Positions 1-64,000 of a stretch of 64,000 nt of DNA are shown in pieces. Numbering within the stretch: the first letter of the stretch is position 1; the number at the start of each line of letters is the position of its first letter. The stretch lies in the NCBI RefSeq assembly GCF_025996515.1, contig NZ_BLRH01000060.1:558001-622000 (forward strand). Direction: 5' to 3'. The stretch is from Rhizohabitans arisaemae. Its GTDB lineage: Bacteria; Actinomycetota; Actinomycetes; Streptosporangiales; Streptosporangiaceae. The position numbers were made by a program, and so were the translations under genes. The notes beneath the pieces were generated by a model. That model was not told where the DNA came from. It made no database searches and saw only the letters and a list, made by a program, of their open reading frames with translations.

Positions 1-43
1 ACCGCGTTCACGCCTCCCGGCCCTCAAGATCAGAGGTGGAATT

Positions 44-940
44 CTACCCAGCCGGGGCCGCCTCGGGCCGAACTCTGATCTCATTCGGGTGCAGATCGGG
101 CACCGTGAACCCCAGCTCCCGCAGCGCCGCCACGGAGAACGGGGTCTGCGCGCGCTTGGCGCCGTCCTCCACCTTGACCACCCCGCACCGCCCGTCGTCG
201 TGGGCGAAGGCGACCACCCCCTCGGCGCCCGACTTCACCAGCAGCCCGGGGACCGCCCGCATCAGGCGGTTCTCATCGCGTTCCGTCCCCGACGTCCACT
301 CCGGGTGCGCGCGCATGGCGTCGGCGACCTCCCCCTCGCCCAGGCGGACCAGCATCCGGTAGGCCCGCGCCACCCCGGCGAGCGAGACGAAGAACAGCGG
401 CGCACCGCAGCCGTCCACCCCGGTGGCGGCGACCAGCTCCCCGGTGTACTCCTCGACCGTCGCCCGGATCGCCCGCTGCAACGGGTGCGTGGGGGCGAGG
501 TACCCCTCCGGCGACCAGTCGTTGCGAACACAGGTGGCGAGCATCGCGGCGTGCTTACCCGAGCAGTTCATATAGACCGGACTCGCGGCCCCGCCCCCGC
601 GGATCACGTCGTCCGCCGCCTCGGGATCGAACGGAAGCGCCGGCGGGCAGCGCAGCATGCCGTCGTCCAGGCCCGCCTCGGCCAGGATCCGCCGGACCCC
701 GGTCACGTGAAACGGTTCGCCCGAGTGGCTCGCCGCGGCCAGCGCCAGCAGCTCCCCGCGCAGCCCCAGCCCGTGCCGGACCATCGCGACGGCCTGCAGC
801 GGCTTCATCGCCGACCTCGGGGAGACGAGCCGCTCCGCGTCCCCGCGGAGCAGCGCCACCGTTCCGGCGGCGTCAAACCCGATCATCCGGGCGTGGTGGA
901 CGGACTCCACGAACCCCGACCGAATCACTTCGACGATCAT
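44..940 (-). CDS. L-asparaginase II family protein
   Basis: A 298-residue cytoplasmic protein of the asparaginase II (PF06089) family, expected to hydrolyse asparagine to aspartate and ammonia. It opens MIVEVIRSGFVES and has the family's conserved stretches SGKHAAML and DGCGAP. The frame stays open upstream, but the ATG at 940 is preceded by GAGGGACAG, a good ribosome binding site, and matches the usual family N-terminus. It is divergent from dtd, with 133 bases between the starts. The family also includes proteins of uncertain substrate, so the enzyme name is more certain than the physiological role. No signal peptide is seen. Confidence 0.9.
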   Translation of the reverse strand: MIVEVIRSGFVESVHHARMIGFDAAGTVALLRGDAERLVSPRSAMKPLQAVAMVRHGLGLRGELLALAAASHSGEPFHVTGVRRILAEAGLDDGMLRCPPALPFDPEAADDVIRGGGAASPVYMNCSGKHAAMLATCVRNDWSPEGYLAPTHPLQRAIRATVEEYTGELVAATGVDGCGAPLFFVSLAGVARAYRMLVRLGEGEVADAMRAHPEWTSGTERDENRLMRAVPGLLVKSGAEGVVAFAHDDGRCGVVKVEDGAKRAQTPFSVAALRELGFTVPDLHPNEIRVRPEAAPAG

Positions 941-1073
941 CTGTCCCTCTTCTCGCGCGGGAGCGTCCGGTCCCGGATCGGCTCCCCGAGGATGATAGGC
1001 GAAAGTGCTTGTTCGCCCCCGTTTCGGGCGTCGCGTCACGGTAGCCCACCGGCACCTGGGAGAATCCCTCCCC

Positions 1074-1499
1074 ATGCGCGCAGTCGTTCAACGAGTCAGC
1101 TCGGCCTCGGTCTCGGTCGGCGGGACCGTCGTCGGATCCGTCGACGGCCCCGGCCTCCTCGTCCTGGTCGGGGTCACCCACACCGACGGCCTGGGCGAAG
1201 CCCGGCGCCTCGCGGCCAAACTCTGGGGGCTGCGCGTCCTCGCCGGGGAGAAGTCCTGCGCCGACCTCGGCGCGCCCCTCCTGGTGATCAGTCAGTTCAC
1301 GCTGTACGGCGACACGCGCAAAGGCCGCCGCCCCACCTGGCAGGCCGCCGCCCCCGGGGAGCAGGCCGAACCGCTCGTCGATGCGGTCGTCAAAGAGCTC
1401 ACCGCCCTCGGCGCCCGGGTGGAAACCGGGGTCTTCGGCGCCGACATGGCGGTCTCCCTCGTCAACGACGGCCCCATCACCCTGGTCGTCGACGTCTGA
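1074..1499 (+). CDS. dtd: D-aminoacyl-tRNA deacylase
   Basis: A 141-residue protein matching Dtd, the editing enzyme that removes D-amino acids (and glycine mischarged on tRNA-Ala) from tRNA. It begins [13 protein letters not shown] and carries both signature motifs, SQFTLYGD (about residues 74-81) and NDGPIT near the C-terminus, which form the active site across the dimer. The open frame begins at 1005, but the family N-terminus and length (about 145) place the start at the ATG at 1074. It stands alone between the divergent asparaginase gene and a non-coding stretch with a ferredoxin relic. Confidence 0.95.
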
Positions 1500-1551
1500 C
1501 CCATCACCCCGGGCACACCCGACTCGGTACGGGCTGCGCCGGACCCGGTCG

Positions 1552-1731
1552 TCAAGTCGCCGTGCGGCAGCACAGCCGGGCCGCCTGCGTCACGGCCGCG
1601 ATGTCTTTCGGCTTGGTAGAGGTGATAAGCAGCACCACCCTGCCGTCGCCCTCGTCTTGATCGAAGATGTTCGGCGCGGTGAGCACGCACAATCCGGCCC
1701 CGACGCATCACGGGCGACCTGCGGAGACGAC
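1552..1731 (-). pseudogene. ferredoxin remnant ([3Fe-4S]/[4Fe-4S] type)
   Basis: Read on the minus strand, 1707 down to 1552 encodes CVGAGLCVLTAPNIFDQDEG followed by a short C-terminus ending AARLCC. This is the pattern of small actinomycete ferredoxins that serve cytochromes P450 (Cys-x5-Cys, then T-x-P-x-x-F-D, then a final Cys-Pro). A TGA stop lies directly before the first cysteine, and residues upstream (VVSAGRP) look like the normal lead-in without a start codon. The final Cys-Pro has become Cys-Cys. I infer a decayed gene. No P450 gene is adjacent. Palindrome-like GGTACGGGCT...CCGTACC elements flank it at about 1526-1545 and 1757-1778. Confidence 0.55.
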
Positions 1732-1812
1732 CGTACGGCCCGGTCGGCTGCCCCGGGCCGCCTGAGGCCGTACCCGGCGAAGTCCACCCGCCACTCCCGG
1801 GCCGGGAGCCCG

Positions 1813-2814
1813 TCAGCGGATGCTGCGGCGAAGAGCCGGGTCGATCTGGACATTGCGTCCCGCGTCCGGCGGGACGATGACCTCCTGGTTCGCGGGCACG
1901 CCCCCCGCCATCAGGGTCGCGTCCACCGGGACGGTCCGCTTCACCAAGGCAAGCGCGATCGGCCCCAGCTCGTGGTGCCGGGCCGCCGAGCCGACGAACC
2001 CCACCTGGACGCCGTCCGACTCGACCGGTGCGCCGTGCTCGGGCAGGGTGTCGACGCTGCCGTCCAGGTGGAGGAAGACCAGGCGGCGCGGCGGATGACC
2101 GAGGTTGTGGACGCGGGCCACCGTCTCCTGGCCCCGGTAGCAGCCCTTGGAGAGGTGGACGGCACGGCCGATCCAGCCGAGTTCGTGCGGGATCGCCTTG
2201 TGGTCGGTCTCCCGGCCGAGCCGAGGCTGATGCGCCTCGATCCGCAGCGCCTCGTAGGCCCACAGACCGGCCCAGCGCAACCGGCCCGCCAGTTCGGGCA
2301 GCTCCGCCCGGGGAACCAGCGTGTCGGCCCCGATCGCGATCCCCTCGGGGGCGCCCGGGATCGGTGCCAAGGTCGCGGGCGACCCGCTCACCAGCGCGTA
2401 CTCGGCGGTGAGGTCGGCCACCTCGACCCGGAGCATGAACCGCATGGAGTCCAGGTAGGCGACGAGGGCCTCGGTCGTACCGGGCTCGACGTGGATCCAG
2501 AGTGCCTCACCGTCGTCCACCAGGGTGAGGTGATGCTCGACCCGGCCCTGCAGGTCGAGGATGAGCGTCTCGGCGCGCTCGCCGGGCGAGAGCCGGTCCA
2601 CCTTCTGCGAACTCAGGCTGTTGAGCCAGCTCAGCCTGTCCGCGCCGGAGATCCGCACCACGCCGTGATCACTGCGATCCACCCACGCCTCACCGCGGAC
2701 GAGGGCGCGTTGCTCGCCGTACGGATCGCCGTAGTGTGCGGCGACGTGATCGTTCGGCGACTCCGCGCGCACCGCGCCCGGAAGGGTGAGCAGAGGGCTG
2801 TCTGGGCTGTCCAC
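1813..2814 (-). CDS. ygfZ: YgfZ-type folate-binding protein
   Basis: A 333-residue cytoplasmic protein of the YgfZ/GcvT superfamily. YgfZ binds tetrahydrofolate and supports maturation of some iron-sulfur enzymes. The diagnostic motif KGCYRGQE, with the conserved cysteine, is at residues 223-230, and the aminomethyltransferase-like fold covers most of the chain. It lies nine bases downstream of a Fur-family gene on the same strand, so the two are probably cotranscribed, as in many actinomycetes. Length is normal for the family and nothing is disrupted. Confidence 0.9.
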   Translation of the reverse strand: MDSPDSPLLTLPGAVRAESPNDHVAAHYGDPYGEQRALVRGEAWVDRSDHGVVRISGADRLSWLNSLSSQKVDRLSPGERAETLILDLQGRVEHHLTLVDDGEALWIHVEPGTTEALVAYLDSMRFMLRVEVADLTAEYALVSGSPATLAPIPGAPEGIAIGADTLVPRAELPELAGRLRWAGLWAYEALRIEAHQPRLGRETDHKAIPHELGWIGRAVHLSKGCYRGQETVARVHNLGHPPRRLVFLHLDGSVDTLPEHGAPVESDGVQVGFVGSAARHHELGPIALALVKRTVPVDATLMAGGVPANQEVIVPPDAGRNVQIDPALRRSIR

Positions 2815-2823
2815 CCCTTCAGC

Positions 2824-3255
2824 CTATCCCGGGGTCTGACACGCCCGGCAGCGGCCGAAGACCGTGAGATGCCGGACGTCGGTTTCGAACCCCAGGTCGG
2901 CCCGGAGCCGATCGACCAGACTCGCCACCGACTCGGGCTGGACCTCGGTGACCTCGCCGCAGCCCCGGCAGACCAGATGGCTGTGGTCCGCTTCGGTCGC
3001 CAGATGGTAGGTGGGGGCACCGTGCCCGAGGTGGGTGTGCGTGACCATCCCGACCTTCTCGAGGAGTTCGAGGGTCCGGTAGACGGTGGAGATGTTCACC
3101 CCGCGGGCGGTCTGCTGAACGCGGGAGCAGATCTCCTCGGGGGTGCCGTGCACCAGCTCGGCGACCGCCTCCAGCACAAGCTGGCGCTGGGGGGTGACGC
3201 GGTAGCCGCGCGCCCGCAGCTCCTCATGCCACGACTCGTGGGCAGTCTCGGCCAT
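2824..3255 (-). CDS. Fur-family transcriptional regulator
   Basis: A 143-residue metal-sensing repressor of the Fur superfamily. The winged helix is at about residues 15-75 (GYRVTPQRQLVLEAV, then NISTVYRTLELLEK). The dimerisation domain has HSHLVCRGCG and two CxxC pairs (C96/C99 and C136/C139) that normally hold a structural zinc. Which metal it senses (Fe, Zn, Mn) cannot be told from the sequence. It is first in a two-gene unit with ygfZ. The ATG at 3255 gives the expected N-terminus. The start faces the structured-RNA region at 3345-3550 across a short divergent gap. Confidence 0.9.
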   Translation of the reverse strand: MAETAHESWHEELRARGYRVTPQRQLVLEAVAELVHGTPEEICSRVQQTARGVNISTVYRTLELLEKVGMVTHTHLGHGAPTYHLATEADHSHLVCRGCGEVTEVQPESVASLVDRLRADLGFETDVRHLTVFGRCRACQTPG

Positions 3256-3364
3256 GCCAAGAGTCTATGGCGACGGGCGGAGAACGGGTGCCCGGGAAAT
3301 CACTTGCCGGGCGAAACGCCGCCGCATAGGTTTTAGGTACGCCGAAAGGAGGTGGTCCGAAAAC

Positions 3365-3406
3365 ATGGTTGACAGTTATTGGACTTGCGAGGTGGCGGTC
3401 CGCTAG
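3365..3406 (+). CDS. 13-residue short ORF behind a perfect Shine-Dalgarno
   Basis: ATG at 3365 opens a 13-codon frame, MVDSYWTCEVAVR, ending at TAG. Ten bases upstream, at 3345-3354, is AAAGGAGGTG, complementary without mismatch to the 3' end of actinobacterial 16S rRNA; this is far stronger than any other ribosome binding site in the window. A structured segment follows at 3470-3547 and no larger gene follows on this strand. A leader peptide or a translated small RNA is the likeliest reading. The strength of the site, not homology, is the evidence. Confidence 0.5.
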   Translation: MVDSYWTCEVAVR

Positions 3407-3600
3407 GACGCGCTGACTCTGGACCCACAGACGTCAAGGCGACGTCCGGCGAATCCAAGACGCCACCGGCCCCTGGGCTGCCGGAAGGTGAGTGCACGCA
3501 CCTTTGGTCCGACCGGCCCTCCCGTACGGGAGGAGCACGCCCAGGGGTCTCCTATCGCCTGCGATGGGAACCCGAGGCGGTTTCGCCGGCCCTCACGCCG
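3407..3600 (+). ncRNA. candidate structured RNA
   Basis: The stretch holds three nested stems. CCCCTGGGC at 3470-3478 pairs with GCCCAGGGG at 3539-3547 and encloses AAGGTG/CACCTT (3485-3490 with 3499-3504) and CCTCCCG/CGGGAGG (inside 3518-3533). The three stems together form a multibranch fold. It follows the short ORF at 3365-3406 and lies between the divergent Fur gene and the convergent DUF2470 gene, so it is not an obvious leader of a downstream gene. I do not recognise a named RNA family. Confidence 0.45.
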
Positions 3601-3603
3601 AGC

Positions 3604-3915
3604 TCAGTGCTCTGCGGCGGCCCGCGGGGTGACGCCGAGGGCGGCGCAGGCCTGCCGGTACATCCGGACGACCTCCAGGCGCACCTGGCGGCGCTCGGTC
3701 ACCGGCTCACTCCACGGCACGCGCAAGGTCACCGTGCCCTCCGGAACCGCGGCGGCGAACTCGATGCCGGCCGCGTCCACCCCCGTCGTCTCCGCGCTCG
3801 TCGCGTCGGGCCGCCCGCCCAGGGATCGGCAGATCAGCAGCGCGTCGTCACGGTGGTCGTCGTTCATGTGCCGTCTGACGGCGTCGACCACGTCGGGGGT
3901 GAACAGCGTCTCCAT
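3604..3915 (-). CDS. DUF2470 domain protein
   Basis: A 103-residue protein that is essentially one DUF2470 domain. It begins METLFTPDVVDAVRRHMNDD, with the conserved HMNDDHRDDALLICR segment. This domain is found alone or at the C-terminus of haem-utilisation and FMN-binding split-barrel proteins. Its histidine-rich start and the adjacent haem-binding nitrobindin-like gene (5 bases upstream on the same strand) hint at a haem-related role, which is inference. No signal peptide or membrane segment. Confidence 0.85.
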   Translation of the reverse strand: METLFTPDVVDAVRRHMNDDHRDDALLICRSLGGRPDATSAETTGVDAAGIEFAAAVPEGTVTLRVPWSEPVTERRQVRLEVVRMYRQACAALGVTPRAAAEH

Positions 3916-3920
3916 ACCGC

Positions 3921-4412
3921 TCAGTCTCCCACCCGCTTCAGATGCGCGGAGATGTGGGACTGGAGGGGCTTCCCGGCCGCGGCCATGTCGTACGCGTACA
4001 TGAGGTCACCCTTGACCAGGCCGTACAGCCGGTGCCCGGCGCTGTACTCCTTGGCCGACGCCGACCGCGCGACGACGTCCGTACGGAGCTCGATCTTGTG
4101 GAAGACCACCTCGCCCAGATAGATCTCGACGATCCCGGTGGGGTGGGCCAGGCACACCTCGACCTGGCGGTCGGGTCGCGGGCGCCAGAAACCCGACTCG
4201 GTGGCGAGCGGGCGCACCCGGTCTCCCGCTTCGTTGAGGAGCCAGGTCCGGCTCAGGTAGCTGAGAAACGGTTTCCCGTTGTGGCCGAAAACGATCTCTT
4301 GGCCGAAGTTGAAGCTCTCGATCGTGGGGTACCCCCCGACCCCCGCGCCTTCCCAGCGGCCGAGGAGGAAGGCGAGGTGTTCGAGGTCGGGATGGGGCTC
4401 GGGTTCGTGCAT
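3921..4412 (-). CDS. nitrobindin-like haem-binding protein (FABP family)
   Basis: A 163-residue beta-barrel protein of the FABP-like/DUF1794 family, related to nitrobindin and the THAP4 C-terminal domain. Known members bind ferric haem and can isomerise peroxynitrite. The signature GxWxGxG is seen as GRWEGAG near residue 19, and the C-terminal HISAHLKRV supplies the usual proximal histidine region. The frame extends far upstream, but the ATG at 4412 (MHEPEPHPDL) fits family length. It runs directly into the DUF2470 gene. Confidence 0.85.
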   Translation of the reverse strand: MHEPEPHPDLEHLAFLLGRWEGAGVGGYPTIESFNFGQEIVFGHNGKPFLSYLSRTWLLNEAGDRVRPLATESGFWRPRPDRQVEVCLAHPTGIVEIYLGEVVFHKIELRTDVVARSASAKEYSAGHRLYGLVKGDLMYAYDMAAAGKPLQSHISAHLKRVGD

Positions 4413-4606
4413 GGCACGTGAGCCTAGAGGGATCCGGCACCCGGCGCGCGGTATGACCCCGTTCCCCGGGGCCGATCGCGTCGTCACCGATCCAGCTAGT
4501 CCCAACAAAGGCGACATTTCAAGAAATGGTCGCTTAGCTGAGATGATGGCCCCGACAGACCTCAAGGGACATACGTCCCCTCATCCACAGCCGTTAGGGT
4601 GCCCAT

Positions 4607-4969
4607 ATGGCACGATCACTGGTAATCAAGGTGACCGCGGGGGCCGACGACCCGGAGCGGTGCAATCAGGCGTTCACGGTGGCGGCGGCCGCCCTGGCGA
4701 GCGGCGTCCCGGTATCCCTCTGGCTCAGCGGGGAGTCCTCGTGGTTCGCGCTGCCCGGGCGGGCCAAGGAGCTCGCCCTCCCGCACGCGGTGCCCCTCGC
4801 CGACCTGCTCGACGCGGTCCTGGCGGCCGGCCAGGTGACCCTGTGCACCCAATGCGCCGCCAGGCGGGAGATCGGCCCCGAGGACGTGATCGCCGGGGTG
4901 CGCATCGCGGGCGCCCCGACCTTCGTCGAGGAGTGCATCGCCGAGGGTGCCCAGGCGCTGGTCTACTGA
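4607..4969 (+). CDS. DsrE-family protein
   Basis: A 120-residue small soluble protein with a DsrE/DsrF-like fold: an N-terminal MARSLVIKVTAGADDPERCN strand-helix unit and a cysteine pair CTQC at about residue 83. DsrE family proteins are often sulfur-transfer or peroxiredoxin-like partners; here only the fold class can be supported. A second cysteine is in EECIAEG near the C-terminus. The gene is convergent with gatD and their stops overlap by 7 bases (4963-4969). Confidence 0.85.
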   Translation: MARSLVIKVTAGADDPERCNQAFTVAAAALASGVPVSLWLSGESSWFALPGRAKELALPHAVPLADLLDAVLAAGQVTLCTQCAARREIGPEDVIAGVRIAGAPTFVEECIAEGAQALVY

Positions 4970-5682
4970 CGGCCGAGGACGGTGCCGAGGCGCTCGTCGC
5001 GCAGGCGCTCGTGCCAGGTGTCGTCGATCGGCGGCAGGGTTTCGACACCCATGGCCCAGCTCAGGAGCAGGTCCGCGAGGCCGGGGTTACGGGCGAGGGC
5101 CGGCCCGTGCAGGTAGGTACCGAGGACGCGCCCGCTGTAACACCCCTCGGTGCCGTCCCCGTTGCCCGTCCCCACGACCGTCCGGGAGAGCGGCCGGACC
5201 GAGGGACCGAGGTCGGTCACGCCCATATGGTTCTCAAAACCGGTCAAGGTCGGCACGCCGAGTTCGGGGTCGACCTCGGCGACGATCTCGCCGACCGCCC
5301 GGCGCTCACCGCGGCGGCTGCCGATGTCGATGAGCCCGACCCCCTCCACCGGCTGGCCCTCCTCGCCGCCGAAGACCGTGCCGATGAGCTGGTACCCGGC
5401 GCAGACGGCGAACACCGAGGCGCCGCGCTCGACCGCCCGGCCCAGGCCGCCGTCCCGCCGGAGCCGCGCCGCGGCCAGGATCTGCGGCCGGTCCTCGCCC
5501 CCGCCGAGCAGGTAGACGTCCCCCTGCTCCGGGATGGGGTCGGCGGATCGGACGTAGACGGTCTCGACCGGGATGTTCCGGCGGCGGGCCCGCTGTTCGA
5601 GGACGAGCACGTTGCCCTGATCCCCATACGTGCTCAACAGGTCCGGATAGATCCAGATCAGTCGTAACTTGTCAGACTGCAC
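4963..5682 (-). CDS. gatD: lipid II isoglutaminyl synthase, glutaminase subunit GatD
   Basis: A 239-residue class I glutamine amidotransferase (CobB/CobQ-like). With MurT it amidates the alpha-carboxyl of D-glutamate in lipid II, making D-isoglutamine for peptidoglycan cross-linking. The catalytic nucleophile is C94 in FAVCAGYQLIG and the catalytic histidine is H192 in GTYLHGP. Its start lies inside the 3' end of murT (11-base overlap), indicating translational coupling of the two subunits. It acts at the cytoplasmic face of the membrane. Length is normal. Confidence 0.93.
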   Translation of the reverse strand: MQSDKLRLIWIYPDLLSTYGDQGNVLVLEQRARRRNIPVETVYVRSADPIPEQGDVYLLGGGEDRPQILAAARLRRDGGLGRAVERGASVFAVCAGYQLIGTVFGGEEGQPVEGVGLIDIGSRRGERRAVGEIVAEVDPELGVPTLTGFENHMGVTDLGPSVRPLSRTVVGTGNGDGTEGCYSGRVLGTYLHGPALARNPGLADLLLSWAMGVETLPPIDDTWHERLRDERLGTVLGRQ

Positions 5683-6919
5683 GGCCGAACTCCGCTCGAA
5701 TCTGCTGAAACGCGGTGTAGTTGGCGATCACATCGACCTTGCCCCCCACGGGCAGCGTGGCCGCGGCGTCGTCGACGTCCCGGGCGAGCTCGAACGGCAC
5801 GCCCGCGATGTCGAGCCGGAGGGCCAGGTCCAGACGGCGCTCCCCGGTGACCCGGACCGGACGCCCCCGGAGCACCCGATAGTCGACGTCCCACAGCCAG
5901 GAGGTGTCCCGCCCGTCCGGGCCCTGCGCGTTGACCGCGAGGATCACCGGGACCGGCGGCGGATCGAGGACGCCGAACGCCTCCAGCCAGCCCGCCGGGT
6001 TCTTGGCGAGCAGCAGCCGGATCTCCCGGTTGTCCCGTTCGACGCTGGTGTAGCGCCCGGCCACCGAGCGCACGTCCCGCAGCCGCCCGAGCACCCTGGC
6101 CGGGGGCAGCCCGAACGCCTCCGCCGTCGCCAGCGCGATCGCGCCGTTGGCCTGGTTGGCCCGGCCGGGCAGCCGGAGCTCCAGCGCCCAGCGCGCCCCC
6201 CGCGGGTCGACGACCAGATCGTGGTCCTCCATCAGGACCCAGGTCGGCTCGGGGCGCCGGAAGGTGCACTCCCGGCAGGCCCAGTCGGCGTCGTCGTCCC
6301 TGCGGTCCAGCGGTCCGCCGCAGACCGGGCAGCACCAGGAGTCGTCCCGCCACCGCTGCCCGGCCGCCACCCAGGTCACGCTGGAGGCGGTGGACGCGGC
6401 CCAGGTCACCAGCGGGTCGTCGGCGTTCGCGATCACATGGGTGCGCACCTCGGCGAAGGCGTTGCGCCACTTCTGGGCGAGCAGCCAGATCTCGGCCGCC
6501 CGGTCCATCTGGTCCCGGCTCAGGTTGAGCAGGCAGACGACGCTCGCCCCCGTGGTGTTCAGCACCTCGGGGAGGTACTTCTCGTCGACCTCCAGCACCG
6601 CGTACGGCGCCTCGGCGTCCTCGGCCAGGGCGGAGACGTGACCCGCCGGCATGTTGGCCCCGAAGGCGTTGGTGGCGACGCCGCCCAGCTCGGCCAGGGC
6701 CGAGGTGATGAGACGGGTCGTGGTGGTCTTGCCGTTCGTCGCGCTGACCAACACCAGCTTGCGGTCCGCCGCCAGCTGGCGGAGGAGGTCGGGTTCGAAA
6801 ACCAGGCCGATACGTCCCCCGATAACGGAGCCGTCACCGCGCCCTGTGGCCCGTGACAGAGCCGCTGCGGTACGGCCGAGGGCAGCCGCGAGCTGAGCCC
6901 GCAACGGAAGCTGAGTCAT
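5672..6919 (-). CDS. murT: lipid II isoglutaminyl synthase, Mur ligase subunit MurT
   Basis: A 415-residue Mur ligase-like protein with the ATP-binding loop SATNGKTTTTRL at about residues 59-70 and a C-terminal MurT domain. A cysteine-rich insert, CPVCG followed by CREC at about residues 195-222, is the zinc ribbon typical of MurT. It activates the D-Glu carboxyl of lipid II for amidation by ammonia from GatD. The ATG at 6919 gives MTQLPLRAQLAAALGR. The upstream stretch carries two related hairpins but no other gene. Confidence 0.93.
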   Translation of the reverse strand: MTQLPLRAQLAAALGRTAAALSRATGRGDGSVIGGRIGLVFEPDLLRQLAADRKLVLVSATNGKTTTTRLITSALAELGGVATNAFGANMPAGHVSALAEDAEAPYAVLEVDEKYLPEVLNTTGASVVCLLNLSRDQMDRAAEIWLLAQKWRNAFAEVRTHVIANADDPLVTWAASTASSVTWVAAGQRWRDDSWCCPVCGGPLDRRDDDADWACRECTFRRPEPTWVLMEDHDLVVDPRGARWALELRLPGRANQANGAIALATAEAFGLPPARVLGRLRDVRSVAGRYTSVERDNREIRLLLAKNPAGWLEAFGVLDPPPVPVILAVNAQGPDGRDTSWLWDVDYRVLRGRPVRVTGERRLDLALRLDIAGVPFELARDVDDAAATLPVGGKVDVIANYTAFQQIRAEFGRAV

Positions 6920-6979
6920 GTCGCGATCCTAGCCGCCTCTCTGCGTCCCGCGTCGCGCCGGACGCCGACCGCCGCCACA

Positions 6980-7110
6980 TGATCGTTGTGGTTTGCGCCC
7001 CCCAGAGGGCACACACACCGCAACGATCACGCGTGGCCGGACCCAAGCCACAGGCCCCGGACGATCGTCGTGATCTGCGACCCCGGAGGGTGCGCACAGC
7101 ACAAGGATCA
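6980..7110. repeat. two related imperfect hairpins upstream of murT
   Basis: The first hairpin has TGATCGTTGTGGT at 6980-6992 facing ACCGCAACGATCA at 7017-7029 (12 of 13 paired). The second, less perfect, runs from 7062 to 7110 and shares the GATC-T-GTG...TGCG arms. They lie in the 230-base gap between murT and the end of the HerA-like gene, both on the minus strand. They could end the upstream transcript, or be copies of a REP-type element. Nothing else coding is seen in the gap. Confidence 0.5.
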
Positions 7111-7149
7111 CAGGAGCACGGGCGCCGACCACCGTTGAGAGGCCCGGCC

Positions 7150-10100
7150 TTACCCGTCGGAGAAGGAGAGCTCGGTGGCGTCGCCGGAGTCCTCGAAGGG
7201 GAGCACGAACCGGTGCGGCCACGACAGCACGGTCTCCAGCCAGGCCGCGCCCATGGTCTGCGCCACGTGGCGGACCCGGTCCCGGGGCTCCACCCCGATC
7301 GCCACCGCGGCGACGTCGGCCTGGATGCTCTCGTGTTCGTCGTCCCCGAGGATCGCCCGCCAGGCGAGGGCGCGATTCCGGTCGACCTCCATGGAGAGCG
7401 GGTGGTGCCGGAGCGCCTTGGCCCGATGCCCGAGCAGCTCGGCCCGGGGCTGCGGCCGGGAGGACGCCGATCCGTCGGAGCGCCGCCCGTTCCCCTCCCC
7501 GGTGTACGGCCGGCCCGCCGGGTCCAGGCCGAACAGCGGGTACTCCATCGGCGGCGCCGGGCTGCGCAGGTCGGGCGCCGGATGGCCGTACGGGAAGAGC
7601 CGGTCGACCTCGTGCAGCCAGCGGATCTGCGGGATGACCCACGCCGCCCCCTGCCGCTCGCCCGCGGGGCGCCGGTCGGTCCCGTCGTCCCCCGTGAGCA
7701 GCAGCGTGGCGGTCCGGCAGACCTGCTCGGTGAGCAGCCCGGGGTCGAAGCAGGTCCGCAGGGACCAGGCGCGGCGCGCGACCGCCCGTTCGATCACGGT
7801 GGCGAGCAGGCACTCCCGCCGGCGGTCGGGCAGCTCCGCCCAGATGTCGGCGAGGACCCGGGGGACCCCGGGCAGCGGGCGGTTGGCGCAGAACGCCAGG
7901 ACGACCGCGTCGGTCCAGACGCGGAGCCAGGCCCACTCCGGGGCGCTCGCCAGCAGATCGGCCTCCCGGAGCTCGTACAGCGAGCAGGCCCGGCCGTCCC
8001 GGCACTGCTGCCCGCAGGCGGCGCTCCGCCGGCCGCAGATCGGCGGCACCGGCCCCGGCAGGTTCCGCTCCCGGCCCTCCCCCAACGGGACCCGGACCCG
8101 GAGCGGACGGTCCATCCCGTCGGCGAACACCGCGGCGACCCCCGGCTCCAGGGAGACCACCTGGCGGGACTGTCCCTCGCCGAGGTTCATCGCCGCGCCG
8201 ACCAGCTCCCGGTCGTCGGCCGCGGGCAGCCGGTGGACCACCTTGAGCGCGGTGTTCTTCACCACGTCCGGCACGAGTTTGGTGGGGATCTGCTCGGCGA
8301 CGACGATGCCCTCGCCGTACGCCCTGATCTCGGCGAGCAGCCCGGCGAAGAGCTCCACGGCGTGCGAGGAGGCCCGCTGAGACCCTCGCTGGCGGAGCAG
8401 CCGGTGCGCCTCCTCGATCACGATGACGTGACGCAGCCCGCCGGCCCGCTCCTGCCGGGCCCGCATCCGCAGGTGCTCCACGATACGGATGATCAAGGTC
8501 CCCATGAGGAACGCCTTGTCCTCGTCGTTGGCGACGTCCTCGATCGCCAGCACCACGTTGCGCTGGAGGAGCCCGCCGATGTCGGCCGGGTGACCACCCT
8601 CGAAGAACCGGCCCGCCGAGCCGACGCGCAGCGATCTCAGCCGGAGCGAGATGAACCCTTCGACGTCGGCTTGGACCTCCTTGCCGTACCCGATCTCCTG
8701 GATGACCTCCAGCGCCTGCGTCTGCAGCTGCTCCAGGGTGGGCACGGCGGGCTGGACGGCCGCGCCCGGGATCCCCCCTCCGGTCACCACGTCCCAGCCG
8801 TTGGCCTCGTAGACGCGCTGCAGCGCCAGCGACATGATCTGCGGGAACGGCTCCTCGGCGTCGAAGGCCGCCTGGAAGAGCGCCCGGACCATGTCGATGT
8901 GTGCCTGTACGGGGTAGCCCGGCTCCGGCGCGAGCGGGTTGACGCTGAGCGGCACGGCGTCCGGCGCCGAGGGGTTGATCACCGTCACCGTGGCGACCGA
9001 GTCGAGCCGCCCCGCCATCGCGGCGTACTCGGATTTGGCCGGCTCGATGGCGAGCCAGGGGATACCGGCCCGGGTGAGCTGTTCCAGCAGATGCCGTACG
9101 GTCTGCGACTTACCGCTGCCGGTCGCCCCGGTGACGAAGGCGTGCCGGTTGAGGGTGGAGAGCGGGACCCCGAACACCCCGACCGCCCGGTCCTGCCCGT
9201 CGAGGATCTCCCCCAGGTCGATCAGGCGGTCCTCCGGGTCGCGCCCCTCCGACTCGCTCGTCACGTCGAAGAAGCCGCTGTCCAGCACCCGGAGCCCGGG
9301 AACCTCGCGCCTGGGCAGCCCGGCGAGGGCGACCAGGGCGCCCGCGGTCGCCGCGAACGGCGACACCGCCTCGTCGGCCGGGTCCCGGACGCCCACGTGC
9401 AGCGCCTCGGCGAAGGTGTAGACCGGCTCGGCCAGCTGGGTGCGGGACGGGCCGGAGAGCGCGCTGCGCAGCCGGTACGGGTGATGGCTCATCTCCACCG
9501 AACCCACCAGGACCGGGGCGATCTGCCGGAGTTCGTCGGGGTTGGCGGCGCCCGCGAGCACCCGGACGTGCCAGAGCCCCGCCTCCCGGAACGCGTCCAG
9601 CTCCTGCATCCGCCGCTCCGCCCGCTCCGTGTCGAAGCGGTAGCGCTCCGACGCCTCGGCGAACTGCCGGGAGACGTTGAGCTGGGTGCGGAGATGACTC
9701 ACCTCGCTGTCCAGCAGATCGGTCGGCTCGGCCACCACCACCCAGCCGAACGGCCTGCTCATCAAGGTGGTGAGCGTCGACTCGAACAGCGTGGGGCGCT
9801 TGACCTCGTCGCCCTCGGGCTCCCTGCGGCTCTGCAGCGGCGGCGCCTGACGGCCCGGACAGGGGGTCCACACCAGGTCGGCGAGGTCGTCGAGCCAGTC
9901 GTCGCCGATGAGGATGCCCCGCGCCCCACCGGGGAAGAGCAGCGGCCGGCTCGTCCCCCGGACCCCTTCGGAGTTCGGCCCCGGGTCCGGCTCGGCGTTG
10001 ACCATCCGGGCCCGCCGCGGCGGCCGGGGCGGGGTGAGCGGGCCCGCGTTCGTGATCAGCTCCAGGGGAGCACCGGCCCCGCGTGAGAGCCAGCCGATGA

Positions 10101-10266
10101 CGAACGGGCGGCTCCGCTGGGCCGCGGACAGGACGGCGGGCAGCACCGTGACGAAGTCCCACTCCGCGGAGGCGCTCCGGGAGGGGGCCGTGATGGCCTG
10201 GATGCGATACCACGGTCCGCACAAGGGGTTCGGCATACGAGAAGCTGAAGACACGGTTGTCTGCAT
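7150..10266 (-). CDS. HerA/VirB4-like ATP-binding protein
   Basis: A protein of about 1038 residues with a P-loop GATGSGKSQTVRHL near residue 380 and a Walker B-type VIVIEEAHRLL near residue 612, the layout of HerA/FtsK-like motor ATPases (DUF87/VirB4 type). A cysteine cluster (CGRRSAACGQQCRDGRAC) follows near residue 750. The N-terminal 350 residues resemble nothing I can name. The start is uncertain: TTG at 10293, ATG at 10266 and ATG at 10236 are in frame and none has a clear ribosome binding site. It lies downstream of a membrane-anchored gene on the same strand, and the two probably work together. No nuclease or SIR2 partner is adjacent. Confidence 0.75.
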   Translation of the reverse strand: MQTTVSSASRMPNPLCGPWYRIQAITAPSRSASAEWDFVTVLPAVLSAAQRSRPFVIGWLSRGAGAPLELITNAGPLTPPRPPRRARMVNAEPDPGPNSEGVRGTSRPLLFPGGARGILIGDDWLDDLADLVWTPCPGRQAPPLQSRREPEGDEVKRPTLFESTLTTLMSRPFGWVVVAEPTDLLDSEVSHLRTQLNVSRQFAEASERYRFDTERAERRMQELDAFREAGLWHVRVLAGAANPDELRQIAPVLVGSVEMSHHPYRLRSALSGPSRTQLAEPVYTFAEALHVGVRDPADEAVSPFAATAGALVALAGLPRREVPGLRVLDSGFFDVTSESEGRDPEDRLIDLGEILDGQDRAVGVFGVPLSTLNRHAFVTGATGSGKSQTVRHLLEQLTRAGIPWLAIEPAKSEYAAMAGRLDSVATVTVINPSAPDAVPLSVNPLAPEPGYPVQAHIDMVRALFQAAFDAEEPFPQIMSLALQRVYEANGWDVVTGGGIPGAAVQPAVPTLEQLQTQALEVIQEIGYGKEVQADVEGFISLRLRSLRVGSAGRFFEGGHPADIGGLLQRNVVLAIEDVANDEDKAFLMGTLIIRIVEHLRMRARQERAGGLRHVIVIEEAHRLLRQRGSQRASSHAVELFAGLLAEIRAYGEGIVVAEQIPTKLVPDVVKNTALKVVHRLPAADDRELVGAAMNLGEGQSRQVVSLEPGVAAVFADGMDRPLRVRVPLGEGRERNLPGPVPPICGRRSAACGQQCRDGRACSLYELREADLLASAPEWAWLRVWTDAVVLAFCANRPLPGVPRVLADIWAELPDRRRECLLATVIERAVARRAWSLRTCFDPGLLTEQVCRTATLLLTGDDGTDRRPAGERQGAAWVIPQIRWLHEVDRLFPYGHPAPDLRSPAPPMEYPLFGLDPAGRPYTGEGNGRRSDGSASSRPQPRAELLGHRAKALRHHPLSMEVDRNRALAWRAILGDDEHESIQADVAAVAIGVEPRDRVRHVAQTMGAAWLETVLSWPHRFVLPFEDSGDATELSFSDG

Positions 10267-10351
10267 ATCAAGTCGCAAAGCCTTATGCCACAAGGGTTTG
10301 CGATGCGCTTACCGCACAAGTACCGACGATCAAGGACGTCTGGGGTATGCG

Positions 10352-12379
10352 TCAGCGGCCCCGGCGCCAGTCCAGTCGGCGCGGCGGCGGCCCGAGGTTG
10401 GGCGGCGGGCGCTCATCCGGGTCCTCCGGCACCTCCGGGATCTCCGTGAGGCCGGGGTCGCCGGCCTCGTCTCGGGCGTGCCTGCGCCGGGGTCCGTCCT
10501 TCGGCTCGGTCCCGGGCCGCGGGCCGGGCAGCGCGGCCCTCCTGGTCTCCTCGAACTCGCTCAGCGTGGTCCCGGGGAAGGTCAGGATCGCGGGGTTGGA
10601 GTCGGCGAGGAGCACCCGGCGCCCGGTGGCGGTGGCGTGCGTGACGATCACCGAGGTGGTGGGCAGCTGCTGGAGCTCGTGCGGCTCGACGATGAACTCC
10701 CGGCTCCGCTGCATCGTCTGGGAGAGCTCCTCGGCGCCCTGCCGGCCCCACCCCGAGGAGGTGATGTCCTCGGGCAGGGTGTCCCGTCCGTTGCCGAGCC
10801 GCCCGAGCCCGAGCCAGGGGCCGTCCCCGCCGGTGGTACGGGCTTCGCCGGAGACCGTGGAGACGTACGGCTCGGCCACGTGGTCGCCGACCGGACAGGC
10901 CTCGGTGAGCTGTGCGATCTCCAGCCGGTGCTCGGTGCCGATGTGCTCGGCCGCGACCCTGGCGTCGTCGGCGTTGCCGAGCCGCATGAAGGCCACGGCC
11001 GCGTGGCCCCGCCCGAGCCGTTCCCGGACCGCCGGGGTGAACGAGCGGTAGGTCAGGACCAGGCCGGAACCCGAGGACTCGCAGGCGTCCATCAGCCGGT
11101 CCAGGACGTCGCCGCGGAGCTTGTCCGCCCCCGCGACGATGATCGTGTGCTGCCACGGGCGGTCCACCGGAGGCGACTGGCGGAGAATGTGGGTGAGGGC
11201 CGTCGCCACATAGGTGCCGAGCACCCGGTTGCCGAAGATCCCCGACTGCCGGTCGGTGGAGACCACCCGGAGCCGCGCCGGGGGCAGGCGGACCGCCTGG
11301 GCGCCGAGCGTCTCCAGCTTGCGGAGCTGGGCCTCCATCGCCCACGCCCGTTCGATCACCACCCGGTCGACGGCGCCCCGCCCGAACAGGGTGCCGATCC
11401 GCTCCAGCTGCGCGACGGTGAGCAGGCCGCTGCGCAGGTCGTCCCGCGGGTCGCCGACCTGGGCGAGCGCCCGGAGCGCGGCGGTGACCTGGTTGATCGT
11501 GGCGTGCTCGCCGAGGACCTCCAGGACCCGCTCCAGGATCGCGTTGTCGAACGAGAGGTCCCTGGTCGCGTCCTCGCTCACACTCACCACCTGGGCGAGG
11601 ACGTCGGCGAAGGCCGCGGGCTCCAGGGTCGCGCCGAGGTCGAGCCGGGGCAGGTCGACGGGGAGCACCCAGACGAGCGGCTCGTCCCCGCCCCGCCGGG
11701 CCAGCTCGATGAGGTCGCCCGCGACGGACCCCTCGGAGAGGTCCAGGACGGTGAGGTGCCCGCCGGAGTAGAGCCGGGTCGCGCCGAGCAGGGTGACCAG
11801 CGCCGACCACCCGTTGAGCGTGCCGCCCACCACGTCGACCCGGTCGATCTCGTCGGGTACGGCGACCGCGTACCAGCTGTGCTGGGTGTCGAAGGCGTCC
11901 CGGCGGACCTCCCACTCGCGATACCGCCGCGCGTGTTCCTCCTGGGCGACGTGGAGCTCCCGGTCGCGGTCCCGGCGGCGCCGTTCGAGCTTGGCCTCCT
12001 CGTCGGCGATCTGCGACCGCACCGCGCGCTCCCCCTGCCCCACCATGAAGGTCAGGATGCCCCCGACCCCCAGGGTCGCCAGCAACCCGAGCAGGGCGAA
12101 CGGCCAGAACAGCATGTCGGTGAGGAAGAGCACGACGAAGAGCAGGCCCAGCGCCGCCATGAGGCCCCGGAACATCTTGACCGGCCGGTTGAGCAGATCC
12201 TCGGCTCGGCGTTCCCGCGGCCCCCACCGGCTCGGCGCCTCAGGGGTCCGGCCGGGCGTGGGACGTCGTGGGGGCGGGCCCGGGTCCGCGTACAGCAGCG
12301 AATACTGCCAGCCCAGGTAGATCCGGTCGGCCTGGAGCCGGCTATGCTGCGCGCGGTCTTCGGGTTGCACCTCGGCCAC
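10352..12379 (-). CDS. large membrane-anchored protein paired with the HerA-like ATPase
   Basis: A 675-residue protein of unrecognised family. It starts at a GTG with GGAGG eight bases upstream. Two adjacent membrane helices lie at about residues 70-115 (GLMAALGLLFVVLFLTDMLF, then LLGLLATLGVGGILTFMV), followed by a charged, probably coiled-coil segment (residues about 117-160). The large cytoplasmic domain has ATPase-fold-like strands (HTIIVAGADKL) but no clear P-loop. The C-terminal 70 residues are proline-rich and charged. With the downstream HerA-like ATPase it may form a membrane-tethered motor complex, which is inference. Confidence 0.7.
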   Translation of the reverse strand: MAEVQPEDRAQHSRLQADRIYLGWQYSLLYADPGPPPRRPTPGRTPEAPSRWGPRERRAEDLLNRPVKMFRGLMAALGLLFVVLFLTDMLFWPFALLGLLATLGVGGILTFMVGQGERAVRSQIADEEAKLERRRRDRDRELHVAQEEHARRYREWEVRRDAFDTQHSWYAVAVPDEIDRVDVVGGTLNGWSALVTLLGATRLYSGGHLTVLDLSEGSVAGDLIELARRGGDEPLVWVLPVDLPRLDLGATLEPAAFADVLAQVVSVSEDATRDLSFDNAILERVLEVLGEHATINQVTAALRALAQVGDPRDDLRSGLLTVAQLERIGTLFGRGAVDRVVIERAWAMEAQLRKLETLGAQAVRLPPARLRVVSTDRQSGIFGNRVLGTYVATALTHILRQSPPVDRPWQHTIIVAGADKLRGDVLDRLMDACESSGSGLVLTYRSFTPAVRERLGRGHAAVAFMRLGNADDARVAAEHIGTEHRLEIAQLTEACPVGDHVAEPYVSTVSGEARTTGGDGPWLGLGRLGNGRDTLPEDITSSGWGRQGAEELSQTMQRSREFIVEPHELQQLPTTSVIVTHATATGRRVLLADSNPAILTFPGTTLSEFEETRRAALPGPRPGTEPKDGPRRRHARDEAGDPGLTEIPEVPEDPDERPPPNLGPPPRRLDWRRGR

Positions 12380-12590
12380 CTCGAGACCTCCGTACAGACT
12401 TCAGCCTTGCCCTCGGGACAGCGTATGAGTTGGAACGCTCAATCGGGCAGGGTTCTGGCAAAGAGGACGCACCACGCTCGCTCCCGCTCCTTAGGTCGAC
12501 CGCGTTTCCGCTACCAATAGGGATGGATACCTCTACCAAGGGGATGAATACCACGAGTCAGGCGTTGAGCGCCCGTTAGCATGCCATGCC

Positions 12591-13187
12591 ATGACGTCAT
12601 CCCCCAGCACCGGCGCACGCTCACGGAGAGGGGTACGGCGGCGCCGACGCCGGAGGGTCTTCCTCCCCGTGGTCCTCGCCGCCGCGGCGATCACGCTTGG
12701 CGCCGTCGTCGTGTCCGGGGGGTTCGAACGGTCCGAGCCGCGCCCACCGCTCCAGCTGAAACGCGGGGCGATCGTCGACCAGGGGCGATTCAGGACCGAG
12801 TTCGTCGCCGCGACCGTAGGTCAGGGTCAACCCGGCATCTCCGATCCCCTCCGTCGAGTGCTGACGGTTCACCTGAAGGTCACCAATCTCTCCGACCGCA
12901 CGGTGCCGGTACAGACATTGAACGACGTTCTCAAGGCCGGCGCCATGGCCCAGACCCCGCGTGTCGCCGTACGCGGCAGGAACGGGCTCTCCACCCAGCT
13001 GCACCCGAACCTGATGGCGCGGGTGGTCCTCGCCTACGAGCTGCGTTCCGGCGCCACCCCGCCCACCCGGCTGCGGGTGGACGTGGGAACCTACGAAGAC
13101 CGCGGCCGGAGCGTGGACGCCGCGCGGCGCTGGCGTCCGGCGAGGAAAGTGATCGCGCAGGTCCTGCTCACCCCGAGGGCGACATGA
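12591..13187 (+). CDS. single-pass membrane-anchored protein, first of three
   Basis: A 198-residue protein of unknown function. A very basic N-terminus (RRGVRRRRRRR) precedes one membrane helix (VFLPVVLAAAAITLGAVVV, residues about 23-41), so the rest should be outside the membrane. The external part (VLTVHLKVTNLSDRTVPVQT) looks like an immunoglobulin-like beta domain of the DUF4352 kind. Its TGA overlaps the ATG of the next gene by four bases. The gene begins a three-gene operon, divergent from the 675-residue membrane protein. Confidence 0.7.
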   Translation: MTSSPSTGARSRRGVRRRRRRRVFLPVVLAAAAITLGAVVVSGGFERSEPRPPLQLKRGAIVDQGRFRTEFVAATVGQGQPGISDPLRRVLTVHLKVTNLSDRTVPVQTLNDVLKAGAMAQTPRVAVRGRNGLSTQLHPNLMARVVLAYELRSGATPPTRLRVDVGTYEDRGRSVDAARRWRPARKVIAQVLLTPRAT

Positions 13188-13768
13188 AGCGGCTCCTGGG
13201 CCTGGTGATCGGGTTGGCGTTGATCGGGGGAGCCGTGTTCGCGCAGACGCACGCGCTGAGCCCCGCCGAGCGGACCGCGCCCCTCGGCGTCACCGGCGGC
13301 TTCCGCGAAGTGATCCGGACCGAAAACTTCGCGGTACGGCTGGAACGCCTGGAGAGCGCCGGATCCGTCACCTACCGAAACCTCGACGGCCGGTCCGTCA
13401 CCGTGGAGACCGAGCACCTCTTCCTGATCGCGATGGTGGGGGCCACCTCCCTCAAGCGCGTCACCACGCTGCGTACCGCCTATCTGCGCACCGCGTCGGG
13501 CCTGCGCTACGACCACACCGACAAGGTCTCCCCGGCCAGAACGCTCAGCGCCAAGTCGCTCCAGCCCAGCTGGTGGCGGTCGGGGTTCTACGTCTTCGAG
13601 GTGCCCGCCTCGGCGCTCCGCGGCGCGAAGATCATCGTGATGGAGGCGGCGGTCAACCCGCTCGGTGAGCGGCTCCTGCCCCAGGCCGAGCTCGACCTCG
13701 GCCTGGACGAGGCCGGGGCTACCCGGATGGCGGCCGAAGCCCGGGAGAACACCGTGGTGATCGGATGA
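13184..13768 (+). CDS. membrane-anchored or secreted protein, second of three
   Basis: A 194-residue protein. The start MKRLLGLVIGLALIGGAVFA is a signal peptide or uncleaved anchor, followed by an extracytoplasmic domain with alternating strand-like segments (ENFAVRLERLESAG, VETEHLFLIAMV). The pattern matches the upstream protein's DUF4352-like domain in spacing but not obviously in sequence. It overlaps both neighbours by four bases (ATGA), so translation of all three is coupled. No enzyme motif is visible. Confidence 0.7.
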   Translation: MKRLLGLVIGLALIGGAVFAQTHALSPAERTAPLGVTGGFREVIRTENFAVRLERLESAGSVTYRNLDGRSVTVETEHLFLIAMVGATSLKRVTTLRTAYLRTASGLRYDHTDKVSPARTLSAKSLQPSWWRSGFYVFEVPASALRGAKIIVMEAAVNPLGERLLPQAELDLGLDEAGATRMAAEARENTVVIG

Positions 13769-14637
13769 TCCGCCCGCGCCCGAAACCCCGCGCCTCCGCC
13801 TGGTTCACCCCGCCCCGGCCACGACACGCCGCCCACCCGGAGACCGAACGGACCCCGCGACCGGATCAGCGGGTGTGGCCGCCCCCCGAGGACCCGCAGA
13901 CCCAGCCCCTGGCCGCGGTCCCCGTCGACGGACCCGTACCCCTCGCCGCGCCCGTCGCCCTCCTTCCGCCGCCCGCCACCACGCCGCCACTCCACCGGGA
14001 GCACACGCCGCCCCCGGTGTACACCACACCCCCGGCTCGGACCGCGTCCCGGGCGCGGGCCAAGACTCAGGTGCGGGTCGCACGCCCCCCGCGCCCGCAA
14101 CCCGGTGCGCGTCGCCTCAGGCGCGCCGCGCGTCGCGGCGGCAGACCACTCCGGTTCGGCCTCCAGCTGCTCGCCGTGGCGGCGCTCATCGCCGGAGGCG
14201 TCGGGTTCAACTGGTGGACGACGCTCACCTCCTACCGGGCGGCGCTCCCGGCCGAGGCCCTGCACACCGTGGCCACGGGCGGCCAAGGTCTCCTCGACGG
14301 CGCCCGGTGGCGCGCCTCGGTCGGCCCGCTGCCCAACCCCCCGGCCAGCCCACCCGGCCCCGCGCGGACCTGGCTGCTGATAAAGCTGGACGTGGTCCCC
14401 CTCGACCGGAGCGGGGTCACCGCCGCGACGATGCCCAGGGATCTGGAGGTGCGGGACTCCACCGGGAAGGCGTGGACCGCCGAGATCGTCCGACGGCCGC
14501 TCGCCCTGCGCACCGGCCGGGCCGGGCGGTTCGAGCTCGTCTCCGCCGTCCCCGCCAAAGTCGCCCGCGACGTGGAGCTCGTCATCCGGTCACGGGCCTA
14601 CCCGCACGACCCGACGGGGCTCCGCTTCGCCCGCTGA
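13765..14637 (+). CDS. proline-rich membrane-anchored protein, third of three
   Basis: A 290-residue protein with about 115 residues of proline- and arginine-rich cytoplasmic sequence, one membrane helix (FGLQLLAVAALIAGGVGFNW, residues about 132-151) and a C-terminal external domain of about 135 residues. The organisation repeats that of the first gene in the operon (basic lead, one helix, external beta domain), suggesting the three proteins assemble together at the membrane. Its last 48 bases overlap the 3' end of the convergent membrane protein gene. Confidence 0.7.
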   Translation: MIRPRPKPRASAWFTPPRPRHAAHPETERTPRPDQRVWPPPEDPQTQPLAAVPVDGPVPLAAPVALLPPPATTPPLHREHTPPPVYTTPPARTASRARAKTQVRVARPPRPQPGARRLRRAARRGGRPLRFGLQLLAVAALIAGGVGFNWWTTLTSYRAALPAEALHTVATGGQGLLDGARWRASVGPLPNPPASPPGPARTWLLIKLDVVPLDRSGVTAATMPRDLEVRDSTGKAWTAEIVRRPLALRTGRAGRFELVSAVPAKVARDVELVIRSRAYPHDPTGLRFAR

Positions 14638-15720
14638 CCTCCCCCGGGGGACATGCCGCCATACGGCCGACTCGCAGACGGCGCCGAGCAGACCCAGCGT
14701 CAGCACGGTCACGATCAGATCCTTGGCGAAGGAGAGCGGGATGTCGATCACGTTCCAGAACAGCTGGGGATGCTCGTTCCCGATGAGATGCATCACCCCG
14801 CGCTCGGCGTAATCCGCGCCGACCTTGACCGCCACGTAGCACAGGACGAACAACCCGAGCAGGGCGACGCCGATCCGCGGAAGCAGCCGGAGACCGGCGA
14901 GGACACCCGCGCCGCGGGAGGCCGCCCCGGCGCCGTGCCGGCCCCGGGACCCGTGCCTGCGCCCCGAGCCGGGCGGAGCCCCGTACACCAGGATCGCGGT
15001 GGTCAGCCAGATCAGCGGCAGCAGCAGCCCGTCCCGGACGTAAGGCGGGACCTGCGCCCACGGGTTCCGCGGCGCGTCCAGCCCGAGCAGGCCGAGGATC
15101 TCCCCCGCGCCGGCCACCACGACCCGGTCGCCGAGCCACGTCAACGGGCCGGCGAGCAGATGACCGAGGGCGATCAGCCCGAAGACGGTGATCGTCAGTT
15201 TGCAGAAGACCGCGCCGGTGGCGGCGACCCGGTTGCCGCGCAGCCGATACCACTGGGTGAGGACGATGCAGAGGGCGACCGCCGAGGACACGACGGCGAC
15301 GGCGAACCACAGGCTCAGCCCGGCGAGGCCCGTGAACACACCGGCCTCCTCCTGCCGGGCATGGTAGGCCCGGGCGTCGGCCGCCGGGAGCCCCCACACC
15401 AGGGCGATGACCGTGAACGGGACGACCGCCCGGTCCAGGCTCTGCGGGTAATCCCCGTTCACCGGCAGGTGCATGCTCCGCAACATGCCGACCGTGACCA
15501 TGAGACAGGCCATGGCGAGCAGGCAGAACAGCAAGGTCAGCGCGACCAGCCGGAGCCTGGCCGCGGGGACGGCCTCCAACCGGGCCCCGCCCATGGCCAG
15601 CCAGGTACGGCCGACGTACCCGGCGCTGAACCAGATGGTCAGCGGGAGGACGAAACGACCCGAGAGGAGCAGGGCGCGGAGAGGTACCGACCACGGCGAC
15701 GATCCGGACACCGGCCGCAT
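14590..15720 (-). CDS. polytopic membrane protein
   Basis: A 376-residue integral membrane protein of unknown function with roughly seven to eight hydrophobic helices, the clearest being LVALTLLFCLLAMACLMVTV and LIVTVLTLGLLGAVC. The ATG at 15720 is preceded by GGAGGGG, which decides it over an upstream TTG. No transporter signature is recognised. The 3' end overlaps the convergent three-gene operon by 48 bases, which is unusual in this otherwise orderly stretch and could allow antisense interference. Confidence 0.7.
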   Translation of the reverse strand: MRPVSGSSPWSVPLRALLLSGRFVLPLTIWFSAGYVGRTWLAMGGARLEAVPAARLRLVALTLLFCLLAMACLMVTVGMLRSMHLPVNGDYPQSLDRAVVPFTVIALVWGLPAADARAYHARQEEAGVFTGLAGLSLWFAVAVVSSAVALCIVLTQWYRLRGNRVAATGAVFCKLTITVFGLIALGHLLAGPLTWLGDRVVVAGAGEILGLLGLDAPRNPWAQVPPYVRDGLLLPLIWLTTAILVYGAPPGSGRRHGSRGRHGAGAASRGAGVLAGLRLLPRIGVALLGLFVLCYVAVKVGADYAERGVMHLIGNEHPQLFWNVIDIPLSFAKDLIVTVLTLGLLGAVCESAVWRHVPRGRSAGEAEPRRVVRVGP

Positions 15721-15889
15721 GCTATCGGTCCCCTCCGCCTCTGATCGTCGATCTTGACTAGGGCCTGAACACGCCAAGAGGCCGGCGCCCCGACCGGGGA
15801 CGACCGACCTCTCCGCGCCTGCGCGTCCGGGAGCACTCCGCGCCAGAACGCTCCCACACGCTTAGCTCATCGATCCGGACGGCGCCGGA

Positions 15890-16195
15890 TCACACCTCGA
15901 TCTCGACCTGCGAGACCTCGCCCAGCCTGGCCTCGACCACGACGTCCGCGGTACGGCCACCGGCGGCGATGATCCGGACGACCCACGACCCGGGCGCCGC
16001 GAAGAAGCGGAACACGCCCTCGTCGGAGACGACGACCTCGCCGGTGAACTCACCGGTGGAGTCGAGGAGACGGGCGTAGGCCGTCCCACCGCTCCCCGTC
16101 ACCCGTCCCTGGATGACGGACTGCGACGACAGATCCACTCCGATCGGGAGGGTCACACTCTGCTCCGGTGCTCCGCATCCTACAGCCGTACTCAT
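15890..16195 (-). CDS. DUF1416 protein
   Basis: A 101-residue protein that begins MSTAVGCGAPEQSVTLPIGV and is all beta in character. DUF1416 proteins occur almost only in actinobacteria directly after the thiosulfate sulfurtransferase gene, as here. The ATG overlaps the sulfurtransferase stop by four bases, so it is translationally coupled. The conserved CGAP near the N-terminus could be a site of persulfide transfer, which is inference. Confidence 0.85.
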   Translation of the reverse strand: MSTAVGCGAPEQSVTLPIGVDLSSQSVIQGRVTGSGGTAYARLLDSTGEFTGEVVVSDEGVFRFFAAPGSWVVRIIAAGGRTADVVVEARLGEVSQVEIEV

Positions 16196-17031
16196 CGCGC
16201 CTCTCCCAGCTCGATCGGCACGCCCACCAGCGAACCGTATTCCGTCCATGATCCGTCGTAGTTCTTCACGTTCGGCAGGTCGAGCAGCTCGTGCAGCACG
16301 AACCAGCTGTGGGCCGAACGCTCGCCGATGCGGCAGTAGGCGATGGTGTCCTTGCTGAAATCGACGCCCTCACCCGCGTAGAGGTCGCGGAGCTCGTCGT
16401 CGGCGCGGAACGTGCCGTCGTCGTTGGCCGCCTTGGACCAGGGGATGCTGCGGGCCGTGGGGATGTGGCCACCGCGCTGCGCCTGCTCCTGGGGCAGGTG
16501 GGCGGGGGCGAGCAGCTTGCCGGTGAACTCGTCGGGGGACCGGACGTCCACCAGGTTCTGCTTGCCGATGGCCGCGATCACCTCGTCGCGGAAGGCGCGG
16601 AGCGAGAGGTCCTGGTCCTGGGCGACGTACTGGGTCGCGGGACGCTCGGGAACGTCCTTCACGAGCTCGCGGGAGTCCAGTTCCCACTTCTTGCGGCCAC
16701 CGTCGAGCAGACGGACGTTCTGGTGGCCGTAAAGCTTGAAGTACCAGTACGCGTAGGCCGCGAACCAGTTGTTGTTGCCCCCGTACAGCACGACGAGGTC
16801 GTCGTTGCCGATCCCCCGAGCGGAGAGCAGGGCCTCGAAGCCGGTCTTGTCCACGAAGTCGCGGCGGACCGGGTCCTGCAGGTCCTTCCTCCAGTCGACC
16901 TTGACGGCGCCACGAATGTGACCCTTGTCATAGGCGCTTGTGTCCTCGTCGACCTCGACAAGCACAATGCCAGAGTCGTCCAAGTGGGCCTCGACCCAGT
17001 CGGCGTCCACCAGTACGGCGGAACGGCTCAT
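16192..17031 (-). CDS. sseA: thiosulfate sulfurtransferase (rhodanese)
   Basis: A 279-residue two-domain rhodanese that moves sulfane sulfur from thiosulfate or 3-mercaptopyruvate to an acceptor. The catalytic cysteine is C233 in YCRIGERS, in the second rhodanese domain; the first domain is the inactive one, as usual. It is third in the sulfur operon: leader peptide, DUF4395, sseA, DUF1416. The DUF4395 gene ends 14 bases upstream. Confidence 0.92.
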   Translation of the reverse strand: MSRSAVLVDADWVEAHLDDSGIVLVEVDEDTSAYDKGHIRGAVKVDWRKDLQDPVRRDFVDKTGFEALLSARGIGNDDLVVLYGGNNNWFAAYAYWYFKLYGHQNVRLLDGGRKKWELDSRELVKDVPERPATQYVAQDQDLSLRAFRDEVIAAIGKQNLVDVRSPDEFTGKLLAPAHLPQEQAQRGGHIPTARSIPWSKAANDDGTFRADDELRDLYAGEGVDFSKDTIAYCRIGERSAHSWFVLHELLDLPNVKNYDGSWTEYGSLVGVPIELGEAR

Positions 17032-17045
17032 GGGAAACCTCCGTT

Positions 17046-17468
17046 TTACGCGGTTTTGCCAGCAGGCAGGAATCGTCTAATGATCAAATATGTCTCGCAG
17101 CCTAGGCAGAAGCCGAAAGCCGCGTTGAGGAAGGCGGCCAGCAACGCCACGGAGGTGGCGACGACGGCCAGTGATGTGATCTCTGTGAAGTACCCGAGAA
17201 TCCCGGCGACCGCGAAGAGCAGCCCTACGCCCTGAGCGAATCGTGGGGGCGCCTCCGCCTCCATCTCACTCGGTGGCGTCAAACGGGGTCGCAGGAATTT
17301 CCTGAAGAGAAAGCCATACGGCGAAGCGCGCATTCCGAAGACCACCGCAATCGCGAACACCGCGGCTTGGGCCACCAGCAACCAGCCGGATCCGGTGACG
17401 AGAACAACCGCGAGAACCGCGGTCGTCACGGCCGCTGTGAATCGCATTGCACGGGGGTCGACTTGCAT
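17046..17468 (-). CDS. DUF4395 membrane protein
   Basis: A 140-residue membrane protein with four hydrophobic helices and the conserved GFCLGCE motif (FGFCLGCETYLI) near the C-terminus. DUF4395 members commonly sit with thioredoxins and sulfurtransferases and may handle sulfur at the membrane. TAGGAG lies about ten bases before the ATG. Upstream, a cysteine-containing leader peptide (17522-17596) probably controls expression of the operon. Confidence 0.85.
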   Translation of the reverse strand: MQVDPRAMRFTAAVTTAVLAVVLVTGSGWLLVAQAAVFAIAVVFGMRASPYGFLFRKFLRPRLTPPSEMEAEAPPRFAQGVGLLFAVAGILGYFTEITSLAVVATSVALLAAFLNAAFGFCLGCETYLIIRRFLPAGKTA

Positions 17469-17521
17469 CGCACGCTCCTAGAGAGGGACGCAGTGCTTTC
17501 CGGACCGGGTTTAGATCACCC

Positions 17522-17596
17522 TCAGGCCGTGCGACAGAGCATGCCGGCGACGCGGCAGAAATCAACCGCGCGCCTCTTGGTGAGAAGCTCTGTCAT
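17522..17596 (-). CDS. cysteine/arginine leader peptide of the sulfur operon
   Basis: A 24-codon frame from the ATG at 17596 to TGA. It contains KRRAVDFCRVAGMLCR near its C-terminus, the RR-x-VD-x-CR...CR pattern of the short leader peptides found ahead of sulfur-assimilation genes in many actinobacteria. The two Cys codons (and nearby Arg) would make translation sensitive to charged tRNA-Cys. It ends 53 bases before the DUF4395 start. I infer attenuation-type control; the RNA fold between was not computed. Confidence 0.7.
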   Translation of the reverse strand: MTELLTKRRAVDFCRVAGMLCRTA

Positions 17597-17653
17597 GGGA
17601 TGCATGGCCATGACATTACCCGCCGACTGAGCATCTGTCACATCCCAACCGCA

Positions 17654-18061
17654 TCACGAGACGATCGCCGCGCCGAGCGCCGCGATAACATCCGCCTTCC
17701 TCGGCTGGCCCGAGGCTCTGCGGACAACCCGGCCCCCCGCGTCCAGGATGAAAACCGTCGGAGTGCGCAGCACGTTGAACCGCCGGACCAGGTCGAGGTG
17801 CGACTCCGCGTCGATCTCCACATGTGTCACACCCGCCACAGAATCGGCAACATCCTTCAGAATTCTCCGCGTAGCCCGACAAGGCTGACAAAAAGCACTA
17901 GAAAACTGGATAAGGGTGGCTCGCTCCCCAAGTACCACTCCGTCGTCTGCGGTGAAGCACTCCGCGTCGATCACTTTCAGCCTTCCGTCACGGCGCAGCC
18001 GGACAATACCAATCAATGATCCGAGCACCACCGTGATTGCCAACGCCACCCATCCGGACAT
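17654..18061 (-). CDS. membrane-anchored thioredoxin-fold protein
   Basis: A 135-residue protein with an N-terminal membrane helix (WVALAITVVLGSLIGIV) and a thioredoxin domain with the redox-active motif FCQPCR and the cis-proline loop RTPTVFIL. The charged linker RLRRDGR suggests the domain may face the cytoplasm, so orientation is unsure. The ATG at 18061 is 10 bases after the anti-sigma stop; another at 18097 would overlap that gene. The position after a sigma/anti-sigma pair and before the sulfur operon suggests thiol-stress control. Confidence 0.8.
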   Translation of the reverse strand: MSGWVALAITVVLGSLIGIVRLRRDGRLKVIDAECFTADDGVVLGERATLIQFSSAFCQPCRATRRILKDVADSVAGVTHVEIDAESHLDLVRRFNVLRTPTVFILDAGGRVVRRASGQPRKADVIAALGAAIVS

Positions 18062-18071
18062 GCCACCATTG

Positions 18072-18824
18072 TCAACCCCCGGAGCCGCCGCCGCCATTCC
18101 AGCGTGACCCCACCGGAATCCAGAGGATTCTGGTCCCCTTCGTGGAGAGCACCTCGAAAGCGGCGAGCTGATCACCGGCGAACCCGGTCCGGCCGACGAA
18201 CGTTCCGTTCTCCCGATAGTCGCCCTTGCCGAACCGCCAGCTCGCCGCCCGCTCCCGGCCGCCGTCCTTGCTGATGGCGATCAGGCTGCACCGGGTGCCC
18301 ACCGGGACCCCGGTGAGCCGGATCTCGACCGCGGTCCCGCCCGGGGTGGGACTGATACGCAGCCGGGCCGAGACGTTGGTCGCCTGGTCTCGGGCGTCGA
18401 TCGTCACCGAGGGTTCCGGGGTGCGGGTGGGCACGGGCGTCCGCACGCTCGGGGACACGGCGGGAACGGCCCGGATCGTCTCCCGGTGTTCGCCCGAGAT
18501 CGCCCAGACCGCGCCGAGCGACGCCGCCACGACCGTGGCCGCCGCCACCGCGACCAGGGAACGAAACCGACGGCGGCCCCGCTCCCGGGAGGCCAGGCCG
18601 ACGACGCGCTCCAGCAGCTCCGGCGGCGGGCTCACCGCCTGCTCCAGCTCTCGCTCGGTGACCATGCCCAAGAAGGCGGGGAGCGCCGCCAGCTCGGCCA
18701 ATTCCGCCCGACATGACTCACAAATCCGGGTATGCGCCTCGACGATCGCGCGGTCGCCCGCCCCGACGGCGTCCAGCACATAGCCGCCGAGCAGCAGCCT
18801 CACATCGTCACAGGCTTTTCTCAC
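18072..18824 (-). CDS. zinc-finger anti-sigma factor
   Basis: A 250-residue protein starting at a GTG that overlaps the sigma factor stop (GTGA). The N-terminal domain has the ZAS-type H-x3-C-x2-C motif (AHTRICESC), which binds the ECF sigma factor, sometimes with a redox-sensitive zinc. A membrane helix (FRSLVAVAAATVVAASLGAV) at about residues 120-140 is followed by an external beta domain of about 110 residues. This is a transmembrane anti-sigma factor with a sensory exterior; the ligand is unknown. Confidence 0.88.
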   Translation of the reverse strand: MRKACDDVRLLLGGYVLDAVGAGDRAIVEAHTRICESCRAELAELAALPAFLGMVTERELEQAVSPPPELLERVVGLASRERGRRRFRSLVAVAAATVVAASLGAVWAISGEHRETIRAVPAVSPSVRTPVPTRTPEPSVTIDARDQATNVSARLRISPTPGGTAVEIRLTGVPVGTRCSLIAISKDGGRERAASWRFGKGDYRENGTFVGRTGFAGDQLAAFEVLSTKGTRILWIPVGSRWNGGGGSGG

Positions 18825-19336
18825 GGCGCGAGCCCCCGCTCCTCCAGCGCCAGTTTCAACGCCCGGAGCGCGTAGTAGGTCCGGGATTTCACCGTCCCCG
18901 CAGGGATGCCCAGCTCCGCCGCCGCCTCGGCGACCGAGCGCCCCCGGTAGTAGACCTCCACGAGTACCGCGCGGTGCTCCCGCCGGAGCGCGCCGAGCGC
19001 GTCGGCGACCGCCCACGAATCCAGCGCCCTGTTCAGATCGTCCTCCGGTGCGGGGAGTACGGCGAGCGCGTCGTCCCCGGTCTCCGGAGGACGCGCCTGG
19101 CGGGCCCGATGCAGGTCGAGGACGATGTTACGGGCCACGGTGAAGAGCCACGGGCGGATCGGACGGCCGGAGAGCGCCCGGGGGTTGCGCCACGCGCGCA
19201 GCAGCGTCTCCTGCACCACGTCCTCGGCCCGCTGACGGTCCCCCGTCAGACGCAGGACGTATCCGAACAGCGGCCCGGCATGATCATCGAAGAGCGCCCG
19301 CATCAGACTCTCGTCGGCGGTTCCGGCCTGACCCAC
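18821..19336 (-). CDS. ECF RNA polymerase sigma factor
   Basis: A 171-residue sigma-70 factor of the ECF type. Region 2 (YVLRLTGDRQRAEDVVQETL) binds core enzyme and the -10 element; region 4 (GRSVAEAAAELGIPAGTVKS) is the helix-turn-helix for the -35 element. The start is a GTG. Paired with the zinc-finger anti-sigma gene downstream by a 4-base overlap. The membrane-anchored thioredoxin behind it is probably part of the unit. Confidence 0.9.
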   Translation of the reverse strand: MGQAGTADESLMRALFDDHAGPLFGYVLRLTGDRQRAEDVVQETLLRAWRNPRALSGRPIRPWLFTVARNIVLDLHRARQARPPETGDDALAVLPAPEDDLNRALDSWAVADALGALRREHRAVLVEVYYRGRSVAEAAAELGIPAGTVKSRTYYALRALKLALEERGLAP

Positions 19337-19383
19337 ATCGTAAACACGTGCGGGCGGGCCCGGCGGTTCACCGATCGGCCCGG

Positions 19384-20064
19384 TTATCCGCGGAGCGGAA
19401 GATTCGTCGCCTCGCCCTTGATCTCCAAGCCCTTGGCCGTGCTCCGCACCTCGGTCAGCTTCAACCCCAGGGGGAGGTTGCGCACCGGGATCGTGAAGGC
19501 GAGGCGCCGATCCACCCCCGGAACCGGGATCCCGTTCGCGAACTGCACGTTGACCGGGGTGACCCGGATCCCGCCCGCGACCACGTCGAGTTTGAGGGCC
19601 GCCTTGACCTGGACGGGGCGCCCGACGACCGTGACCTGCCCGGCGGCCGTCAGCTCCCCGTCGGAGCTCTCCAGCGTGACCCCCCGGGGCGCCCTCGCCG
19701 CGAGCACGTCCTTGGAGACGAGCACGGTCCCCGTCGCCCGCTCCGCCCGGACGTCGACCTCGGCCGCGTTCGTGATCAGACGGAACAGCGGGGCGGTGAC
19801 GCCGTACAGCTTCCCCTCGACCCGTTGCAGCCGCATGCCGTCCCGGGCCACCGGCCCGATGGTCACGGTGATCTCGTCGTAGCGGCCGGCCACCGCCTGG
19901 GTGATGAAGGGGATGCCCTCGATCACGACCTCGGGCTGCTCGCTCAGATTGAACCTCGCGGCGATCTCACGGGAGATGTCCTTCTCGATGGCGTCCACCA
20001 AGAGCCGGTCGACCACGGCCAGCACACCCACGAAGAGGATGAAGACAACGATCAGCTTACGCAT
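19384..20064 (-). CDS. LmeA-like phospholipid-binding protein (DUF2993)
   Basis: A 226-residue secreted or membrane-anchored protein with an N-terminal signal (MRKLIVVFILFVGVLAVVD) and the DUF2993 fold. The mycobacterial relative LmeA binds phospholipid and is needed for lipoarabinomannan mannan elongation; whether this organism makes such a glycolipid cannot be told here. The ATG at 20064 has GAGGGAGACAG before it. The next gene upstream ends 46 bases away on the same strand. Confidence 0.85.
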   Translation of the reverse strand: MRKLIVVFILFVGVLAVVDRLLVDAIEKDISREIAARFNLSEQPEVVIEGIPFITQAVAGRYDEITVTIGPVARDGMRLQRVEGKLYGVTAPLFRLITNAAEVDVRAERATGTVLVSKDVLAARAPRGVTLESSDGELTAAGQVTVVGRPVQVKAALKLDVVAGGIRVTPVNVQFANGIPVPGVDRRLAFTIPVRNLPLGLKLTEVRSTAKGLEIKGEATNLPLRG

Positions 20065-20110
20065 CTGTCTCCCTCGGGCGAGAAGATCATTCGATCCGAC
20101 ATTACCCGTG

Positions 20111-20371
20111 CTACCCGCCCGCGAAGGGGGGCAGAACCTCAACTGTCGCCCCGTCTTTCACCATGATGTCCGCAGGTGCCCGCAGACCCACCGGATCGCC
20201 GTCGATCAGGATCGAGCTGCGGCGGAGCACCCTGGAGAACTCCGGCGAATCGGCGTGTCGCCGTACCGCCTCCGCCAGCACCTCGGCAAGGGTGTCCGCG
20301 GCGAACGGCTCCTCCGCCACACCCGCCGCGTCCTTGGCCGCGGCCCAGTAGCGGATCGTCCCTCGTCGCAT
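20111..20371 (-). CDS. MoaD/ThiS-family sulfur carrier-like protein
   Basis: An 86-residue ubiquitin-like protein beginning MRRGTIRYWAAAKDAAGVAE. It ends EVLPPFAGG, the Gly-Gly tail that is adenylated and thiocarboxylated in MoaD and ThiS. A role in molybdopterin or another sulfur transfer is expected, but no partner enzyme is adjacent. GGGAGGG lies just upstream of the ATG at 20371. Divergent from glnR. Confidence 0.85.
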   Translation of the reverse strand: MRRGTIRYWAAAKDAAGVAEEPFAADTLAEVLAEAVRRHADSPEFSRVLRRSSILIDGDPVGLRAPADIMVKDGATVEVLPPFAGG

Positions 20372-20532
20372 GAACCCTCCCACCATGTGGACGTCACGTG
20401 GCTGCGTCAGCCCTCTCGGATATCCTGACCTACTGAGGGACCTGGGCAAAGCCGCCCCCGGGTCCTTGTTGCGTTTGTACGGCGTTGTGCGCACGCGACA
20501 CCAGGTCCGCACGCTCAGGCTGAGGAGGCGCT

Positions 20533-21246
20533 GTGAGCAACCTGTTGTTGCTGACCAACGCGCTGGAGCCGTCGGCACAGGTGCTGCCGGCGCTGGGGCT
20601 CCTGCTGCACTCCGTCCGCGTCGCCCCCGCGGAGGCCTCCGCCCTGATCGACGTCGAACCCGCCGACGCCGTCATCGTCGACGCCCGCCGCGAACTCGCC
20701 CAGGCGCGCAGCCTGTGCCGCCTCCTGCGCACCACCGGGATGACCTGCCCCCTCCTGGTGGTCGTCACCGAGGGCGGTCTGGCCGCCCTCACCGCCGAAT
20801 GGGGCGTCAACGACGTGCTGCTCGACACTGCGGGCCCCGCCGAGGTCGAGGCGCGGCTCCGCCTGGCGATCGGACGGCTCGCCCAGCTCACCGCCGAAGC
20901 GGGCCCCGACGAGATCCGCAGCGGCGACCTCACCATCGACGAGGCCACCTACAGCGCCCGGGTGCGGGGCCGCATCCTCGACCTCACCTTCAAGGAGTTC
21001 GAGCTCCTCAAGTACCTCGCCCAGCACCCCGGCCGGGTCTACACCCGCGCCCAGCTGCTGCAGGAGGTCTGGGGCTACGACTACTTCGGCGGCACCCGGA
21101 CCGTCGACGTGCACGTACGGCGGCTGCGGGCCAAGCTGGGCGCCGAGTACGAATCCCTGATCGGCACGGTCCGCAACGTCGGCTACCGCTTCGTCCCCGA
21201 CCGCGGCGGCGAGCACCCCGAACCGGCCGTCGACACCCACGCCTGA
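20533..21246 (+). CDS. glnR: global nitrogen regulator GlnR
   Basis: A 237-residue orphan OmpR-type response regulator. The start [20 protein letters not shown] and the C-terminal winged helix ([20 protein letters not shown], then [17 protein letters not shown]) match actinomycete GlnR, which controls nitrogen assimilation genes. The receiver domain keeps the conserved Asp at residue 50 but lacks the usual acidic pocket, and no histidine kinase is adjacent, as known for GlnR. GTG start with GGAGG in front. It stands alone, divergent from the MoaD/ThiS-like gene. Confidence 0.9.
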
Positions 21247-21326
21247 CCACGGCATGCGCCGGCCGCACGGGTAAGACGGTCACCCGTCCGCGGGCCGGGG
21301 CGAGAACGGCGCCGACCGGACGGCTC

Positions 21327-23135
21327 TCAAGGCGAGCCTTCCCCCCAGGACGCTCTGACCAGGTCCCGCTCCACCTCCCTGACATAGAGGGCGGCGGCCA
21401 GCCAGGTGCGCGCGTACTCCCCCCGATCGCCGCCGGTCGAACGCCCGAACACGTCGCGGGTCCGCCGGGCGGCCTCGGCGGTGAGGGCCCGGCCGAGCTC
21501 GGCGCCGGTGGCGAACCCGGCCCGGCGCAGCGGCGCGTCGTGGGAGCGTGCGTCCACTCCCCGCCCGGCTTCGGCGACACCCCGGCGGCCTGCGGAGACC
21601 CCCAGCTCCACGAGGCGCCTCACCCGCCACAGGGGTGCTTCGGCAAGCGGGTCCGGACCGGTTTCCACCGCTTGCGGCACCCCGTGGGTCCCCGGCGGCA
21701 GGTGCGCCATCTGGATCAGGTCGTAGCCGAGGTCGGCGTGCCCCTTCCAGTCGGCGGGCAGGGTGAGCGTGTTCTCCGCGCCGGGGACCGGGGCGACGGC
21801 GAGCGGCAGCAGGGTGGCGGAGCGGGCCGGGTCGAGCGTGCCGAGAACGCGGATCCGGGTTCCGGCGGCTCCGGCCAGCATCCGCAGGTTTCCCTGGTGG
21901 GCGAGGGCGGGGTTGGGGTTGGCGGCCACGAGGTGAACGATCGGGCCGTCGGGTTCTCCGGTGCCGCCGAGGAGACGCGTGACGAGCCGGTCGCCCTCGG
22001 CGCCGAGGATCTCCACGTCGCAGCCGAGGAGTCCCGGGCCTTCGTCGTCGAGGATTTCGGCGGCGGCCCGGGCCGGCGGTTTGGCGAAGAGCCCGGCCGC
22101 CGCCCCTTCCGTCCACGGGAGGCAGGCCAGCGGGGTGGCCCGCACGCCCTGCCCGGCGCCGAGCCTGCCGTCGGCGGAGACGGTGGCTCCGGCGATGAGG
22201 AGCCCTCCTCGGCTGAGCTCGGCGTGGCTGATCACGGCGCTGCCCAGGGCCACCGTGGAGGTACGGGCGCCGCGGGCCCGGGAAGCCATGCCGGGCCGCA
22301 CGTCGGCGATCGTGTACCGGCGCCCGTCCTCGGCGATGAGGTGGGTGACGACTCCCCCGTAGCCGGACGCGGTGGCCACGGGCTCCGAGCACAGCCCGTG
22401 GACGCGCAGGCCGCCGTCGCTCTCCCGGTAGGGGCGGCGGACCGTGCCCACCAGGTCGGGCCGGTTCTCCCCGGCGGCGAGGCGGTGGGTGAGCAGGAGC
22501 AGATCGCAGAGAGTGGTGGTGAGGTCGGCGAGACGGTGCCCGGTGCGGCGGTCCCGCATGTTGCGGATGCCGGTGACCAGGGTGAGGGTGAGGGCTTCGG
22601 CCCGGGGCAATCCGGCGCGCCGGGCGCCGTGTGCGGCGCGGAGCAGTTCCGCCTGGAGGACGGCTCCGGCCCCGGGGAGTCCCGCGTCGGGCAGGGCGGA
22701 GGCGACCTCCCAGAGCGCCGCCGCGGCCTCCCGCTGCTTGGCGGTGAGCTCCGGGGTCTTCTCCGCGTCATCGGCGGAGGTTTCCTCCGCCGATGACGGC
22801 GCGGCCGTCTGCTGCGCGAGGTCGGGAGCCACGTCCGTGCGGATGTCGTCGGCGATGGGGCAGGCGCTGAGGACGGCCGCCCGGTGCAGGCAGCGGGGGG
22901 CCAGCAGGCATGAGCAGGTGGCCTGTTCACCCGTGGTGATCGCGGCGCCGCCGGCGGGGTCGAGGGTGACGACGGCGTCCTCTCCCCAGCCGATGTGGAC
23001 GGTGCCGCCGTCCTGCCGCCGGGGCAGGGCGGCGACCTGCTCGACCGCGCCGTCGAGTTTCTTCTTCAGCCGCCCGGTGAGGCTCTCGACCGCGTCTGCG
23101 ACCACCTGCGGGGCGGCGGGGATCAGTGGGGTCAC
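21327..23135 (-). CDS. SWIM zinc-finger protein (YehQ-like)
   Basis: A 602-residue protein with a SWIM zinc finger at residues 74-84 (C74, C76, C82, H84 in CSCLLAPRCLH, the CxC...CxH pattern). The rest is helical and alanine-rich with no recognised enzyme motif. It is the last gene of the MoxR/VWA operon and starts at a GTG overlapping the previous stop (GTGA). E. coli yehQ, in the yehL-yehM-yehP-yehQ cluster, holds the same place. SWIM domains bind nucleic acid or protein; the target is unknown. Confidence 0.85.
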   Translation of the reverse strand: MTPLIPAAPQVVADAVESLTGRLKKKLDGAVEQVAALPRRQDGGTVHIGWGEDAVVTLDPAGGAAITTGEQATCSCLLAPRCLHRAAVLSACPIADDIRTDVAPDLAQQTAAPSSAEETSADDAEKTPELTAKQREAAAALWEVASALPDAGLPGAGAVLQAELLRAAHGARRAGLPRAEALTLTLVTGIRNMRDRRTGHRLADLTTTLCDLLLLTHRLAAGENRPDLVGTVRRPYRESDGGLRVHGLCSEPVATASGYGGVVTHLIAEDGRRYTIADVRPGMASRARGARTSTVALGSAVISHAELSRGGLLIAGATVSADGRLGAGQGVRATPLACLPWTEGAAAGLFAKPPARAAAEILDDEGPGLLGCDVEILGAEGDRLVTRLLGGTGEPDGPIVHLVAANPNPALAHQGNLRMLAGAAGTRIRVLGTLDPARSATLLPLAVAPVPGAENTLTLPADWKGHADLGYDLIQMAHLPPGTHGVPQAVETGPDPLAEAPLWRVRRLVELGVSAGRRGVAEAGRGVDARSHDAPLRRAGFATGAELGRALTAEAARRTRDVFGRSTGGDRGEYARTWLAAALYVREVERDLVRASWGEGSP

Positions 23136-26100
23136 GCGCGTTCTCCACGGAGACGGTCGCCCACCCAGCGGGCGAGGGCGAGGGGGCTGAGCGCGGCCAC
23201 CGGCATGCCCGCGGCGGCGAGCCTGCGGGCGGTCGGCACCGAGTAGCGGGGGGCTCCCCGGTCGTCCAGGGCGGCGCATCCGAGCAGGTGCACCCCTGAC
23301 TGGGCCAGGGCCCGCACCTCGCCCAGCATGCCTTCAGGGGGTGCCCCTTCCTCGAAGTCGCTGACCACGGCGACGAGGGTCCGGCTGGGCACGGTGACCA
23401 GTGAGCGGGCGTGGGCGAGCCCTGCGGCGATGTGGGTGCCGCCGCCCACCTTCACATCGAGCAGGAGGGAGAGCGGATCTTTGACGTGGTCGGTGAAATC
23501 GATGACCTGAGTGGAGAACGCCAGGAAATGCGTGGAGAGGGTGGGCACTCCGGCGAGGATCGACGCGGTGAGCGCCGACCAGATGACCGAGGCCTCCATG
23601 GAGCCGGAGACGTCGACCACGAGGATCATCCGCCAGTCGGCCTGCTGCCGGGCGCGCGTCTTGAACACCGGCCGCTCGGGCACGACGACCGTCCGCCCGT
23701 CGGCCGTACGGCGGGCGTGGGCGAGGTTGGCGCGGAGCGTGCGCGGCAGGTCCAGCGGCCCGCCGGAGCGGCGGGTCGGGCGGGGGGTGGCGAGGCCGCT
23801 CAGCGCGGGCCGCAGCGTGGTCGCCAGCTCCCGGGCCAGTTCCTCGACGATACGGCGGACGAGTGGCCGCAACGCGGCGAGCCGCTGCTCGGGTAGCCCG
23901 CCGGCCAGGGTGAGGACCGCCGTCAGCAGCTCGACCGAAGGCCGCGCCGCAGCCGGGTCGAGCTCGGCCAGGACGTCCAGACGGCCCGCGGCGGCCGCGT
24001 CGGCCAGGACCTCCTCCCTGACGTCGGCGCCGAACAGGGCCTGCAGTTCCTCCGACCAGTCGCGGGCGGACGGAAACGACGCCTCCGTCCCCGCACCCAG
24101 ATCCTGGGAGCCTTCGCCGCTCCCCGCCCCGTACAGTTCGTCGAGGGCTCGCCCGTACCCGCGGCAGGACGCGGGCAGGCCGCCCCGTTCCCGCCCCAGT
24201 AGCAACCGCCACCGATCGACGGCGGCGATGCGGCGCGGTACGGCCGGCGCCCTCGTCGGCGCCGGGGAAGGCGTCGGCTCCGCCGCCTCCGCCACCGGGA
24301 GCGGCAGATTCAGGGCCGCCAGAACGGCCCGCCCCGCCGCATCGGCCCCATGCCACGTCGCCAGCATGCCGGGCGACGCGGTGAGGGTGAGATCGGGGCG
24401 GGTGCCGAGCCGGTCCTGCACCTCGGCGAGGACGCGGTCGCGGGCGGCGGGCCCGAGGATGTCGAAGCCGCCCCGGAGCGCGGGCAGCCGGGCCAGGAAA
24501 CCCTCGTCGGACAGGTTCTCCACCCGCTCCATCAGAGGCCGCAGCGCCGACGGGGCGGCATGGAGCAAGGGCCCGGCGGCGGCGAGGAGACCGGTGAGCC
24601 GTCCGGTGAGAGCCCGGCGGGTCTCGGGCCGGGTGGCGACGTCGACCCAGCCAGCGACCCGTCCCCCCATGACGGCCGAGTCGTCGAGGCCCAGCATGAC
24701 CCGGGCCGCGGTCGCGGCCCCCTGCATCAGCGGCGAGCCGGTGCGGCACAGTTCCGCGAGGCTTTCGTCGAGTCGCAGGCCGAGCCGGTCCTCCGCGGCC
24801 CGCCCGGCGAGACCGGCCAGCGCCACGGCGTCCTCGGGGCGGTCACTGCCCGCCAGCCCGGGGATGCCCGCCACGGCGGTCTCGACGAGCAGGTCGCCGA
24901 GTGCCCGGACCCGGCGGCCGACGCGCTCGTCGGCGGTGAGCCCGGGGATGTGGCCGCGTCCGACCGCTTCCAGCAGGTCGAGGGCGACGACGAGTTCGGC
25001 GAGGGTGGCCGCGGAGGGCAGCAGGGTCTCGGCTTCCGCGACGAGGTCGGCGAGCAGCCCGGGCAGGTCGCAACGGGCGGCGGCCTCCAACTGCCGGAGC
25101 AGCAGCCCGCAGGTGACGCCGTCCGCCCCTTCCCTGCGGTACGCCGCCCGCAACGCGCCTTCGGCGGCCTGCGCCGCGGTGACGCCGCGGACCCCCGCCA
25201 GGTCGAGGCGGGCCGGGACGGCGACGGTCCAGGCCAGCCGCCATTTGGTGGTGAGGGCGGTGCCGTCGCCGGTACCGGCCACCTCCAGCTGCTCCCCGTA
25301 TCCGGCGGAGCATGCGGCGAGCCGGTGCAGCAGCAGTTCTCTGCGTGTGTCCAGGGCGGATCCCAGCGGATTGAGCCTGACCTCTTTGGGACCGGGCTCG
25401 TCGGGGCGGGGCAGCCGGAGGGCCTCCAGGTCGGCTTCGACCGCGGGCCCGAGGCCGGATCGAGGGGTTCCGGGGGCGGTACGGCCGCGCTCGGTGCCGA
25501 CGAGGACGCCTTCCATCGCGCGGGCGAGGGCCCGGCCGCGACCGAGCCGCTCCCCCTGGCCCAGCACCGTGGTGATCGCCTCGACGATCTCCCCGCGGCC
25601 CGGGGCGGGCAGGCCGCGGAGCCGGGCCAGATCGCCGGCGACGCGCAAGGCTTCCGCGGCCTCGCCGGTGCCGGCGGTGTGCCCGGCGTCCCGCAGGGCT
25701 CGGCAGACGGCGGTGACAACGTGGGCCGCCGCCTCCTCGATCTTGGCCGGGTCGCCGCCCGCGGCGTACACCTGCTGCTGCCACCTCGGGTCGCGGATGC
25801 CCGCCGGATAGCCGGAGCGGGAGTCGAGCAGGTCGAAGGAGTACGCCACCAGGGACGTCACCACCTCCCCGCGCGCCTCAGGCGGTACCTCATCACCTGG
25901 GAAAGCGGTCAGGGCGGGTGCGTGGAAGGCCCCGATGACAGCGGTGACGCGGGAGCCGTCGGCCGCCGCCTCGGCGACCACCTTCCGCATGTACGCCTCG
26001 CGGACGAGATCACGCGTCGGTACGCCGCCCGCGGCCTCCGCATCGCGGCGTAACGCCCATCCGACACCGAGTCCGGCACGGCGTACGGCTTCGGGGGCGC

Positions 26101-26587
26101 ATCCCGGTGCGAGGACCTCCACCGCGCGGTCCCACATGTCGTCGCCGTCGCGACCGGTGCTCCTGGCCGCGAGGGCCGCGGCGAAGGTGATCTGCGGCCC
26201 CTGCACCGCCTGGTCCGCGGCGCCGTCCGCCGTGGCGGTGAGGGGCAGGTCGCAGCAGCGGACCCGCACCCCGTGGGCGTAGGCCCAGCGAACGGCGGCG
26301 AGCTCGGGGGAGAAATCGGCGAAGGGGTAGAACGCGAGGCCGCCGTCGGGATAGGCCCCCGCCAACGCGACGGGGGCGCGGGTGCCCGGGTCGGCGAGAT
26401 GGGGCAGCCACCGGTCGAAGTCGGCGGGGAGCTCGACGCAGATCACATCGGGGGCCGCCTCCGCCAGCATGGCCGGCATGACCGAGGCCAGGGCGGGGCT
26501 GTGGTGGCGTACCCCGATGAGGTGGGGTTTGGTCCCGGCGGCCAGTCCTTCCAGCTCGGCGGCGGGATCCAGGCGAAGAGTCGTCAC
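23132..26587 (-). CDS. fused DUF5682 and VWA protein (YehM-YehP-like)
   Basis: A 1151-residue protein. The N-terminal part, from LIGVRHHSPALAS on, is a DUF5682 domain. The C-terminal 165 residues are a von Willebrand A domain with a complete metal site: DVSGS at 992-996, the Thr of GGGT near 1052 and SDF near 1076. In E. coli the two parts are separate genes (yehM, yehP). A proline/alanine-rich linker lies at about residues 755-775. The start is a GTG overlapping the MoxR stop by four bases. VWA proteins typically deliver substrates to their MoxR ATPase. Confidence 0.87.
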   Translation of the reverse strand: MTTLRLDPAAELEGLAAGTKPHLIGVRHHSPALASVMPAMLAEAAPDVICVELPADFDRWLPHLADPGTRAPVALAGAYPDGGLAFYPFADFSPELAAVRWAYAHGVRVRCCDLPLTATADGAADQAVQGPQITFAAALAARSTGRDGDDMWDRAVEVLAPGCAPEAVRRAGLGVGWALRRDAEAAGGVPTRDLVREAYMRKVVAEAAADGSRVTAVIGAFHAPALTAFPGDEVPPEARGEVVTSLVAYSFDLLDSRSGYPAGIRDPRWQQQVYAAGGDPAKIEEAAAHVVTAVCRALRDAGHTAGTGEAAEALRVAGDLARLRGLPAPGRGEIVEAITTVLGQGERLGRGRALARAMEGVLVGTERGRTAPGTPRSGLGPAVEADLEALRLPRPDEPGPKEVRLNPLGSALDTRRELLLHRLAACSAGYGEQLEVAGTGDGTALTTKWRLAWTVAVPARLDLAGVRGVTAAQAAEGALRAAYRREGADGVTCGLLLRQLEAAARCDLPGLLADLVAEAETLLPSAATLAELVVALDLLEAVGRGHIPGLTADERVGRRVRALGDLLVETAVAGIPGLAGSDRPEDAVALAGLAGRAAEDRLGLRLDESLAELCRTGSPLMQGAATAARVMLGLDDSAVMGGRVAGWVDVATRPETRRALTGRLTGLLAAAGPLLHAAPSALRPLMERVENLSDEGFLARLPALRGGFDILGPAARDRVLAEVQDRLGTRPDLTLTASPGMLATWHGADAAGRAVLAALNLPLPVAEAAEPTPSPAPTRAPAVPRRIAAVDRWRLLLGRERGGLPASCRGYGRALDELYGAGSGEGSQDLGAGTEASFPSARDWSEELQALFGADVREEVLADAAAAGRLDVLAELDPAAARPSVELLTAVLTLAGGLPEQRLAALRPLVRRIVEELARELATTLRPALSGLATPRPTRRSGGPLDLPRTLRANLAHARRTADGRTVVVPERPVFKTRARQQADWRMILVVDVSGSMEASVIWSALTASILAGVPTLSTHFLAFSTQVIDFTDHVKDPLSLLLDVKVGGGTHIAAGLAHARSLVTVPSRTLVAVVSDFEEGAPPEGMLGEVRALAQSGVHLLGCAALDDRGAPRYSVPTARRLAAAGMPVAALSPLALARWVGDRLRGERA

Positions 26588-27729
26588 TGAAGGTGCTTCC
26601 TCGCGTCCCAGAGACGGCGCCACAGGGCGGCGCCGTCCTCGGCCCGGCGGCGGACCGGTCCGTCCCAGTAGCCGAGGAGGCGGCCGTGGTCGGCCGGGTC
26701 GTCCTTGCGGACCACGCCGAGCAGGTGGCCGGGAAGCAGGTCGAGCGGGTCCCCGGCGGGCAGATAGGCGGCGGCGACACCGATCGAGGCGGCGACCTGG
26801 ACGGCTTCGGCGGTGGACATGACGGTGCCGGGCCGTTCGACGTCCCAGCCTTCGCCGGAGCGGCCGGTACGCAGGTCGCGGAAGACGGTGACGAGCGCGT
26901 CCAGCACGGCGTCGTCGACGGAGAACGCCGCTCCCGCCCGTTCCACGACGGCCGTGGCCTGGCCGCGGATGAGCGCGGTTTCGGCGTCGGCGTCGGCGAT
27001 GGGGTCGACGGTCTCGAAGTTGAAGCGGCGCTTCAGCGCGGCCGACATCTCCGACACGCCGCGGTCGCGGAGGTTGGCGGTGGCGATGACGGTGAAGCCG
27101 GGCGCCGCCGAGACGGTGGCGTGATCGGTGCCGGAAAGCTCGGGCACGCTGAGCCGCCGATCCGACAGGATCGACACGAGCGCGTCCTGCACCTCCGGCA
27201 GGCACCGGGTGATCTCCTCGATCCGGGCGATCCGGCCGGTCCGCATCGCGGTCAGCACCGGCGAGGCGACCAGGGCGTCGGAGCTGGGGCCGTGGGCCAG
27301 CAGCATGGCGTAGTTCCAGCCGTAGCGGAAGGCGTCCTCGGTGGTCCCTGCGGTGCCCTGCACGGTGAGGGCGCCGGTGCCGCTGACCGCGGCCGACAAT
27401 AGCTCCGACAGCATCGACTTGGCCGTGCCGGGCTCGCCGGTGAGCAGCAGGCCCCGCTCCCCGGCCAGGGTGACGACGCACCGCTCGACGAGGGAACGCT
27501 CACCGACGAACTTGACGGGGATGACGCGGGACGGCACCCCGGGGGCGCCGACGCTCTCCCCGCCGCTGCCGCAGATGAAGGTGACCACGGCGCGTGGGGT
27601 GAGCGCCCAGCCGGGCGGGCGGGGGCCGCCGTCTGCGGCGGCGAGAAAGGCCAGCTCGTCGGCGTGGCGCTCCTCGGCGGGAACGATCTGGCGGGCGGTC
27701 GGTGCCCGCTCTTCGGCAATCGCTGTCAT
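26584..27729 (-). CDS. MoxR-family AAA ATPase (YehL-like)
   Basis: A 381-residue MoxR-type AAA+ ATPase. The P-loop is GEPGTAKS at residues 98-105 and a Walker B-like RIARIEEI follows near residue 170; sensor segments include VIATANLRDRGVSEM. MoxR ATPases work as chaperone-like remodelling rings together with a VWA partner, here encoded next. The ATG at 27729 has AGAAGGA ahead of it and is 68 bases after the stop of the giant gene, the only real gap in the operon. Confidence 0.9.
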   Translation of the reverse strand: MTAIAEERAPTARQIVPAEERHADELAFLAAADGGPRPPGWALTPRAVVTFICGSGGESVGAPGVPSRVIPVKFVGERSLVERCVVTLAGERGLLLTGEPGTAKSMLSELLSAAVSGTGALTVQGTAGTTEDAFRYGWNYAMLLAHGPSSDALVASPVLTAMRTGRIARIEEITRCLPEVQDALVSILSDRRLSVPELSGTDHATVSAAPGFTVIATANLRDRGVSEMSAALKRRFNFETVDPIADADAETALIRGQATAVVERAGAAFSVDDAVLDALVTVFRDLRTGRSGEGWDVERPGTVMSTAEAVQVAASIGVAAAYLPAGDPLDLLPGHLLGVVRKDDPADHGRLLGYWDGPVRRRAEDGAALWRRLWDARKHLQ

Positions 27730-27797
27730 CGATGTCCTTCTGGATGTGAAGTGGGGCGGGGCCGCCGCGGTGGGCGACCCCGCATGGCATGGCCAGG

Positions 27798-30700
27798 TCA
27801 GCGGCGGCGGTTCGGCCGGGTGTCGAGGGTCCCGAAGCGGGGGGTGTCCCCGTCCTGGACCCGCTGCCACGCCTTCCGGTACAGGTCGGCCATCGGCTCG
27901 GTGGGCACGGTGGTCCCCAGATGCGCGCGTTCCCCGCCGACCGACGCGAACAGCGGGGTCTTCCACTGCTCCATGCCGACCGCGTCGTTCCACGCGCCCG
28001 GGAGGAACATGGAGCGGCCCGCCCCTCGCCGGGTGCCGTCCACGATCAGGTCGCCGCCCGCCAATTCGGCTTGGGCGGCCTTCAACCGGGCGGGCTTCCA
28101 CCCGGTCCAGCGCCGGGTGTTCCGGTCAGCCGGGTCGGGCATGGCCAGCAGCATCAGGTAGAGGGTGGCGGCGTCCTCACTCACGCCGTACGTCTTGGCC
28201 GCTTCCACGACGACGTCGGGAACGGAGCGGGAAGGGTCCTGCGGCCACCACACACCCGCTTCGTCCCGCTGTCCCGCCGCGGGGTCGCCCGGGTTCTCCA
28301 GCAGGGAGGCGAAGGCGTCGTCGTGGGCGAGCCGCACGGCGTCCAGCACCACCGGGAAGGGATGTGACTCCTGGAGCATGGACAGGAGCAACCGCACGTG
28401 CGGATCGTCGAGTCCTTCTTCGGTGAAGCGGGCGTAATCGAGTGCCGGGAGCGGCATCAGGTCGGCCAAGGCGAGGATGACGGGGCCGTAGCGCTCGTAG
28501 AGCGGCGTCGTCTCACAGGGGGTGCCTGCGACCTCACGAAAACGCTCGAGATCGACATAGTTGTCCAGCGAGAGGAGGATCCCGGGGGCCGACAGCCTCG
28601 CCCGCACCGCGGCGAGGCCCGCGGGCAGCCGGTCCCGCAGCGGGTCGCCCACCGGAAGCCGGTGAGCGAGCCAGGCGAGCATCGGCACGGCATGGCTCAG
28701 CGTCGCGGGGGTGAACCCGTCGTCGCCGTCGGACCTGGCGCGATCCCCTTCGATCCTCCACTGCAGATCGCGGGTCAGCCCACGCGAACGCTCCGGCTCC
28801 AGAACGTCCCGCAGAAGCGGCCGGCTCAGGGACTTGGGGACTGCGTACAGCAGCTCTTCCGGTACGGGCAGCCGCCTGCCGAACTTTCCGTTCCAGATCT
28901 CCGCCGCCTCGGCCACCCGCGGCCCGGCGGTCCGGAGCTCGGCCGGGTCCTCCGGCACCAGGGCGGAGAGGACCTGGGCGAGGAACCTCTCCTCGCAACG
29001 CCCCAGTTCCCCCTCGGCGAAGCGGGCGTCGGCCGCCTTCACCCCGAGAACGGCCCGCGCCTCGGCGGTGAGCCCGTCGGGGGCACCGGCGATGATCAGC
29101 TTTGCGACGGTCTGGGTGACCCCGGTAAGACGGGCGAACTCCTCGGCTGCCTCGGGCCGCCACGGGATGGGGCCGTCCGCCCGTACCCGTACGAACGCAG
29201 CGAGCACCTCCGCGCCAAGCCCGGGGAAGGCGGGCCGGTCGTCCCTGACGACGAACGGGGCGGGCGGCTCGGCCCCGCCCTCCGGGTCGTGGACCAGGAC
29301 CGTGAAAACATCGGCGCCGCGATCTCTCCCATGCTCCAGCAGCGCGAACAGCGCCGGTCCGCCGGACGGGATCAGCCCGGGCCGCCACCGGAAATCCTGA
29401 CCCGCCTCGGCGGCCTGCGCGGTGAGGCCGAGAGTGAGCAGCCGCCACCGCCCCTCCACACCGCCGAGCCCCGCCAAGGCCGAAATGAGGGCTTCGGCGG
29501 CCTCGGAGTGCTCGGCGGCGACGGCCGGGGAAACCGCCCGGTAGACGACGGCCGGGAGCACCTCCAGGGCACGCCACCACCGAAACCCCGTCCGCGGCAG
29601 TTCAGGGGCGGGGGCCGCGGAGAACGGAAACACCTGTTCACCCCACGGCCAATCGGTCGCGCCTCCCTCCCGGGCGGCATCCGCCAGCGCGGCGATCTGC
29701 GTCAGCCCGTACGCCTCCGGTTTGGCGTAGTACCCGTTCACGTCGACCAGCCCGGCGAGGGCGGCGGCGATCGCGTCGTCGCCGGGGCCGGCGACCAACC
29801 GCGGTGCGTTCCCCGGTGTGAGCGACGCTTCGATCCTCTTGACGACCTCGGCCCGGTTCCGGACCTGCTCGGCGGCGAGGCGCACCACCGCCGCGATACC
29901 GGCAAGCAACTTGGCCGAGGTCACTTCAGGCAGTACGGAGGCGACCCACGCCACGTCGTCGGGCCCGCTCCGAACGACGGGCACCGCGGCCAGCAGCCCG
30001 CGTGCCGTCTCGGCGTCGACGCGGCGCAGTGCCGCCGACCCCTGCGGGTCGCACGGCCGCAGGTGGTGCCAGTAGCGGGGCGGCGGCAGCAGGCGGGTGG
30101 CGTCCGCGTAGAGGCCGGGAACACCGTCCCGCTTGAACGTCGCCGTGCACACCCCTTCCTCGTCGAGGAGTGACAGGTGCCAGGTCCCTCTCGACATCAG
30201 AACCCGCGGCCGGTCCGATCCGGGGAACATCACCAGCCTCAGGATCCGCTCGTCGCTCCCGGGAACGGCGACGGTCCGCCCCGCCGCGTCCTGTGCCTTC
30301 AGCGTGCCGTCCGCGAGCCGGGCGACGTGCAGCGCGTAAACCCCGCCGGTGGGCCGGCCCACCGGGGAATCGGCGAAATCGGGGGAGTCGGCCGACATGG
30401 GCACCGTGAAGCCCGACACACGCTGTGCGCCCTCCGGCGCGGCGGCGTCGGCGTCGGCCAGGAAAGCCGGCAGGCTCGCCCGGCCGACGTTCCCGGTCGC
30501 CGGGTCGTACTCGTGCAGGGTCCAATCGGGGCGTTCGCCCTGCCAGATCCAGAAGGAAACCCCGTCGCCCATCAGGTGCAGGCCCGAGCCCGCCGAGGCG
30601 TCGCCGGCCCGCAGAATTCCGGCCGTGGTCACCCGCCCGCCGCCGGGAGCGGGATAGGCCGGCGGCAGGTTGTCCCGGAACCAGTACATACTGACGGCGG

Positions 30701-32621
30701 TCTGCGGCTTCACCCCCTTGGTGTCGAGGTTGAGCACCCTGCCCGGGTCTTCATGCCAGTAGCCCTTGATCCGTTCGTCGCCCTCGTCCTCCCAGAAGAC
30801 GAGCAGCTGCCCGTCCACGAGGTGGAAGCCCGGTTCGCCCCTACGGCTTATGCCGGTGACACGCAGCTGGTGGGTGAGCAGAGGACCGTCGCGGCCGAGC
30901 ACCCGGACCTCACGTCCACCGGCCACGATCGGGCCCGGCCACGCGTCGGCGACGAGCAGGGCCGCCGGGTTGTCGGCGGGGACCAGGTCGGCCAACGCCT
31001 CCTCCCACGCGGGCCAGGTGAACTCGTCCATGAGCCCGGTGCGCAGGGTGCGGGCCAGCGCCTGCGCGACATCGGCGTCGAGCACCCTCCGCACCTCGGC
31101 CTCGGCCAGGCCGAGCGCCGCACCGGGGATCCACGACAGCTCCTCCAGCTGCTCGGGCAGCGAGGGCAGGCCCCCCTCCGTGGCGGCATCCGCGACTTCG
31201 CGAACCCAGGAGGCCACCAGCGTGGCGCCTCCGGGACTGCCGGCGAGCAACCGCAGGTGGTTCTCCATTCTGGCGTCGTACTGCAGACTGCTCAGCGCCT
31301 GATGAAAACCCTTGATGAAACGGGGGTCGGCCGCCAGCAGGGTCAGATCCCGGCGCCCCTCCGATGTCGCCCACGGTTCGATGGCCGCCTGATAGCCGTG
31401 GTCCGACACGACGACCGGTATCTCCAACTCCAGCATCAGGTCAAGCAGATCGATGTCGCCCGGCGCTTGGATACCTCCACCGCGCAGTTCGGCGCGGAGC
31501 ACATCGGCGGCCCGCCGCACCAGGTCGGACAGGAGCGGAAGAGCGCTCACGTGACGCCGGCCGCGCATGCGGAAGGCGAGGAACCGGTTCAGCCAGCCGG
31601 CCGTCCCGTCCTTCGGCCGGCCCGGAGCCTCGGCATCCACGAGCGCGGCGGTCGCACCGCCCTGTTCGAGCATGTCCAGCCAGATGCCGACAAGCTCATC
31701 GTCGGACTCAGCCGGCATGATCCCCAGCAGATGGATCCGCACCGCCTCGTCCTTGCGGGCAAGCGCGATGATCTCCTTCTGCTGCGACCTCCACCAACCG
31801 GCGGACGCCCGCAGTGTCCCCGGCTGGAAGAGGAGCACACGCAGGAACTCCTCCTCTGCCGCGACCCCGGCCGGACCGGCCGCGACCGCTATCCGCCGAA
31901 GCTCCTTGGAGATCTGCGGGGACGGCGGCAGACCACCCGCCGTCCGCTGCGTACAGAGATCGGCGAAGCGCCGCAACGCCTCCTCGGATGGGACCCTCGC
32001 CGTCAACTCCTTGGCATAGTCGGCCAGGACCTTGACCGGCAGCGCACCCGCCAGGGCGAACTCCAGGAAGACCGAGTCGAGGCGCTCCTCGTCGACGGGC
32101 AGACCGTGTTCCCTCTCCGCGCGGCGGGCCAGCCCGAACAACTGCGCGGCATAGCGCGCGTTCTCCGCCGAGAGGAAAACCCGCCCGGCCTGCTCGTAGA
32201 AGGTGGGCAGGAAATGCGGAACCGATGCGGCGAGACGTTTCGCGATCGCCAGGTAGGAATCCAGTGCCGCCTTCGGCTTCGTCCGAGCCTGCCGCGCCGC
32301 CCGGTCCAGCTCGGGCACGACGGCCAGCGCGCCGTTGCCGTCCTGCGGATGGTGGACGAGGATCCACTCGGGGAACCCCAGCGCCTTGCGGTGCCCGAAC
32401 CCGACCGCGACCGGCTCCGCGGCGGCCTCGAAACCCAGGAACGCGGTGGCCGCGTCCTCGGCGGGGCCCAGTTCCGCCGCGGCCAGCCTGACCACCACGC
32501 GGTCGTCGAGTCCCGCATGGCGATAGGAGCGCGCCGTCATCGGCACCGCGTCGGCCGCCCGCGCCTCCGCCTCGGCCCCCGGCGGAAGAATGCCACCGGC
32601 CTTCACCACAGATCCGCTCAT
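27798..32621 (-). CDS. giant protein of the MoxR/VWA operon
   Basis: A 1607-residue protein of unknown function, mostly helical with several beta segments in the middle (RVLGRDGPLLTHQLRVTGIS, FHLVDGQLLVFW) that look like propeller-type repeats. No signal peptide, membrane segment, P-loop or enzyme motif is seen. Its ATG overlaps the stop of the DUF4132 gene (ATGA), and the MoxR gene follows 68 bases later. In E. coli the DUF4132 protein YehI is one long chain; here the large part and the DUF4132 part are two coupled genes, which I infer by position and size. Confidence 0.75.
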   Translation of the reverse strand: MSGSVVKAGGILPPGAEAEARAADAVPMTARSYRHAGLDDRVVVRLAAAELGPAEDAATAFLGFEAAAEPVAVGFGHRKALGFPEWILVHHPQDGNGALAVVPELDRAARQARTKPKAALDSYLAIAKRLAASVPHFLPTFYEQAGRVFLSAENARYAAQLFGLARRAEREHGLPVDEERLDSVFLEFALAGALPVKVLADYAKELTARVPSEEALRRFADLCTQRTAGGLPPSPQISKELRRIAVAAGPAGVAAEEEFLRVLLFQPGTLRASAGWWRSQQKEIIALARKDEAVRIHLLGIMPAESDDELVGIWLDMLEQGGATAALVDAEAPGRPKDGTAGWLNRFLAFRMRGRRHVSALPLLSDLVRRAADVLRAELRGGGIQAPGDIDLLDLMLELEIPVVVSDHGYQAAIEPWATSEGRRDLTLLAADPRFIKGFHQALSSLQYDARMENHLRLLAGSPGGATLVASWVREVADAATEGGLPSLPEQLEELSWIPGAALGLAEAEVRRVLDADVAQALARTLRTGLMDEFTWPAWEEALADLVPADNPAALLVADAWPGPIVAGGREVRVLGRDGPLLTHQLRVTGISRRGEPGFHLVDGQLLVFWEDEGDERIKGYWHEDPGRVLNLDTKGVKPQTAVSMYWFRDNLPPAYPAPGGGRVTTAGILRAGDASAGSGLHLMGDGVSFWIWQGERPDWTLHEYDPATGNVGRASLPAFLADADAAAPEGAQRVSGFTVPMSADSPDFADSPVGRPTGGVYALHVARLADGTLKAQDAAGRTVAVPGSDERILRLVMFPGSDRPRVLMSRGTWHLSLLDEEGVCTATFKRDGVPGLYADATRLLPPPRYWHHLRPCDPQGSAALRRVDAETARGLLAAVPVVRSGPDDVAWVASVLPEVTSAKLLAGIAAVVRLAAEQVRNRAEVVKRIEASLTPGNAPRLVAGPGDDAIAAALAGLVDVNGYYAKPEAYGLTQIAALADAAREGGATDWPWGEQVFPFSAAPAPELPRTGFRWWRALEVLPAVVYRAVSPAVAAEHSEAAEALISALAGLGGVEGRWRLLTLGLTAQAAEAGQDFRWRPGLIPSGGPALFALLEHGRDRGADVFTVLVHDPEGGAEPPAPFVVRDDRPAFPGLGAEVLAAFVRVRADGPIPWRPEAAEEFARLTGVTQTVAKLIIAGAPDGLTAEARAVLGVKAADARFAEGELGRCEERFLAQVLSALVPEDPAELRTAGPRVAEAAEIWNGKFGRRLPVPEELLYAVPKSLSRPLLRDVLEPERSRGLTRDLQWRIEGDRARSDGDDGFTPATLSHAVPMLAWLAHRLPVGDPLRDRLPAGLAAVRARLSAPGILLSLDNYVDLERFREVAGTPCETTPLYERYGPVILALADLMPLPALDYARFTEEGLDDPHVRLLLSMLQESHPFPVVLDAVRLAHDDAFASLLENPGDPAAGQRDEAGVWWPQDPSRSVPDVVVEAAKTYGVSEDAATLYLMLLAMPDPADRNTRRWTGWKPARLKAAQAELAGGDLIVDGTRRGAGRSMFLPGAWNDAVGMEQWKTPLFASVGGERAHLGTTVPTEPMADLYRKAWQRVQDGDTPRFGTLDTRPNRRR

Positions 32622-33490
32622 GCCCGGCTCTCCTCTTCCTCGACCCTGCGCCCCGCGTACAGCCATGCCGCCATGCGCATTCCCTCCGACCAGGCGACGG
32701 GGCCGACGTCGGCCAAATCCAGCCGCCTGCCGTCCGGACCGTGCCAGGCGAGCGCACCCGTCTCCGCCTCGTCGTCGTAGTAGTACGGCTCGCCGATCCA
32801 CACGGCGGCCTCCACCACGTGCTCCCCGTCCCGGACGCGGCAGGTGGCGTACCCTCCGCTCACCCGGTAACCGCTGTTCACCGCACGTGCCGCCAGGCCG
32901 AACCTGGAGGAGTACGTGCCACCGATGAACGTCTCCACCTGGTGCTTTCCGGCGAGCGGCTCGCCGGGTTTACGCCAGGTGGCGCGGTGGATCTGCTCGA
33001 CCTTCTGGGTCACGTTCAGCTCGGCGGCGAATTCCCGCAGGTCCTCCAGGTCCTCCAGCAGGACCGGGTGGGGAATCGTGACGGTCGCGGGCGCGATTCG
33101 GACGGTCTCCCCGTCCAGGTTCACGAGCTGAAGTTCACCGGCGCCGGTGACGCCGCGCAGCAGCCCGACGTCATCGGGGCCGGCGCCGACCACCACCGTG
33201 TCCCGCAGGGCGAGCCGCCAGGCCTCGTCCGGCCACACCGAGGTGAGGACCTCGACCGGAATCGGTAGTGAGGAGACCATCCAGGCGTCGACCTGGGCCA
33301 CGCAGTCCTGCGCGTGGCGATCCAGCCATTCGGCGAGGCGGCGGAGTCGATCCACTTCGGCATGGTCACGGAGCGCCTTCGGCATGCTTTTCAGCAATTT
33401 CCCCGCTGAACGGCCGCCGGTGGGGCGCGCCGCCACCTTGCCGTCGATCAGAGCGATCTCATAACCGTCGCCCGCTGCCAGCCATCCCAA
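32618..33490 (-). CDS. DUF4132 domain protein
   Basis: A 290-residue protein whose middle (GELQLVNLDGETVRI, then VTIPHPVLLEDLEDLREFAA, then VTQKVEQIHRATW) matches the DUF4132 domain of MolR/YehI. The start is TTG at 33490, forced by a stop just upstream; AAGGG lies 11 bases before it. The ATG of the next gene overlaps its stop. It begins the 12-kb coupled gene set with MoxR, VWA and SWIM proteins; a possible 59-residue gene ends six bases upstream. Confidence 0.75.
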   Translation of the reverse strand: MGWLAAGDGYEIALIDGKVAARPTGGRSAGKLLKSMPKALRDHAEVDRLRRLAEWLDRHAQDCVAQVDAWMVSSLPIPVEVLTSVWPDEAWRLALRDTVVVGAGPDDVGLLRGVTGAGELQLVNLDGETVRIAPATVTIPHPVLLEDLEDLREFAAELNVTQKVEQIHRATWRKPGEPLAGKHQVETFIGGTYSSRFGLAARAVNSGYRVSGGYATCRVRDGEHVVEAAVWIGEPYYYDDEAETGALAWHGPDGRRLDLADVGPVAWSEGMRMAAWLYAGRRVEEEESRA

Positions 33491-33496
33491 CGTTGC

Positions 33497-33676
33497 TCAG
33501 CCCTTCATGTCGTGAGGATCCACTCCGCCCACGGCATCCGCCGGTGGAGTGATGCGGGGAACCGTAGCGCCGTCTTCCGACAAAACCCATATGCGGACGA
33601 ACCATCGGCGATCGCCCAACTGTTTCGCCAGAATCCGGGCGCCATCGCGCCCCGCTGACACCTGCGGGAACGTCAC
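33497..33676 (-). CDS. possible 59-residue protein ahead of the DUF4132 gene
   Basis: A GTG at 33676 with GGAG about six bases upstream opens a 59-codon frame (VTFPQVSAGRDGARILAKQL ... DRRWFVRIWVLSEDGATVP) that ends six bases before the DUF4132 start. The sequence is protein-like, with a plausible strand-turn-strand, but I recognise no family. The frame stays open to 33958, but that part crosses palindromic repeats and is unlikely to be coding. If translated, it would couple to the operon. Confidence 0.4.
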   Translation of the reverse strand: MTFPQVSAGRDGARILAKQLGDRRWFVRIWVLSEDGATVPRITPPADAVGGVDPHDMKG

Positions 33677-33720
33677 GCCGGGCTCCGGAGCCCAGCCACC
33701 TGGCCAAGGCGCCGGCGACC

Positions 33721-34092
33721 CGCGAGCCCGCCGGAGGCCGTACCGGACCCGCCCGCTCTCCAGAAGACCGATCCGGTACGGGCTTCGCCGGAACGCTCGA
33801 CGGCCGAAAACCCGAACACCTCCCTCCCCGGACATCGGTGGACGTACGGGCTTCGCCTGGCCCCCGGCAGGCGAGCTCAGCTCATCCGCATCCCCGCGAG
33901 CCCGCCGGAGGCCGTACCGGACCTGCCTTAACTCCGGCCCGCCCTCCACGCAACCCATCCGGTACGGGCTTCGCCGGAACGCTCGACGGCCGAAGTCACG
34001 AGCACGCCGTCCTTACCGGACATACGGGCTTCGCCTGGCCGTCGGCAGCCTAATCCGTATCCCCGCGAGCCACCGCAGGCCGTACCGGACCG
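33721..34092. repeat. array of GGTACGGGCTTCGCCGG palindromic repeats
   Basis: Two composite units of about 172 bases, starting at 33721 and 33895, with part of a third at 34065. Each has CGCGAGCCCGCCGG-AGGCCGTACCGG, then a spacer, then an inverted copy ATCCGGTACGGGCTTCGCCG, then TACGGGCTTCGCCTGG. The GTACGG and CCGTAC arms pair to make hairpins. Degenerate copies are at about 1526-1545 and 1757-1778. The stretch lies between the DUF4132 operon and the nucleotidase terminator and contains no gene. Confidence 0.75.
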
Positions 34093-34107
34093 GGGTGAGA
34101 CGCCAAA

Positions 34108-34135
34108 AGGGGCGAACCTGGTGTGGTTCGCCCCT
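34108..34135 (-). terminator. intrinsic terminator of the nucleotidase gene
   Basis: AGGGGCGAAC at 34108-34117 pairs perfectly with GTTCGCCCCT at 34126-34135. On the minus strand the stem is followed by TTTT. It lies 15 bases past the stop of the 5'-nucleotidase gene. Confidence 0.8.
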
Positions 34136-34150
34136 CCGGGAAGTGCGTCG

Positions 34151-35887
34151 TCAGCCCGCCACGGTGATGCGGTCGGTCGCGGGCGGGGAGATCGGGGAGT
34201 TCGCGGTGAGGTACGCGGCGAGGGCGTCGATGTCCAGCGGGCCGTTCCACAGGTCGGTGCCCTGGGTGAACACGCTGAACGCGTCTCCGCCGCCGAGGAG
34301 GAAGTTGTTGGCGGCCACCCGGTAGGAGGTGGTGTCGGCGACCGGCACCCCGTCGATCTTGATGTCGGAGACCCGGGAGCCGACCGGCTGGGAACGGTTG
34401 ATCGTGTAGCGGAGGGAGGACGACGGCGACAGGATGCGCTCCAGGATCGTCCCGGTGGGCTGCGGCTGGAACTGCTGTTCGAGCAGTGCGTCGAGCTGGG
34501 CACCGGTCATGGTGACCACGCCCATGAGGTTGTTGAACGGCTGGACGGTGAACGCCTCGCCGTACGTCACGACCCCGTCGCCCTCGCTTCCGCTCTGCGC
34601 GTGGTTCAGGTCGGACCGTACCCCGCCGGGGTTCATCAGCGCGATGACCGCGTTGCCGCCGGTCCTGGTCGAGGCGAGCTGGGCGTCCGCGATCAGGTTG
34701 CCGAGCGCCGACTCGCCGGAGGGCGCCTGGCTGCGGCGGATGTCCGCGGTGATGTTACCGATCGGACGGTTGGCCACCGGGGCCACCCGGTCCTTCCAGG
34801 TCTGCACAAACGCCGAAATTTCGGCATCTGGGGTGATGGTTCGGGTCACCACGTGGTTGTCGGCGCGGACCGAGGATCGGACCACGTCCCGGGTCCGCTT
34901 GTCGACCAGCAGATCCACCTGGGTGATGACCCGGCCGAACGAGGAGCCCTGGCTGTAGATCCGGTCGTTGCCCTTGGGGTCCTTGACCGTGCAGATGTAG
35001 GCCTGGTGGGAGTGGCCCTCAAGCACGAGGTCGATCTCGGCGTCGGACTGGGTGGCGATCCGGTAGCCGGCGCTCGGCTGGGCCGAGCAGGCGTCCGGGC
35101 TCTGTCCCGCGTGGACCTGGTCACCCTCGTGCACGAGGACGACCTGGGCCTTCACCCCGAGCAGACGCAGCACCTTGGAGGCCTTGTTGACCGCCTCCAC
35201 CTCGTCGATGAACTTGATGTCCTTGATGCCGTCGGAGGTGACGATCGTCGGGGTGGTCTTGGTGACCGCGCCGATGAACGCGACGTTGACGCCGTTGACC
35301 TTGCGGACCGTGAACGGGGGGATCGCCGGGAGGTTGTACTTCTTCAGCAGCACGTTCGCGCCGACGTAGTCGAACCCGGCCCCCTTCCAGGGCCCGGCGG
35401 GCGAACAGCCGTCGACCGGGTGGCAGCCGCCCTTCATGATGCGGAGCAGCTCCCGGTAGCCCTCGTCGAACTCGTGGTTGCCGACCGCGGACGCGGTGAC
35501 GCCGATCTTGTCGAGGAACTCGACGCTCGGTTCGTCGTGGTAGGCGGCCGAGATCAGCGGCGTTCCGCCGATCATGTCCCCCTGCGCCACGGTGAGGGTG
35601 TTCTCGTCGCGCAGCGCCTTCAGGTGTGCGGCGATGTAGGCCGCGCCACCTGCCTCGACGGTCGCGCCGGCCTCGTTCACGATGCGGCCGGATGATCCGG
35701 TGGGCGGTTCCAGGTTGCCGTGGAAGTCGTTGAGTGCGAGCAGCCGTACCGGCACCGTCTGGGGTGTCGAGTGACCGCTTGTCGCGGCGTCGGGGCCCGC
35801 CGCGGTGGCGGGGACGGTCGCGAGCGCGAGCCCAGAGGCGGCCAACGCGGTGGCGAGGACCACCCGAGTGAGGGATCGAGACGTCAT
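34151..35887 (-). CDS. secreted 5'-nucleotidase / metallophosphatase
   Basis: A 578-residue exported enzyme of the UshA/5'-nucleotidase family. The signal peptide is residues 1-29 (VVLATALAASGLALATVPA). The N-terminal metallophosphatase domain shows the metal motifs LNDFHGNLE, GDMIGG, GNHEFD and LEGHSH; the C-terminal nucleotide-binding domain shows NPGGVRSDL and GGGDAF. It should dephosphorylate extracellular nucleotides. It starts at an ATG next to an AT-rich divergent region shared with mshD, and has its own terminator. The nearby PiT/DUF47 genes fit phosphate recovery. Confidence 0.93.
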   Translation of the reverse strand: MTSRSLTRVVLATALAASGLALATVPATAAGPDAATSGHSTPQTVPVRLLALNDFHGNLEPPTGSSGRIVNEAGATVEAGGAAYIAAHLKALRDENTLTVAQGDMIGGTPLISAAYHDEPSVEFLDKIGVTASAVGNHEFDEGYRELLRIMKGGCHPVDGCSPAGPWKGAGFDYVGANVLLKKYNLPAIPPFTVRKVNGVNVAFIGAVTKTTPTIVTSDGIKDIKFIDEVEAVNKASKVLRLLGVKAQVVLVHEGDQVHAGQSPDACSAQPSAGYRIATQSDAEIDLVLEGHSHQAYICTVKDPKGNDRIYSQGSSFGRVITQVDLLVDKRTRDVVRSSVRADNHVVTRTITPDAEISAFVQTWKDRVAPVANRPIGNITADIRRSQAPSGESALGNLIADAQLASTRTGGNAVIALMNPGGVRSDLNHAQSGSEGDGVVTYGEAFTVQPFNNLMGVVTMTGAQLDALLEQQFQPQPTGTILERILSPSSSLRYTINRSQPVGSRVSDIKIDGVPVADTTSYRVAANNFLLGGGDAFSVFTQGTDLWNGPLDIDALAAYLTANSPISPPATDRITVAG

Positions 35888-36022
35888 GACCTACGACCCT
35901 AGACGGCAGGTTCAGGTGTGAAATGTCATATAGACAACGATTAATTGGTGATGGAACTGGCGTTCTTTGCCTAAGTTGCCCCCTTGTCATGATCGAGAAC
36001 CCTGGGAGACTTAACTAGTCCT
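35888..36022. promoter_or_regulatory. divergent promoter region, nucleotidase/mshD
   Basis: A 135-base stretch clearly richer in A and T than its surroundings, between two divergent starts. It contains TCATATAGAC and GATTAATTGG, which could serve as -10 boxes for the minus-strand and plus-strand genes. No clear operator palindrome is seen. Assignment of the exact boxes is a guess. Confidence 0.4.
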
Positions 36023-36928
36023 GTGCGAACAGTGACCAGAGAACGCCTGAACCCGGCCGAGACCGCCGAAGTCCTCGCCCTCGTCGACGCGGCGACCGCC
36101 GCCGACGGGGTCCGGCCCCTCAACGAACACGTCATGCTCCACCTGAGGTACGGCGGCGACCCCCAGGCGTACGCCGTACTCGCCGTCGACGAGGAGACCG
36201 GCGCCGTCGTGGGGTACGCCCACGTCGACCCCACCGACCCGGTGGAGGGTCCCAGCGGCGAACTGGTCGTCCATCCGGCCCACCGGAGGAAGGGGTACGG
36301 CCGCGGGCTCGCCGGGGCCGTCCTGGAGCTCACCGGGGGACGACTCCGGCTCTGGGCCCACGGCCGGCACGACGGCGCGGAACGCCTCGCCGCCGGACTG
36401 GGCTTCGCCAAGATCCGGACCCTGCACCAGATGCGGCGCTCGCTCTTCGCCGACCTGCCCGAGCCGGTGTTCCCGGACGGGGTACGGCTGCGTGTCTTCC
36501 GGCCCGGGGCCGACGAGGAGCCCTGGCTCCGGCTCAACGCCAAGGCCTTCGCCACCCACCCCGAGCAGGGCGCCTGGACCTCGGCCGACCTGGGGAGACG
36601 GGAGGGGGAGCCCTGGTTCGACCCGGCCGGGTTCTTCCTCGCCGAGCGGGACGGACGACTCGTCGGCTTCCACTGGACCAAGATCCACGGGGCGGAGGGC
36701 GAGCATGGGCACGAGCCGATCGGCGAGGTCTACGTCGTCGGCGTGGACCCGGACGAGCAAGGCGGCGGGCTCGGTCGCGCCCTCACCCTCGCCGGCCTGG
36801 CCCACCTGCGTTCCCGCGGGCTCGGGCAGGTGCTGCTCTACGTCGACGAGGAGAACGGGGCGGCCGTCCGGCTCTACGAGTCGCTGGGGTTCGCCGTGTG
36901 GGACACCGACGTCATGTACCGCCGTTAG
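36023..36928 (+). CDS. mshD: mycothiol synthase
   Basis: A 301-residue protein made of two GNAT acetyltransferase domains, the layout of MshD, which transfers acetate to Cys-GlcN-Ins in the last step of mycothiol synthesis. The acetyl-CoA loop of the C-terminal (active) domain is seen as DPDEQGGGLGRALTLAGL. The N-terminal domain has HPAHRRKGYGRGLAGAV. Mycothiol is specific to actinobacteria. The start is a GTG; the ribosome binding site is weak. Confidence 0.93.
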   Translation: MRTVTRERLNPAETAEVLALVDAATAADGVRPLNEHVMLHLRYGGDPQAYAVLAVDEETGAVVGYAHVDPTDPVEGPSGELVVHPAHRRKGYGRGLAGAVLELTGGRLRLWAHGRHDGAERLAAGLGFAKIRTLHQMRRSLFADLPEPVFPDGVRLRVFRPGADEEPWLRLNAKAFATHPEQGAWTSADLGRREGEPWFDPAGFFLAERDGRLVGFHWTKIHGAEGEHGHEPIGEVYVVGVDPDEQGGGLGRALTLAGLAHLRSRGLGQVLLYVDEENGAAVRLYESLGFAVWDTDVMYRR

Positions 36929-36931
36929 ACG

Positions 36932-37615
36932 TCACGAGGTCGCGGATCCGCCCGGCTTGCGCTTGGCGTAGACATCGACGTATTCCTGGCCGGAGATTTT
37001 CTGCAGGGCGTTCATCACCTCATCGGTGAGCCGCCGTTCCGTCGCCGGATCCCCGGCCTGCCCCCGGTGGGCGGAGAAGTCCAAAGGCTCCCCGATCCGC
37101 ACCCGGGCGCGCCTGATCTTCGGCAGGATTCTGCCGGGCGGCTGGATCTCATGCGTGTTCAACATCGCCACGGGAATCACCGGGGCACCCGTCCGCAGCG
37201 CGAGCCGGACCACCCCGGTCTTCCCCCGGTGCAGACGCCCGTCCGGTGACCGGGTGCCCTCCGGGTAGAGGCAGAACAACCGGCCTTTCTCGATTACCCG
37301 CCCGGCGATGTCCAGCGAGGTCGTCGCCGCTTTTCCGCCGGAACGGTCCACCGGGATCGCGCCCGCCTCCCCCACGACCCTGCCGAAAAGAAAACCCAGC
37401 ACGCCCTTTCCGGTGAAGTACTCAAGCTTGGCGAGATAATAGATCCGCCGCTTGACGACAAGCGAGAGGAATACCGGGTCGTAGACGGAAAGGTGGTTTC
37501 CGGCGAGGATGGCCGGACCCTCCTCGGGGATATGGTGCAGGCCTTCCGCCTTCGGCCGGAAGACAAGCCGGGCGACGGGCCCGATGAAAACATATTTGAG
37601 CAACCAATAGACCAT
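36932..37615 (-). CDS. 1-acyl-sn-glycerol-3-phosphate acyltransferase (PlsC family)
   Basis: A 227-residue membrane-associated acyltransferase. The catalytic motif NHLSVYD (the HxxxxD box) and the substrate motif PEGTRS are both present. An N-terminal hydrophobic segment (MVYWLLKYVFIGPVARLVF) anchors it. It likely makes phosphatidic acid, though related actinobacterial enzymes acylate other acceptors. It is convergent with mshD (3 bases between stops). Confidence 0.9.
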   Translation of the reverse strand: MVYWLLKYVFIGPVARLVFRPKAEGLHHIPEEGPAILAGNHLSVYDPVFLSLVVKRRIYYLAKLEYFTGKGVLGFLFGRVVGEAGAIPVDRSGGKAATTSLDIAGRVIEKGRLFCLYPEGTRSPDGRLHRGKTGVVRLALRTGAPVIPVAMLNTHEIQPPGRILPKIRRARVRIGEPLDFSAHRGQAGDPATERRLTDEVMNALQKISGQEYVDVYAKRKPGGSATS

Positions 37616-37908
37616 TGGATTTCCCCTCGGATCACGCCCGGTTCATCCTATGACCTACTCCTGCGAACCCGGCGTCACCGCGACGTTCATCCGGCCGGGA
37701 CACCGCCTGTTCTCCGTACGGCCGTGGAGCCTGTTCACCGTACGGCCGTGGAGCGCTCGAGCTCGACGCGGTGCCGCGGCGCCGCATGGGCGTCCTACGG
37801 CCCTGGGCGGCCGGGGCTTGGCCCCGTACGGCTGGGATGCCAAAGGGGCCGCGATCGGCGCCGTAGCGGCCGTACAGAAGGGAAATGTAGTGACTTGGGA
37901 GCACCGCG
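37616..37908. other. non-coding stretch with short direct repeats
   Basis: No convincing gene. CCGTACGGCCGTGGAGC occurs twice, starting near 37717 and 37738. The rest is ordinary GC-rich sequence upstream of the PlsC gene and downstream of the PiT gene. Confidence 0.4.
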
Positions 37909-37944
37909 CCTGGTGGACCTCCCGTGCAGAGACGATCCACCAGG
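37909..37944 (-). terminator. hairpin after the PiT transporter gene
   Basis: CCTGGTGGA at 37909-37917 pairs with TCCACCAGG at 37936-37944. It lies just past the stop of the phosphate transporter on the minus strand. No strong T-run follows, so it is a weak terminator or an RNA-stabilising hairpin. Confidence 0.5.
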
Positions 37945-37954
37945 GGTTCGATGG

Positions 37955-38959
37955 TTACTCGAGGATCCAGCTGAGGATGTAGTAGGTGACGGCGGCCACC
38001 AGCGCCGCGGCGGGGATGGTGAAGATCCAGGCTGTCACGATGTTGCCGGCCACGCCCCAGCGAACGGCGGAGAGGCGCTTGGTGGCGCCGACGCCCATGA
38101 TCGCGCTGGTGATCGTGTGAGTGGTGGAGATGGGAGCGCCGAGGCCGATCGCGGCCCCGTACAGAACGGTGGAAGCCGCCGTTTCCGCCGCGAATCCCTG
38201 AGGTGGGTCCAGGTGGATGATCCTGCGCCCGAGTGTTCGCATGATGCGCCAGCCTCCGGCGTACGTCCCCAAGGAGATCGCACCGGCGGCGGCGAGGATG
38301 ACCCACTGCGGAATGGGATCATCTGCTTTTACATACCCCGTGGTGAAAAGTGCGAGAAAGATAACCCCCATGGTCTTCTGGGCGTCCTGGAGGCCGTGGC
38401 CCAGCGCCATCGCGGCCGCTGATGCGGTCTGCGCGTAGCGGAAGCCGCGGTTGGCCTTACCGGGATTGGCCCGACGGAAGATCCAGTAAATAGCCACCAT
38501 GATGGCTCCGGCCAGGAGGAACCCGACGAGCGGCGAGAGGATCATCGGGATGACGACCTTCTCGAAGACGCCGACCCACTTGACCGCGTCGACCCCCGCC
38601 GAGGCGATGGCCGCGCCGACCAGTCCCCCGATCAAGGCGTGGGAGCTGGACGAGGGGAGCCCGTAGTACCAAGTGATCATGTTCCAGGTGATCGCGCCGA
38701 CCAGACCCGCGGAAACCACGATGAGACCGTGGACGCCCGCCGGAGTGTCGATGATGCCCTTCCCCACCGTCTGCGCCACCTGGGTGCCCAGATGGGCGCC
38801 GAGGAAGTTCATCACCGCCGCCATCAGCAGCGCGATCTGAGGGGTAAGGGCACGCGTCGACACCGAGGTCGCGATCGCGTTCGCCGCGTCGTGAAAGCCG
38901 TTGGTGTAGTCAAAGATCAGCGCCACGACGACGACGCCGATCAAGATGGCAAGCTCCAA
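37955..38959 (-). CDS. low-affinity inorganic phosphate transporter (PiT)
   Basis: A 334-residue polytopic membrane protein of the PiT family. The family signature FDYTNGFHDAANAIA opens the protein, and the inverted repeat partner (GAPISTTHT) is near the C-terminus. It should take up metal-phosphate complexes by proton symport. It starts at a TTG just after the DUF47 stop (TAA, one base apart) and uses AAGGAA inside that gene as ribosome binding site, so translation is coupled. Confidence 0.92.
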   Translation of the reverse strand: MELAILIGVVVVALIFDYTNGFHDAANAIATSVSTRALTPQIALLMAAVMNFLGAHLGTQVAQTVGKGIIDTPAGVHGLIVVSAGLVGAITWNMITWYYGLPSSSSHALIGGLVGAAIASAGVDAVKWVGVFEKVVIPMILSPLVGFLLAGAIMVAIYWIFRRANPGKANRGFRYAQTASAAAMALGHGLQDAQKTMGVIFLALFTTGYVKADDPIPQWVILAAAGAISLGTYAGGWRIMRTLGRRIIHLDPPQGFAAETAASTVLYGAAIGLGAPISTTHTITSAIMGVGATKRLSAVRWGVAGNIVTAWIFTIPAAALVAAVTYYILSWILE

Positions 38960-38960
38960 G

Positions 38961-39578
38961 TTAGCTTTCCTTGACCGCTATCGACTCGATGGTGTTCGCC
39001 ACGTGCTCAAAGGCGTCCGCGGCGTGCTCCAGCGCGTCGATGACCTCTTTCATCTTGAGCACCATGAGCGCGTCGTACTCTCCGCTGAAGAGCCGTGCGA
39101 GCAGCCGCCGGTAGACCTGGTCGGCTTGGTTCTCCAGACGGTTGATCTCGACCCAGTACTCCTTGAGATTCTTCATGGACCGCAGACGGGGCATGGCCGC
39201 CGCGGTCAGTTCGGCGGCACGCTCAAGGACCTCCACCTGACGCACCACTTCCTTGGGAAGCTGGTCGACCTGGTAGAGCACGATCAGGTCGGCCGCCTCC
39301 TCCATGAAGTCCATGACGTCATCGAGGTTGGAGGCCAGTCGGTAGATATCCTCACGGTCAAACGGCGTGACGAAGCTCTCATTGAGACGATGCATGATCG
39401 CATGGGTGCGTTCATCGCCGGCGTGTTCGCAGGCGCGCATCTTCTCCGCCAGGCCTTCGCGGTCCGCACCGTCGCTGATGATCTCCACCAGCAGCCGAGC
39501 GGCGGTCACGAGGTTGTTGCCGGTCTCGGCGAACAACTCGTAGTAGCTGTCCTCACGTGGGGTGAGACGCAGACGCAC
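38961..39578 (-). CDS. DUF47/PhoU-like partner of the phosphate transporter
   Basis: A 205-residue all-helical PhoU-like protein (DUF47, YkaA family). The conserved acidic helix EHAGDERTHAIMHRLNESFV binds metal in relatives. DUF47 genes are nearly always cotranscribed with PiT transporters and modulate them. GTG start with CTGGAG ahead. It is the first gene of the two-gene unit. Confidence 0.9.
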   Translation of the reverse strand: MRLRLTPREDSYYELFAETGNNLVTAARLLVEIISDGADREGLAEKMRACEHAGDERTHAIMHRLNESFVTPFDREDIYRLASNLDDVMDFMEEAADLIVLYQVDQLPKEVVRQVEVLERAAELTAAAMPRLRSMKNLKEYWVEINRLENQADQVYRRLLARLFSGEYDALMVLKMKEVIDALEHAADAFEHVANTIESIAVKES

Positions 39579-39877
39579 GTCGATCTCCAGATGTGCGGGG
39601 ACTGTCCGCAGAGGATGCTACGGGTAACCAGCAGAAATGCGAACTTCGGTACCTACACCCCTGCGTGTCGCCTACTGCTCACCACACGCATGCCCCGTTT
39701 TTCCACGGAGATACCTGAGAGTCGGCTGACTTGCCGAGGACTTAACATGATCTTGACAAACTCAACACGCGAGTCCAGAGCCGCCGGGGTGTTCCGGAGC
39801 CTCGTCGCTGGCCGGGCGACCGCCGGCGGTTCTCCCACCTTGACTGCCCGCAGCCAAGGGACCGGCAGTCATTTGAT
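39579..39877. other. non-coding stretch upstream of the phosphate genes
   Basis: About 300 bases without a convincing gene. It must contain the promoter for the DUF47-PiT unit on the minus strand. I looked for a PhoP box (repeats of GTTCA type) and found none that I would defend. Confidence 0.35.
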
Positions 39878-39907
39878 GTGATATATGCGCCATGTGGCAT
39901 ATATCAC
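39878..39907. promoter_or_regulatory. perfect AT-rich palindrome, likely operator
   Basis: GTGATATATGC at 39878-39888 pairs exactly with GCATATATCAC at 39897-39907, with an 8-base spacer. AT-rich perfect symmetry is striking in a roughly 70 percent GC genome. It is about 115 bases upstream of the first of three paralogous secreted-protein genes. An operator for a dimeric repressor is more likely than a terminator, since no T-run follows. Confidence 0.6.
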
Positions 39908-40021
39908 GTTCTTAGGTGATCACCCGTCGAGCCCGTCACGGCCATTCGCCGACCACAATTTCACTGAATGAGATGGATTCGTGACATCAACGGGTCTGAT
40001 AGTTCGGAAAGATCAATATGT

Positions 40022-40855
40022 ATGAAGCGTTGGATTACGATCACGGCGGCGGCCGTGCTGGTCCCCCTCGGCGGCACCGCCTACGCGGCGCCGCCCGCAC
40101 CGAAACCCGCGGCCTCGGTCACCGCGACCCCCGCCCCGGTGGCGGCGCTTGACGCGCAGTTCGCCAAGAGCGCCGGAGTACGATTCAGCGAGACCGTGAC
40201 CTCGGGCTTCGCCACGAAGCGGGGCCTCAAGTCGCAGGCGGTCTACAAAGCGAGCGGCGTGGTCGGGCTGACCAAGACGGGGGTCTCCGCCTCCGACTCG
40301 ACCCTGGCGTTCGACATTCCGGGGAGTGGCAAGACCACCTTCCGGACCATCCTGGTCGACGGCACCGCGTACCTGCGGGGCAGCCTCTTCGCCGAACTGC
40401 TCCCCACGAATGTGGAATGGGTGAGCACGCCCGTCGAGGGACTCTCGGTAAACCTCTGGAGCAACAGCGCGGTTGACCTTCTCGCTCCGGGGACGCTCAA
40501 GAGCCTGCTCGCCAAGGCCAAGTTCGACAAGAAGACGAGCAGCTACAGCGGCACCATCCCGCTCGGCAAGGCCCTGTCTCCGCAGGCCAACCTCCCCCTC
40601 ACCAAATCGGTCCTCTCCACGACGAAAATCGACTGGAAGCTCTGGGTTGGGAAGGACCACCTGCCCAAGCGTCTGAAGACCTCGATGACGCTGATCGTCG
40701 ATAAGAAGCTCGGCAACCTGGTGAACACCAGCGACATCCACTTCCGGGGCTGGGGCACCCCGGTCAGCATCACCGCTCCCCCCGCGCACCTGGTCTCCTC
40801 CATCGACGACCTGGCGGAGCTCCCGCTTCCCCCAGGCCCGCTCGACAGGCTCTGA
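40022..40855 (+). CDS. secreted protein, LolA-like fold suspected, paralog 1 of 3
   Basis: A 277-residue exported protein. The signal peptide ends around AYAAPP, with no lipobox cysteine, so the mature protein is probably released. Segments shared with the two neighbours are AGVRF, VDGTAYLRG, AKAKFDKKTSSYSGT, WKLWVGKDHLPKR and WGTPVSITAPPAHLV. The order (DG-x-x-Y, W-V, L-x-x-L-L-x-K, LP-x-R) is that of actinomycete LppX/LprG-type LolA-like proteins, which bind lipids. This is a fold guess, not an identification. ATG at 40022 gives MKRWITITAAAVLVPLG. Confidence 0.75.
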   Translation: MKRWITITAAAVLVPLGGTAYAAPPAPKPAASVTATPAPVAALDAQFAKSAGVRFSETVTSGFATKRGLKSQAVYKASGVVGLTKTGVSASDSTLAFDIPGSGKTTFRTILVDGTAYLRGSLFAELLPTNVEWVSTPVEGLSVNLWSNSAVDLLAPGTLKSLLAKAKFDKKTSSYSGTIPLGKALSPQANLPLTKSVLSTTKIDWKLWVGKDHLPKRLKTSMTLIVDKKLGNLVNTSDIHFRGWGTPVSITAPPAHLVSSIDDLAELPLPPGPLDRL

Positions 40856-40864
40856 CGTACCGCT

Positions 40865-40898
40865 CCGCCTGCCGTTGTGCAGCGTCGACGGCAGGCGG
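40865..40898 (+). terminator. terminator hairpin after paralog 1
   Basis: CCGCCTGCCGT at 40865-40875 pairs with ACGGCAGGCGG at 40888-40898 right after the stop. A near-identical stem follows paralog 2, supporting duplication of gene plus terminator. Confidence 0.65.
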
Positions 40899-40970
40899 TT
40901 CCCGGTCGGCGAGCCCGCGGGTCCCCTGCGATACCGCGGAGTACATACCGGTCGACACTCCACCAGATCG

Positions 40971-41003
40971 GTGAGATATATGCCTTGTATGACACGTATA
41001 AGG
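40971..41003. promoter_or_regulatory. imperfect palindrome upstream of paralog 2
   Basis: CCTTGTAT at 40983-40990 faces GTATAAGG at 40996-41003 (imperfect). It follows GAGATATATGCC, which shares ATATATGC with the palindrome before paralog 1. A promoter or operator is likely. Confidence 0.35.
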
Positions 41004-41095
41004 CTTAGGCCGACTATCGGCTTCATTGTGATTTTCTTCCTGAATGACATGAATCCGTAATGTCAAGAGGTCCGCCTGCCAGGCAAGATCAAGAT

Positions 41096-41929
41096 ATGAA
41101 GCATTGGATTGCGATCATGGCGGCGGCTGTGCTGATGCCCCTCGGCAATGCCGCCTACGCATCGCCCCCCACCGGCCCACCTGGCCCGGAGCCGGCAGTC
41201 ACCGCGCCCTCGATCGCCCCCCTCATCGCGCTCCAGGAGCGATTTGCCCAAGGCGCCGGGGTCCGGTTCCGCGAAACCGTGACAACCACCGCGAAACCCA
41301 AGCGTGGTGCCGCATCGGCCTCGACCTTGAAGATGAGTGGCGTGGTCAATCTCGGCAGGACCGGGGTCTCCTCCGCCGACGTGACCCTGGCGTCCTACTT
41401 CACCAAGAACGACGCGGTGACGATCCGGACCGTCCTGGTCGGCGGCACCGCGTACTTCGGGGGCAGCGCACTCAACGAGCTCTACATCGGGGACGCGGAA
41501 TGGATAAGCCTTCCCACCAGGCTCATCCCACCCGATTACTGGTCCCAGGGCCCGGTTGTCCTCTTCAGGCCGGAAATGCTGAAAACCCTGCTCGCGAAAG
41601 CCAAGTTCGACAAGGAGTCGAACAGTTTCTCCGGCACCATCGCACTCGGAACCGTGCTGGCACCGGGATCCGCGATCAAGGTCAAGCCTCGAGACTTGAA
41701 GGCCAAGGTCAACTGGAAACTCTGGCTTGGGAAGGACAACCTGCCCAAGCGCCTGACAACCTCGACGACCCTGATCGACGGTACCGGCCGCCTGATCACC
41801 CATGGCGACACCCGGTTCCAAAGCTGGGGCACCTCGATCGACATCACCAAGCCGCCGGCCCACCTGGTTGTCCCCGGAAACGAAAGGGAGGGTCTTCCCC
41901 GACTGTCCATCCCCTTCAGCCGGCCCTGA
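41096..41929 (+). CDS. secreted protein, paralog 2 of 3
   Basis: A 277-residue exported protein with a signal peptide (MKHWIAIMAAAVLMPLGNAA) and the same conserved segments as paralog 1: AGVRFRETV, VGGTAYFGG, AKAKFDKESNSFSGT, WKLWLGKDNLPKR, WGTSIDITKPPAHLV. It has exactly the same length as paralog 1, consistent with tandem duplication. It lacks a lipobox. Its own upstream region of about 160 bases and a terminator suggest separate transcription. Function unknown. Confidence 0.75.
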   Translation: MKHWIAIMAAAVLMPLGNAAYASPPTGPPGPEPAVTAPSIAPLIALQERFAQGAGVRFRETVTTTAKPKRGAASASTLKMSGVVNLGRTGVSSADVTLASYFTKNDAVTIRTVLVGGTAYFGGSALNELYIGDAEWISLPTRLIPPDYWSQGPVVLFRPEMLKTLLAKAKFDKESNSFSGTIALGTVLAPGSAIKVKPRDLKAKVNWKLWLGKDNLPKRLTTSTTLIDGTGRLITHGDTRFQSWGTSIDITKPPAHLVVPGNEREGLPRLSIPFSRP

Positions 41930-41946
41930 CATACCACTTCCCGCTT

Positions 41947-41981
41947 CGCCTGCCGTTCGCGGTCGTTTCCGACGGCAGGCG
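41947..41981 (+). terminator. terminator hairpin after paralog 2
   Basis: CGCCTGCCGT at 41947-41956 pairs with ACGGCAGGCG at 41972-41981, the same stem as after paralog 1. It is followed at once by a copy of the dcd 3' end. Confidence 0.6.
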
Positions 41982-41984
41982 GTG

Positions 41985-42067
41985 TCAGGTCTTGGTCCGA
42001 TGAAAGTTCAGGGAGGACTGCGACGGTGTCGGCCCTCGATGCGGAATCGTACGGATGTGCCACCGGA
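41985..42067 (-). pseudogene. duplicated 3' end of dcd
   Basis: Read on the minus strand, the segment ends RGPTPSQSSLNFHRTKT and stop, closely matching the real dcd ending [17 protein letters not shown] at 43035. Further upstream, PVAHPYDSA corresponds to PVEHPYGSA of dcd, with a deletion that shifts the frame between the two. It is therefore a decayed copy of the dcd tail, trapped between paralogs 2 and 3 when the array expanded. Confidence 0.75.
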
Positions 42068-42092
42068 GGCAGTGGGGATTTCCGATCTTCCA

Positions 42093-42131
42093 GTGATCAG
42101 GGATATACCTTATGCCATGCCCTGATTACTC
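42093..42131. promoter_or_regulatory. inverted repeat upstream of paralog 3
   Basis: AGTGATCAGGG at 42093-42103 faces CCCTGATTACT at 42121-42131 (10 of 11 paired) with ATATACC in the 17-base spacer. It is about 100 bases before the gene, at a similar place to the palindrome of paralog 1, though the sequences differ. Confidence 0.45.
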
Positions 42132-42230
42132 CGTGTCGAGCTTGTATTTCTATGCTCAATCTCCTGGTTGCACAGAACGAGATCTTTTTATGTCCTCGTT
42201 GGTAACATTGGGCAAGCAGCATGATGATTC

Positions 42231-43013
42231 ATGAGGCGTTGGATCATGTTCACGGCAGTAGCCGTGCTGGTGCCGATTGCGGGCACCGCTCACGCATCTT
42301 CGGGCCCATCTAACCCGATCCCCACCCCCGGCGCGGTCATCGCAGCGCTCAACGCGGAATTCGCCAAGGGAGCCGGGGTACGGTTCAACGAGACAGAAAC
42401 GTATGCGACGGTCTTTATGGAGAAAACCCTTAGTGCATCGATACATGAATCGAGCGGCGTAATCAAGCTGTCCAGGACAGGGATTTCTTCCTTCGACAAG
42501 ACCCAGATTTCCGACAGGATAGAGAGAAGACCCACCCGGACCATCGTGGTCGACGGCACCGTCTATGTTCGAGACAGCGGCCTTAACTCCCTTATCCGCC
42601 CAGATGTCGAATGGGTGAGCAGCCCGGTGGAGGAGAGTGCGAAGGATTCCTGGTCCGCCATCCATTTTGACATCCTTGCCCCAGGAACGCTCAAAAACCT
42701 CCTCGCCAAGGCGACGTTCGACAGGAAGACGAACAGCTACCGCGGTACCAAGCGTTCCCCGGAAATCTCAACGGATCAGATTAACTGGACTCTCTGGCTT
42801 GGAAAGGACAACCTGCCCAAGCGCTTCCATACCTCGTATGGCCCGGTCTCGAAATTCCAGATTGTTGTCACCAATGACATCCGCTTCCGAAACTGGGGCA
42901 CTCCGGCCGACATCACCGCTCCTCCGGCCCACCTCGTCACTCCCAGCGACGAACTCGGTGGGAGCCTGTCTCAATCCATCCAGGAGACCGTGAACAGGCT
43001 ACGCGCCGGCTGA
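42231..43013 (+). CDS. secreted protein, paralog 3 of 3
   Basis: A 260-residue exported protein (signal MRRWIMFTAVAVLVPIAGTA). It keeps AGVRFNET, VDGTVYVRD, AKATFDRKTNSYRGT, WTLWLGKDNLPKR and WGTPADITAPPAHLV, but has shortened loops and is the most diverged and least GC-rich of the three. It converges on the intact dcd gene, 21 bases away. Paralog count and position may vary between strains. Function unknown. Confidence 0.75.
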   Translation: MRRWIMFTAVAVLVPIAGTAHASSGPSNPIPTPGAVIAALNAEFAKGAGVRFNETETYATVFMEKTLSASIHESSGVIKLSRTGISSFDKTQISDRIERRPTRTIVVDGTVYVRDSGLNSLIRPDVEWVSSPVEESAKDSWSAIHFDILAPGTLKNLLAKATFDRKTNSYRGTKRSPEISTDQINWTLWLGKDNLPKRFHTSYGPVSKFQIVVTNDIRFRNWGTPADITAPPAHLVTPSDELGGSLSQSIQETVNRLRAG

Positions 43014-43034
43014 CCGCTTCGACGGCGGGCCGGT

Positions 43035-43610
43035 TCAGATCTTGGTCCGATGAAAGTTCAGGTAGGACCGGGACGGAGTCGGCCCACGCTGGTCCTGGTA
43101 GTGCGAACCGTACGCCGCGGAGCCGTACGGATGCTCCACCGGTGAACTCAGCCGGAAGAGGCAGAGCTGCCCGATCTTCATGCCCGACCAGAGCTTGATC
43201 GGCAGGGTGGCGACGTTGGACAACTCCAGCGTTACGTGTCCCGAAAAACCGGGATCTATCCACCCAGCGGTCGAGTGGGTGAGCAGCCCCAGCCGGCCCA
43301 GCGAACTCTTCCCCTCCAACCGCCCCGCGACATCGTCCGGCAGCGTCACCAGCTCATAGGTGCTCGCCAGCACGAACTCCCCCGGATGCAGGATGAACGG
43401 TTCATCGTCCATCGACTCCACCAGCCGAGTCAGATCGGGCTGCTCGATCGCAGGGTCGATATGCGGGTACCGATGGTTCTCGAATACCCGGAAGTAACGG
43501 TCAAGACGGACGTCGACGCTGGACGGCTGGATCATGCCGAGATCCAACGGATCCAGCTTGACCCTCCCCGCCTCCAGCTCGGCACGGATATCACGGTCGG
43601 AGAGCAGCAC
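43035..43610 (-). CDS. dcd: dCTP deaminase
   Basis: A 191-residue enzyme converting dCTP to dUTP (some relatives go on to dUMP). The family start [15 protein letters not shown] and the motif [20 protein letters not shown], with the catalytic Glu region following, are clear. The start is the GTG at 43610, which gives the standard family N-terminus, rather than a TTG nine bases upstream. Length is exactly that usual in actinomycetes. Confidence 0.93.
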
Positions 43611-43723
43611 GCTCAGCAACCTACCAACGCCAGACGGGTGCCCTCAGCACATCTCATGGGGCGCACACATCCGCAGAGTCCGCTAGAGTGTTACCCGCAG
43701 CCGTTTCCTTCAGTACGGCGCAC

Positions 43724-43797
43724 GCGGGTGTAGTTCAGTGGCAGAACATCAGCTTCCCAAGCTGACAGTGCGGGTTCGATTCCCGTCACCCGCTCCA
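43724..43797 (+). tRNA. tRNA-Gly (anticodon CCC)
   Basis: The acceptor stem GCGGGTG/CACCCGC, D arm, anticodon stem TCAGC/GCTGA with CCC at 43756-43758, and T arm GCGGG-TTCGATT-CCCGT fold fully over 71 bases, with an encoded CCA at 43795-43797. Its 3' half from 43754 is the integration site of the element that follows, and remains functional because the element restores the same sequence. Confidence 0.95.
43754..43795 (+). repeat. attL core (tRNA 3' half)
   Basis: 42 bases identical to 58217-58258, running from TTCCCAAGCTGAC to CACCCGCTC, covering the anticodon loop to past the acceptor stem. A third copy (40 bases) is at 59335-59374. Confidence 0.93.
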
Positions 43798-43803
43798 CCC
43801 ACA

Positions 43804-43850
43804 AAGGCCCAGGTCAGGGGTTGAGTCCCGACCCGGGCCTTGATCTTTTT
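43804..43850 (+). terminator. element-borne terminator for the tRNA
   Basis: AAGGCCC at 43804-43810 pairs with GGGCCTT at 43835-43841, followed by TTTTT at 43846-43850. It replaces the chromosomal terminator separated from the tRNA by integration. Confidence 0.75.
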
Positions 43851-43870
43851 ACCGGACTAGATGATCTTCC

Positions 43871-43891
43871 GTGCGATTAGCGTGCGATTAG
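43871..43891 (+). repeat. integrase arm-type site, left
   Basis: GTGCGATTAG occurs twice, 11 bases apart (43871 and 43882). The same 20 bases lie in the same direction near the right end at 58113-58132. It overlaps the integrase stop codon. Position and pairing fit binding sites for the N-terminal arm-binding domain of the integrase. Confidence 0.75.
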
Positions 43892-45228
43892 CCCGCCGGA
43901 ACAAGCAGACCGGCCGCACCGTCCTCATCATCATCGTCCGCCTGGTGATCGTTAAGTCTGTCGTTGATCGCGTTCGTGATTGTGGAGTCCGCCCCGCGTA
44001 CGGCATGCAGATAGATCATCGCCGCCCGTACGTTGTCGTGCCCCATCCGAGCCATCAGGTCCTTCAGCCCGACCTTGCTCTCCGCCGCAAGCATGTTGCC
44101 CGTGTGCCGAAGGTCATGAAAGTGCAGACCCTCCAGGCCCATCGCCCGGACGATGTGCATCCAGCCGGACAGCTTGTTGAAGCCGCTACGTCGCATCGGA
44201 CCGCCCTTGACGCCCGGGAAGACAAGAGCGTCCGGATCCGCCTTGACGTAGATACTCATATGTTCTCTGAGCGCCGGAATGATCGCTTGCGGGATACCGA
44301 CGACCCGCCGCCCTGCCTCGGACTTAGGAGGACCGAGCACCATCTGTCCGGTAGACCGCTCGGTGAACGCCACCCGGATTCGAACCGTGCATGCGTCCAA
44401 GTCAATGTCGCTACGTGTCAGTGCAGTGATTTCGCCCCACCGCAGGCTTGCGAAGGTCGCGAGCAGGATCAGCGCCCGGAAACGGCGATCATGCGTGAAA
44501 TCCGCGCTCCCTGTATCGATCAGTTTCCAGCGTGCCTGTTCAGCATCAGCCTTCGTCGCAAAGATCTCAGGATGAGTCCTCATCTGGCCATACCGCTGGA
44601 AACGGACCCGAAATCCGTCGCCTCCCTTCTCGCCCCTGATACTGCCGACAGGACGCCGCCCCACGCATTCGGCCAGCTCGAAAACCTGAGCAACCGAGAG
44701 AACCGGACGTTCCGCCGCCCGTTCATCGCCGGCGCCCCGTAACCGGCACGGATTGCGGGTCAGGATTCTGTCGTCATCCGTCGCCGTCATCAGCACAGCC
44801 CGCAGCAGCCGATATGCCTTCGCCGCCATGCTTACCGACACTCCCCTGTCGAGGAGATCGGACCGCCATTGCCGGATCATTGAAGTCGACAGCTTGCCGA
44901 GCGCGACAGGCCCGAGGTACGGCGCGATGTGCTTGCGGAGCAGCCATGTGTAGAGGTCAACGGTTCGTGGTCGAAGACCTGGACGTTGAGCAATCCACGT
45001 CTCCGCGTAGGTCCCGAGTTTGATCTTCCCGCGCTCAGGATCAGTCCACTCCCCCGTGATGATTCGTGCCTCGATCAGCGACAGCGCGCGTTCAGCATCG
45101 CCCTGGTGTTCGTATGTCTCCGGCGCGTTGTAACGCTGACCGTTCGGACCGATGTAACTGGCCTGGTAGCGGCCGGAAGGTAGCTTGCGGATGCTGCCGA
45201 AGCGTCGGTGCCCTTTCCTATTGGCCAT
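43888..45228 (-). CDS. int: site-specific tyrosine recombinase (AICE integrase)
   Basis: A 446-residue phage-type integrase. An N-terminal AP2-like and SAM-like arm/core-binding region (about residues 10-170) precedes the catalytic domain, where the tetrad is visible: Arg in ASLRWGEI, H-x-x-R in HDLRHTG, His in RMGHDN and Tyr in AMIYLHA. It acts on the tRNA-Gly att core beside it. Its ATG overlaps the excisionase stop by one base in an ATGA arrangement, as in pSAM2. The acidic C-terminus (ADDDDEDG) is unusual. Confidence 0.93.
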   Translation of the reverse strand: MANRKGHRRFGSIRKLPSGRYQASYIGPNGQRYNAPETYEHQGDAERALSLIEARIITGEWTDPERGKIKLGTYAETWIAQRPGLRPRTVDLYTWLLRKHIAPYLGPVALGKLSTSMIRQWRSDLLDRGVSVSMAAKAYRLLRAVLMTATDDDRILTRNPCRLRGAGDERAAERPVLSVAQVFELAECVGRRPVGSIRGEKGGDGFRVRFQRYGQMRTHPEIFATKADAEQARWKLIDTGSADFTHDRRFRALILLATFASLRWGEITALTRSDIDLDACTVRIRVAFTERSTGQMVLGPPKSEAGRRVVGIPQAIIPALREHMSIYVKADPDALVFPGVKGGPMRRSGFNKLSGWMHIVRAMGLEGLHFHDLRHTGNMLAAESKVGLKDLMARMGHDNVRAAMIYLHAVRGADSTITNAINDRLNDHQADDDDEDGAAGLLVPAG

Positions 45229-45467
45229 CAGGCTGCCTTCCTCATCACGTTGTCATAGGTAAGGGGCTCGACGCTGTGTTCCGTGATGTAGGCGTCCAGC
45301 ACCGAGGTACGAATACGGACGTGCCGTCCGACCTTGACGAACTCAATCCGTCGCTGTTGAATCAGCCGCCGAGGAAACCGAGTCGACGTGTTGAGCCGTT
45401 GCGCTACCTGATCGACTGTCAGAAGTGGATCATCTGATGAGTCGGCCGGAAGATCCCTCACGGTCAT
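45228..45467 (-). CDS. xis: excisionase / MerR-like DNA-binding protein
   Basis: A 79-residue protein with a winged helix-turn-helix (LLTVDQVAQRLNTSTRFPRR, then IEFVKVGRHVRIRTSVLDAY), the usual form of AICE excisionases that direct the integrase toward excision. The ATG at 45467 overlaps the replication gene stop (ATGA), and its own stop overlaps the int start. The order rep-xis-int is that of pSAM2. Confidence 0.88.
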   Translation of the reverse strand: MTVRDLPADSSDDPLLTVDQVAQRLNTSTRFPRRLIQQRRIEFVKVGRHVRIRTSVLDAYITEHSVEPLTYDNVMRKAA

Positions 45468-47140
45468 GCCGCCTCCATTCGAGCCCCGGAAACATCGCTT
45501 GGGGGTTGGCCATCTGCTCTTGCTTGTGCGGCCTGGAGTTGAGCGCGCCATCGTTGTCGATCCGCCAGAGCGCGCAGCAGTCGAGCCGCCAACGGGGAGG
45601 CTTTCGGGCTTCCCGGTTCGACCGGCCGCCACAGGAACCGGTCCGGGTCGTGGTCCGGTGCGGCGGCAAGGCCGAGCTGTTCCAGGACCCAGGCGCGACG
45701 GTCGGCCTTGTGCTCTGCCAACGTCTTGCCGGACCACTTACGGGACACCAGCACCCGCCGCCCTGCATAGCCCAGGTGCGCGGGCTTGTGCGCCTTACCG
45801 CGGCACCGGCCCGGAGCCATCCCCGGCTTAGGGTCTTTGGGCTGCACCCCGTAGCGCAGCCAGTTGGGGCAGGAGGGCGAGCACGGCTCATACCGCAGCA
45901 CGTCCATGAGCCGTTCCACGTGACGCCGTTGAGCGTCGGTGCCCGGTTCGTGGCAATCGGCCACCGACTTGGTCAGGTACTTGGACAGGTAGGAGAGACA
46001 CCGGCCCGCATTCGGTGACCCGGCAAGCACCCCTTTGACGTCGACCTGAGGCCCGAGCTTGACGACGTGGAACGGTACCGCATCAGGGTCGTCGTCGAGG
46101 TCGTCAAGAGCCTCATCCCAGGTGGGCAGGACCTCACCGGTGTCCGGGTCGAGGTAGCCGGCACCGTCCGCCCAGACCGGCAGGCGATCCCCCGCGAAGC
46201 GGACCACGTCCGCAGATGGCCACCACACCTGGTGGTAGGTCGCCGCAGCCACCGCCTTCACGTCGGCCCGGGGCATGGTCCCCCGCATCGCCAGGTGCAG
46301 GTGGGGAGCAAGCCGCCGTTGCGGTTCGACAGTGGCGAAGTACTGGACGTCGAAACCGGCGACCCGCCGCAGGTTCTGCACGAACCGGTCGATCAACTTG
46401 GGGAAGTGGATCGCGTCCCTTGCCGCTCTCACATAGTCGTAGGTGTCCGGGTCGACCGGTGTCCCGTCCGATCGGACCTTGCCGTAGGTGTCGCAGGTGA
46501 GGGTGATGAACAGGCTCGGCCGGTACCCGCGCCCGTCCGCACCGGTGTAGGTCCGGCCGACCGTGCGGGGTTCGACCCGCCGCCGAGGCAGATCGGGGGC
46601 ATCCTGGCGACGCCGGGTCGACCGAGCCCTCCGAGCCGGAGCCTCCAGGGCCAGCCGTCCCCGTACCCCAGCGGCGTTGAGGTCGCCGTCCAGCAGCTCG
46701 ACGACCTCTTGGTAGGTCGCCGTGTCGCCGCCGTCCTGGTGTGCACGGTCGAGGAGCTGTTGCGCGTCGGCACGCTCCGTTGCCAGGAACACTTGACGGT
46801 CGGTGGGGACGTCGCGGTCTGCGACCGGTTCGGCCTCCAGGTGCCAGCCTTCCCGGCACTGTGCCCGCCGCAGGGTCGCGGCCCGTCTGGCGCAGGGTTC
46901 GCAGACGCTTGCCAGCCTGGCGCCGCAGGGGATCAGCACCCGTTCGGTCCGGCCGCCGTGAAGGTCGAGGCGTTCGAACTCCAGCGGACGGGTGCACACC
47001 CCGTTCTGTTTGGCGGCTTCCACGACGACGTCCAGGGCCACCGGCATCGCCGCCCGCACCGCCCGGGGAAGCCGCTGAGCCGACGCGCCCGCTGTGGTGA
47101 TCGGTCCAAGGGTCGCCGAGGCCGGGTTAGAGATCGTCAT
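45464..47140 (-). CDS. repSA: RepSA-type rolling-circle replication initiator
   Basis: A 558-residue protein like RepSA of pSAM2. Motifs of rolling-circle initiators are visible: FITLTCDTYGK (motif I), RLAPHLHLAMRG with the His-x-His pair (motif II) and CLSYLSKYLTKS with the nicking tyrosine (motif III). A cysteine-rich N-terminal segment (CGARLASVCEPCARR) may bind zinc. It replicates the excised element before or after transfer. Its ATG overlaps the 3' end of traB by 14 bases. Confidence 0.9.
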   Translation of the reverse strand: MTISNPASATLGPITTAGASAQRLPRAVRAAMPVALDVVVEAAKQNGVCTRPLEFERLDLHGGRTERVLIPCGARLASVCEPCARRAATLRRAQCREGWHLEAEPVADRDVPTDRQVFLATERADAQQLLDRAHQDGGDTATYQEVVELLDGDLNAAGVRGRLALEAPARRARSTRRRQDAPDLPRRRVEPRTVGRTYTGADGRGYRPSLFITLTCDTYGKVRSDGTPVDPDTYDYVRAARDAIHFPKLIDRFVQNLRRVAGFDVQYFATVEPQRRLAPHLHLAMRGTMPRADVKAVAAATYHQVWWPSADVVRFAGDRLPVWADGAGYLDPDTGEVLPTWDEALDDLDDDPDAVPFHVVKLGPQVDVKGVLAGSPNAGRCLSYLSKYLTKSVADCHEPGTDAQRRHVERLMDVLRYEPCSPSCPNWLRYGVQPKDPKPGMAPGRCRGKAHKPAHLGYAGRRVLVSRKWSGKTLAEHKADRRAWVLEQLGLAAAPDHDPDRFLWRPVEPGSPKASPLAARLLRALADRQRWRAQLQAAQARADGQPPSDVSGARMEAA

Positions 47141-48557
47141 CAGGCATCCCCCGAGTCCCGTACTCGGCCTCCATCTGCCGGATATCGGCATCGGTGACGT
47201 AGGCCGCGCGTGCCCGCACCGGTTCGGGATCGGTTTCCAGCCGCAGGTACCCGACACCCGCCCCGATCTGCGGCCGAGGTGAGATCCGGTCAGCCAGCGC
47301 CCCCCGATCCCGCGCCCCGTCCCCCAAGACCATGTCGACCTGTTCCGACTCGTCCAACCGCAATGCGATCTTGTCCGGGAACAGGTTCCGGATGCTGATC
47401 ACGTCTTTACGCGGGTCCTGAAGAGCCGCCATCACCCCCACCCCGACCGCACGGCCCTGCGTGGTCAACGTCGCCAGAGCCGCGTTCACCCGCGCCTTGA
47501 GACCCTTGTCCTGCTGGTAGGCGGTCAGGAACGCCACCTCATCCACGATCACCAGCAGAAACGGCGACTCCGGCGAAGGCGTGTGATCACGCACCTTTCC
47601 CGCCATCTCCGCCGCCCGCTTCTGCATCACCTCCACCGCGTCTTCCAGCAGCTCGGCGCAGTCGTCAGGCGAGGAGGCGTACCGATGAAACAAGCCCATT
47701 CCGTAGGACAGCTCCATCAGCTTGGGATCCAGCGCCCACACCTGCACCAAGCCGTCCCGGATCGCAGGCAGCATCCCCCGCACCGTCGACCACAGCCACG
47801 ACCCCTTGCCCGCGCCCGTGGCACCGACGATCAGCACATGGGTTCCGTGGACCTTCAGCTTCAGCGTCTGGCCGTCGTCACGCCGCCCCACCGGCACCGC
47901 CTCCAAATCAACCGAGTCCGGGATGGGGAGCGCGGGAACCACCGGCGCCAGCAGATCGGTATGCGGCAGCGTCAGCAGCGCCGTACCCGGCTTGAGGGAA
48001 CGGACCCGGCAGTACCGGGCGCCGAACCCGTGCGCCAGATGCTCGCTGCGGTTCTCCCAGTCCGACAGCGGCTGTCCGTGCAGCATCTTGACCATCACCA
48101 CGTCGGCCACTGGGGTACAGCGCACCTTGACCAGGGTCGGGAGGTACTCGCGTCCGCCGACACGGGCGGCAAGCCCCGAGACGACCATGACCGGTTGCCA
48201 GTGACGGCGATAGACCCACAGCCACCGCCAGAACCCCAGCAAGCGCCACCCGATCCACCGATCGAACCGGACACGGTCCAGGCGCCGCCACACCAGCAGC
48301 CCGGCAACCACTGTGACCACCACGAGCAGGGACACCAGCCAGCCCGTGTACCAGACCAGCACGGCCAGCACGACGGCCAGCCCCCACACGATCGGGTGAG
48401 CCAGCATCGAGCCGACCAGGCCCGAGCAGGCCCGCCACAGCAGGGACAGCACCGTCAGCCAGCGGGGGGTCTTGACCACGGTCGGCTGAAACACGACCGA
48501 CGTCGGAGTGGTCGACACCAGATCCTTGGTGTAGTCCCCGGGAAGCTTGCGCAGCAT
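47127..48557 (-). CDS. traB: TraB/FtsK-SpoIIIE-type DNA translocase
   Basis: A 476-residue membrane ATPase, the single protein that moves double-stranded DNA between mycelia in actinomycete conjugation. Two membrane helices at about residues 55-90; P-loop GATGAGKGS at 245-253; Walker B LLVIVDEVAF near 335. The C-terminal tail carries the winged-helix-like end used to recognise the clt locus in relatives. AGAGGTG precedes the ATG by eight bases. It heads the traB-rep-xis-int segment. Confidence 0.92.
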   Translation of the reverse strand: MLRKLPGDYTKDLVSTTPTSVVFQPTVVKTPRWLTVLSLLWRACSGLVGSMLAHPIVWGLAVVLAVLVWYTGWLVSLLVVVTVVAGLLVWRRLDRVRFDRWIGWRLLGFWRWLWVYRRHWQPVMVVSGLAARVGGREYLPTLVKVRCTPVADVVMVKMLHGQPLSDWENRSEHLAHGFGARYCRVRSLKPGTALLTLPHTDLLAPVVPALPIPDSVDLEAVPVGRRDDGQTLKLKVHGTHVLIVGATGAGKGSWLWSTVRGMLPAIRDGLVQVWALDPKLMELSYGMGLFHRYASSPDDCAELLEDAVEVMQKRAAEMAGKVRDHTPSPESPFLLVIVDEVAFLTAYQQDKGLKARVNAALATLTTQGRAVGVGVMAALQDPRKDVISIRNLFPDKIALRLDESEQVDMVLGDGARDRGALADRISPRPQIGAGVGYLRLETDPEPVRARAAYVTDADIRQMEAEYGTRGMPDDDL

Positions 48558-48652
48558 AAACTGAACACCTCTTTCAAAGATCGGGATGTCTTGGGAGAGA
48601 GAAGTGATCGGGGGCCAGGGGAAGTTGGCGCTTCCCGTGGCCCCACCCGAGA

Positions 48653-48970
48653 TCAGGCCGCGTCCGGCTCCACCGCGACAGGCGCCCCGGATCCCTGCTC
48701 TGCGTACAGCCGCTCACAGTCGGCCAGGTACCGAGCAGCCGCGTTGTAGATCTCCCGCGCCAGGGTCACGTCTCGCGCGCTGACCGGCCCGCCGCCGGCC
48801 GAGGAGACCGAGACCGCCGCCTCATCGCTGCGCAAGCTCAGGTACGGCCGCCGGTCCTCGATCACCCATGCGTTGGCCACCAGATCCGGGGTGTAGAAGC
48901 TCACTTCGAGATGCATTTCTTTCTTCTTGAGGGAGGCCGTCACGTAGGTGTAGGGATCGCGCCCGCTCAC
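48653..48970 (-). CDS. small AICE protein of unknown function
   Basis: A 105-residue soluble protein, starting at a GTG that overlaps the upstream stop (GTGA). It begins VSGRDPYTYVTASLKKKEMH. It sits directly before traB, where AICEs usually have one or two small conserved genes, possibly accessory to transfer. I recognise no domain. Confidence 0.6.
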   Translation of the reverse strand: MSGRDPYTYVTASLKKKEMHLEVSFYTPDLVANAWVIEDRRPYLSLRSDEAAVSVSSAGGGPVSARDVTLAREIYNAAARYLADCERLYAEQGSGAPVAVEPDAA

Positions 48971-49404
48971 GCCGCCACGTCCTTACCGGCCGAACCCTTC
49001 ACCGGCGCCGACGCCGGAGCCGAGGCGGTACGGGGAGCGCGCATCTCCCGCGCCCGGATCGACCAGGCCAGCCGCCCCGAGCTCTGGTTCACGTACGCAG
49101 TCACCGTCATCTCGGCGAACTCCACCGGCGTGAACGGCAGCCCCGGCAGCGAAGCCGGGGGGACCGGCTGAACCGCAGAGACGATCTTGACCGATACCGT
49201 CTTGGCACCGGCCTTAACCGCCGGGTCGGCATCCATCACCGGAACCTGCCACACCGGCTCACCGGTCACCTTGTCCTTCGCGAACACCGTCCGCCCGTTC
49301 TTACTGGCATCGAAGTCCTTGACCTGCTCCACCTCCCCCACGAGGTAGCAGCCGTATGGGAACACCATCTCGAAACTCACCGGAATCGGACCCTGAAGAG
49401 CCAT
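48967..49404 (-). CDS. conserved AICE protein upstream of traB
   Basis: A 145-residue protein beginning MALQGPIPVSFEMVFPYGCY and containing VKDFDASKNGR and QPVPPASLPG. Similar proteins are common upstream of traB in AICEs, but their role is unknown. AGGGG lies 12 bases ahead of the ATG at 49404; earlier in-frame starts (49470, 49500) would run through the operator cluster and are less likely. The gene is the first in the minus-strand transfer operon. Confidence 0.65.
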   Translation of the reverse strand: MALQGPIPVSFEMVFPYGCYLVGEVEQVKDFDASKNGRTVFAKDKVTGEPVWQVPVMDADPAVKAGAKTVSVKIVSAVQPVPPASLPGLPFTPVEFAEMTVTAYVNQSSGRLAWSIRAREMRAPRTASAPASAPVKGSAGKDVAA

Positions 49405-49416
49405 ACGCCATCTACC

Positions 49417-49528
49417 CCTAACCTGCCAGGAATCATCTTGTTCAGAACCTGACCTATCAGGCTCTGCCATGAAAGTACCCAAGAGAACCTGTCCTGTCAA
49501 GTTTGGCTAGAAGTCCTACTTGTTAGGA
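49417..49528. promoter_or_regulatory. cluster of four GntR-type operators
   Basis: Four related sites with imperfect dyad symmetry: CCTAACCTGCCAGG (49417), CCTGACCTATCAGG (49448), CCTGTCCTGTCAAG (49488) and TCCTACTTGTTAGGA (49514). A fifth, GACCTGACAAG, is at about 50294 next to the start of the GntR gene. The consensus is CCTg-n4-TcAGG. They lie just upstream of the transfer operon and fit repression by the adjacent GntR protein and its own autoregulation. Confidence 0.65.
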
Positions 49529-49529
49529 T

Positions 49530-50267
49530 CTACTGCGTGAGGGGATATACGTTCCTCAGTTCATGCCGATCACCAGGAAGTACGGCGTCAACCAACTGCC
49601 ATGCCTTCCCCTGCGCATCGTGACCTGTGACAACGACATTCAGCACCGGGGCACCCGGATCGATCCCCAATGACGACGCTTCATCGAGCACGGCCGATCG
49701 TGACAACGTCCGCTCGACGGCGTAGTCAAGCCGGAGCCGCTTCCGGCCGTACAGGTGCCGCCGTATCCCCTCGTCCAACGGTTCAGGGGATGCAAGCTTG
49801 GTCCCCGTCACCAACTCCAGGGGGAACCAGGCTGAAACCAGCTCCACCGGTCCGTCTTCGTCACGGATCAGGTATTGCCGCAGAAAGACCTTGGTTCCCG
49901 GAGGGAGTTCGAGCAAGACGGCGACTCGCGTAGGAGCGACGACAAGGCCCGCCTGGAGAAGATCAGCGGAGGAATCGACTTCGGAAACGTCGAGAAGTCG
50001 GCGCCCAGGATTGGCAGACTGAGCGGCCAGCACAGGCGCCTTGCCCCGGACGAACGATCCGCGCCCGGTCTGCGTCTCTATCAAGCCTTCCTGACGAAGC
50101 AGCCGCAGGGCCTCGATCACAGTGGGCCGGGACACGTCGAACTCGGCCACAAGCCGATGCTGGGAAGGCAGTATCCCGCCGGCGGGATAGGTTCCGTCCT
50201 GGATACGGGAACGCAGGACATGCAAGACTCTCTCGTACTTCAAGGTGTCCACGTCTCGCGTTGCCAT
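49530..50267 (-). CDS. GntR-family repressor (HutC/UTRA type)
   Basis: A 245-residue regulator. The winged helix (YERVLHVLRSRIQDGTYPAG, then LVAEFDVSRPTVIEALRLLR) is followed by a UTRA effector domain. It resembles KorSA of pSAM2, which keeps transfer and replication genes silent. Its binding sites are probably the operators at 49417-49528 and about 50294. The start could also be the ATG at 50276. It is transcribed toward the transfer operon. Confidence 0.88.
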   Translation of the reverse strand: MATRDVDTLKYERVLHVLRSRIQDGTYPAGGILPSQHRLVAEFDVSRPTVIEALRLLRQEGLIETQTGRGSFVRGKAPVLAAQSANPGRRLLDVSEVDSSADLLQAGLVVAPTRVAVLLELPPGTKVFLRQYLIRDEDGPVELVSAWFPLELVTGTKLASPEPLDEGIRRHLYGRKRLRLDYAVERTLSRSAVLDEASSLGIDPGAPVLNVVVTGHDAQGKAWQLVDAVLPGDRHELRNVYPLTQ

Positions 50268-50479
50268 GACAACCATCCAACCTGCGTCCATATGACCTGA
50301 CAAGCCCGAGGGTAACATCAGGCGACTTCCGGAGCCCGCCTACCCTCGCTCTGCCATGACGGATGGTGTGCCGGGATGCACCGCCGGAGTTTTAGGCGCG
50401 ACGGCGGGGGAGCATCCTAAATCGGACTCTCCGATCCCCGCACCAGGACTTCACCTCGCCGCCGCGCCCGCCTAGTCCC

Positions 50480-50767
50480 TCACCTGGAGGCGTTCCGGTT
50501 GATGTATCTGGCTATCTCGGCCGCAGCCCCGGTGACGTCGCCGAGAGGGTGGCGTTTCTCCCCGCTCTGCCATGAAAAGCTCGCACCGCCGTACCCGACG
50601 AAGACCAGCAGCGGGAGCGCGGGGAAGGGACCATGCACCAAGAGTGCGTCCAGATCCGGCCGGAGTTCGGCGTGTACCCGCTCGTGACCGACAAGACGCG
50701 CCCGAAGCTGGTCCAGGGGGATTGCCGCGGGAGCAACCCCACCGGTTCCGGGAAACACCCAGCTCAC
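50480..50767 (-). CDS. small hypothetical protein
   Basis: A 95-residue soluble protein (VSWVFPGTGGVAPAAIPLDQ ... YGGASFSWQSGEKRH), with a GTG start overlapping the stop of the 59-residue zinc-motif gene. I recognise no family. The coupled pair lies between the GntR and XRE regulators in the element and runs on the minus strand. Confidence 0.55.
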   Translation of the reverse strand: MSWVFPGTGGVAPAAIPLDQLRARLVGHERVHAELRPDLDALLVHGPFPALPLLVFVGYGGASFSWQSGEKRHPLGDVTGAAAEIARYINRNASR

Positions 50768-50943
50768 TTGATCACCCCTTTCTCTCCTGCGCAGTCGAAG
50801 CAGTCGACCCGTGCCGCCGGTTCAGGCCGCCCGTCAAGGACCCGCTTGCCGTGAGTTCCGCCGACATGGGCATAGCGCCACCCGCGACCCCGGCATCCGG
50901 GGCAGGGTCGTGTGTCGGTGTTCTCATTACGGGCTGAGTCCAC
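50764..50943 (-). CDS. 59-residue protein with zinc-ribbon-like CxxC motifs
   Basis: A short protein with CPGCRGRGW and, 32 residues on, CFDCAGEKG, two CxxCxGxG-type knuckles like half of a DnaJ zinc domain. The GTG at 50943 has GAGGG five bases before it, which decides the start. It is coupled to the following 95-residue gene (GTGA). Divergent from the XRE regulator gene. Confidence 0.55.
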   Translation of the reverse strand: MDSARNENTDTRPCPGCRGRGWRYAHVGGTHGKRVLDGRPEPAARVDCFDCAGEKGVIK

Positions 50944-51060
50944 TGCACCCTCTACGCGATAGACGGAACCTCGATCTGTGGTGACACTAGAACCCGTCGG
51001 CGATGCCACCCCGGAAAAGAATTCCGGGGTTCCCCCACAAAACAAGCGAGGCTTTCCACC

Positions 51061-52284
51061 ATGCGGGGAATGACGGATCACCTCACCATCGGCGAACGGA
51101 TCGCCTGGTACCGGCAGCGCCGGGGGATTTCACAGGAGGTACTCGCCGGGCTTGTCGGCCGTACCGCCGACTGGTTGAGCAAGGTGGAGAACAACCGGAT
51201 AGACCTCGATCGCCTCTCGGTGATCAAGTCGTTGGCCACGACGCTCGACGTCTCCCTTGCCGATCTTCTGGCCGAGCCGGGGTTGCTGGAGTGGACCGCG
51301 GACAGCGGCCGGCAGACCGTCCCCGCGCTACGCGCCGCCATCACCGACTATCGCCAGCTCGCACCCCTGGCGGCTGTGATCGACACCGGGGAGCCGCCGG
51401 ACCTGCACGAGATCCGACGCGAGATCGCCGATCTGTGGCACGCATACCAGGCCTCCAGATACGGGCTTGTCGTACGCCGTCTGCCCCCGGTACTCGCCGA
51501 GGCACAGGCCGCCGTGCACGCGTGTAGCGGTGACACGCGGCTCAAAGCCTTGAGCCTGCTCGGCCAGGCCTACCATTCGGCCGCGACCATCCTGGTCAAG
51601 ATCGGTGAAAGTGATCTTGCGTGGGTTGCCGCCGAACGCGGGCTGCACGCCGCACGGGAATCCGGCGATCAGATCGTCACCGCTTCCCTGCTCCGATCGG
51701 TCACCCACGCCTTGCTGGCAAACGGCCGCTACGAAGCCGCCACCCAGCTCACCGCCGACGCCGCCGCTCTCCTGGACGGTGATCTCGGCCAGGCCTCACC
51801 GGCGTTGCTCTCGGTCCACGGAACCCTGTTCCTCGCCGGATCGATGGCAGCCGCCAGAGCCGAAGACCGGGCGATAACCCGGGACTTCCTCGCCCAAGCC
51901 GACGAGTCGGCGCGACGTCTCGGCCATGACGCCAACCACGCCTTCACCGCGTTCGGGCCGACCAACGTCGCCATCCACCGGGTCGCCACGGCCATCGAAC
52001 TGGGAGACGTCCAAATCGCTCTGGACATCGGCCCCGGGCTCGACACCACGGGATTGCCGATCGAACGGCGTGCCCGGCACGGTATCGCGGTCGCCCAGGC
52101 CTACAGTCTGCGCAACCGGGTGGACGAAGCCCTTGACGCGCTCCTTGAAGCCGAGCACATCGCACCCGAGCAGATACGGCACCACTACATCAGCCGCCAG
52201 CTCGTCACCACCTGGATCCGCAGGCAGAAAGGCCGCCCCAGCCACCGCATGGCCGATCTCGGCCGCCGGCTCCGCATCATCTGA
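51061..52284 (+). CDS. XRE-family regulator with helical repeat domain
   Basis: A 407-residue protein with an N-terminal helix-turn-helix (IAWYRQRRGISQEVLAGLVG, then WLSKVENN) at about residues 12-70 and about 300 residues of TPR-like helical repeats. Such proteins act as repressors or activators that bind peptide or small ligands. In AICEs an XRE gene next to a Nudix gene is common. ATG at 51061 with GAGG nine bases ahead. Confidence 0.8.
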   Translation: MRGMTDHLTIGERIAWYRQRRGISQEVLAGLVGRTADWLSKVENNRIDLDRLSVIKSLATTLDVSLADLLAEPGLLEWTADSGRQTVPALRAAITDYRQLAPLAAVIDTGEPPDLHEIRREIADLWHAYQASRYGLVVRRLPPVLAEAQAAVHACSGDTRLKALSLLGQAYHSAATILVKIGESDLAWVAAERGLHAARESGDQIVTASLLRSVTHALLANGRYEAATQLTADAAALLDGDLGQASPALLSVHGTLFLAGSMAAARAEDRAITRDFLAQADESARRLGHDANHAFTAFGPTNVAIHRVATAIELGDVQIALDIGPGLDTTGLPIERRARHGIAVAQAYSLRNRVDEALDALLEAEHIAPEQIRHHYISRQLVTTWIRRQKGRPSHRMADLGRRLRII

Positions 52285-52327
52285 GCCAAGCCCCTCTCCG
52301 CCGGGGGATTCCCCTAGAGTCGAGATC

Positions 52328-52798
52328 ATGAGCGACGCGCAGACCCCGCCCATGGCCCACGCCAGAGCCGCAGCCGGAGCGCTCTTCTTCGACGACCGCG
52401 GCCGTGTCCTCCTGCTCCAGCCCGCCTACAAGGAACACCTGGACATCCCAGGTGGGTATGTGGAGCCGGGGGAGACACCGTTTCAAGCCTGCGTACGCGA
52501 GGTTCACGAGGAACTCGGCATCCAGCCGCCCATCGGAGACCTGCTGGTGGTCGACTGGGCACCCCATCCCGCCGAAGGGGACAAGGTCCTGTTCGTGTTC
52601 GACGGCGGGACACTCACCCCCGCCGTCGTCGACCGCATCACCCTTGAGGCCGAACTCACCGGATTCGGCTTCCACCCCGTCGAGGAACTCGCCCAGCTAC
52701 TCATTGAACGCCTCGCCCACCGGGTCACTGCCGCCGTCACCGCCCGCAGACTGGGCCGCACCCTCTACCTGGAACACGGCGAGCAACTGCCGGAATGA
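52328..52798 (+). CDS. Nudix hydrolase
   Basis: A 156-residue Nudix enzyme. The Nudix box reads GGYVEPGETPF...REVHEELGI, with all the catalytic glutamates. It hydrolyses a nucleoside diphosphate linked to another moiety; the substrate cannot be predicted. Nudix genes are a recurrent AICE component and have been proposed to act on signalling nucleotides. It follows the XRE gene by 43 bases and overlaps a 33-codon frame. Confidence 0.85.
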   Translation: MSDAQTPPMAHARAAAGALFFDDRGRVLLLQPAYKEHLDIPGGYVEPGETPFQACVREVHEELGIQPPIGDLLVVDWAPHPAEGDKVLFVFDGGTLTPAVVDRITLEAELTGFGFHPVEELAQLLIERLAHRVTAAVTARRLGRTLYLEHGEQLPE

Positions 52799-52896
52799 TC
52801 TCCGCGTCCGAAGCCTTCGCTGTCCGGGTCATCGACGCCATGCGTGACGATCAGATGACCGCCGTCCGCCACCACGACGGTTTCCGTCTGCTCTAA
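52795..52896 (+). CDS. 33-residue ORF coupled to the Nudix gene
   Basis: The ATG at 52795 overlaps the Nudix stop (ATGA) and opens a 33-codon frame (MISASEAFAVRVIDAMRDDQ ... RLL). The coupling and sensible codon use suggest a real micro-gene or the degraded start of a longer gene. No homology is recognised. Confidence 0.35.
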   Translation: MISASEAFAVRVIDAMRDDQMTAVRHHDGFRLL

Positions 52897-53108
52897 GCCG
52901 GAAGTCCCGTGACCTGCATCGCGGCAGACTGCCGAATTGTTCTTGTAGGGATCAAGGGCGACGCTCCGCGCCGCCTCGCGGCCCTGCGCCCGCTCGGCGG
53001 CCGGGCATGCGGCCTGGGGGCCGGTCCCAGCCGCCAGCGTCTCAGGTCGCGAAAGATATGAGCGTCCACCCAAGCATTATGGTTTGTTGCTGATCTGCAC
53101 ACTACATA
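52897..53108. other. intergenic stretch before the NB-ARC gene
   Basis: About 210 bases between the plus-strand Nudix unit and the minus-strand NB-ARC gene stop. It turns sharply AT-rich from about 53060. No gene or clear terminator is seen. Confidence 0.3.
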
Positions 53109-56100
53109 TTAGCGATGTCTGTAATCACTCTTATTCTTTGGGGTTGAGATGGAGAATTTATATACACCCGAGAATCCGCAAGCAACCACAATATCCGGAT
53201 CAAAAATTGCCGCCCCCCATATGCTAGGTATGAGACGCACTACTGTAATGCATCTGTTTGCGTCATCAGCTTTCCATAAACGCACTGTCCCGTCGTCAGA
53301 GGCGCTGGCCAGCCAGGAGCTATCGGCAGCAATCGCCACTCCGCGCACCCAGTTGGTGTGGCCTTCCAGAACCGCACGTTGGGTGCCGTCGGCATTCCAC
53401 AACCGTACTGTTTCGTCAGCAGAGGCACTGGCCAGCCAGGAGCCATCGGCAGCAATCGCCACCGCATGCACCCCATTGGTGTGGCCTTCCAGAACCGCAC
53501 GTTGGGTGCCGTCGGCATTCCACAACCGTACTGTTTCGTCAGCAGAGGCGCTGGCCAGCCAGGAGCCATCGGCAGCAATCGCCACCGCATGCACCCAGTT
53601 GGTGTGGCCTTCCAGAACCGCACGTTGGGTGCCGTCGGCATTCCACAACCGTACTGTCCCATCATGGGAACCACTTGCCAGCCACGAACCATCCGCAGCA
53701 ATCGCCACCGAATTCACTGCGTCAGCTTGCCTATCCAAGACTAAATACTGACCGTCATTCGTAGAAATCATCTCCTCATTCGCCGGTCCAGTGTGGCCTT
53801 CCAGAACCGCACGTTGGGTACCGTCGGCATTCCACAACCGTACTGTCCCATCATGGGAACCACTTGCCAGCCACGAGCCGTCGGCAGCAATCGCCACCGA
53901 ATTCACTGCGTCAGCTTGCCTATCCAAGACTAAATACTGACCGTCATTCGTAGAAATCATCTCCTCATTCGCCGGTCCAGTGTGGCCTTCCAGAACCGCA
54001 CGTTGGGTACCGTCGGCATTCCACAACCGTACTGTCCCATCATGGGAACCACTTGCCAGCCACGAGCCGTCGGCAGCAATCGCCACCGAATTCACCCAAC
54101 TGGTGTGGCCCTTTAGAACCGCACGTTGGGTACCGTCGGCATTCCACAACCGTACTGTCCCATCATGGGAACCACTTGCCAGCCACGAGCCGTCGGCAGC
54201 AATCGCCACCGAATTCACCCAATCAGTGTGGCCCTCCGCGGCCGCAGGTACATGGCTATTGGCCTCCCACAACCGAACCGTCTCATCGGCGGAGCCGCTT
54301 GCTAGCCACGCCCCATCCACAGAAATCGCCACCGCAACTATCGGTCCGGTATGGCCTTCCAGAACCGCACGTTGGGTACCGTCGGCATTCCACAACCGAA
54401 TCGTATGGTCATATGAGCCGCTGGCCAGCCAGGAACCGTCGGCAGCAATCGCCACCGCATGCACCTCGTTGGTGTGGCCTTCCAGAACCGCACGTTGGGT
54501 ACCGTCGGCATTCCACAACCGTACTGTCCCATCATGGGAACCACTTGCCAGCCACGAGCCGTCGGCAGCAATCGCCACCGAATTCACCTCGTTCGTGTGG
54601 CCTTCCAGAACCGCACGTTGGGTACCGTCGGCATTCCACAACCGAATCGTATGGTCATATGAGCCGCTGGCCAGCCAGGAACCGTCGGCAGCAATCGCCA
54701 CCGCATGCACCTCGTTGGTGTGGCCTTCCAGAACCGCACGTTGGGTACCGTCGGCATTCCACAACCGTACTGTCCCATCATGGGAACCACTTGCCAGCCA
54801 CGAGCCGTCGGCAGCAATCGCCACCGAATTCACCCAACTGGTGTGGCCCTTTAGAACCGCACGTTGGGTGCCGTCGGCATTCCACAACCGTACGGTTCTG
54901 TCACCAGAGGCGCTGGCCAGCCAGGAACCGTCGGCAGCAATCGCCACCTCAGTTACTAAGCTGGTGTGCCCCTCTAAGACTGTGCGTAAACTGCCATCGA
55001 CATTCCACAATCGCACTACCCGGTCGTCGCCAGCGCTGGCCAGCCACTTCCCGTCCACGGCAATCTTCACTGTAGCTACCGTGTCGAAATGACCATTCAA
55101 AGTTCGAATTACGGCAGAGTTCCTACTTTCTGGAAGCGGCCAAGCTGGCAGCAGAAACGGCCCATACTTCTCGCGCAATTCGGATATCTGCTTCTGAAAA
55201 TTCGGCAGGACAATCAAATGGGTTAATCGATTCCCTTCGGAAAGTTCGCCAGATTCCAGGTCGCTCAGTAGATGGCCTACCTGTGCGACCAGTCGACGAG
55301 TCTTAACCGCTCCGGGATCCTGTGAGAAAGTAAGATCAGCTTCTAAAGCGAGGGCTCCTGATTTAGCCAGCCTAGCGAGTACCCAGCGCACATCGGTGAT
55401 TAGCACATTCAATGCCGCTTCAAGGCCCCCTTCGGCCAAATGATAGACAAGTTGATCCCATAGGAAATGTCCATCCGGTAGCCGCCACCAATCGCCGATT
55501 CTTCCTTCGTCAGCGGCCACTAGCTCAGCTGCTTTGTTGATCAACGCCCGGTTGGCCTGAGTCATCTGCTCTGGCCCCAGACCGTCCTTAGAACGGATAA
55601 AGTCCCGCACCACGTCATGCAATGCCACCACTCGCTGTCGGCCTTCCTCCCACCGCAACGACACCAGTGATAGCCCCGCCAGCTCCTCACACAACCGCTG
55701 GGACTGTTCCGAGGTTAGGCTCGCCGTCCCTTGCCACAACAGCGCCACCACATCGAGCGGGACATCGACGTCTTCAGCGAAGATCCCCAACTCCAGGAAT
55801 CGCTCCCGTTTCTCCGTGTGCAATGCCTCCAAGCTGTAGTCGATGGTCGCCTTGACCGTGGTCTCCCGCTGCCCGCTGTCGGTGATGTCCAGCGCTGTCG
55901 GCCCCGCCTGGCGCAATCGAGCAATAGCCTGTTTGGAGGCAGCGTTCACCTGCGCGCCCTGGTTAACGTCCTCGACCAGCCGAGCATTGGCTAACGCCAG
56001 CAGCAGCGGCCATCCTCCCGTCACTTCCAACAGCTGCCGCCGTAGGTCCGTCTGGATGACCGGCAGGTTGCGGCCCAGCAGTCGAGCCGCCACCGTAGGC

Positions 56101-56819
56101 GTCATCGCGTCTACGTTAACTTTGGTCGCCCCATCGGGAAGTGTTCGCGGCCGACGGGTTGTCACTAACAGTCGTGATTGTTGCGACACCGCTAAAAACG
56201 GCTCTAGCTGGACACCGGTCCAGACATCGTCAACGACTAGTAGCATCCGGCCTCGCTCGGCCATCAGCTCGGCCAGATGATGCGACAACTGCTTCAGATC
56301 TGTCATCTGCGGTACCTCGGCCGACAGCGTTTCGCAGATGCCACGGATCACGTCCGCGTTTTCAGTATCGGTGCGGTCCTGACCGATCGTGGCCCACACG
56401 ATTCCGCCGGAGAAAAACCGGCGCACTCGGCGATCGTGACAAGCCGCCACCGCTAGCGACGTCTTGCCAAACCCGCCAGCCCCCCACAGTGCGGTTGTGA
56501 CTCCCACAGTTCTGCTGCCCGGGCCTGTTAAAGCTCGCACCACCGCATCTAGCTCATTACGGGGAACCCATCCCTTTGGCATGGGTTGCACTTGGAACAG
56601 TTTTCCTCGCATGCGTCGTTCGGCGATCCGGCGTGCCAACCACGTCAAGTACACCGCTATCGCAGTCACCGCGACTAGACCGGTGATCCACACCATCTGG
56701 TGATCGGTGACCGTCGAAGGAAAATAGTCACTGACCACATTAATTGGCAAACCGACTGCGATGGTGAGCACGACCAGCACCCCGGCGGTTGCATGCGCGG
56801 CACGCTTACGACGAGTCAT
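53109..56819 (-). CDS. membrane-anchored NB-ARC (STAND) ATPase with 14 WD40 repeats
   Basis: A 1236-residue protein. Two membrane helices lie near the start (about residues 11-30 and 43-60). The NB-ARC ATPase follows, with P-loop GAGGFGKT at 113-120, Walker B MLLVVDDVW at 192-200, TTRRP, GGWPLLLAL and an MHD-like LHDVVRDF; then a helical region to about residue 575. The C-terminal half has 14 WD40 repeats and a degenerate fifteenth, mostly with identical cores (VAIAADGSWLASGSHDGTVR). Two repeats carry a 22-residue insert (EEMISTNDGQYLVLDRQAD). Architecture is that of bacterial NLR/STAND sensors. No nuclease, TIR or protease effector domain is present; the membrane segment may be the effector. 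Lower GC than the core genes. Confidence 0.88.
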   Translation of the reverse strand: MTRRKRAAHATAGVLVVLTIAVGLPINVVSDYFPSTVTDHQMVWITGLVAVTAIAVYLTWLARRIAERRMRGKLFQVQPMPKGWVPRNELDAVVRALTGPGSRTVGVTTALWGAGGFGKTSLAVAACHDRRVRRFFSGGIVWATIGQDRTDTENADVIRGICETLSAEVPQMTDLKQLSHHLAELMAERGRMLLVVDDVWTGVQLEPFLAVSQQSRLLVTTRRPRTLPDGATKVNVDAMTPTVAARLLGRNLPVIQTDLRRQLLEVTGGWPLLLALANARLVEDVNQGAQVNAASKQAIARLRQAGPTALDITDSGQRETTVKATIDYSLEALHTEKRERFLELGIFAEDVDVPLDVVALLWQGTASLTSEQSQRLCEELAGLSLVSLRWEEGRQRVVALHDVVRDFIRSKDGLGPEQMTQANRALINKAAELVAADEGRIGDWWRLPDGHFLWDQLVYHLAEGGLEAALNVLITDVRWVLARLAKSGALALEADLTFSQDPGAVKTRRLVAQVGHLLSDLESGELSEGNRLTHLIVLPNFQKQISELREKYGPFLLPAWPLPESRNSAVIRTLNGHFDTVATVKIAVDGKWLASAGDDRVVRLWNVDGSLRTVLEGHTSLVTEVAIAADGSWLASASGDRTVRLWNADGTQRAVLKGHTSWVNSVAIAADGSWLASGSHDGTVRLWNADGTQRAVLEGHTNEVHAVAIAADGSWLASGSYDHTIRLWNADGTQRAVLEGHTNEVNSVAIAADGSWLASGSHDGTVRLWNADGTQRAVLEGHTNEVHAVAIAADGSWLASGSYDHTIRLWNADGTQRAVLEGHTGPIVAVAISVDGAWLASGSADETVRLWEANSHVPAAAEGHTDWVNSVAIAADGSWLASGSHDGTVRLWNADGTQRAVLKGHTSWVNSVAIAADGSWLASGSHDGTVRLWNADGTQRAVLEGHTGPANEEMISTNDGQYLVLDRQADAVNSVAIAADGSWLASGSHDGTVRLWNADGTQRAVLEGHTGPANEEMISTNDGQYLVLDRQADAVNSVAIAADGSWLASGSHDGTVRLWNADGTQRAVLEGHTNWVHAVAIAADGSWLASASADETVRLWNADGTQRAVLEGHTNGVHAVAIAADGSWLASASADETVRLWNADGTQRAVLEGHTNWVRGVAIAADSSWLASASDDGTVRLWKADDANRCITVVRLIPSIWGAAIFDPDIVVACGFSGVYKFSISTPKNKSDYRHR
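53270..55095. repeat. near-identical 123-bp WD40-coding repeats
   Basis: In-frame DNA repeats of about 123 bases (41 codons), many over 95 percent identical by eye, with a 66-base insert in two of them (around 53705-53795 and 53900-53985). Higher-order pairs alternate (HDGTVR then YDHTIR, twice). Synonymous sites match too, so the copies were homogenised recently by gene conversion or unequal crossing over. Confidence 0.85.
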
Positions 56820-57194
56820 ATCCCCACCTCGACAATGGCGGCCTCCGACCGACCAACATCCCGATTATCGAGTCTCAACGTACCCAGTGGCCCGACCTTG
56901 CGCAGGGCATAGCCAGACAGGCACCGTAAATCGATATCGGCCGTCAACCTTGGTCCAGGCCGTCACCCCGCCAACGGCAAGGCGGAGATCCTTCGATCAG
57001 GACAGGGGGCAGCAGACCAGTACTGCCCCGACGATCGCCTCAGGATGGTCGATCACCGTCGGTAGTCGGGGGCAATCGACGGTCCGGGACTTCGTTCCTC
57101 AGCCCCAGCTCACCGAGCAGCGTGTGACCTCGACGTCTCGGCCACAATGGTGGCCAAGACATAGAAGCCGTTCAGAGCGATCTGCGTTATCACG
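56820..57194. other. intergenic stretch with a dispersed 39-bp repeat
   Basis: No convincing gene in about 375 bases. At 57077-57115 is a 39-base segment (CGACGGTCCGGGACTTCGTT...) that recurs with five or so changes at 58496-58534 in the neighbouring element remnant. It must hold the NB-ARC promoter near its left end. Confidence 0.4.
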
Positions 57195-57503
57195 TCAAGC
57201 TGTACTCGCCCCTCCGCCAAGGTGACCATGGGCCTCGAAGTACCGGTAACTGAGATCCTGCAACCAGACTTGTTCGAGACTGGCCCCGATCTCCGCCTCC
57301 GAGCGTCTGCGGATGGGTACGCAGGTGGCCACGATCAGGCTGTTCGTGTCACTGGTATGGCGGACCTTTACTTCCCTGACCACAGGTGAGAGCCACAGAT
57401 AGGCATCAAGATCCATCGACATACCGTCGAGGTAGCCTCCACTGCTGGGGAACGCCTCACTCATCAGACGCTGCTTCGCCGCCCGGAACTCGGAAGACTC
57501 CAT
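57195..57503 (-). CDS. small hypothetical cargo protein
   Basis: A 102-residue soluble protein (MESSEFRAAKQRLMSEAFPS ... LSPVVREVKVRHT). Nothing recognised. It lies upstream of the NB-ARC gene on the same strand and could be cotranscribed with it, although 375 bases separate them. GGAGGTG is 13 bases ahead of the ATG. Confidence 0.5.
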   Translation of the reverse strand: MESSEFRAAKQRLMSEAFPSSGGYLDGMSMDLDAYLWLSPVVREVKVRHTSDTNSLIVATCVPIRRRSEAEIGASLEQVWLQDLSYRYFEAHGHLGGGASTA

Positions 57504-57544
57504 CGGTACAACCTGTCACCTCCGCGCCCAAACATGATCACCCG

Positions 57545-57859
57545 ATGACAAGGCTCCAGTCCTTGGTTGCAGTTCTAGTTGCAATCCAGCACCGTCTGGT
57601 CCCGTTCCATCTGGACCGCCGCGCCCTGTTGGCCCAGGTGGAACTGATCTGGACGGGTGAGGAGTTCAGAGCTGCTAATGCGGTTTGGGCGCCGTTCCCA
57701 CGTGCGACCGTGCCCAGGCCGTACGACATGACCGACACCGGTCAGAAGCGGATGCGTCTCCTGCGACTCGGCCCCGACATTGCTGGCAAACTCGATCGAC
57801 CCGTGTGGCGCGGCGAAGAAGGGCATGCCTCCGGCGGGGGCGCTCAGACTCCGGGATGA
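57545..57859 (+). CDS. possible small protein
   Basis: A 104-codon frame from an ATG (MTRLQSLVAVLVAIQHRLVP ... VELIWTGEEFRAANAV). Codon use is mixed and there is no ribosome binding site, so this is weakly supported. It starts 41 bases from the divergent gene ending at 57503. No family recognised. Confidence 0.3.
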   Translation: MTRLQSLVAVLVAIQHRLVPFHLDRRALLAQVELIWTGEEFRAANAVWAPFPRATVPRPYDMTDTGQKRMRLLRLGPDIAGKLDRPVWRGEEGHASGGGAQTPG

Positions 57860-57950
57860 TCGCCAACCCGGGTGCGTGGCCGCTGGCTGGTCAGTGGCTG
57901 AGGTGGGCCTGATCGTCCCGCCCGCCATCGACCCGGACAAGCCCAGCAGA

Positions 57951-58014
57951 CCAGGGCCACGGGGCCAAGGTCGTTCGTCCGGCAGGGCGCTCCACCTTGA
58001 CCCCGTGGCCCTGG
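57951..58014. terminator. long inverted repeat near the right end of the element
   Basis: CCAGGGCCACGGGGCCAAGG at 57951-57970 pairs with the segment 57994-58014 (20 of 21 positions). The 22-base loop lies between. Such a strong hairpin could stop transcription reaching attR or form part of the recombination complex. It is 100 bases from the right arm-type site. Confidence 0.55.
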
Positions 58015-58112
58015 CCCGCTCGCCCTTCAGGCGGGTCGACGGCAGACGGGATGATCAGACAGGGAAACGTGCGGGCAGGAGCCCGGACCAGGACAGGGAC
58101 ACATGATCGCCA

Positions 58113-58132
58113 TGCGATTAGCGTGCGATTAG
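58113..58132 (+). repeat. integrase arm-type site, right
   Basis: TGCGATTAGCGTGCGATTAG, identical to 43872-43891 and in the same direction. It is 85 bases from the att core; the left copy is 76 bases from its core. Together they would flank the core in the circular attP. Confidence 0.75.
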
Positions 58133-58216
58133 ACAGGAGAACGAAGGGGCAACCACGGTCACCCACGACCGCGCCCAGCCGCAGATCAGCACCCCTACGA
58201 GGCATGATCGTTGCAA

Positions 58217-58258
58217 TTCCCAAGCTGACAGTGCGGGTTCGATTCCCGTCACCCGCTC
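58217..58258 (+). repeat. attR core of the AICE (second att copy)
   Basis: 42 bases identical to 43754-43795. It is followed by a hairpin terminator (58267-58300, CCCTGC/GCAGGG with TCTTT) and a second hairpin CTGGGGG/CCCCCAG at 58314-58331. Confidence 0.92.
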
Positions 58259-58582
58259 GCGGTAGGCCCTGCTCGGCGACCTTCGGTCACCTTCGCAGGG
58301 TCTTTGTATTTATCTGGGGGACGACCCCCAGACCCCCGCAGGCGAGAGGGACTCCGTTCCCTCGCGCTCCCCTGGGGGACTCACTCCGTGCTTTGGTCAG
58401 GGTCGCTCCAGGAATGGTTCCTGTCCACGCCGTGCCCGTCACGTGCCCGTACGGATGATCTTGGTCGTTTTCGCGATCTCGGCGAATTTGCCGATCGATG
58501 GTCCGGGACTTTGTTCCTTAGCCCCGGCGCACCGGATACCTCATCCTCTGGCGGTACAGGCTCTCGTATCGATGATCAGAAA

Positions 58583-59146
58583 TTGTCGTACTCGCCTGCT
58601 TCACTCCACTTCGAGACATACCGATCGATCCACGCGCATCAAACCGAGAAGAGGCTGAGATCGCTGGGAGAACTCATCACCTACCTGTTGGAGGAGGCCC
58701 ATGACGACCGCTGGATGGTCGTCGACGGTGCGGTCATCAACTACCAGGAGACGGCCCCGTGGGAGCAGGAATGGATGGGGCGGCAAGAGGACTGGATCGA
58801 GATCGGCCCCAACGCCCTGGTCTGCATTACTCCCCAGGACATCACACCACATGTCCGGCTTGAACTTTGGAGTGGTCAACCTCCCGCACCTGAGTCGGCT
58901 TGGGATCACTCATGGACCGGCGAGATCTTCTTTCGGTCGGGAAAGATCCAGCTCAGGGAGTTCTACAACACGGAGTGGGGTGTGCACGAGGTTCTTGACC
59001 TGGGTCACCGGGATGCCACCTGGCTCATTCGGGCACAGCACAAGACATTGGAGAATGATCGGGAGAGCGACTTTCCTCGTGACATCTACCGAGCCGAGAT
59101 CTACAAGTTCCAGTTCTGGCGGCCGACCCTTCAGCAGGGGAGCTGA
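58583..59146 (+). CDS. hypothetical protein in the element remnant
   Basis: A protein of about 187 residues (WMVVDGAVINYQETAPWEQE ... IEIGPNALVCITPQ), rich in Trp and acidic residues. The start is unsure: the frame runs back to 58304 through att-flanking repeat sequence that should not be coding, so a TTG at 58583 is the best guess and the 5' end may be truncated. No family recognised. Lower GC than chromosomal genes. Confidence 0.5.
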   Translation: MSYSPASLHFETYRSIHAHQTEKRLRSLGELITYLLEEAHDDRWMVVDGAVINYQETAPWEQEWMGRQEDWIEIGPNALVCITPQDITPHVRLELWSGQPPAPESAWDHSWTGEIFFRSGKIQLREFYNTEWGVHEVLDLGHRDATWLIRAQHKTLENDRESDFPRDIYRAEIYKFQFWRPTLQQGS

Positions 59147-59334
59147 CCGGCAGTCGTAAGTCATAGGAGAGGCAGGGTCGGTCTACCACGGAGCACTCCG
59201 AGTCCGGATGTCGTGCCCGTTGCGTGCCCGGCAGCAGAGGGAACAAGGGGACTCACGGGGAATCATAGTCACTCTCCCCGCTCCCCCGCAGGTCAGCGTT
59301 TCGCCAGGTCAGTGTCCAGGCGCGTTGGAGACTC

Positions 59335-59374
59335 CCCAAGCTGACAGTGCGGGTTCGATTCCCGTCACCCGCTC
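59335..59374 (+). repeat. third att copy
   Basis: 40 bases identical to the tRNA-Gly att core, from CCCAAGCTGAC to CACCCGCTC. It marks the right end of the degraded second element. Confidence 0.9.
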
Positions 59375-59584
59375 GCGGTTAGCCTTGCTCGGTGACCTCC
59401 GGCCACCTTCGCAGGGCTTTTGCGTTTATCTGAGGGACGACCCCCAGACCCCCGCAGGCGAGAGGGGACTCCGTCCCCCTCGCGCTCCCCCTTGCCCGGG
59501 TCGGGGTCGGGAACGATCAATCCTAGATTGGTTCTTTGTCCTTCGTGCCCGTTGCATGCCCGTGCGGTTGATCGTCAGGGTCGG
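59375..59584. repeat. duplicate of the flank that follows the second att
   Basis: About 190 bases resembling 58259-58450: the same hairpin terminator, the same GACGACCCCCAGACCCCCGC segment, and a CGTGCCCGT/CATGCCCGT pair 11 bases apart at 59544 and 59555. Either this is the native flank of the tRNA gene or the left end of a third, lost element. It ends at the stop of the response regulator gene. Confidence 0.7.
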
Positions 59585-60265
59585 TCAGCCGGCGGCCGAT
59601 GGGCCGCCTGGGGAGATCAGTCCGGTTTCGTAGGCCAGCACGACGGCCTGGACACGGTCGCGGAGGCCGAGTTTGGACAGGATGCGGGCGATGTGGGTTT
59701 TCACCGTCGCCGCGCTGAGAGTCAGCCGATCGGCCAGTTCGGCGTTGCTGAGGCCGGTGGCGAGCAGGCGTAGCACCTCCAGTTCTCGAGGCGTCAACTC
59801 GGACAGATCGCGGTGGAGGTCGGCCTTCACCTCGTCACGGGGCGCGAAACGCTCGATTAGGCGGCGGGTGATGGTCGGCGCGAGCAAGGCGTCGCCGGTG
59901 CGCACCAGACGTACCGCGGCCACCAGGTGCTCGGGGCTGACGTCTTTGAGCAGGAAGCCGCTGGCGCCGGCGGTGAGAGCGGCGTAGACGTAGTGGTCGA
60001 GATCGTAAGTGGTCAGGATTACGACGCGGGTCTCGTTCACCTCACCACGCATGATCTGACGGGTGGCTTCGATGCCGTCCATCCGCGGCATCCGGATGTC
60101 CATGAGCACGACGTCCGGCCGGGTGCTCCGCACGGCGGCGACCGCTTCGGCTCCGTCGGCCGCCTCCGCCGTCACCTTGATGCCGTCGGCGGCGAGGATC
60201 ATCCGAAACCCGGTGCGGACCAGCGTCTGGTCGTCGGCGATGACCACGCGCAGCGGCCCGCTCAT
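59585..60265 (-). CDS. NarL/LuxR-type response regulator
   Basis: A 226-residue regulator. The receiver domain has the acidic pair ADD at residues 10-12 and the phosphoacceptor D56 in LMDIRMP; the C-terminal LuxR helix-turn-helix reads LTPRELEVLRLLATGLSNAE then AATVKTHIARILSKLGLRDR. The ATG at 60265 overlaps the kinase stop (ATGA). It controls unknown targets together with the kinase upstream; the exported hydrolase divergent from the pair is a candidate. Confidence 0.92.
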   Translation of the reverse strand: MSGPLRVVIADDQTLVRTGFRMILAADGIKVTAEAADGAEAVAAVRSTRPDVVLMDIRMPRMDGIEATRQIMRGEVNETRVVILTTYDLDHYVYAALTAGASGFLLKDVSPEHLVAAVRLVRTGDALLAPTITRRLIERFAPRDEVKADLHRDLSELTPRELEVLRLLATGLSNAELADRLTLSAATVKTHIARILSKLGLRDRVQAVVLAYETGLISPGGPSAAG

Positions 60266-61704
60266 ACGGCGGTCCATGGAATGCGGGCCGTGACCCGATA
60301 TCCGCCTCCGGTGCCGGCCCCGGCGACCAGGGTTCCGCCGTAGACGGCCAGCCGTTCACGCAGCCCGATCAGCCCGCGGCCGTTGCCGGCCCGCGGCTGG
60401 GGGCCCGGAACGCCACCGGTATCGGTGACCTCGATCTCCAGCCAGTCGCCGCTGTGGCCGATCGCGACGGACGCCGCCGCTCCGGCCGCGTGCTTCATCG
60501 TGTTGGTCAGAGCCTCCTGCACGACGCGGTAGACGGTGAGGCCGACCCCGTCGGGCAGGGAGTCCGGCGGGGAGAGTGCGACGTCCACCGACATCCCCGT
60601 GGCGCGTACCCGCTCGATGAGGCCGCCGAGTTGGTCGAGTCCGGGTTGCGGTTCAAGCCCGTCGTCCCGGCTGTCCGTGCGCCCGCCTTCCGCCCCGGCG
60701 AGCAGGCCCATGACGTTGCGCAGTTCGGCCATGGCGGCTCGACCGCTGCTTTCGATGGCGAGCAGCGCCTGTTTGGACAGTTCCGGCTCGGCGTCCATCA
60801 CTTTGCGCGCCGCGCCCGCCTGGATCACCATCACGCTCACATTGTGGGTCACCACATCGTGGAGTTCGGCGGCGATCCGGGAACGTTCGGCCTCGACCGC
60901 CTTCCGCATGGCGTCCTCCTGGGCCTGCCGGAGCTCGGTGAGCCGATCCCGGCTCCGGCGCAAGAACCGGATGACGCTCGCGCAGACCCCGGCGCTCAGC
61001 AGGACGACGTAGGGCCCCAGCCAACCGGGGAGACCGGGGAGGCCGGCCACGACGTCTCGGTCCACGACGCCGGCGAGCACGGCCGCGAGCAGGAGGCCGG
61101 CCACTGCGGGCACTCGGTTGCGGCTGTGGGCGACGGCACTGTAGCCGGCGATCGCGCAGGTCAGCACGGTGATCCACGTCTCGCCGCCGTTCGTGGCCAG
61201 CACTGCGAACACCACCGCCCAGAAGGTGGCGAGCGGATATCTGCGCCGGGCCGCCAGCGGTAAGGCGGTCAGCGCCACCAGGAGCGCGGGCGGCCCGTAC
61301 TCATTGGAGGCGGCACCGGTCGGCGGGTGGATCTGCGCCGGGGCAGGCGACCGGACGTCGATGCTCGTGTGCGGTAGCGCCGGAGGAGACGGAACTGCTG
61401 GAGGAGAGGGCACCGCCGGAGGAGACGGAACTGCTGGAGGAGAGGGCACCGCCGGAGGAGACGGAACCACCGGAGCAGGCCTTAGTTGCAACGACTCGAT
61501 CAGAGGGTGCGACTGCACGTCGACGCGATAGGCCGGGCCCGGGAGGCCCTCCGCCGCCATCAGTGCGGCAACGGTCAAGATGATCGCGAGCAGCGCGTCG
61601 GCGGCGAGAGCCCGGTAAGACGGACGGGCGATTCGCGGTTCCGGCCGCAATATGTCCCGCACGTATTGTCGCCAAAGCCGTCGTTCGTCTGCTGCCACCA
61701 GCAC
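60262..61704 (-). CDS. DesK/NarX-type sensor histidine kinase
   Basis: A kinase of about 480 residues. Several membrane helices lie in the N-terminal half, with an external loop containing five VPSPPA repeats at about residues 77-106. The phosphoacceptor His is in AAELHDVVTHNVSVM (HisKA_3), followed by the HATPase motifs (VVQEALTNTMKHA, GRGLIGLRERL). The start is uncertain: GTG at 61704 or 61698 gives VLVAADERRLW; earlier starts lack support. Cotranscribed with the response regulator. Confidence 0.88.
   Translation of the reverse strand: MLVAADERRLWRQYVRDILRPEPRIARPSYRALAADALLAIILTVAALMAAEGLPGPAYRVDVQSHPLIESLQLRPAPVVPSPPAVPSPPAVPSPPAVPSPPAVPSPPALPHTSIDVRSPAPAQIHPPTGAASNEYGPPALLVALTALPLAARRRYPLATFWAVVFAVLATNGGETWITVLTCAIAGYSAVAHSRNRVPAVAGLLLAAVLAGVVDRDVVAGLPGLPGWLGPYVVLLSAGVCASVIRFLRRSRDRLTELRQAQEDAMRKAVEAERSRIAAELHDVVTHNVSVMVIQAGAARKVMDAEPELSKQALLAIESSGRAAMAELRNVMGLLAGAEGGRTDSRDDGLEPQPGLDQLGGLIERVRATGMSVDVALSPPDSLPDGVGLTVYRVVQEALTNTMKHAAGAAASVAIGHSGDWLEIEVTDTGGVPGPQPRAGNGRGLIGLRERLAVYGGTLVAGAGTGGGYRVTARIPWTAV
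61381..61470. repeat. 18-bp tandem repeat inside the kinase gene
   Basis: Alternating 18-base units (GGAGGAGACGGAACTGCT and GGAGGAGAGGGCACCGCC on the plus strand) repeat about five times, encoding VPSPPA in the extracytoplasmic loop. Copy number is likely to vary by slippage without breaking the frame. Confidence 0.85.
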
Positions 61705-61938
61705 ATTGTCACGTTCGCATGACCTACCGCACATCGTCGTCAGTGACCACGGCGGTGGCCGTTGGGAGTACATCGCAGGGATGAGGCCGCGGGCGGGTCG
61801 TTCTGCGGAAGCCTCCAATACAGGTACAACGGCCGACGCGCGTGGATATCGACCGCCTCTAGCCTCGTCCCTGCCATCAGGCCGACGCGGGACTTCCCCG
61901 TCAAAGCGGCTGTCTCAATCGGAAGGACGGACACGTTC

Positions 61939-63243
61939 ATGGGTCATGTGACAGGGCCGGTGGATACGGGCATGCGGTACGGCGGCGCGGGCGCGCCGTC
62001 GTACACCGCCGGGAGAGAGGCGTCCGCCGCAGGGCGAAGCACCTCCCGGGGCAGAAGGAGCCGGATCCTGCGCAGCAGTGTGGTCGCCGCAGGGTTGCTT
62101 GCCTTCATGGCCACCACATCGACCGCGTCCGCGCAGTCCGCGCCTGCCTCGTCCGAGCCGGCATTGGGCAGCACGCTCTACCTGCCCAAGCCGACGGGTT
62201 CGCATCCGGTCGGCACCACGTCCCTGTACCTGAAGGACACCTCCCGTTCCGACCCCTGGGTCCCTTCGGTGAAAGCCCGGGAGCTCATGGTTTCCCTGTG
62301 GTACCCGGCCAAGTCGCCGGGCCGCAAGCGGGCCCCGTACATGACTCCCAAGGAGTCCGAACTCCTTCTGAAAAGCGGAGGAATCACCAGCGTGCCGCCC
62401 GACGCGCTGAGCAAGACGCGGACCAACGCCTTCACCGACGCCGGCCCGGCAGGCCGCAAGCGCGGTCTCCCCCTCATCGTGCTCTCCCCCGGCCACAGCA
62501 AGCCCCGGACCGAACTCACGGCGCTGGGCGAGGATCTGGCGAGCCGCGGCTACGTGGTGGCCACGATCGACCACACCTACGAGAACGTCGCCACGACCTT
62601 CCCCGACGGACGGGTCACCACCTGCGTCACGTGCGAGATCGACAAGACCCCGGCGTGGTGGGAGAAACTGGCGCAAGGCCGGGCGTCCGACGTCTCCTTC
62701 GTGCTCGACCAGTTGATCGGGTCGAACACGAAATGGAAGGGAGCCCGGCTGATCGACCCGTCGCGTATCGCGATGGCCGGTCACTCCGTCGGAGGGGCGA
62801 GCGCCATCGCGACCATGCTCAAAGACTCCCGGGTACGTGCCGGCGTCAACATGGACGGCACCACGGAGGTCCGGATCCCGGACGGCGGACTGTCGCGGCC
62901 GTTCCTGTTCCTGGGCAAGCCCGCCACTTACACCCCGGGTCAGGGAGAGGCGGCCGCCACCTGGGAACGTGACTGGAAGCAGCTGAACGGCTGGAAGCGC
63001 TGGCTCCTGGTGACCGGGGCCGAGCATACGTCCTTCACCGACTTCGGCGTGCTGCTCGACCAGGTCGGTATCGACGTCGGCGCCGACATCTCCGGTATCC
63101 GCGCCGTGGACATCACCCGCGGGTACGTCGCGGCCTTCTTCGACCTGCACCTGCGTAGGCGGCCCCAACCCCTGCTGGACAAGCCTTCGACCCGCTACCC
63201 CGAGGTCAAGCACTGCTCGGTCGAGACGAGAACCTGCCAGTAG
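61939..63243 (+). CDS. exported alpha/beta hydrolase (lipase / PAF-acetylhydrolase-like)
   Basis: A 434-residue exported esterase. Twin arginines (GRRSRILRSSVVAAGLLAFM, about residues 38-57) suggest Tat export. The nucleophile S283 lies in AGHSVGGAS, the acid is probably in NMDGT, and the histidine in GAEHTSF. The fold resembles platelet-activating-factor acetylhydrolase-like lipases of Streptomyces. GGAAGG precedes the ATG at 61939. Divergent from the two-component genes. Confidence 0.88.
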   Translation: MGHVTGPVDTGMRYGGAGAPSYTAGREASAAGRSTSRGRRSRILRSSVVAAGLLAFMATTSTASAQSAPASSEPALGSTLYLPKPTGSHPVGTTSLYLKDTSRSDPWVPSVKARELMVSLWYPAKSPGRKRAPYMTPKESELLLKSGGITSVPPDALSKTRTNAFTDAGPAGRKRGLPLIVLSPGHSKPRTELTALGEDLASRGYVVATIDHTYENVATTFPDGRVTTCVTCEIDKTPAWWEKLAQGRASDVSFVLDQLIGSNTKWKGARLIDPSRIAMAGHSVGGASAIATMLKDSRVRAGVNMDGTTEVRIPDGGLSRPFLFLGKPATYTPGQGEAAATWERDWKQLNGWKRWLLVTGAEHTSFTDFGVLLDQVGIDVGADISGIRAVDITRGYVAAFFDLHLRRRPQPLLDKPSTRYPEVKHCSVETRTCQ

Positions 63244-63447
63244 GACGCTGTCTGTCGCGTACCCATGCGGTTGATCTTGATTCTCTCTTACGGGCTCAGC
63301 CGGCTCCCGTACAGCGGCATGCGGCCTGGGTGATGTGGGTTCCGACTGGATCTGTACGGGCCTGCTCTTGGTCGATCCGCAGGTCGGTCGGGCGGGGAAA
63401 AAGCGGCAACTCCAAGATCGCCACCCAGCGTGATCTGCAATACCTGG
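63244..63447. other. non-coding stretch
   Basis: About 200 bases after the hydrolase gene in which I see no gene or strong signal. Confidence 0.3.
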
Positions 63448-63612
63448 TCAGTGCTGTGCCCGTACCGCCCACGGCCGGAGCTTCTCGGGGTTGCGTACGG
63501 CCCAGATGTGCTTGATCCTGTCGCCTGCGACGTCGAAGGCCATCACCGTCACGGTGACGCCTTCGTGCTGAACCACCAGGCCGGGCCGGCCGTTGACCGT
63601 ACGTTCCTGCTC
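63448..63612 (-). pseudogene. C-terminal relic of an ECF41-type sigma factor
   Basis: The minus-strand frame VNGRPGLVVQHEGVTVTVMA then IKHIWAVRNPEKLRPW is the end of the SnoaL-like C-terminal domain of SigJ/ECF41-type sigma factors, including the conserved NPEKL-x-x-W. The sigma domains that should precede it are absent; upstream bases are unrelated. I infer a 5' deletion. The frame extends to 63657 but that part is not family-like. Confidence 0.65.
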
Positions 63613-63678
63613 GTCACGTGACGAGCAGGGCAACGCACCCATCTTCCTACCTGTCACGACCTCTATCGGATTTCAGCG

Positions 63679-63999
63679 TTACGAGCGGGATCTGGCCGGG
63701 GGCGACGGCGAGGCATCCGCAGATGCGGCCGAGGAGATCCGGGCGGGCATCGCGTCGGCAGGCGATGCAGACCGCCGACGCGCGGCGACGACCACTGCGG
63801 CGGCCGCCACGAGTGTGAACACCGCTACCCCCGCGAAGGCGATCAGTGTCTGCCCATCGAGACGGGTCACCGGTATGCCGCGCTTCGCCTGCCAGGTGAG
63901 CACTGCGAACACACCGGTGTAGCCGAGGCCGGCGACGCCGACCAGCCGGGCCCGGACCCGCTCGTCTCGGAGCCAGCCATGACTGGCCGCGAGTACACC
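63679..63999 (-). CDS. membrane protein, C-terminal part (runs off the window)
   Basis: At least 106 residues remain open to the right edge on the minus strand. Two membrane helices (VGVAGLGYTGVFAVLTWQA and LIAFAGVAVFTLVAAAAVVV) precede a short charged and proline-rich tail. Family unknown because the N-terminus is outside the window. The 5' end is truncated by the window, not by mutation. Confidence 0.55.
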   Translation of the reverse strand, partial: GVLAASHGWLRDERVRARLVGVAGLGYTGVFAVLTWQAKRGIPVTRLDGQTLIAFAGVAVFTLVAAAAVVVAARRRSASPADAMPARISSAASADASPSPPARSRS

Positions 64000-64000
64000 C

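What the first reader, a model, noticed from the sequence alone, without database searches (positions are those of the whole stretch)
21327..33676. 12-kb coupled operon: DUF4132, giant protein, MoxR, fused DUF5682-VWA, SWIM
Gene content equals the E. coli yehI-yehL-yehM-yehP-yehQ set, whose function is still poorly known. Four of the five larger junctions are overlaps or near-overlaps. Seen here: DUF5682 and VWA are fused in one chain, and the DUF4132 domain is separate from a 1607-residue partner. MoxR/VWA systems elsewhere act as chaperones or in conflict systems. The fusion fixes the stoichiometry of two parts and suggests that they act as one subunit.
Basis: partly seen in the sequence, partly recalled or inferred. 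Interest (0 to 1): 0.65.

Follow-up and report, generated by a model that had tools for sequence, protein, structure and literature searches.

The report
Mobile-looking actinomycete MoxR–VWA–propeller gene cassette
Five neighbouring genes, kept in the same order in many actinomycetes but at different places in their genomes, encode an energy-driven protein-remodelling machine joined to a possible hydrolase, with a giant propeller protein that is sometimes copied in tandem; this looks like an undescribed accessory, perhaps defensive, system.

Summary
Five same-strand genes fill 21327-33490: DUF4132 (290 aa), a 1607-aa giant, MoxR, a DUF5682-VWA fusion (1151 aa) and a SWIM protein. Three of four junctions are 4-nt overlaps, the fourth a 68-nt gap. 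The ordered cassette, with the fusion, is complete in 66 of 79 named actinomycete loci. It is not the direct E. coli yeh counterpart: the same bacterial family has a separate yeh-like split set, and the giant shows no relation to YehI. The giant's predicted structure has a central beta-propeller. Two genomes have four tandem giants before one MoxR. Cassette loci share flanking genes in 6 of 171 pairs, canonical loci in 105 of 253: accessory behaviour. DUF5682 has a TIKI/TraB-like motif, only suggestively supported. Best reading: a MoxR-VWA-controlled hydrolase complex with exchangeable propeller sensors. No function was tested.

The parts
32618..33490 (-). DUF4132 protein, 290 aa, TTG start; stand-alone DUF4132 module matching the C-terminal part of YehI
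   Evidence: PF13569 E 1.5e-25; hhalign to a YehI-type profile, from about YehI residue 950 to near its end, E 4.5e-7
27798..32621 (-). giant protein, 1607 aa: conserved N-terminal region, helical region, central beta-propeller, variable linker, conserved C-terminal region
   Evidence: GC by codon position 0.77/0.53/0.86 for the ORF
30024..31061 (-). beta-propeller of the giant (residues ~521-866)
   Evidence: AlphaFold2 model of residues 420-1607, pLDDT 86.0, pTM 0.72; the listed Foldseek and VIA matches (Z 5.2-7.3) are nearly all propellers by name
27822..28304 (-). most conserved C-terminal region of the giant (residues 1440-1600), used as probe A6
26584..27729 (-). MoxR AAA+ ATPase, 381 aa (YehL type)
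   Evidence: AAA_5 E 8.7e-36; 69-85% identity to 16 cassette relatives, 49% to E. coli YehL and to the own canonical MoxR
27415..27438 (-). P-loop GEPGTAKS (GXXXTAKS variant)
   Evidence: GEPGTAKS in 34 of 39 MoxR ORFs
23132..26587 (-). DUF5682-VWA fusion, 1151 aa, GTG start overlapping the MoxR stop by 4 nt
23912..26476 (-). DUF5682 part (Pfam residues 38-892); the motif G25-x-R-H-H-S-P lies just before the Pfam envelope, E52 and H222 inside it
   Evidence: 635 bits; conservation
23162..23827 (-). VWA_CoxE domain (residues 921-1142) with complete MIDAS (D992, S994, S996, T1051, D1077)
   Evidence: 214 bits; MIDAS residues invariant in 17 aligned sequences; Z 17.5 to a VWA domain
21327..23135 (-). 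SWIM zinc-finger protein, 602 aa, GTG start overlapping the fusion stop by 4 nt
22884..22916 (-). SWIM motif CxCx5CxH (C74, C76, C82, H84)
   Evidence: invariant in 16 aligned sequences
33719..34095 (.). repeat-rich stretch upstream of the first gene, possible control region
   Evidence: 72-nt, 35-nt, 31-nt and 22-nt direct repeats; no sigma-70-like promoter found

Best explanation
An accessory (patchy, relocating) actinomycete system in which a MoxR ATPase ring and a VWA domain act as a chaperone/co-chaperone pair, with the VWA covalently joined to DUF5682, a likely TIKI/TraB-like hydrolase (peptidase or esterase) that is probably the effector or processing enzyme. The giant propeller protein, which can be tandem-duplicated in front of one conserved MoxR, is most likely the sensor or client-binding subunit. 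DUF4132 and the SWIM zinc-finger protein are adaptors. Proposed cycle: at rest the giant, DUF4132, SWIM and the fusion form an inactive complex. Recognition of a ligand by a giant lets the MoxR ring, docked on the VWA MIDAS, use ATP to remodel the complex and free or align DUF5682 for hydrolysis. Shown: gene set, order, fusion, motifs, propeller prediction, tandem giants, variable sites. Inferred: contacts, hydrolase activity, sensing, adaptor roles, any role in defence.
For: Order and strand conserved, complete and fused, in 66 of 79 named loci. Fusion in 26 of 27, one group at 100% support. P-loop, MIDAS and SWIM residues intact. DUF5682 E and second H invariant in 49 of 49 sequences, with GxRHHxP; hhalign to TraB-family proteins puts both motif sites in register (E 0.024 and 0.61). 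Giant propeller. Tandem giants: four giants and two DUF4132 genes before one MoxR in G102 and in G016. MoxR is 69-85% identical where the giant is 30-50%. Giant present in 81 of 341 genomes of the family. Flanks shared in 6 of 171 pairs, against 105 of 253 for the canonical set and a mean of 44.8 of 171 after down-sampling.
Against: No PADLOC model matches the five proteins beyond one meaningless hit (E 0.038). The window copy sits among ordinary genes (GlnR-like and LmeA-like on one side; 5'-nucleotidase, GNAT and PHO4 on the other), not in a defence island. The giant is not uniquely variable: SWIM identities are 31-57% and fusion 49-70%. Array members and species pairs alike vary most in the linker, not the propeller, and no selection test was made. 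Two loci, L185 and L209, have no MoxR between giant and fusion. The second TraB alignment (0.61) is no better than the four unrelated controls (0.14-0.63), Ere gave only 0.076, and the DUF5682 fold was not tested alone. Giants without other cassette genes in the fetched stretch exist.
Confidence: 0.5

Rival explanations
1. A maturation chaperone: MoxR and the VWA fusion insert a cofactor into, or assemble, the giant protein, in the manner of RavA-ViaA, NorQ-NorD or CbbQ-CbbO. The giant is the enzyme or scaffold being matured, not a sensor.
For: Chaperone-like maturation roles are reported for MoxR proteins (introduction passages of PMC3893208; passages of PMC7159879). The giant is upstream of MoxR in all 67 complete cassettes, as client genes often are (recalled). 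Tandem giants could be several clients.
Against: The giant has no recognised enzyme domain in Pfam and no solved-structure relative by sequence. Patchy presence and shifting sites are unusual for a metabolic enzyme. It does not by itself explain the conserved DUF5682 motif.
Confidence: 0.27
2. A stress or DNA-damage response module in which the SWIM and DUF4132 proteins bind nucleic acid and MoxR-VWA remodels repair complexes.
For: DUF4132 and WGR genes are up-regulated when DdrO is depleted in Deinococcus radiodurans (one passage of PMC8533742). SWIM motifs are zinc fingers thought to bind DNA or protein (recalled).
Against: No link between those Deinococcus genes and this fused clade was shown. 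No damage-response promoter was looked for here.
Confidence: 0.13
3. A relic or chance cluster without joint function.
For: Giants without other cassette genes nearby and two MoxR-less cassettes exist.
Against: Five genes held in order across Streptomyces, Streptosporangium, Nonomuraea, Micromonospora and other genera, with key motifs intact in the aligned members.
Confidence: 0.02

Closest known systems
E. coli yehI-yehL-yehM-yehP-yehQ operon (YehL subfamily of MoxR)
   Same: MoxR of the same type (49% identity, same GEPGTAKS P-loop), DUF5682, VWA, a SWIM gene last, DUF4132 present
   Different: E. coli has DUF5682 and VWA split and a 1210-aa YehI. Here they are fused, DUF4132 is alone, and the giant propeller protein is added. 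The same bacterial family has a separate yeh-like split locus with one or two YehI-like genes
Actinobacterial SWIM-DUF5691-MoxR-DUF5682-VWA operon (present in the own genome, C33)
   Same: MoxR, DUF5682, VWA and a SWIM gene, co-directional
   Different: DUF5691 in place of DUF4132 and giant; SWIM first; split DUF5682/VWA (30 of 30); more often in shared surroundings (105 of 253 pairs share flanks)
MoxR-vWA-beta-propeller ternary conflict systems (Kaur et al. 2020, PMC7159879, passages read)
   Same: MoxR with the GXXXTAKS P-loop, a vWA protein, a third protein with a propeller
   Different: There the propeller is fused C-terminal to vWA; here VWA ends the fusion and the propeller is in the giant. 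MoxR is below the bpMoxR cut-off (19.9 of 27 bits). That class is reported mostly from bacteroidetes, planctomycetes, verrucomicrobia and proteobacteria, this cassette was found in actinomycetes. 'Yeh', 'SWIM', 'WGR' and 'MolR' have 0 occurrences in that main text
TIKI/TraB/erythromycin-esterase superfamily (PMC6254334, passages read)
   Same: DUF5682 N-terminus has GxRHH, a glutamate on a following strand and a later GxxH, in register with the TraB-family protein YbaP
   Different: Profile match is weak (E 0.024); no catalytic test; DUF5682 carries a long helical region after it

Membership tests
MoxR-vWA-beta-propeller ternary system | MoxR with GXXXTAKS P-loop | tested here: met
   GEPGTAKS; also in E. 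coli YehL, so not specific
MoxR-vWA-beta-propeller ternary system | MoxR matches the bpMoxR family above its cut-off | tested here: not met
   19.9 bits against 27
MoxR-vWA-beta-propeller ternary system | beta-propeller C-terminal to vWA in the same chain | tested here: not met
   VWA is residues 921-1142 of 1151
MoxR-vWA-beta-propeller ternary system | third component with TPR and beta-propeller | tested here: inconclusive
   giant has a central propeller; no TPR was identified and residues 1-419 were not modelled
YehL-type (E. coli yeh) operon | MoxR, DUF5682, VWA, SWIM and DUF4132 encoded together | tested here: met
YehL-type (E. coli yeh) operon | full-length YehI-like protein | tested here: not met
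   only the DUF4132 protein aligns (E 4.5e-7); giant against a YehI-type profile of 10 sequences, some of them partial, gives E 0.3
YehL-type (E. coli yeh) operon | separate DUF5682 and VWA genes | tested here: not met
   fused
TIKI/TraB/Ere superfamily (DUF5682) | conserved His/Glu motif set | tested here: met
   G23, R25, H26, H27, P29, E50, H214 in 49 of 49, own-canonical numbering. Canonical rows were picked with the pattern R[HN]H[SGA]P, so the first motif is partly circular for those 30; E50 and H214 are not. The divergent C20 copy did not pass the pattern and was left out
TIKI/TraB/Ere superfamily (DUF5682) | profile similarity to known members | tested here: inconclusive
   TraB E 0.024 and 0.61, both in register; four control profiles E 0.14-0.63; Ere E 0.076; known relatives Ere against TraB only 0.85. 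The Ere alignment came from a crude frame pick
TIKI/TraB/Ere superfamily (DUF5682) | TIKI fold | tested here: inconclusive
   whole-fusion search was filled by VWA matches, DUF5682 part barely tested
SWIM zinc finger | CxCxnCxH | tested here: met
   invariant in 16 aligned sequences; Pfam score just under cut-off (19.1 of 19.6)
VWA with MIDAS | DxSxS, T, D | tested here: met
   17 aligned sequences; VWA fold Z 17.5
beta-propeller fold (giant) | toroid of four-stranded blades | tested here: met
   AlphaFold2 pLDDT 86; nearly all listed matches are propellers by name, Foldseek best E 4.6e-3 (none at 0.001), Z 5.2-7.3. Fold class only: Z is under 8, no relatedness is claimed
known anti-phage defence systems (PADLOC 2.0.0) | match to a PADLOC protein model | tested here: not met
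   one meaningless hit (E 0.038) for 5 proteins at E 0.1

The most novel reading that the evidence does not exclude
A new modular immune system of actinomycetes: one MoxR ring and one TIKI-like hydrolase-VWA fusion serve an expandable array of giant propeller sensors, each recognising a different invader signal, with ATP-driven remodelling as the safety threshold. The array grows and diverges by tandem duplication and the cassette moves between genomes.
Probability: 0.28. Interest if true: 0.82.

Novelty: new variant of a known kind. Interest (0 to 1): 0.56.

Why it matters
I found no assigned function for the YehL branch of MoxR ATPases in the papers listed. This cassette gives a compact set with a fused partner (simpler biochemistry), a putative active site to mutate, and natural arrays of paralogous giants that point to a specificity subunit. 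If it is defensive, it would be a widespread actinomycete system outside the 2023 PADLOC models. If it is a maturation chaperone, the likely client is identified.

Tried and rejected
Giant = YehI body: rejected. Giant related to DUF5691: no sign (E 0.19 against one sequence). SWIM gene like YehQ beyond the zinc motif: only 26 columns around the motif align (E 0.17, one sequence). Sequence relatives in the PDB: none for the fusion up to E 1, one meaningless hit for the giant (E 0.2). The first genome-contig scan with the single giant found no relative, a sensitivity artefact: with the C-terminal alignment, 520 of 571 candidate stretches were relatives and the best 80, 79 distinct loci, were kept. 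Island reading from mobile genes next to the window copy: not supported; the pSAM2-like element starts 10 kb away. Promoter scan found nothing but covers only a sigma-70 consensus. Ere-family similarity for DUF5682 is weak. TraB family gave no match in 41 relatives, so comparison proteins came from E. coli and plasmid records. The fold search of the whole fusion did not test the DUF5682 part; no Ere, ChaN or TraB structure is among its listed rows, which decides nothing. Paper searches (listings) showed no description of this cassette; no paper holds 'DUF5682'. The top was mostly papers on unrelated subjects and was of no use. On checking this report I found that the giant in L069 is no orphan: it lies about 3 kb beyond the SWIM gene of the G102 cassette, and that L047's genome has a giant about 3 kb beyond its SWIM gene on the other strand.
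Full report
WHAT IS THERE. On the minus strand, 33490 down to 21327, five genes follow each other: a 290-aa DUF4132 protein, a 1607-aa giant without a Pfam match, a 381-aa MoxR ATPase, an 1151-aa protein with DUF5682 and VWA in one open frame, and a 602-aa SWIM protein. DUF4132/giant, MoxR/fusion and fusion/SWIM overlap by 4 nt; giant/MoxR is a 68-nt gap. Codon-position GC fits coding for the ORFs listed (a rough caller that used the longest ORF and missed the MoxR frame).

THE WINDOW'S GENOME. It is 8.33 Mb in 63 contigs and has three DUF5682 loci: the window; a canonical split set on C33 (SWIM, DUF5691, MoxR, DUF5682, VWA); and a divergent set on C20 in which a 950-aa open frame ending in VWA precedes MoxR and a divergent DUF5682.

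CONSERVATION. DUF5682 was found in 122 of 150 genomes of the same family. I picked 16 stretches with frames and scores like the window's: DUF5682 and VWA are fused in 16 of 16. DUF4132, giant, MoxR, fusion and SWIM all lie in that order in 11 of them (L038, L039, L040, L042, L043, L044, L045, L049, L051, L052, L053), with variations: L042 has a further giant before DUF4132, L052 only a partial giant, L053 a second partial one. L041 and L050 are cut by contig ends, L046 has tandem giants with DUF4132 beyond the stretch, L047 lacks the giant between DUF4132 and MoxR, and in L048 no SWIM was called. Of 20 further stretches chosen through the giant, 11 hold the full set (in L087 the fusion runs over two frames), 2 are upstream parts of tandem arrays and 7 hold a giant with no other cassette gene in the stretch; one of these seven, L069, lies about 3 kb beyond the SWIM gene of the G102 cassette, so 6 are orphans as far as seen. 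In named genomes, 66 of 79 loci hold DUF4132-giant-MoxR-fusion-SWIM complete and fused; one more (L164) is complete with DUF5682 and VWA in two overlapping frames. Of the other 12, six stretches are short because the contig ends there (L138, L160, L163, L174, L180, L182), in L155 the stretch ends inside DUF5682, L150 has DUF5682 without a detected VWA or SWIM, L169 and L212 hold a giant only, and L185 and L209 lack MoxR. Genera include Streptomyces, Streptosporangium, Nonomuraea, Micromonospora, Plantactinospora, Catenulispora, Actinocorallia and Actinomadura. That list is the best 79 of 520 relatives, so it favours close ones. The giant occurs in 81 of 341 genomes of the family (one of them a weak, short match) and 22 of 68 genera, and in 9 of 396 genomes sampled across the phylum, one of them weak.

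FUSION. In a quick tree of 61 DUF5682 sequences the 27 fused rows (window included) plus the frame-broken L087 form one group with 100% SH-aLRT support. The tool warns of long branches for E. coli and the C20 copy, so their placement is unsure. One fusion event is the simplest reading.

OTHER FLAVOURS. In the same bacterial family I find (i) a yeh-like split set with one or two YehI-like genes upstream of MoxR (L127-L132; my gene caller missed MoxR in L127, VWA in three and SWIM in one of the six), scoring 391-431 bits against YehM; (ii) the SWIM-DUF5691-MoxR-DUF5682-VWA set, all five parts found in 23 of 23 stretches examined; (iii) the window cassette, whose fusion scores 107 bits against YehM; and (iv) the C20 type. 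So the window set is a divergent subtype, not the yeh operon. The window DUF4132 protein aligns with the C-terminal part of YehI (E 4.5e-7), while the giant does not align with a 10-sequence YehI-type profile (E 0.3). In both (i) and (iii) it is a gene upstream of MoxR that can be duplicated in tandem.

THE GIANT. Conservation is high at the N-terminus and around residues 1441-1600, lowest at 921-1080. An AlphaFold2 model of residues 420-1607 from 38 sequences has mean pLDDT 86.0 and pTM 0.72. Giant residues ~556-830 are almost all beta, mostly in four-stranded units. Foldseek's best hit has E 4.6e-3 and none reaches 0.001, yet the 50 rows listed by each program are nearly all beta-propellers by name, aligned over giant residues ~521-866 with Z 5.2-7.3. 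I claim the fold class, not homology. Residues 1-419 were not modelled. Among eight pairs of array members compared, identity is 26-60% in the linker and 70-96% in the C-terminal region. Pairs from different species show the same ranking, so this is no sign of special selection in arrays. Identity to the window's protein is 30-50% for the giant, 31-57% for SWIM, 49-70% for the fusion, 41-72% for DUF4132 and 69-85% for MoxR.

FUSION PROTEIN. The VWA has all MIDAS residues in the 17 aligned sequences and a clear VWA fold (Z 17.5). DUF5682 has G-x-R-H-H-x-P, a glutamate on a following strand and a later GxxH; E50 and H214 (own-canonical numbering) are in 49 of 49 sequences, as is the first motif, for which the 30 canonical rows had been picked by pattern (the divergent C20 copy did not pass and was left out). 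This resembles the TIKI/TraB/Ere superfamily (2His/2Glu in PMC6254334, passages only). Profile comparison with five TraB-family sequences gives two local alignments, both in register on these sites (E 0.024, 0.61); four unrelated control profiles gave 0.14-0.63, so only the first stands out, and known relatives Ere and TraB gave just 0.85 against each other. I treat a hydrolase as likely, not shown.

ACCESSORY BEHAVIOUR. Among 90 complete cassette loci (some genomes twice), the first genes beside the cassette fall into 64 families for 87 upstream and 64 for 74 downstream neighbours. Within the family, 6 of 171 pairs of 19 cassette loci share a flanking protein, against 105 of 253 pairs of 23 canonical loci (20 of them picked from the best-scoring matches). 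Canonical stretches show more flanking genes (8.9 against 5.0 per locus), but down-sampling them to equal numbers still gives a mean of 44.8 of 171 (range 24-72 in 500 draws). Gene calls here are rough. The canonical set thus keeps its surroundings more often than the cassette. This fits a horizontally moving accessory system; rearrangement near chromosome ends could contribute.

LITERATURE. Kaur et al. 2020 (PMC7159879; passages read) describe MoxR-vWA ternary conflict systems and propose that vWA captures a peptide and MoxR releases the substrate in an altered conformation. Two of their classes, one with propellers, often have the GXXXTAKS P-loop, which the window MoxR and E. coli YehL also have. 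The defining feature of the propeller class, a propeller C-terminal to vWA, is not met here. YehL is named as a MoxR subfamily in PMC3893208 (passages). PMC8533742 (one passage) reports a DUF4132-encoding operon up-regulated on DdrO depletion in Deinococcus. No paper in the library holds DUF5682.

VERDICT. Observation confirmed with small corrections. Best explanation: MoxR-VWA-controlled TIKI-like effector with exchangeable giant propeller sensors (0.5); main rival: a maturation chaperone for the giant (0.27).

Noticed in passing
window 43724-50318: pSAM2-like integrative element: tRNA-Gly(ccc) next to an integrase (43888-45228), RepSA replication initiator (45464-47257), FtsK/SpoIIIE-type protein (47127-48557) and GntR/UTRA regulator (49530-50318).
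   Followed up: partly
window 7150-12379: HerA-like ATPase (1047 aa; PADLOC HerA and mad8 models match, HerA_C E 4.4e-9) beside a 675-aa protein with no Pfam or PADLOC family, a possible defence pair.
   Followed up: partly
window 53109-56819: 1236-aa protein with 14 WD40 repeats in a stretch of lower GC (0.59-0.62).
   Followed up: no
window 33719-34095: Two to three imperfect copies of 22-72 nt repeats spaced ~168-186 nt upstream of the DUF4132 gene.
   Followed up: no
L185 and L209 (Streptomyces malachitofuscus, Streptomyces sp. DH5): Cassettes in which the fusion frame follows the giant directly and no MoxR was found.
   Followed up: partly
L077, L078, L081, L082, L085, L086: Giants with no other cassette gene in the fetched stretch; in L078 the contig begins 2.6 kb away.
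   Followed up: no
L069 (G102): A further giant about 3 kb beyond the SWIM gene of the G102 cassette, same strand.
   Followed up: no
L005 (own genome C20): Third DUF5682 locus: VWA at the end of a 950-aa frame, MoxR in an 810-aa frame, divergent DUF5682, with a Cpn60-like ORF upstream.
   Followed up: partly
L127-L132: yeh-like split loci with one or two YehI-like genes upstream of MoxR, echoing E. coli yehF-yehH-yehI.
   Followed up: partly
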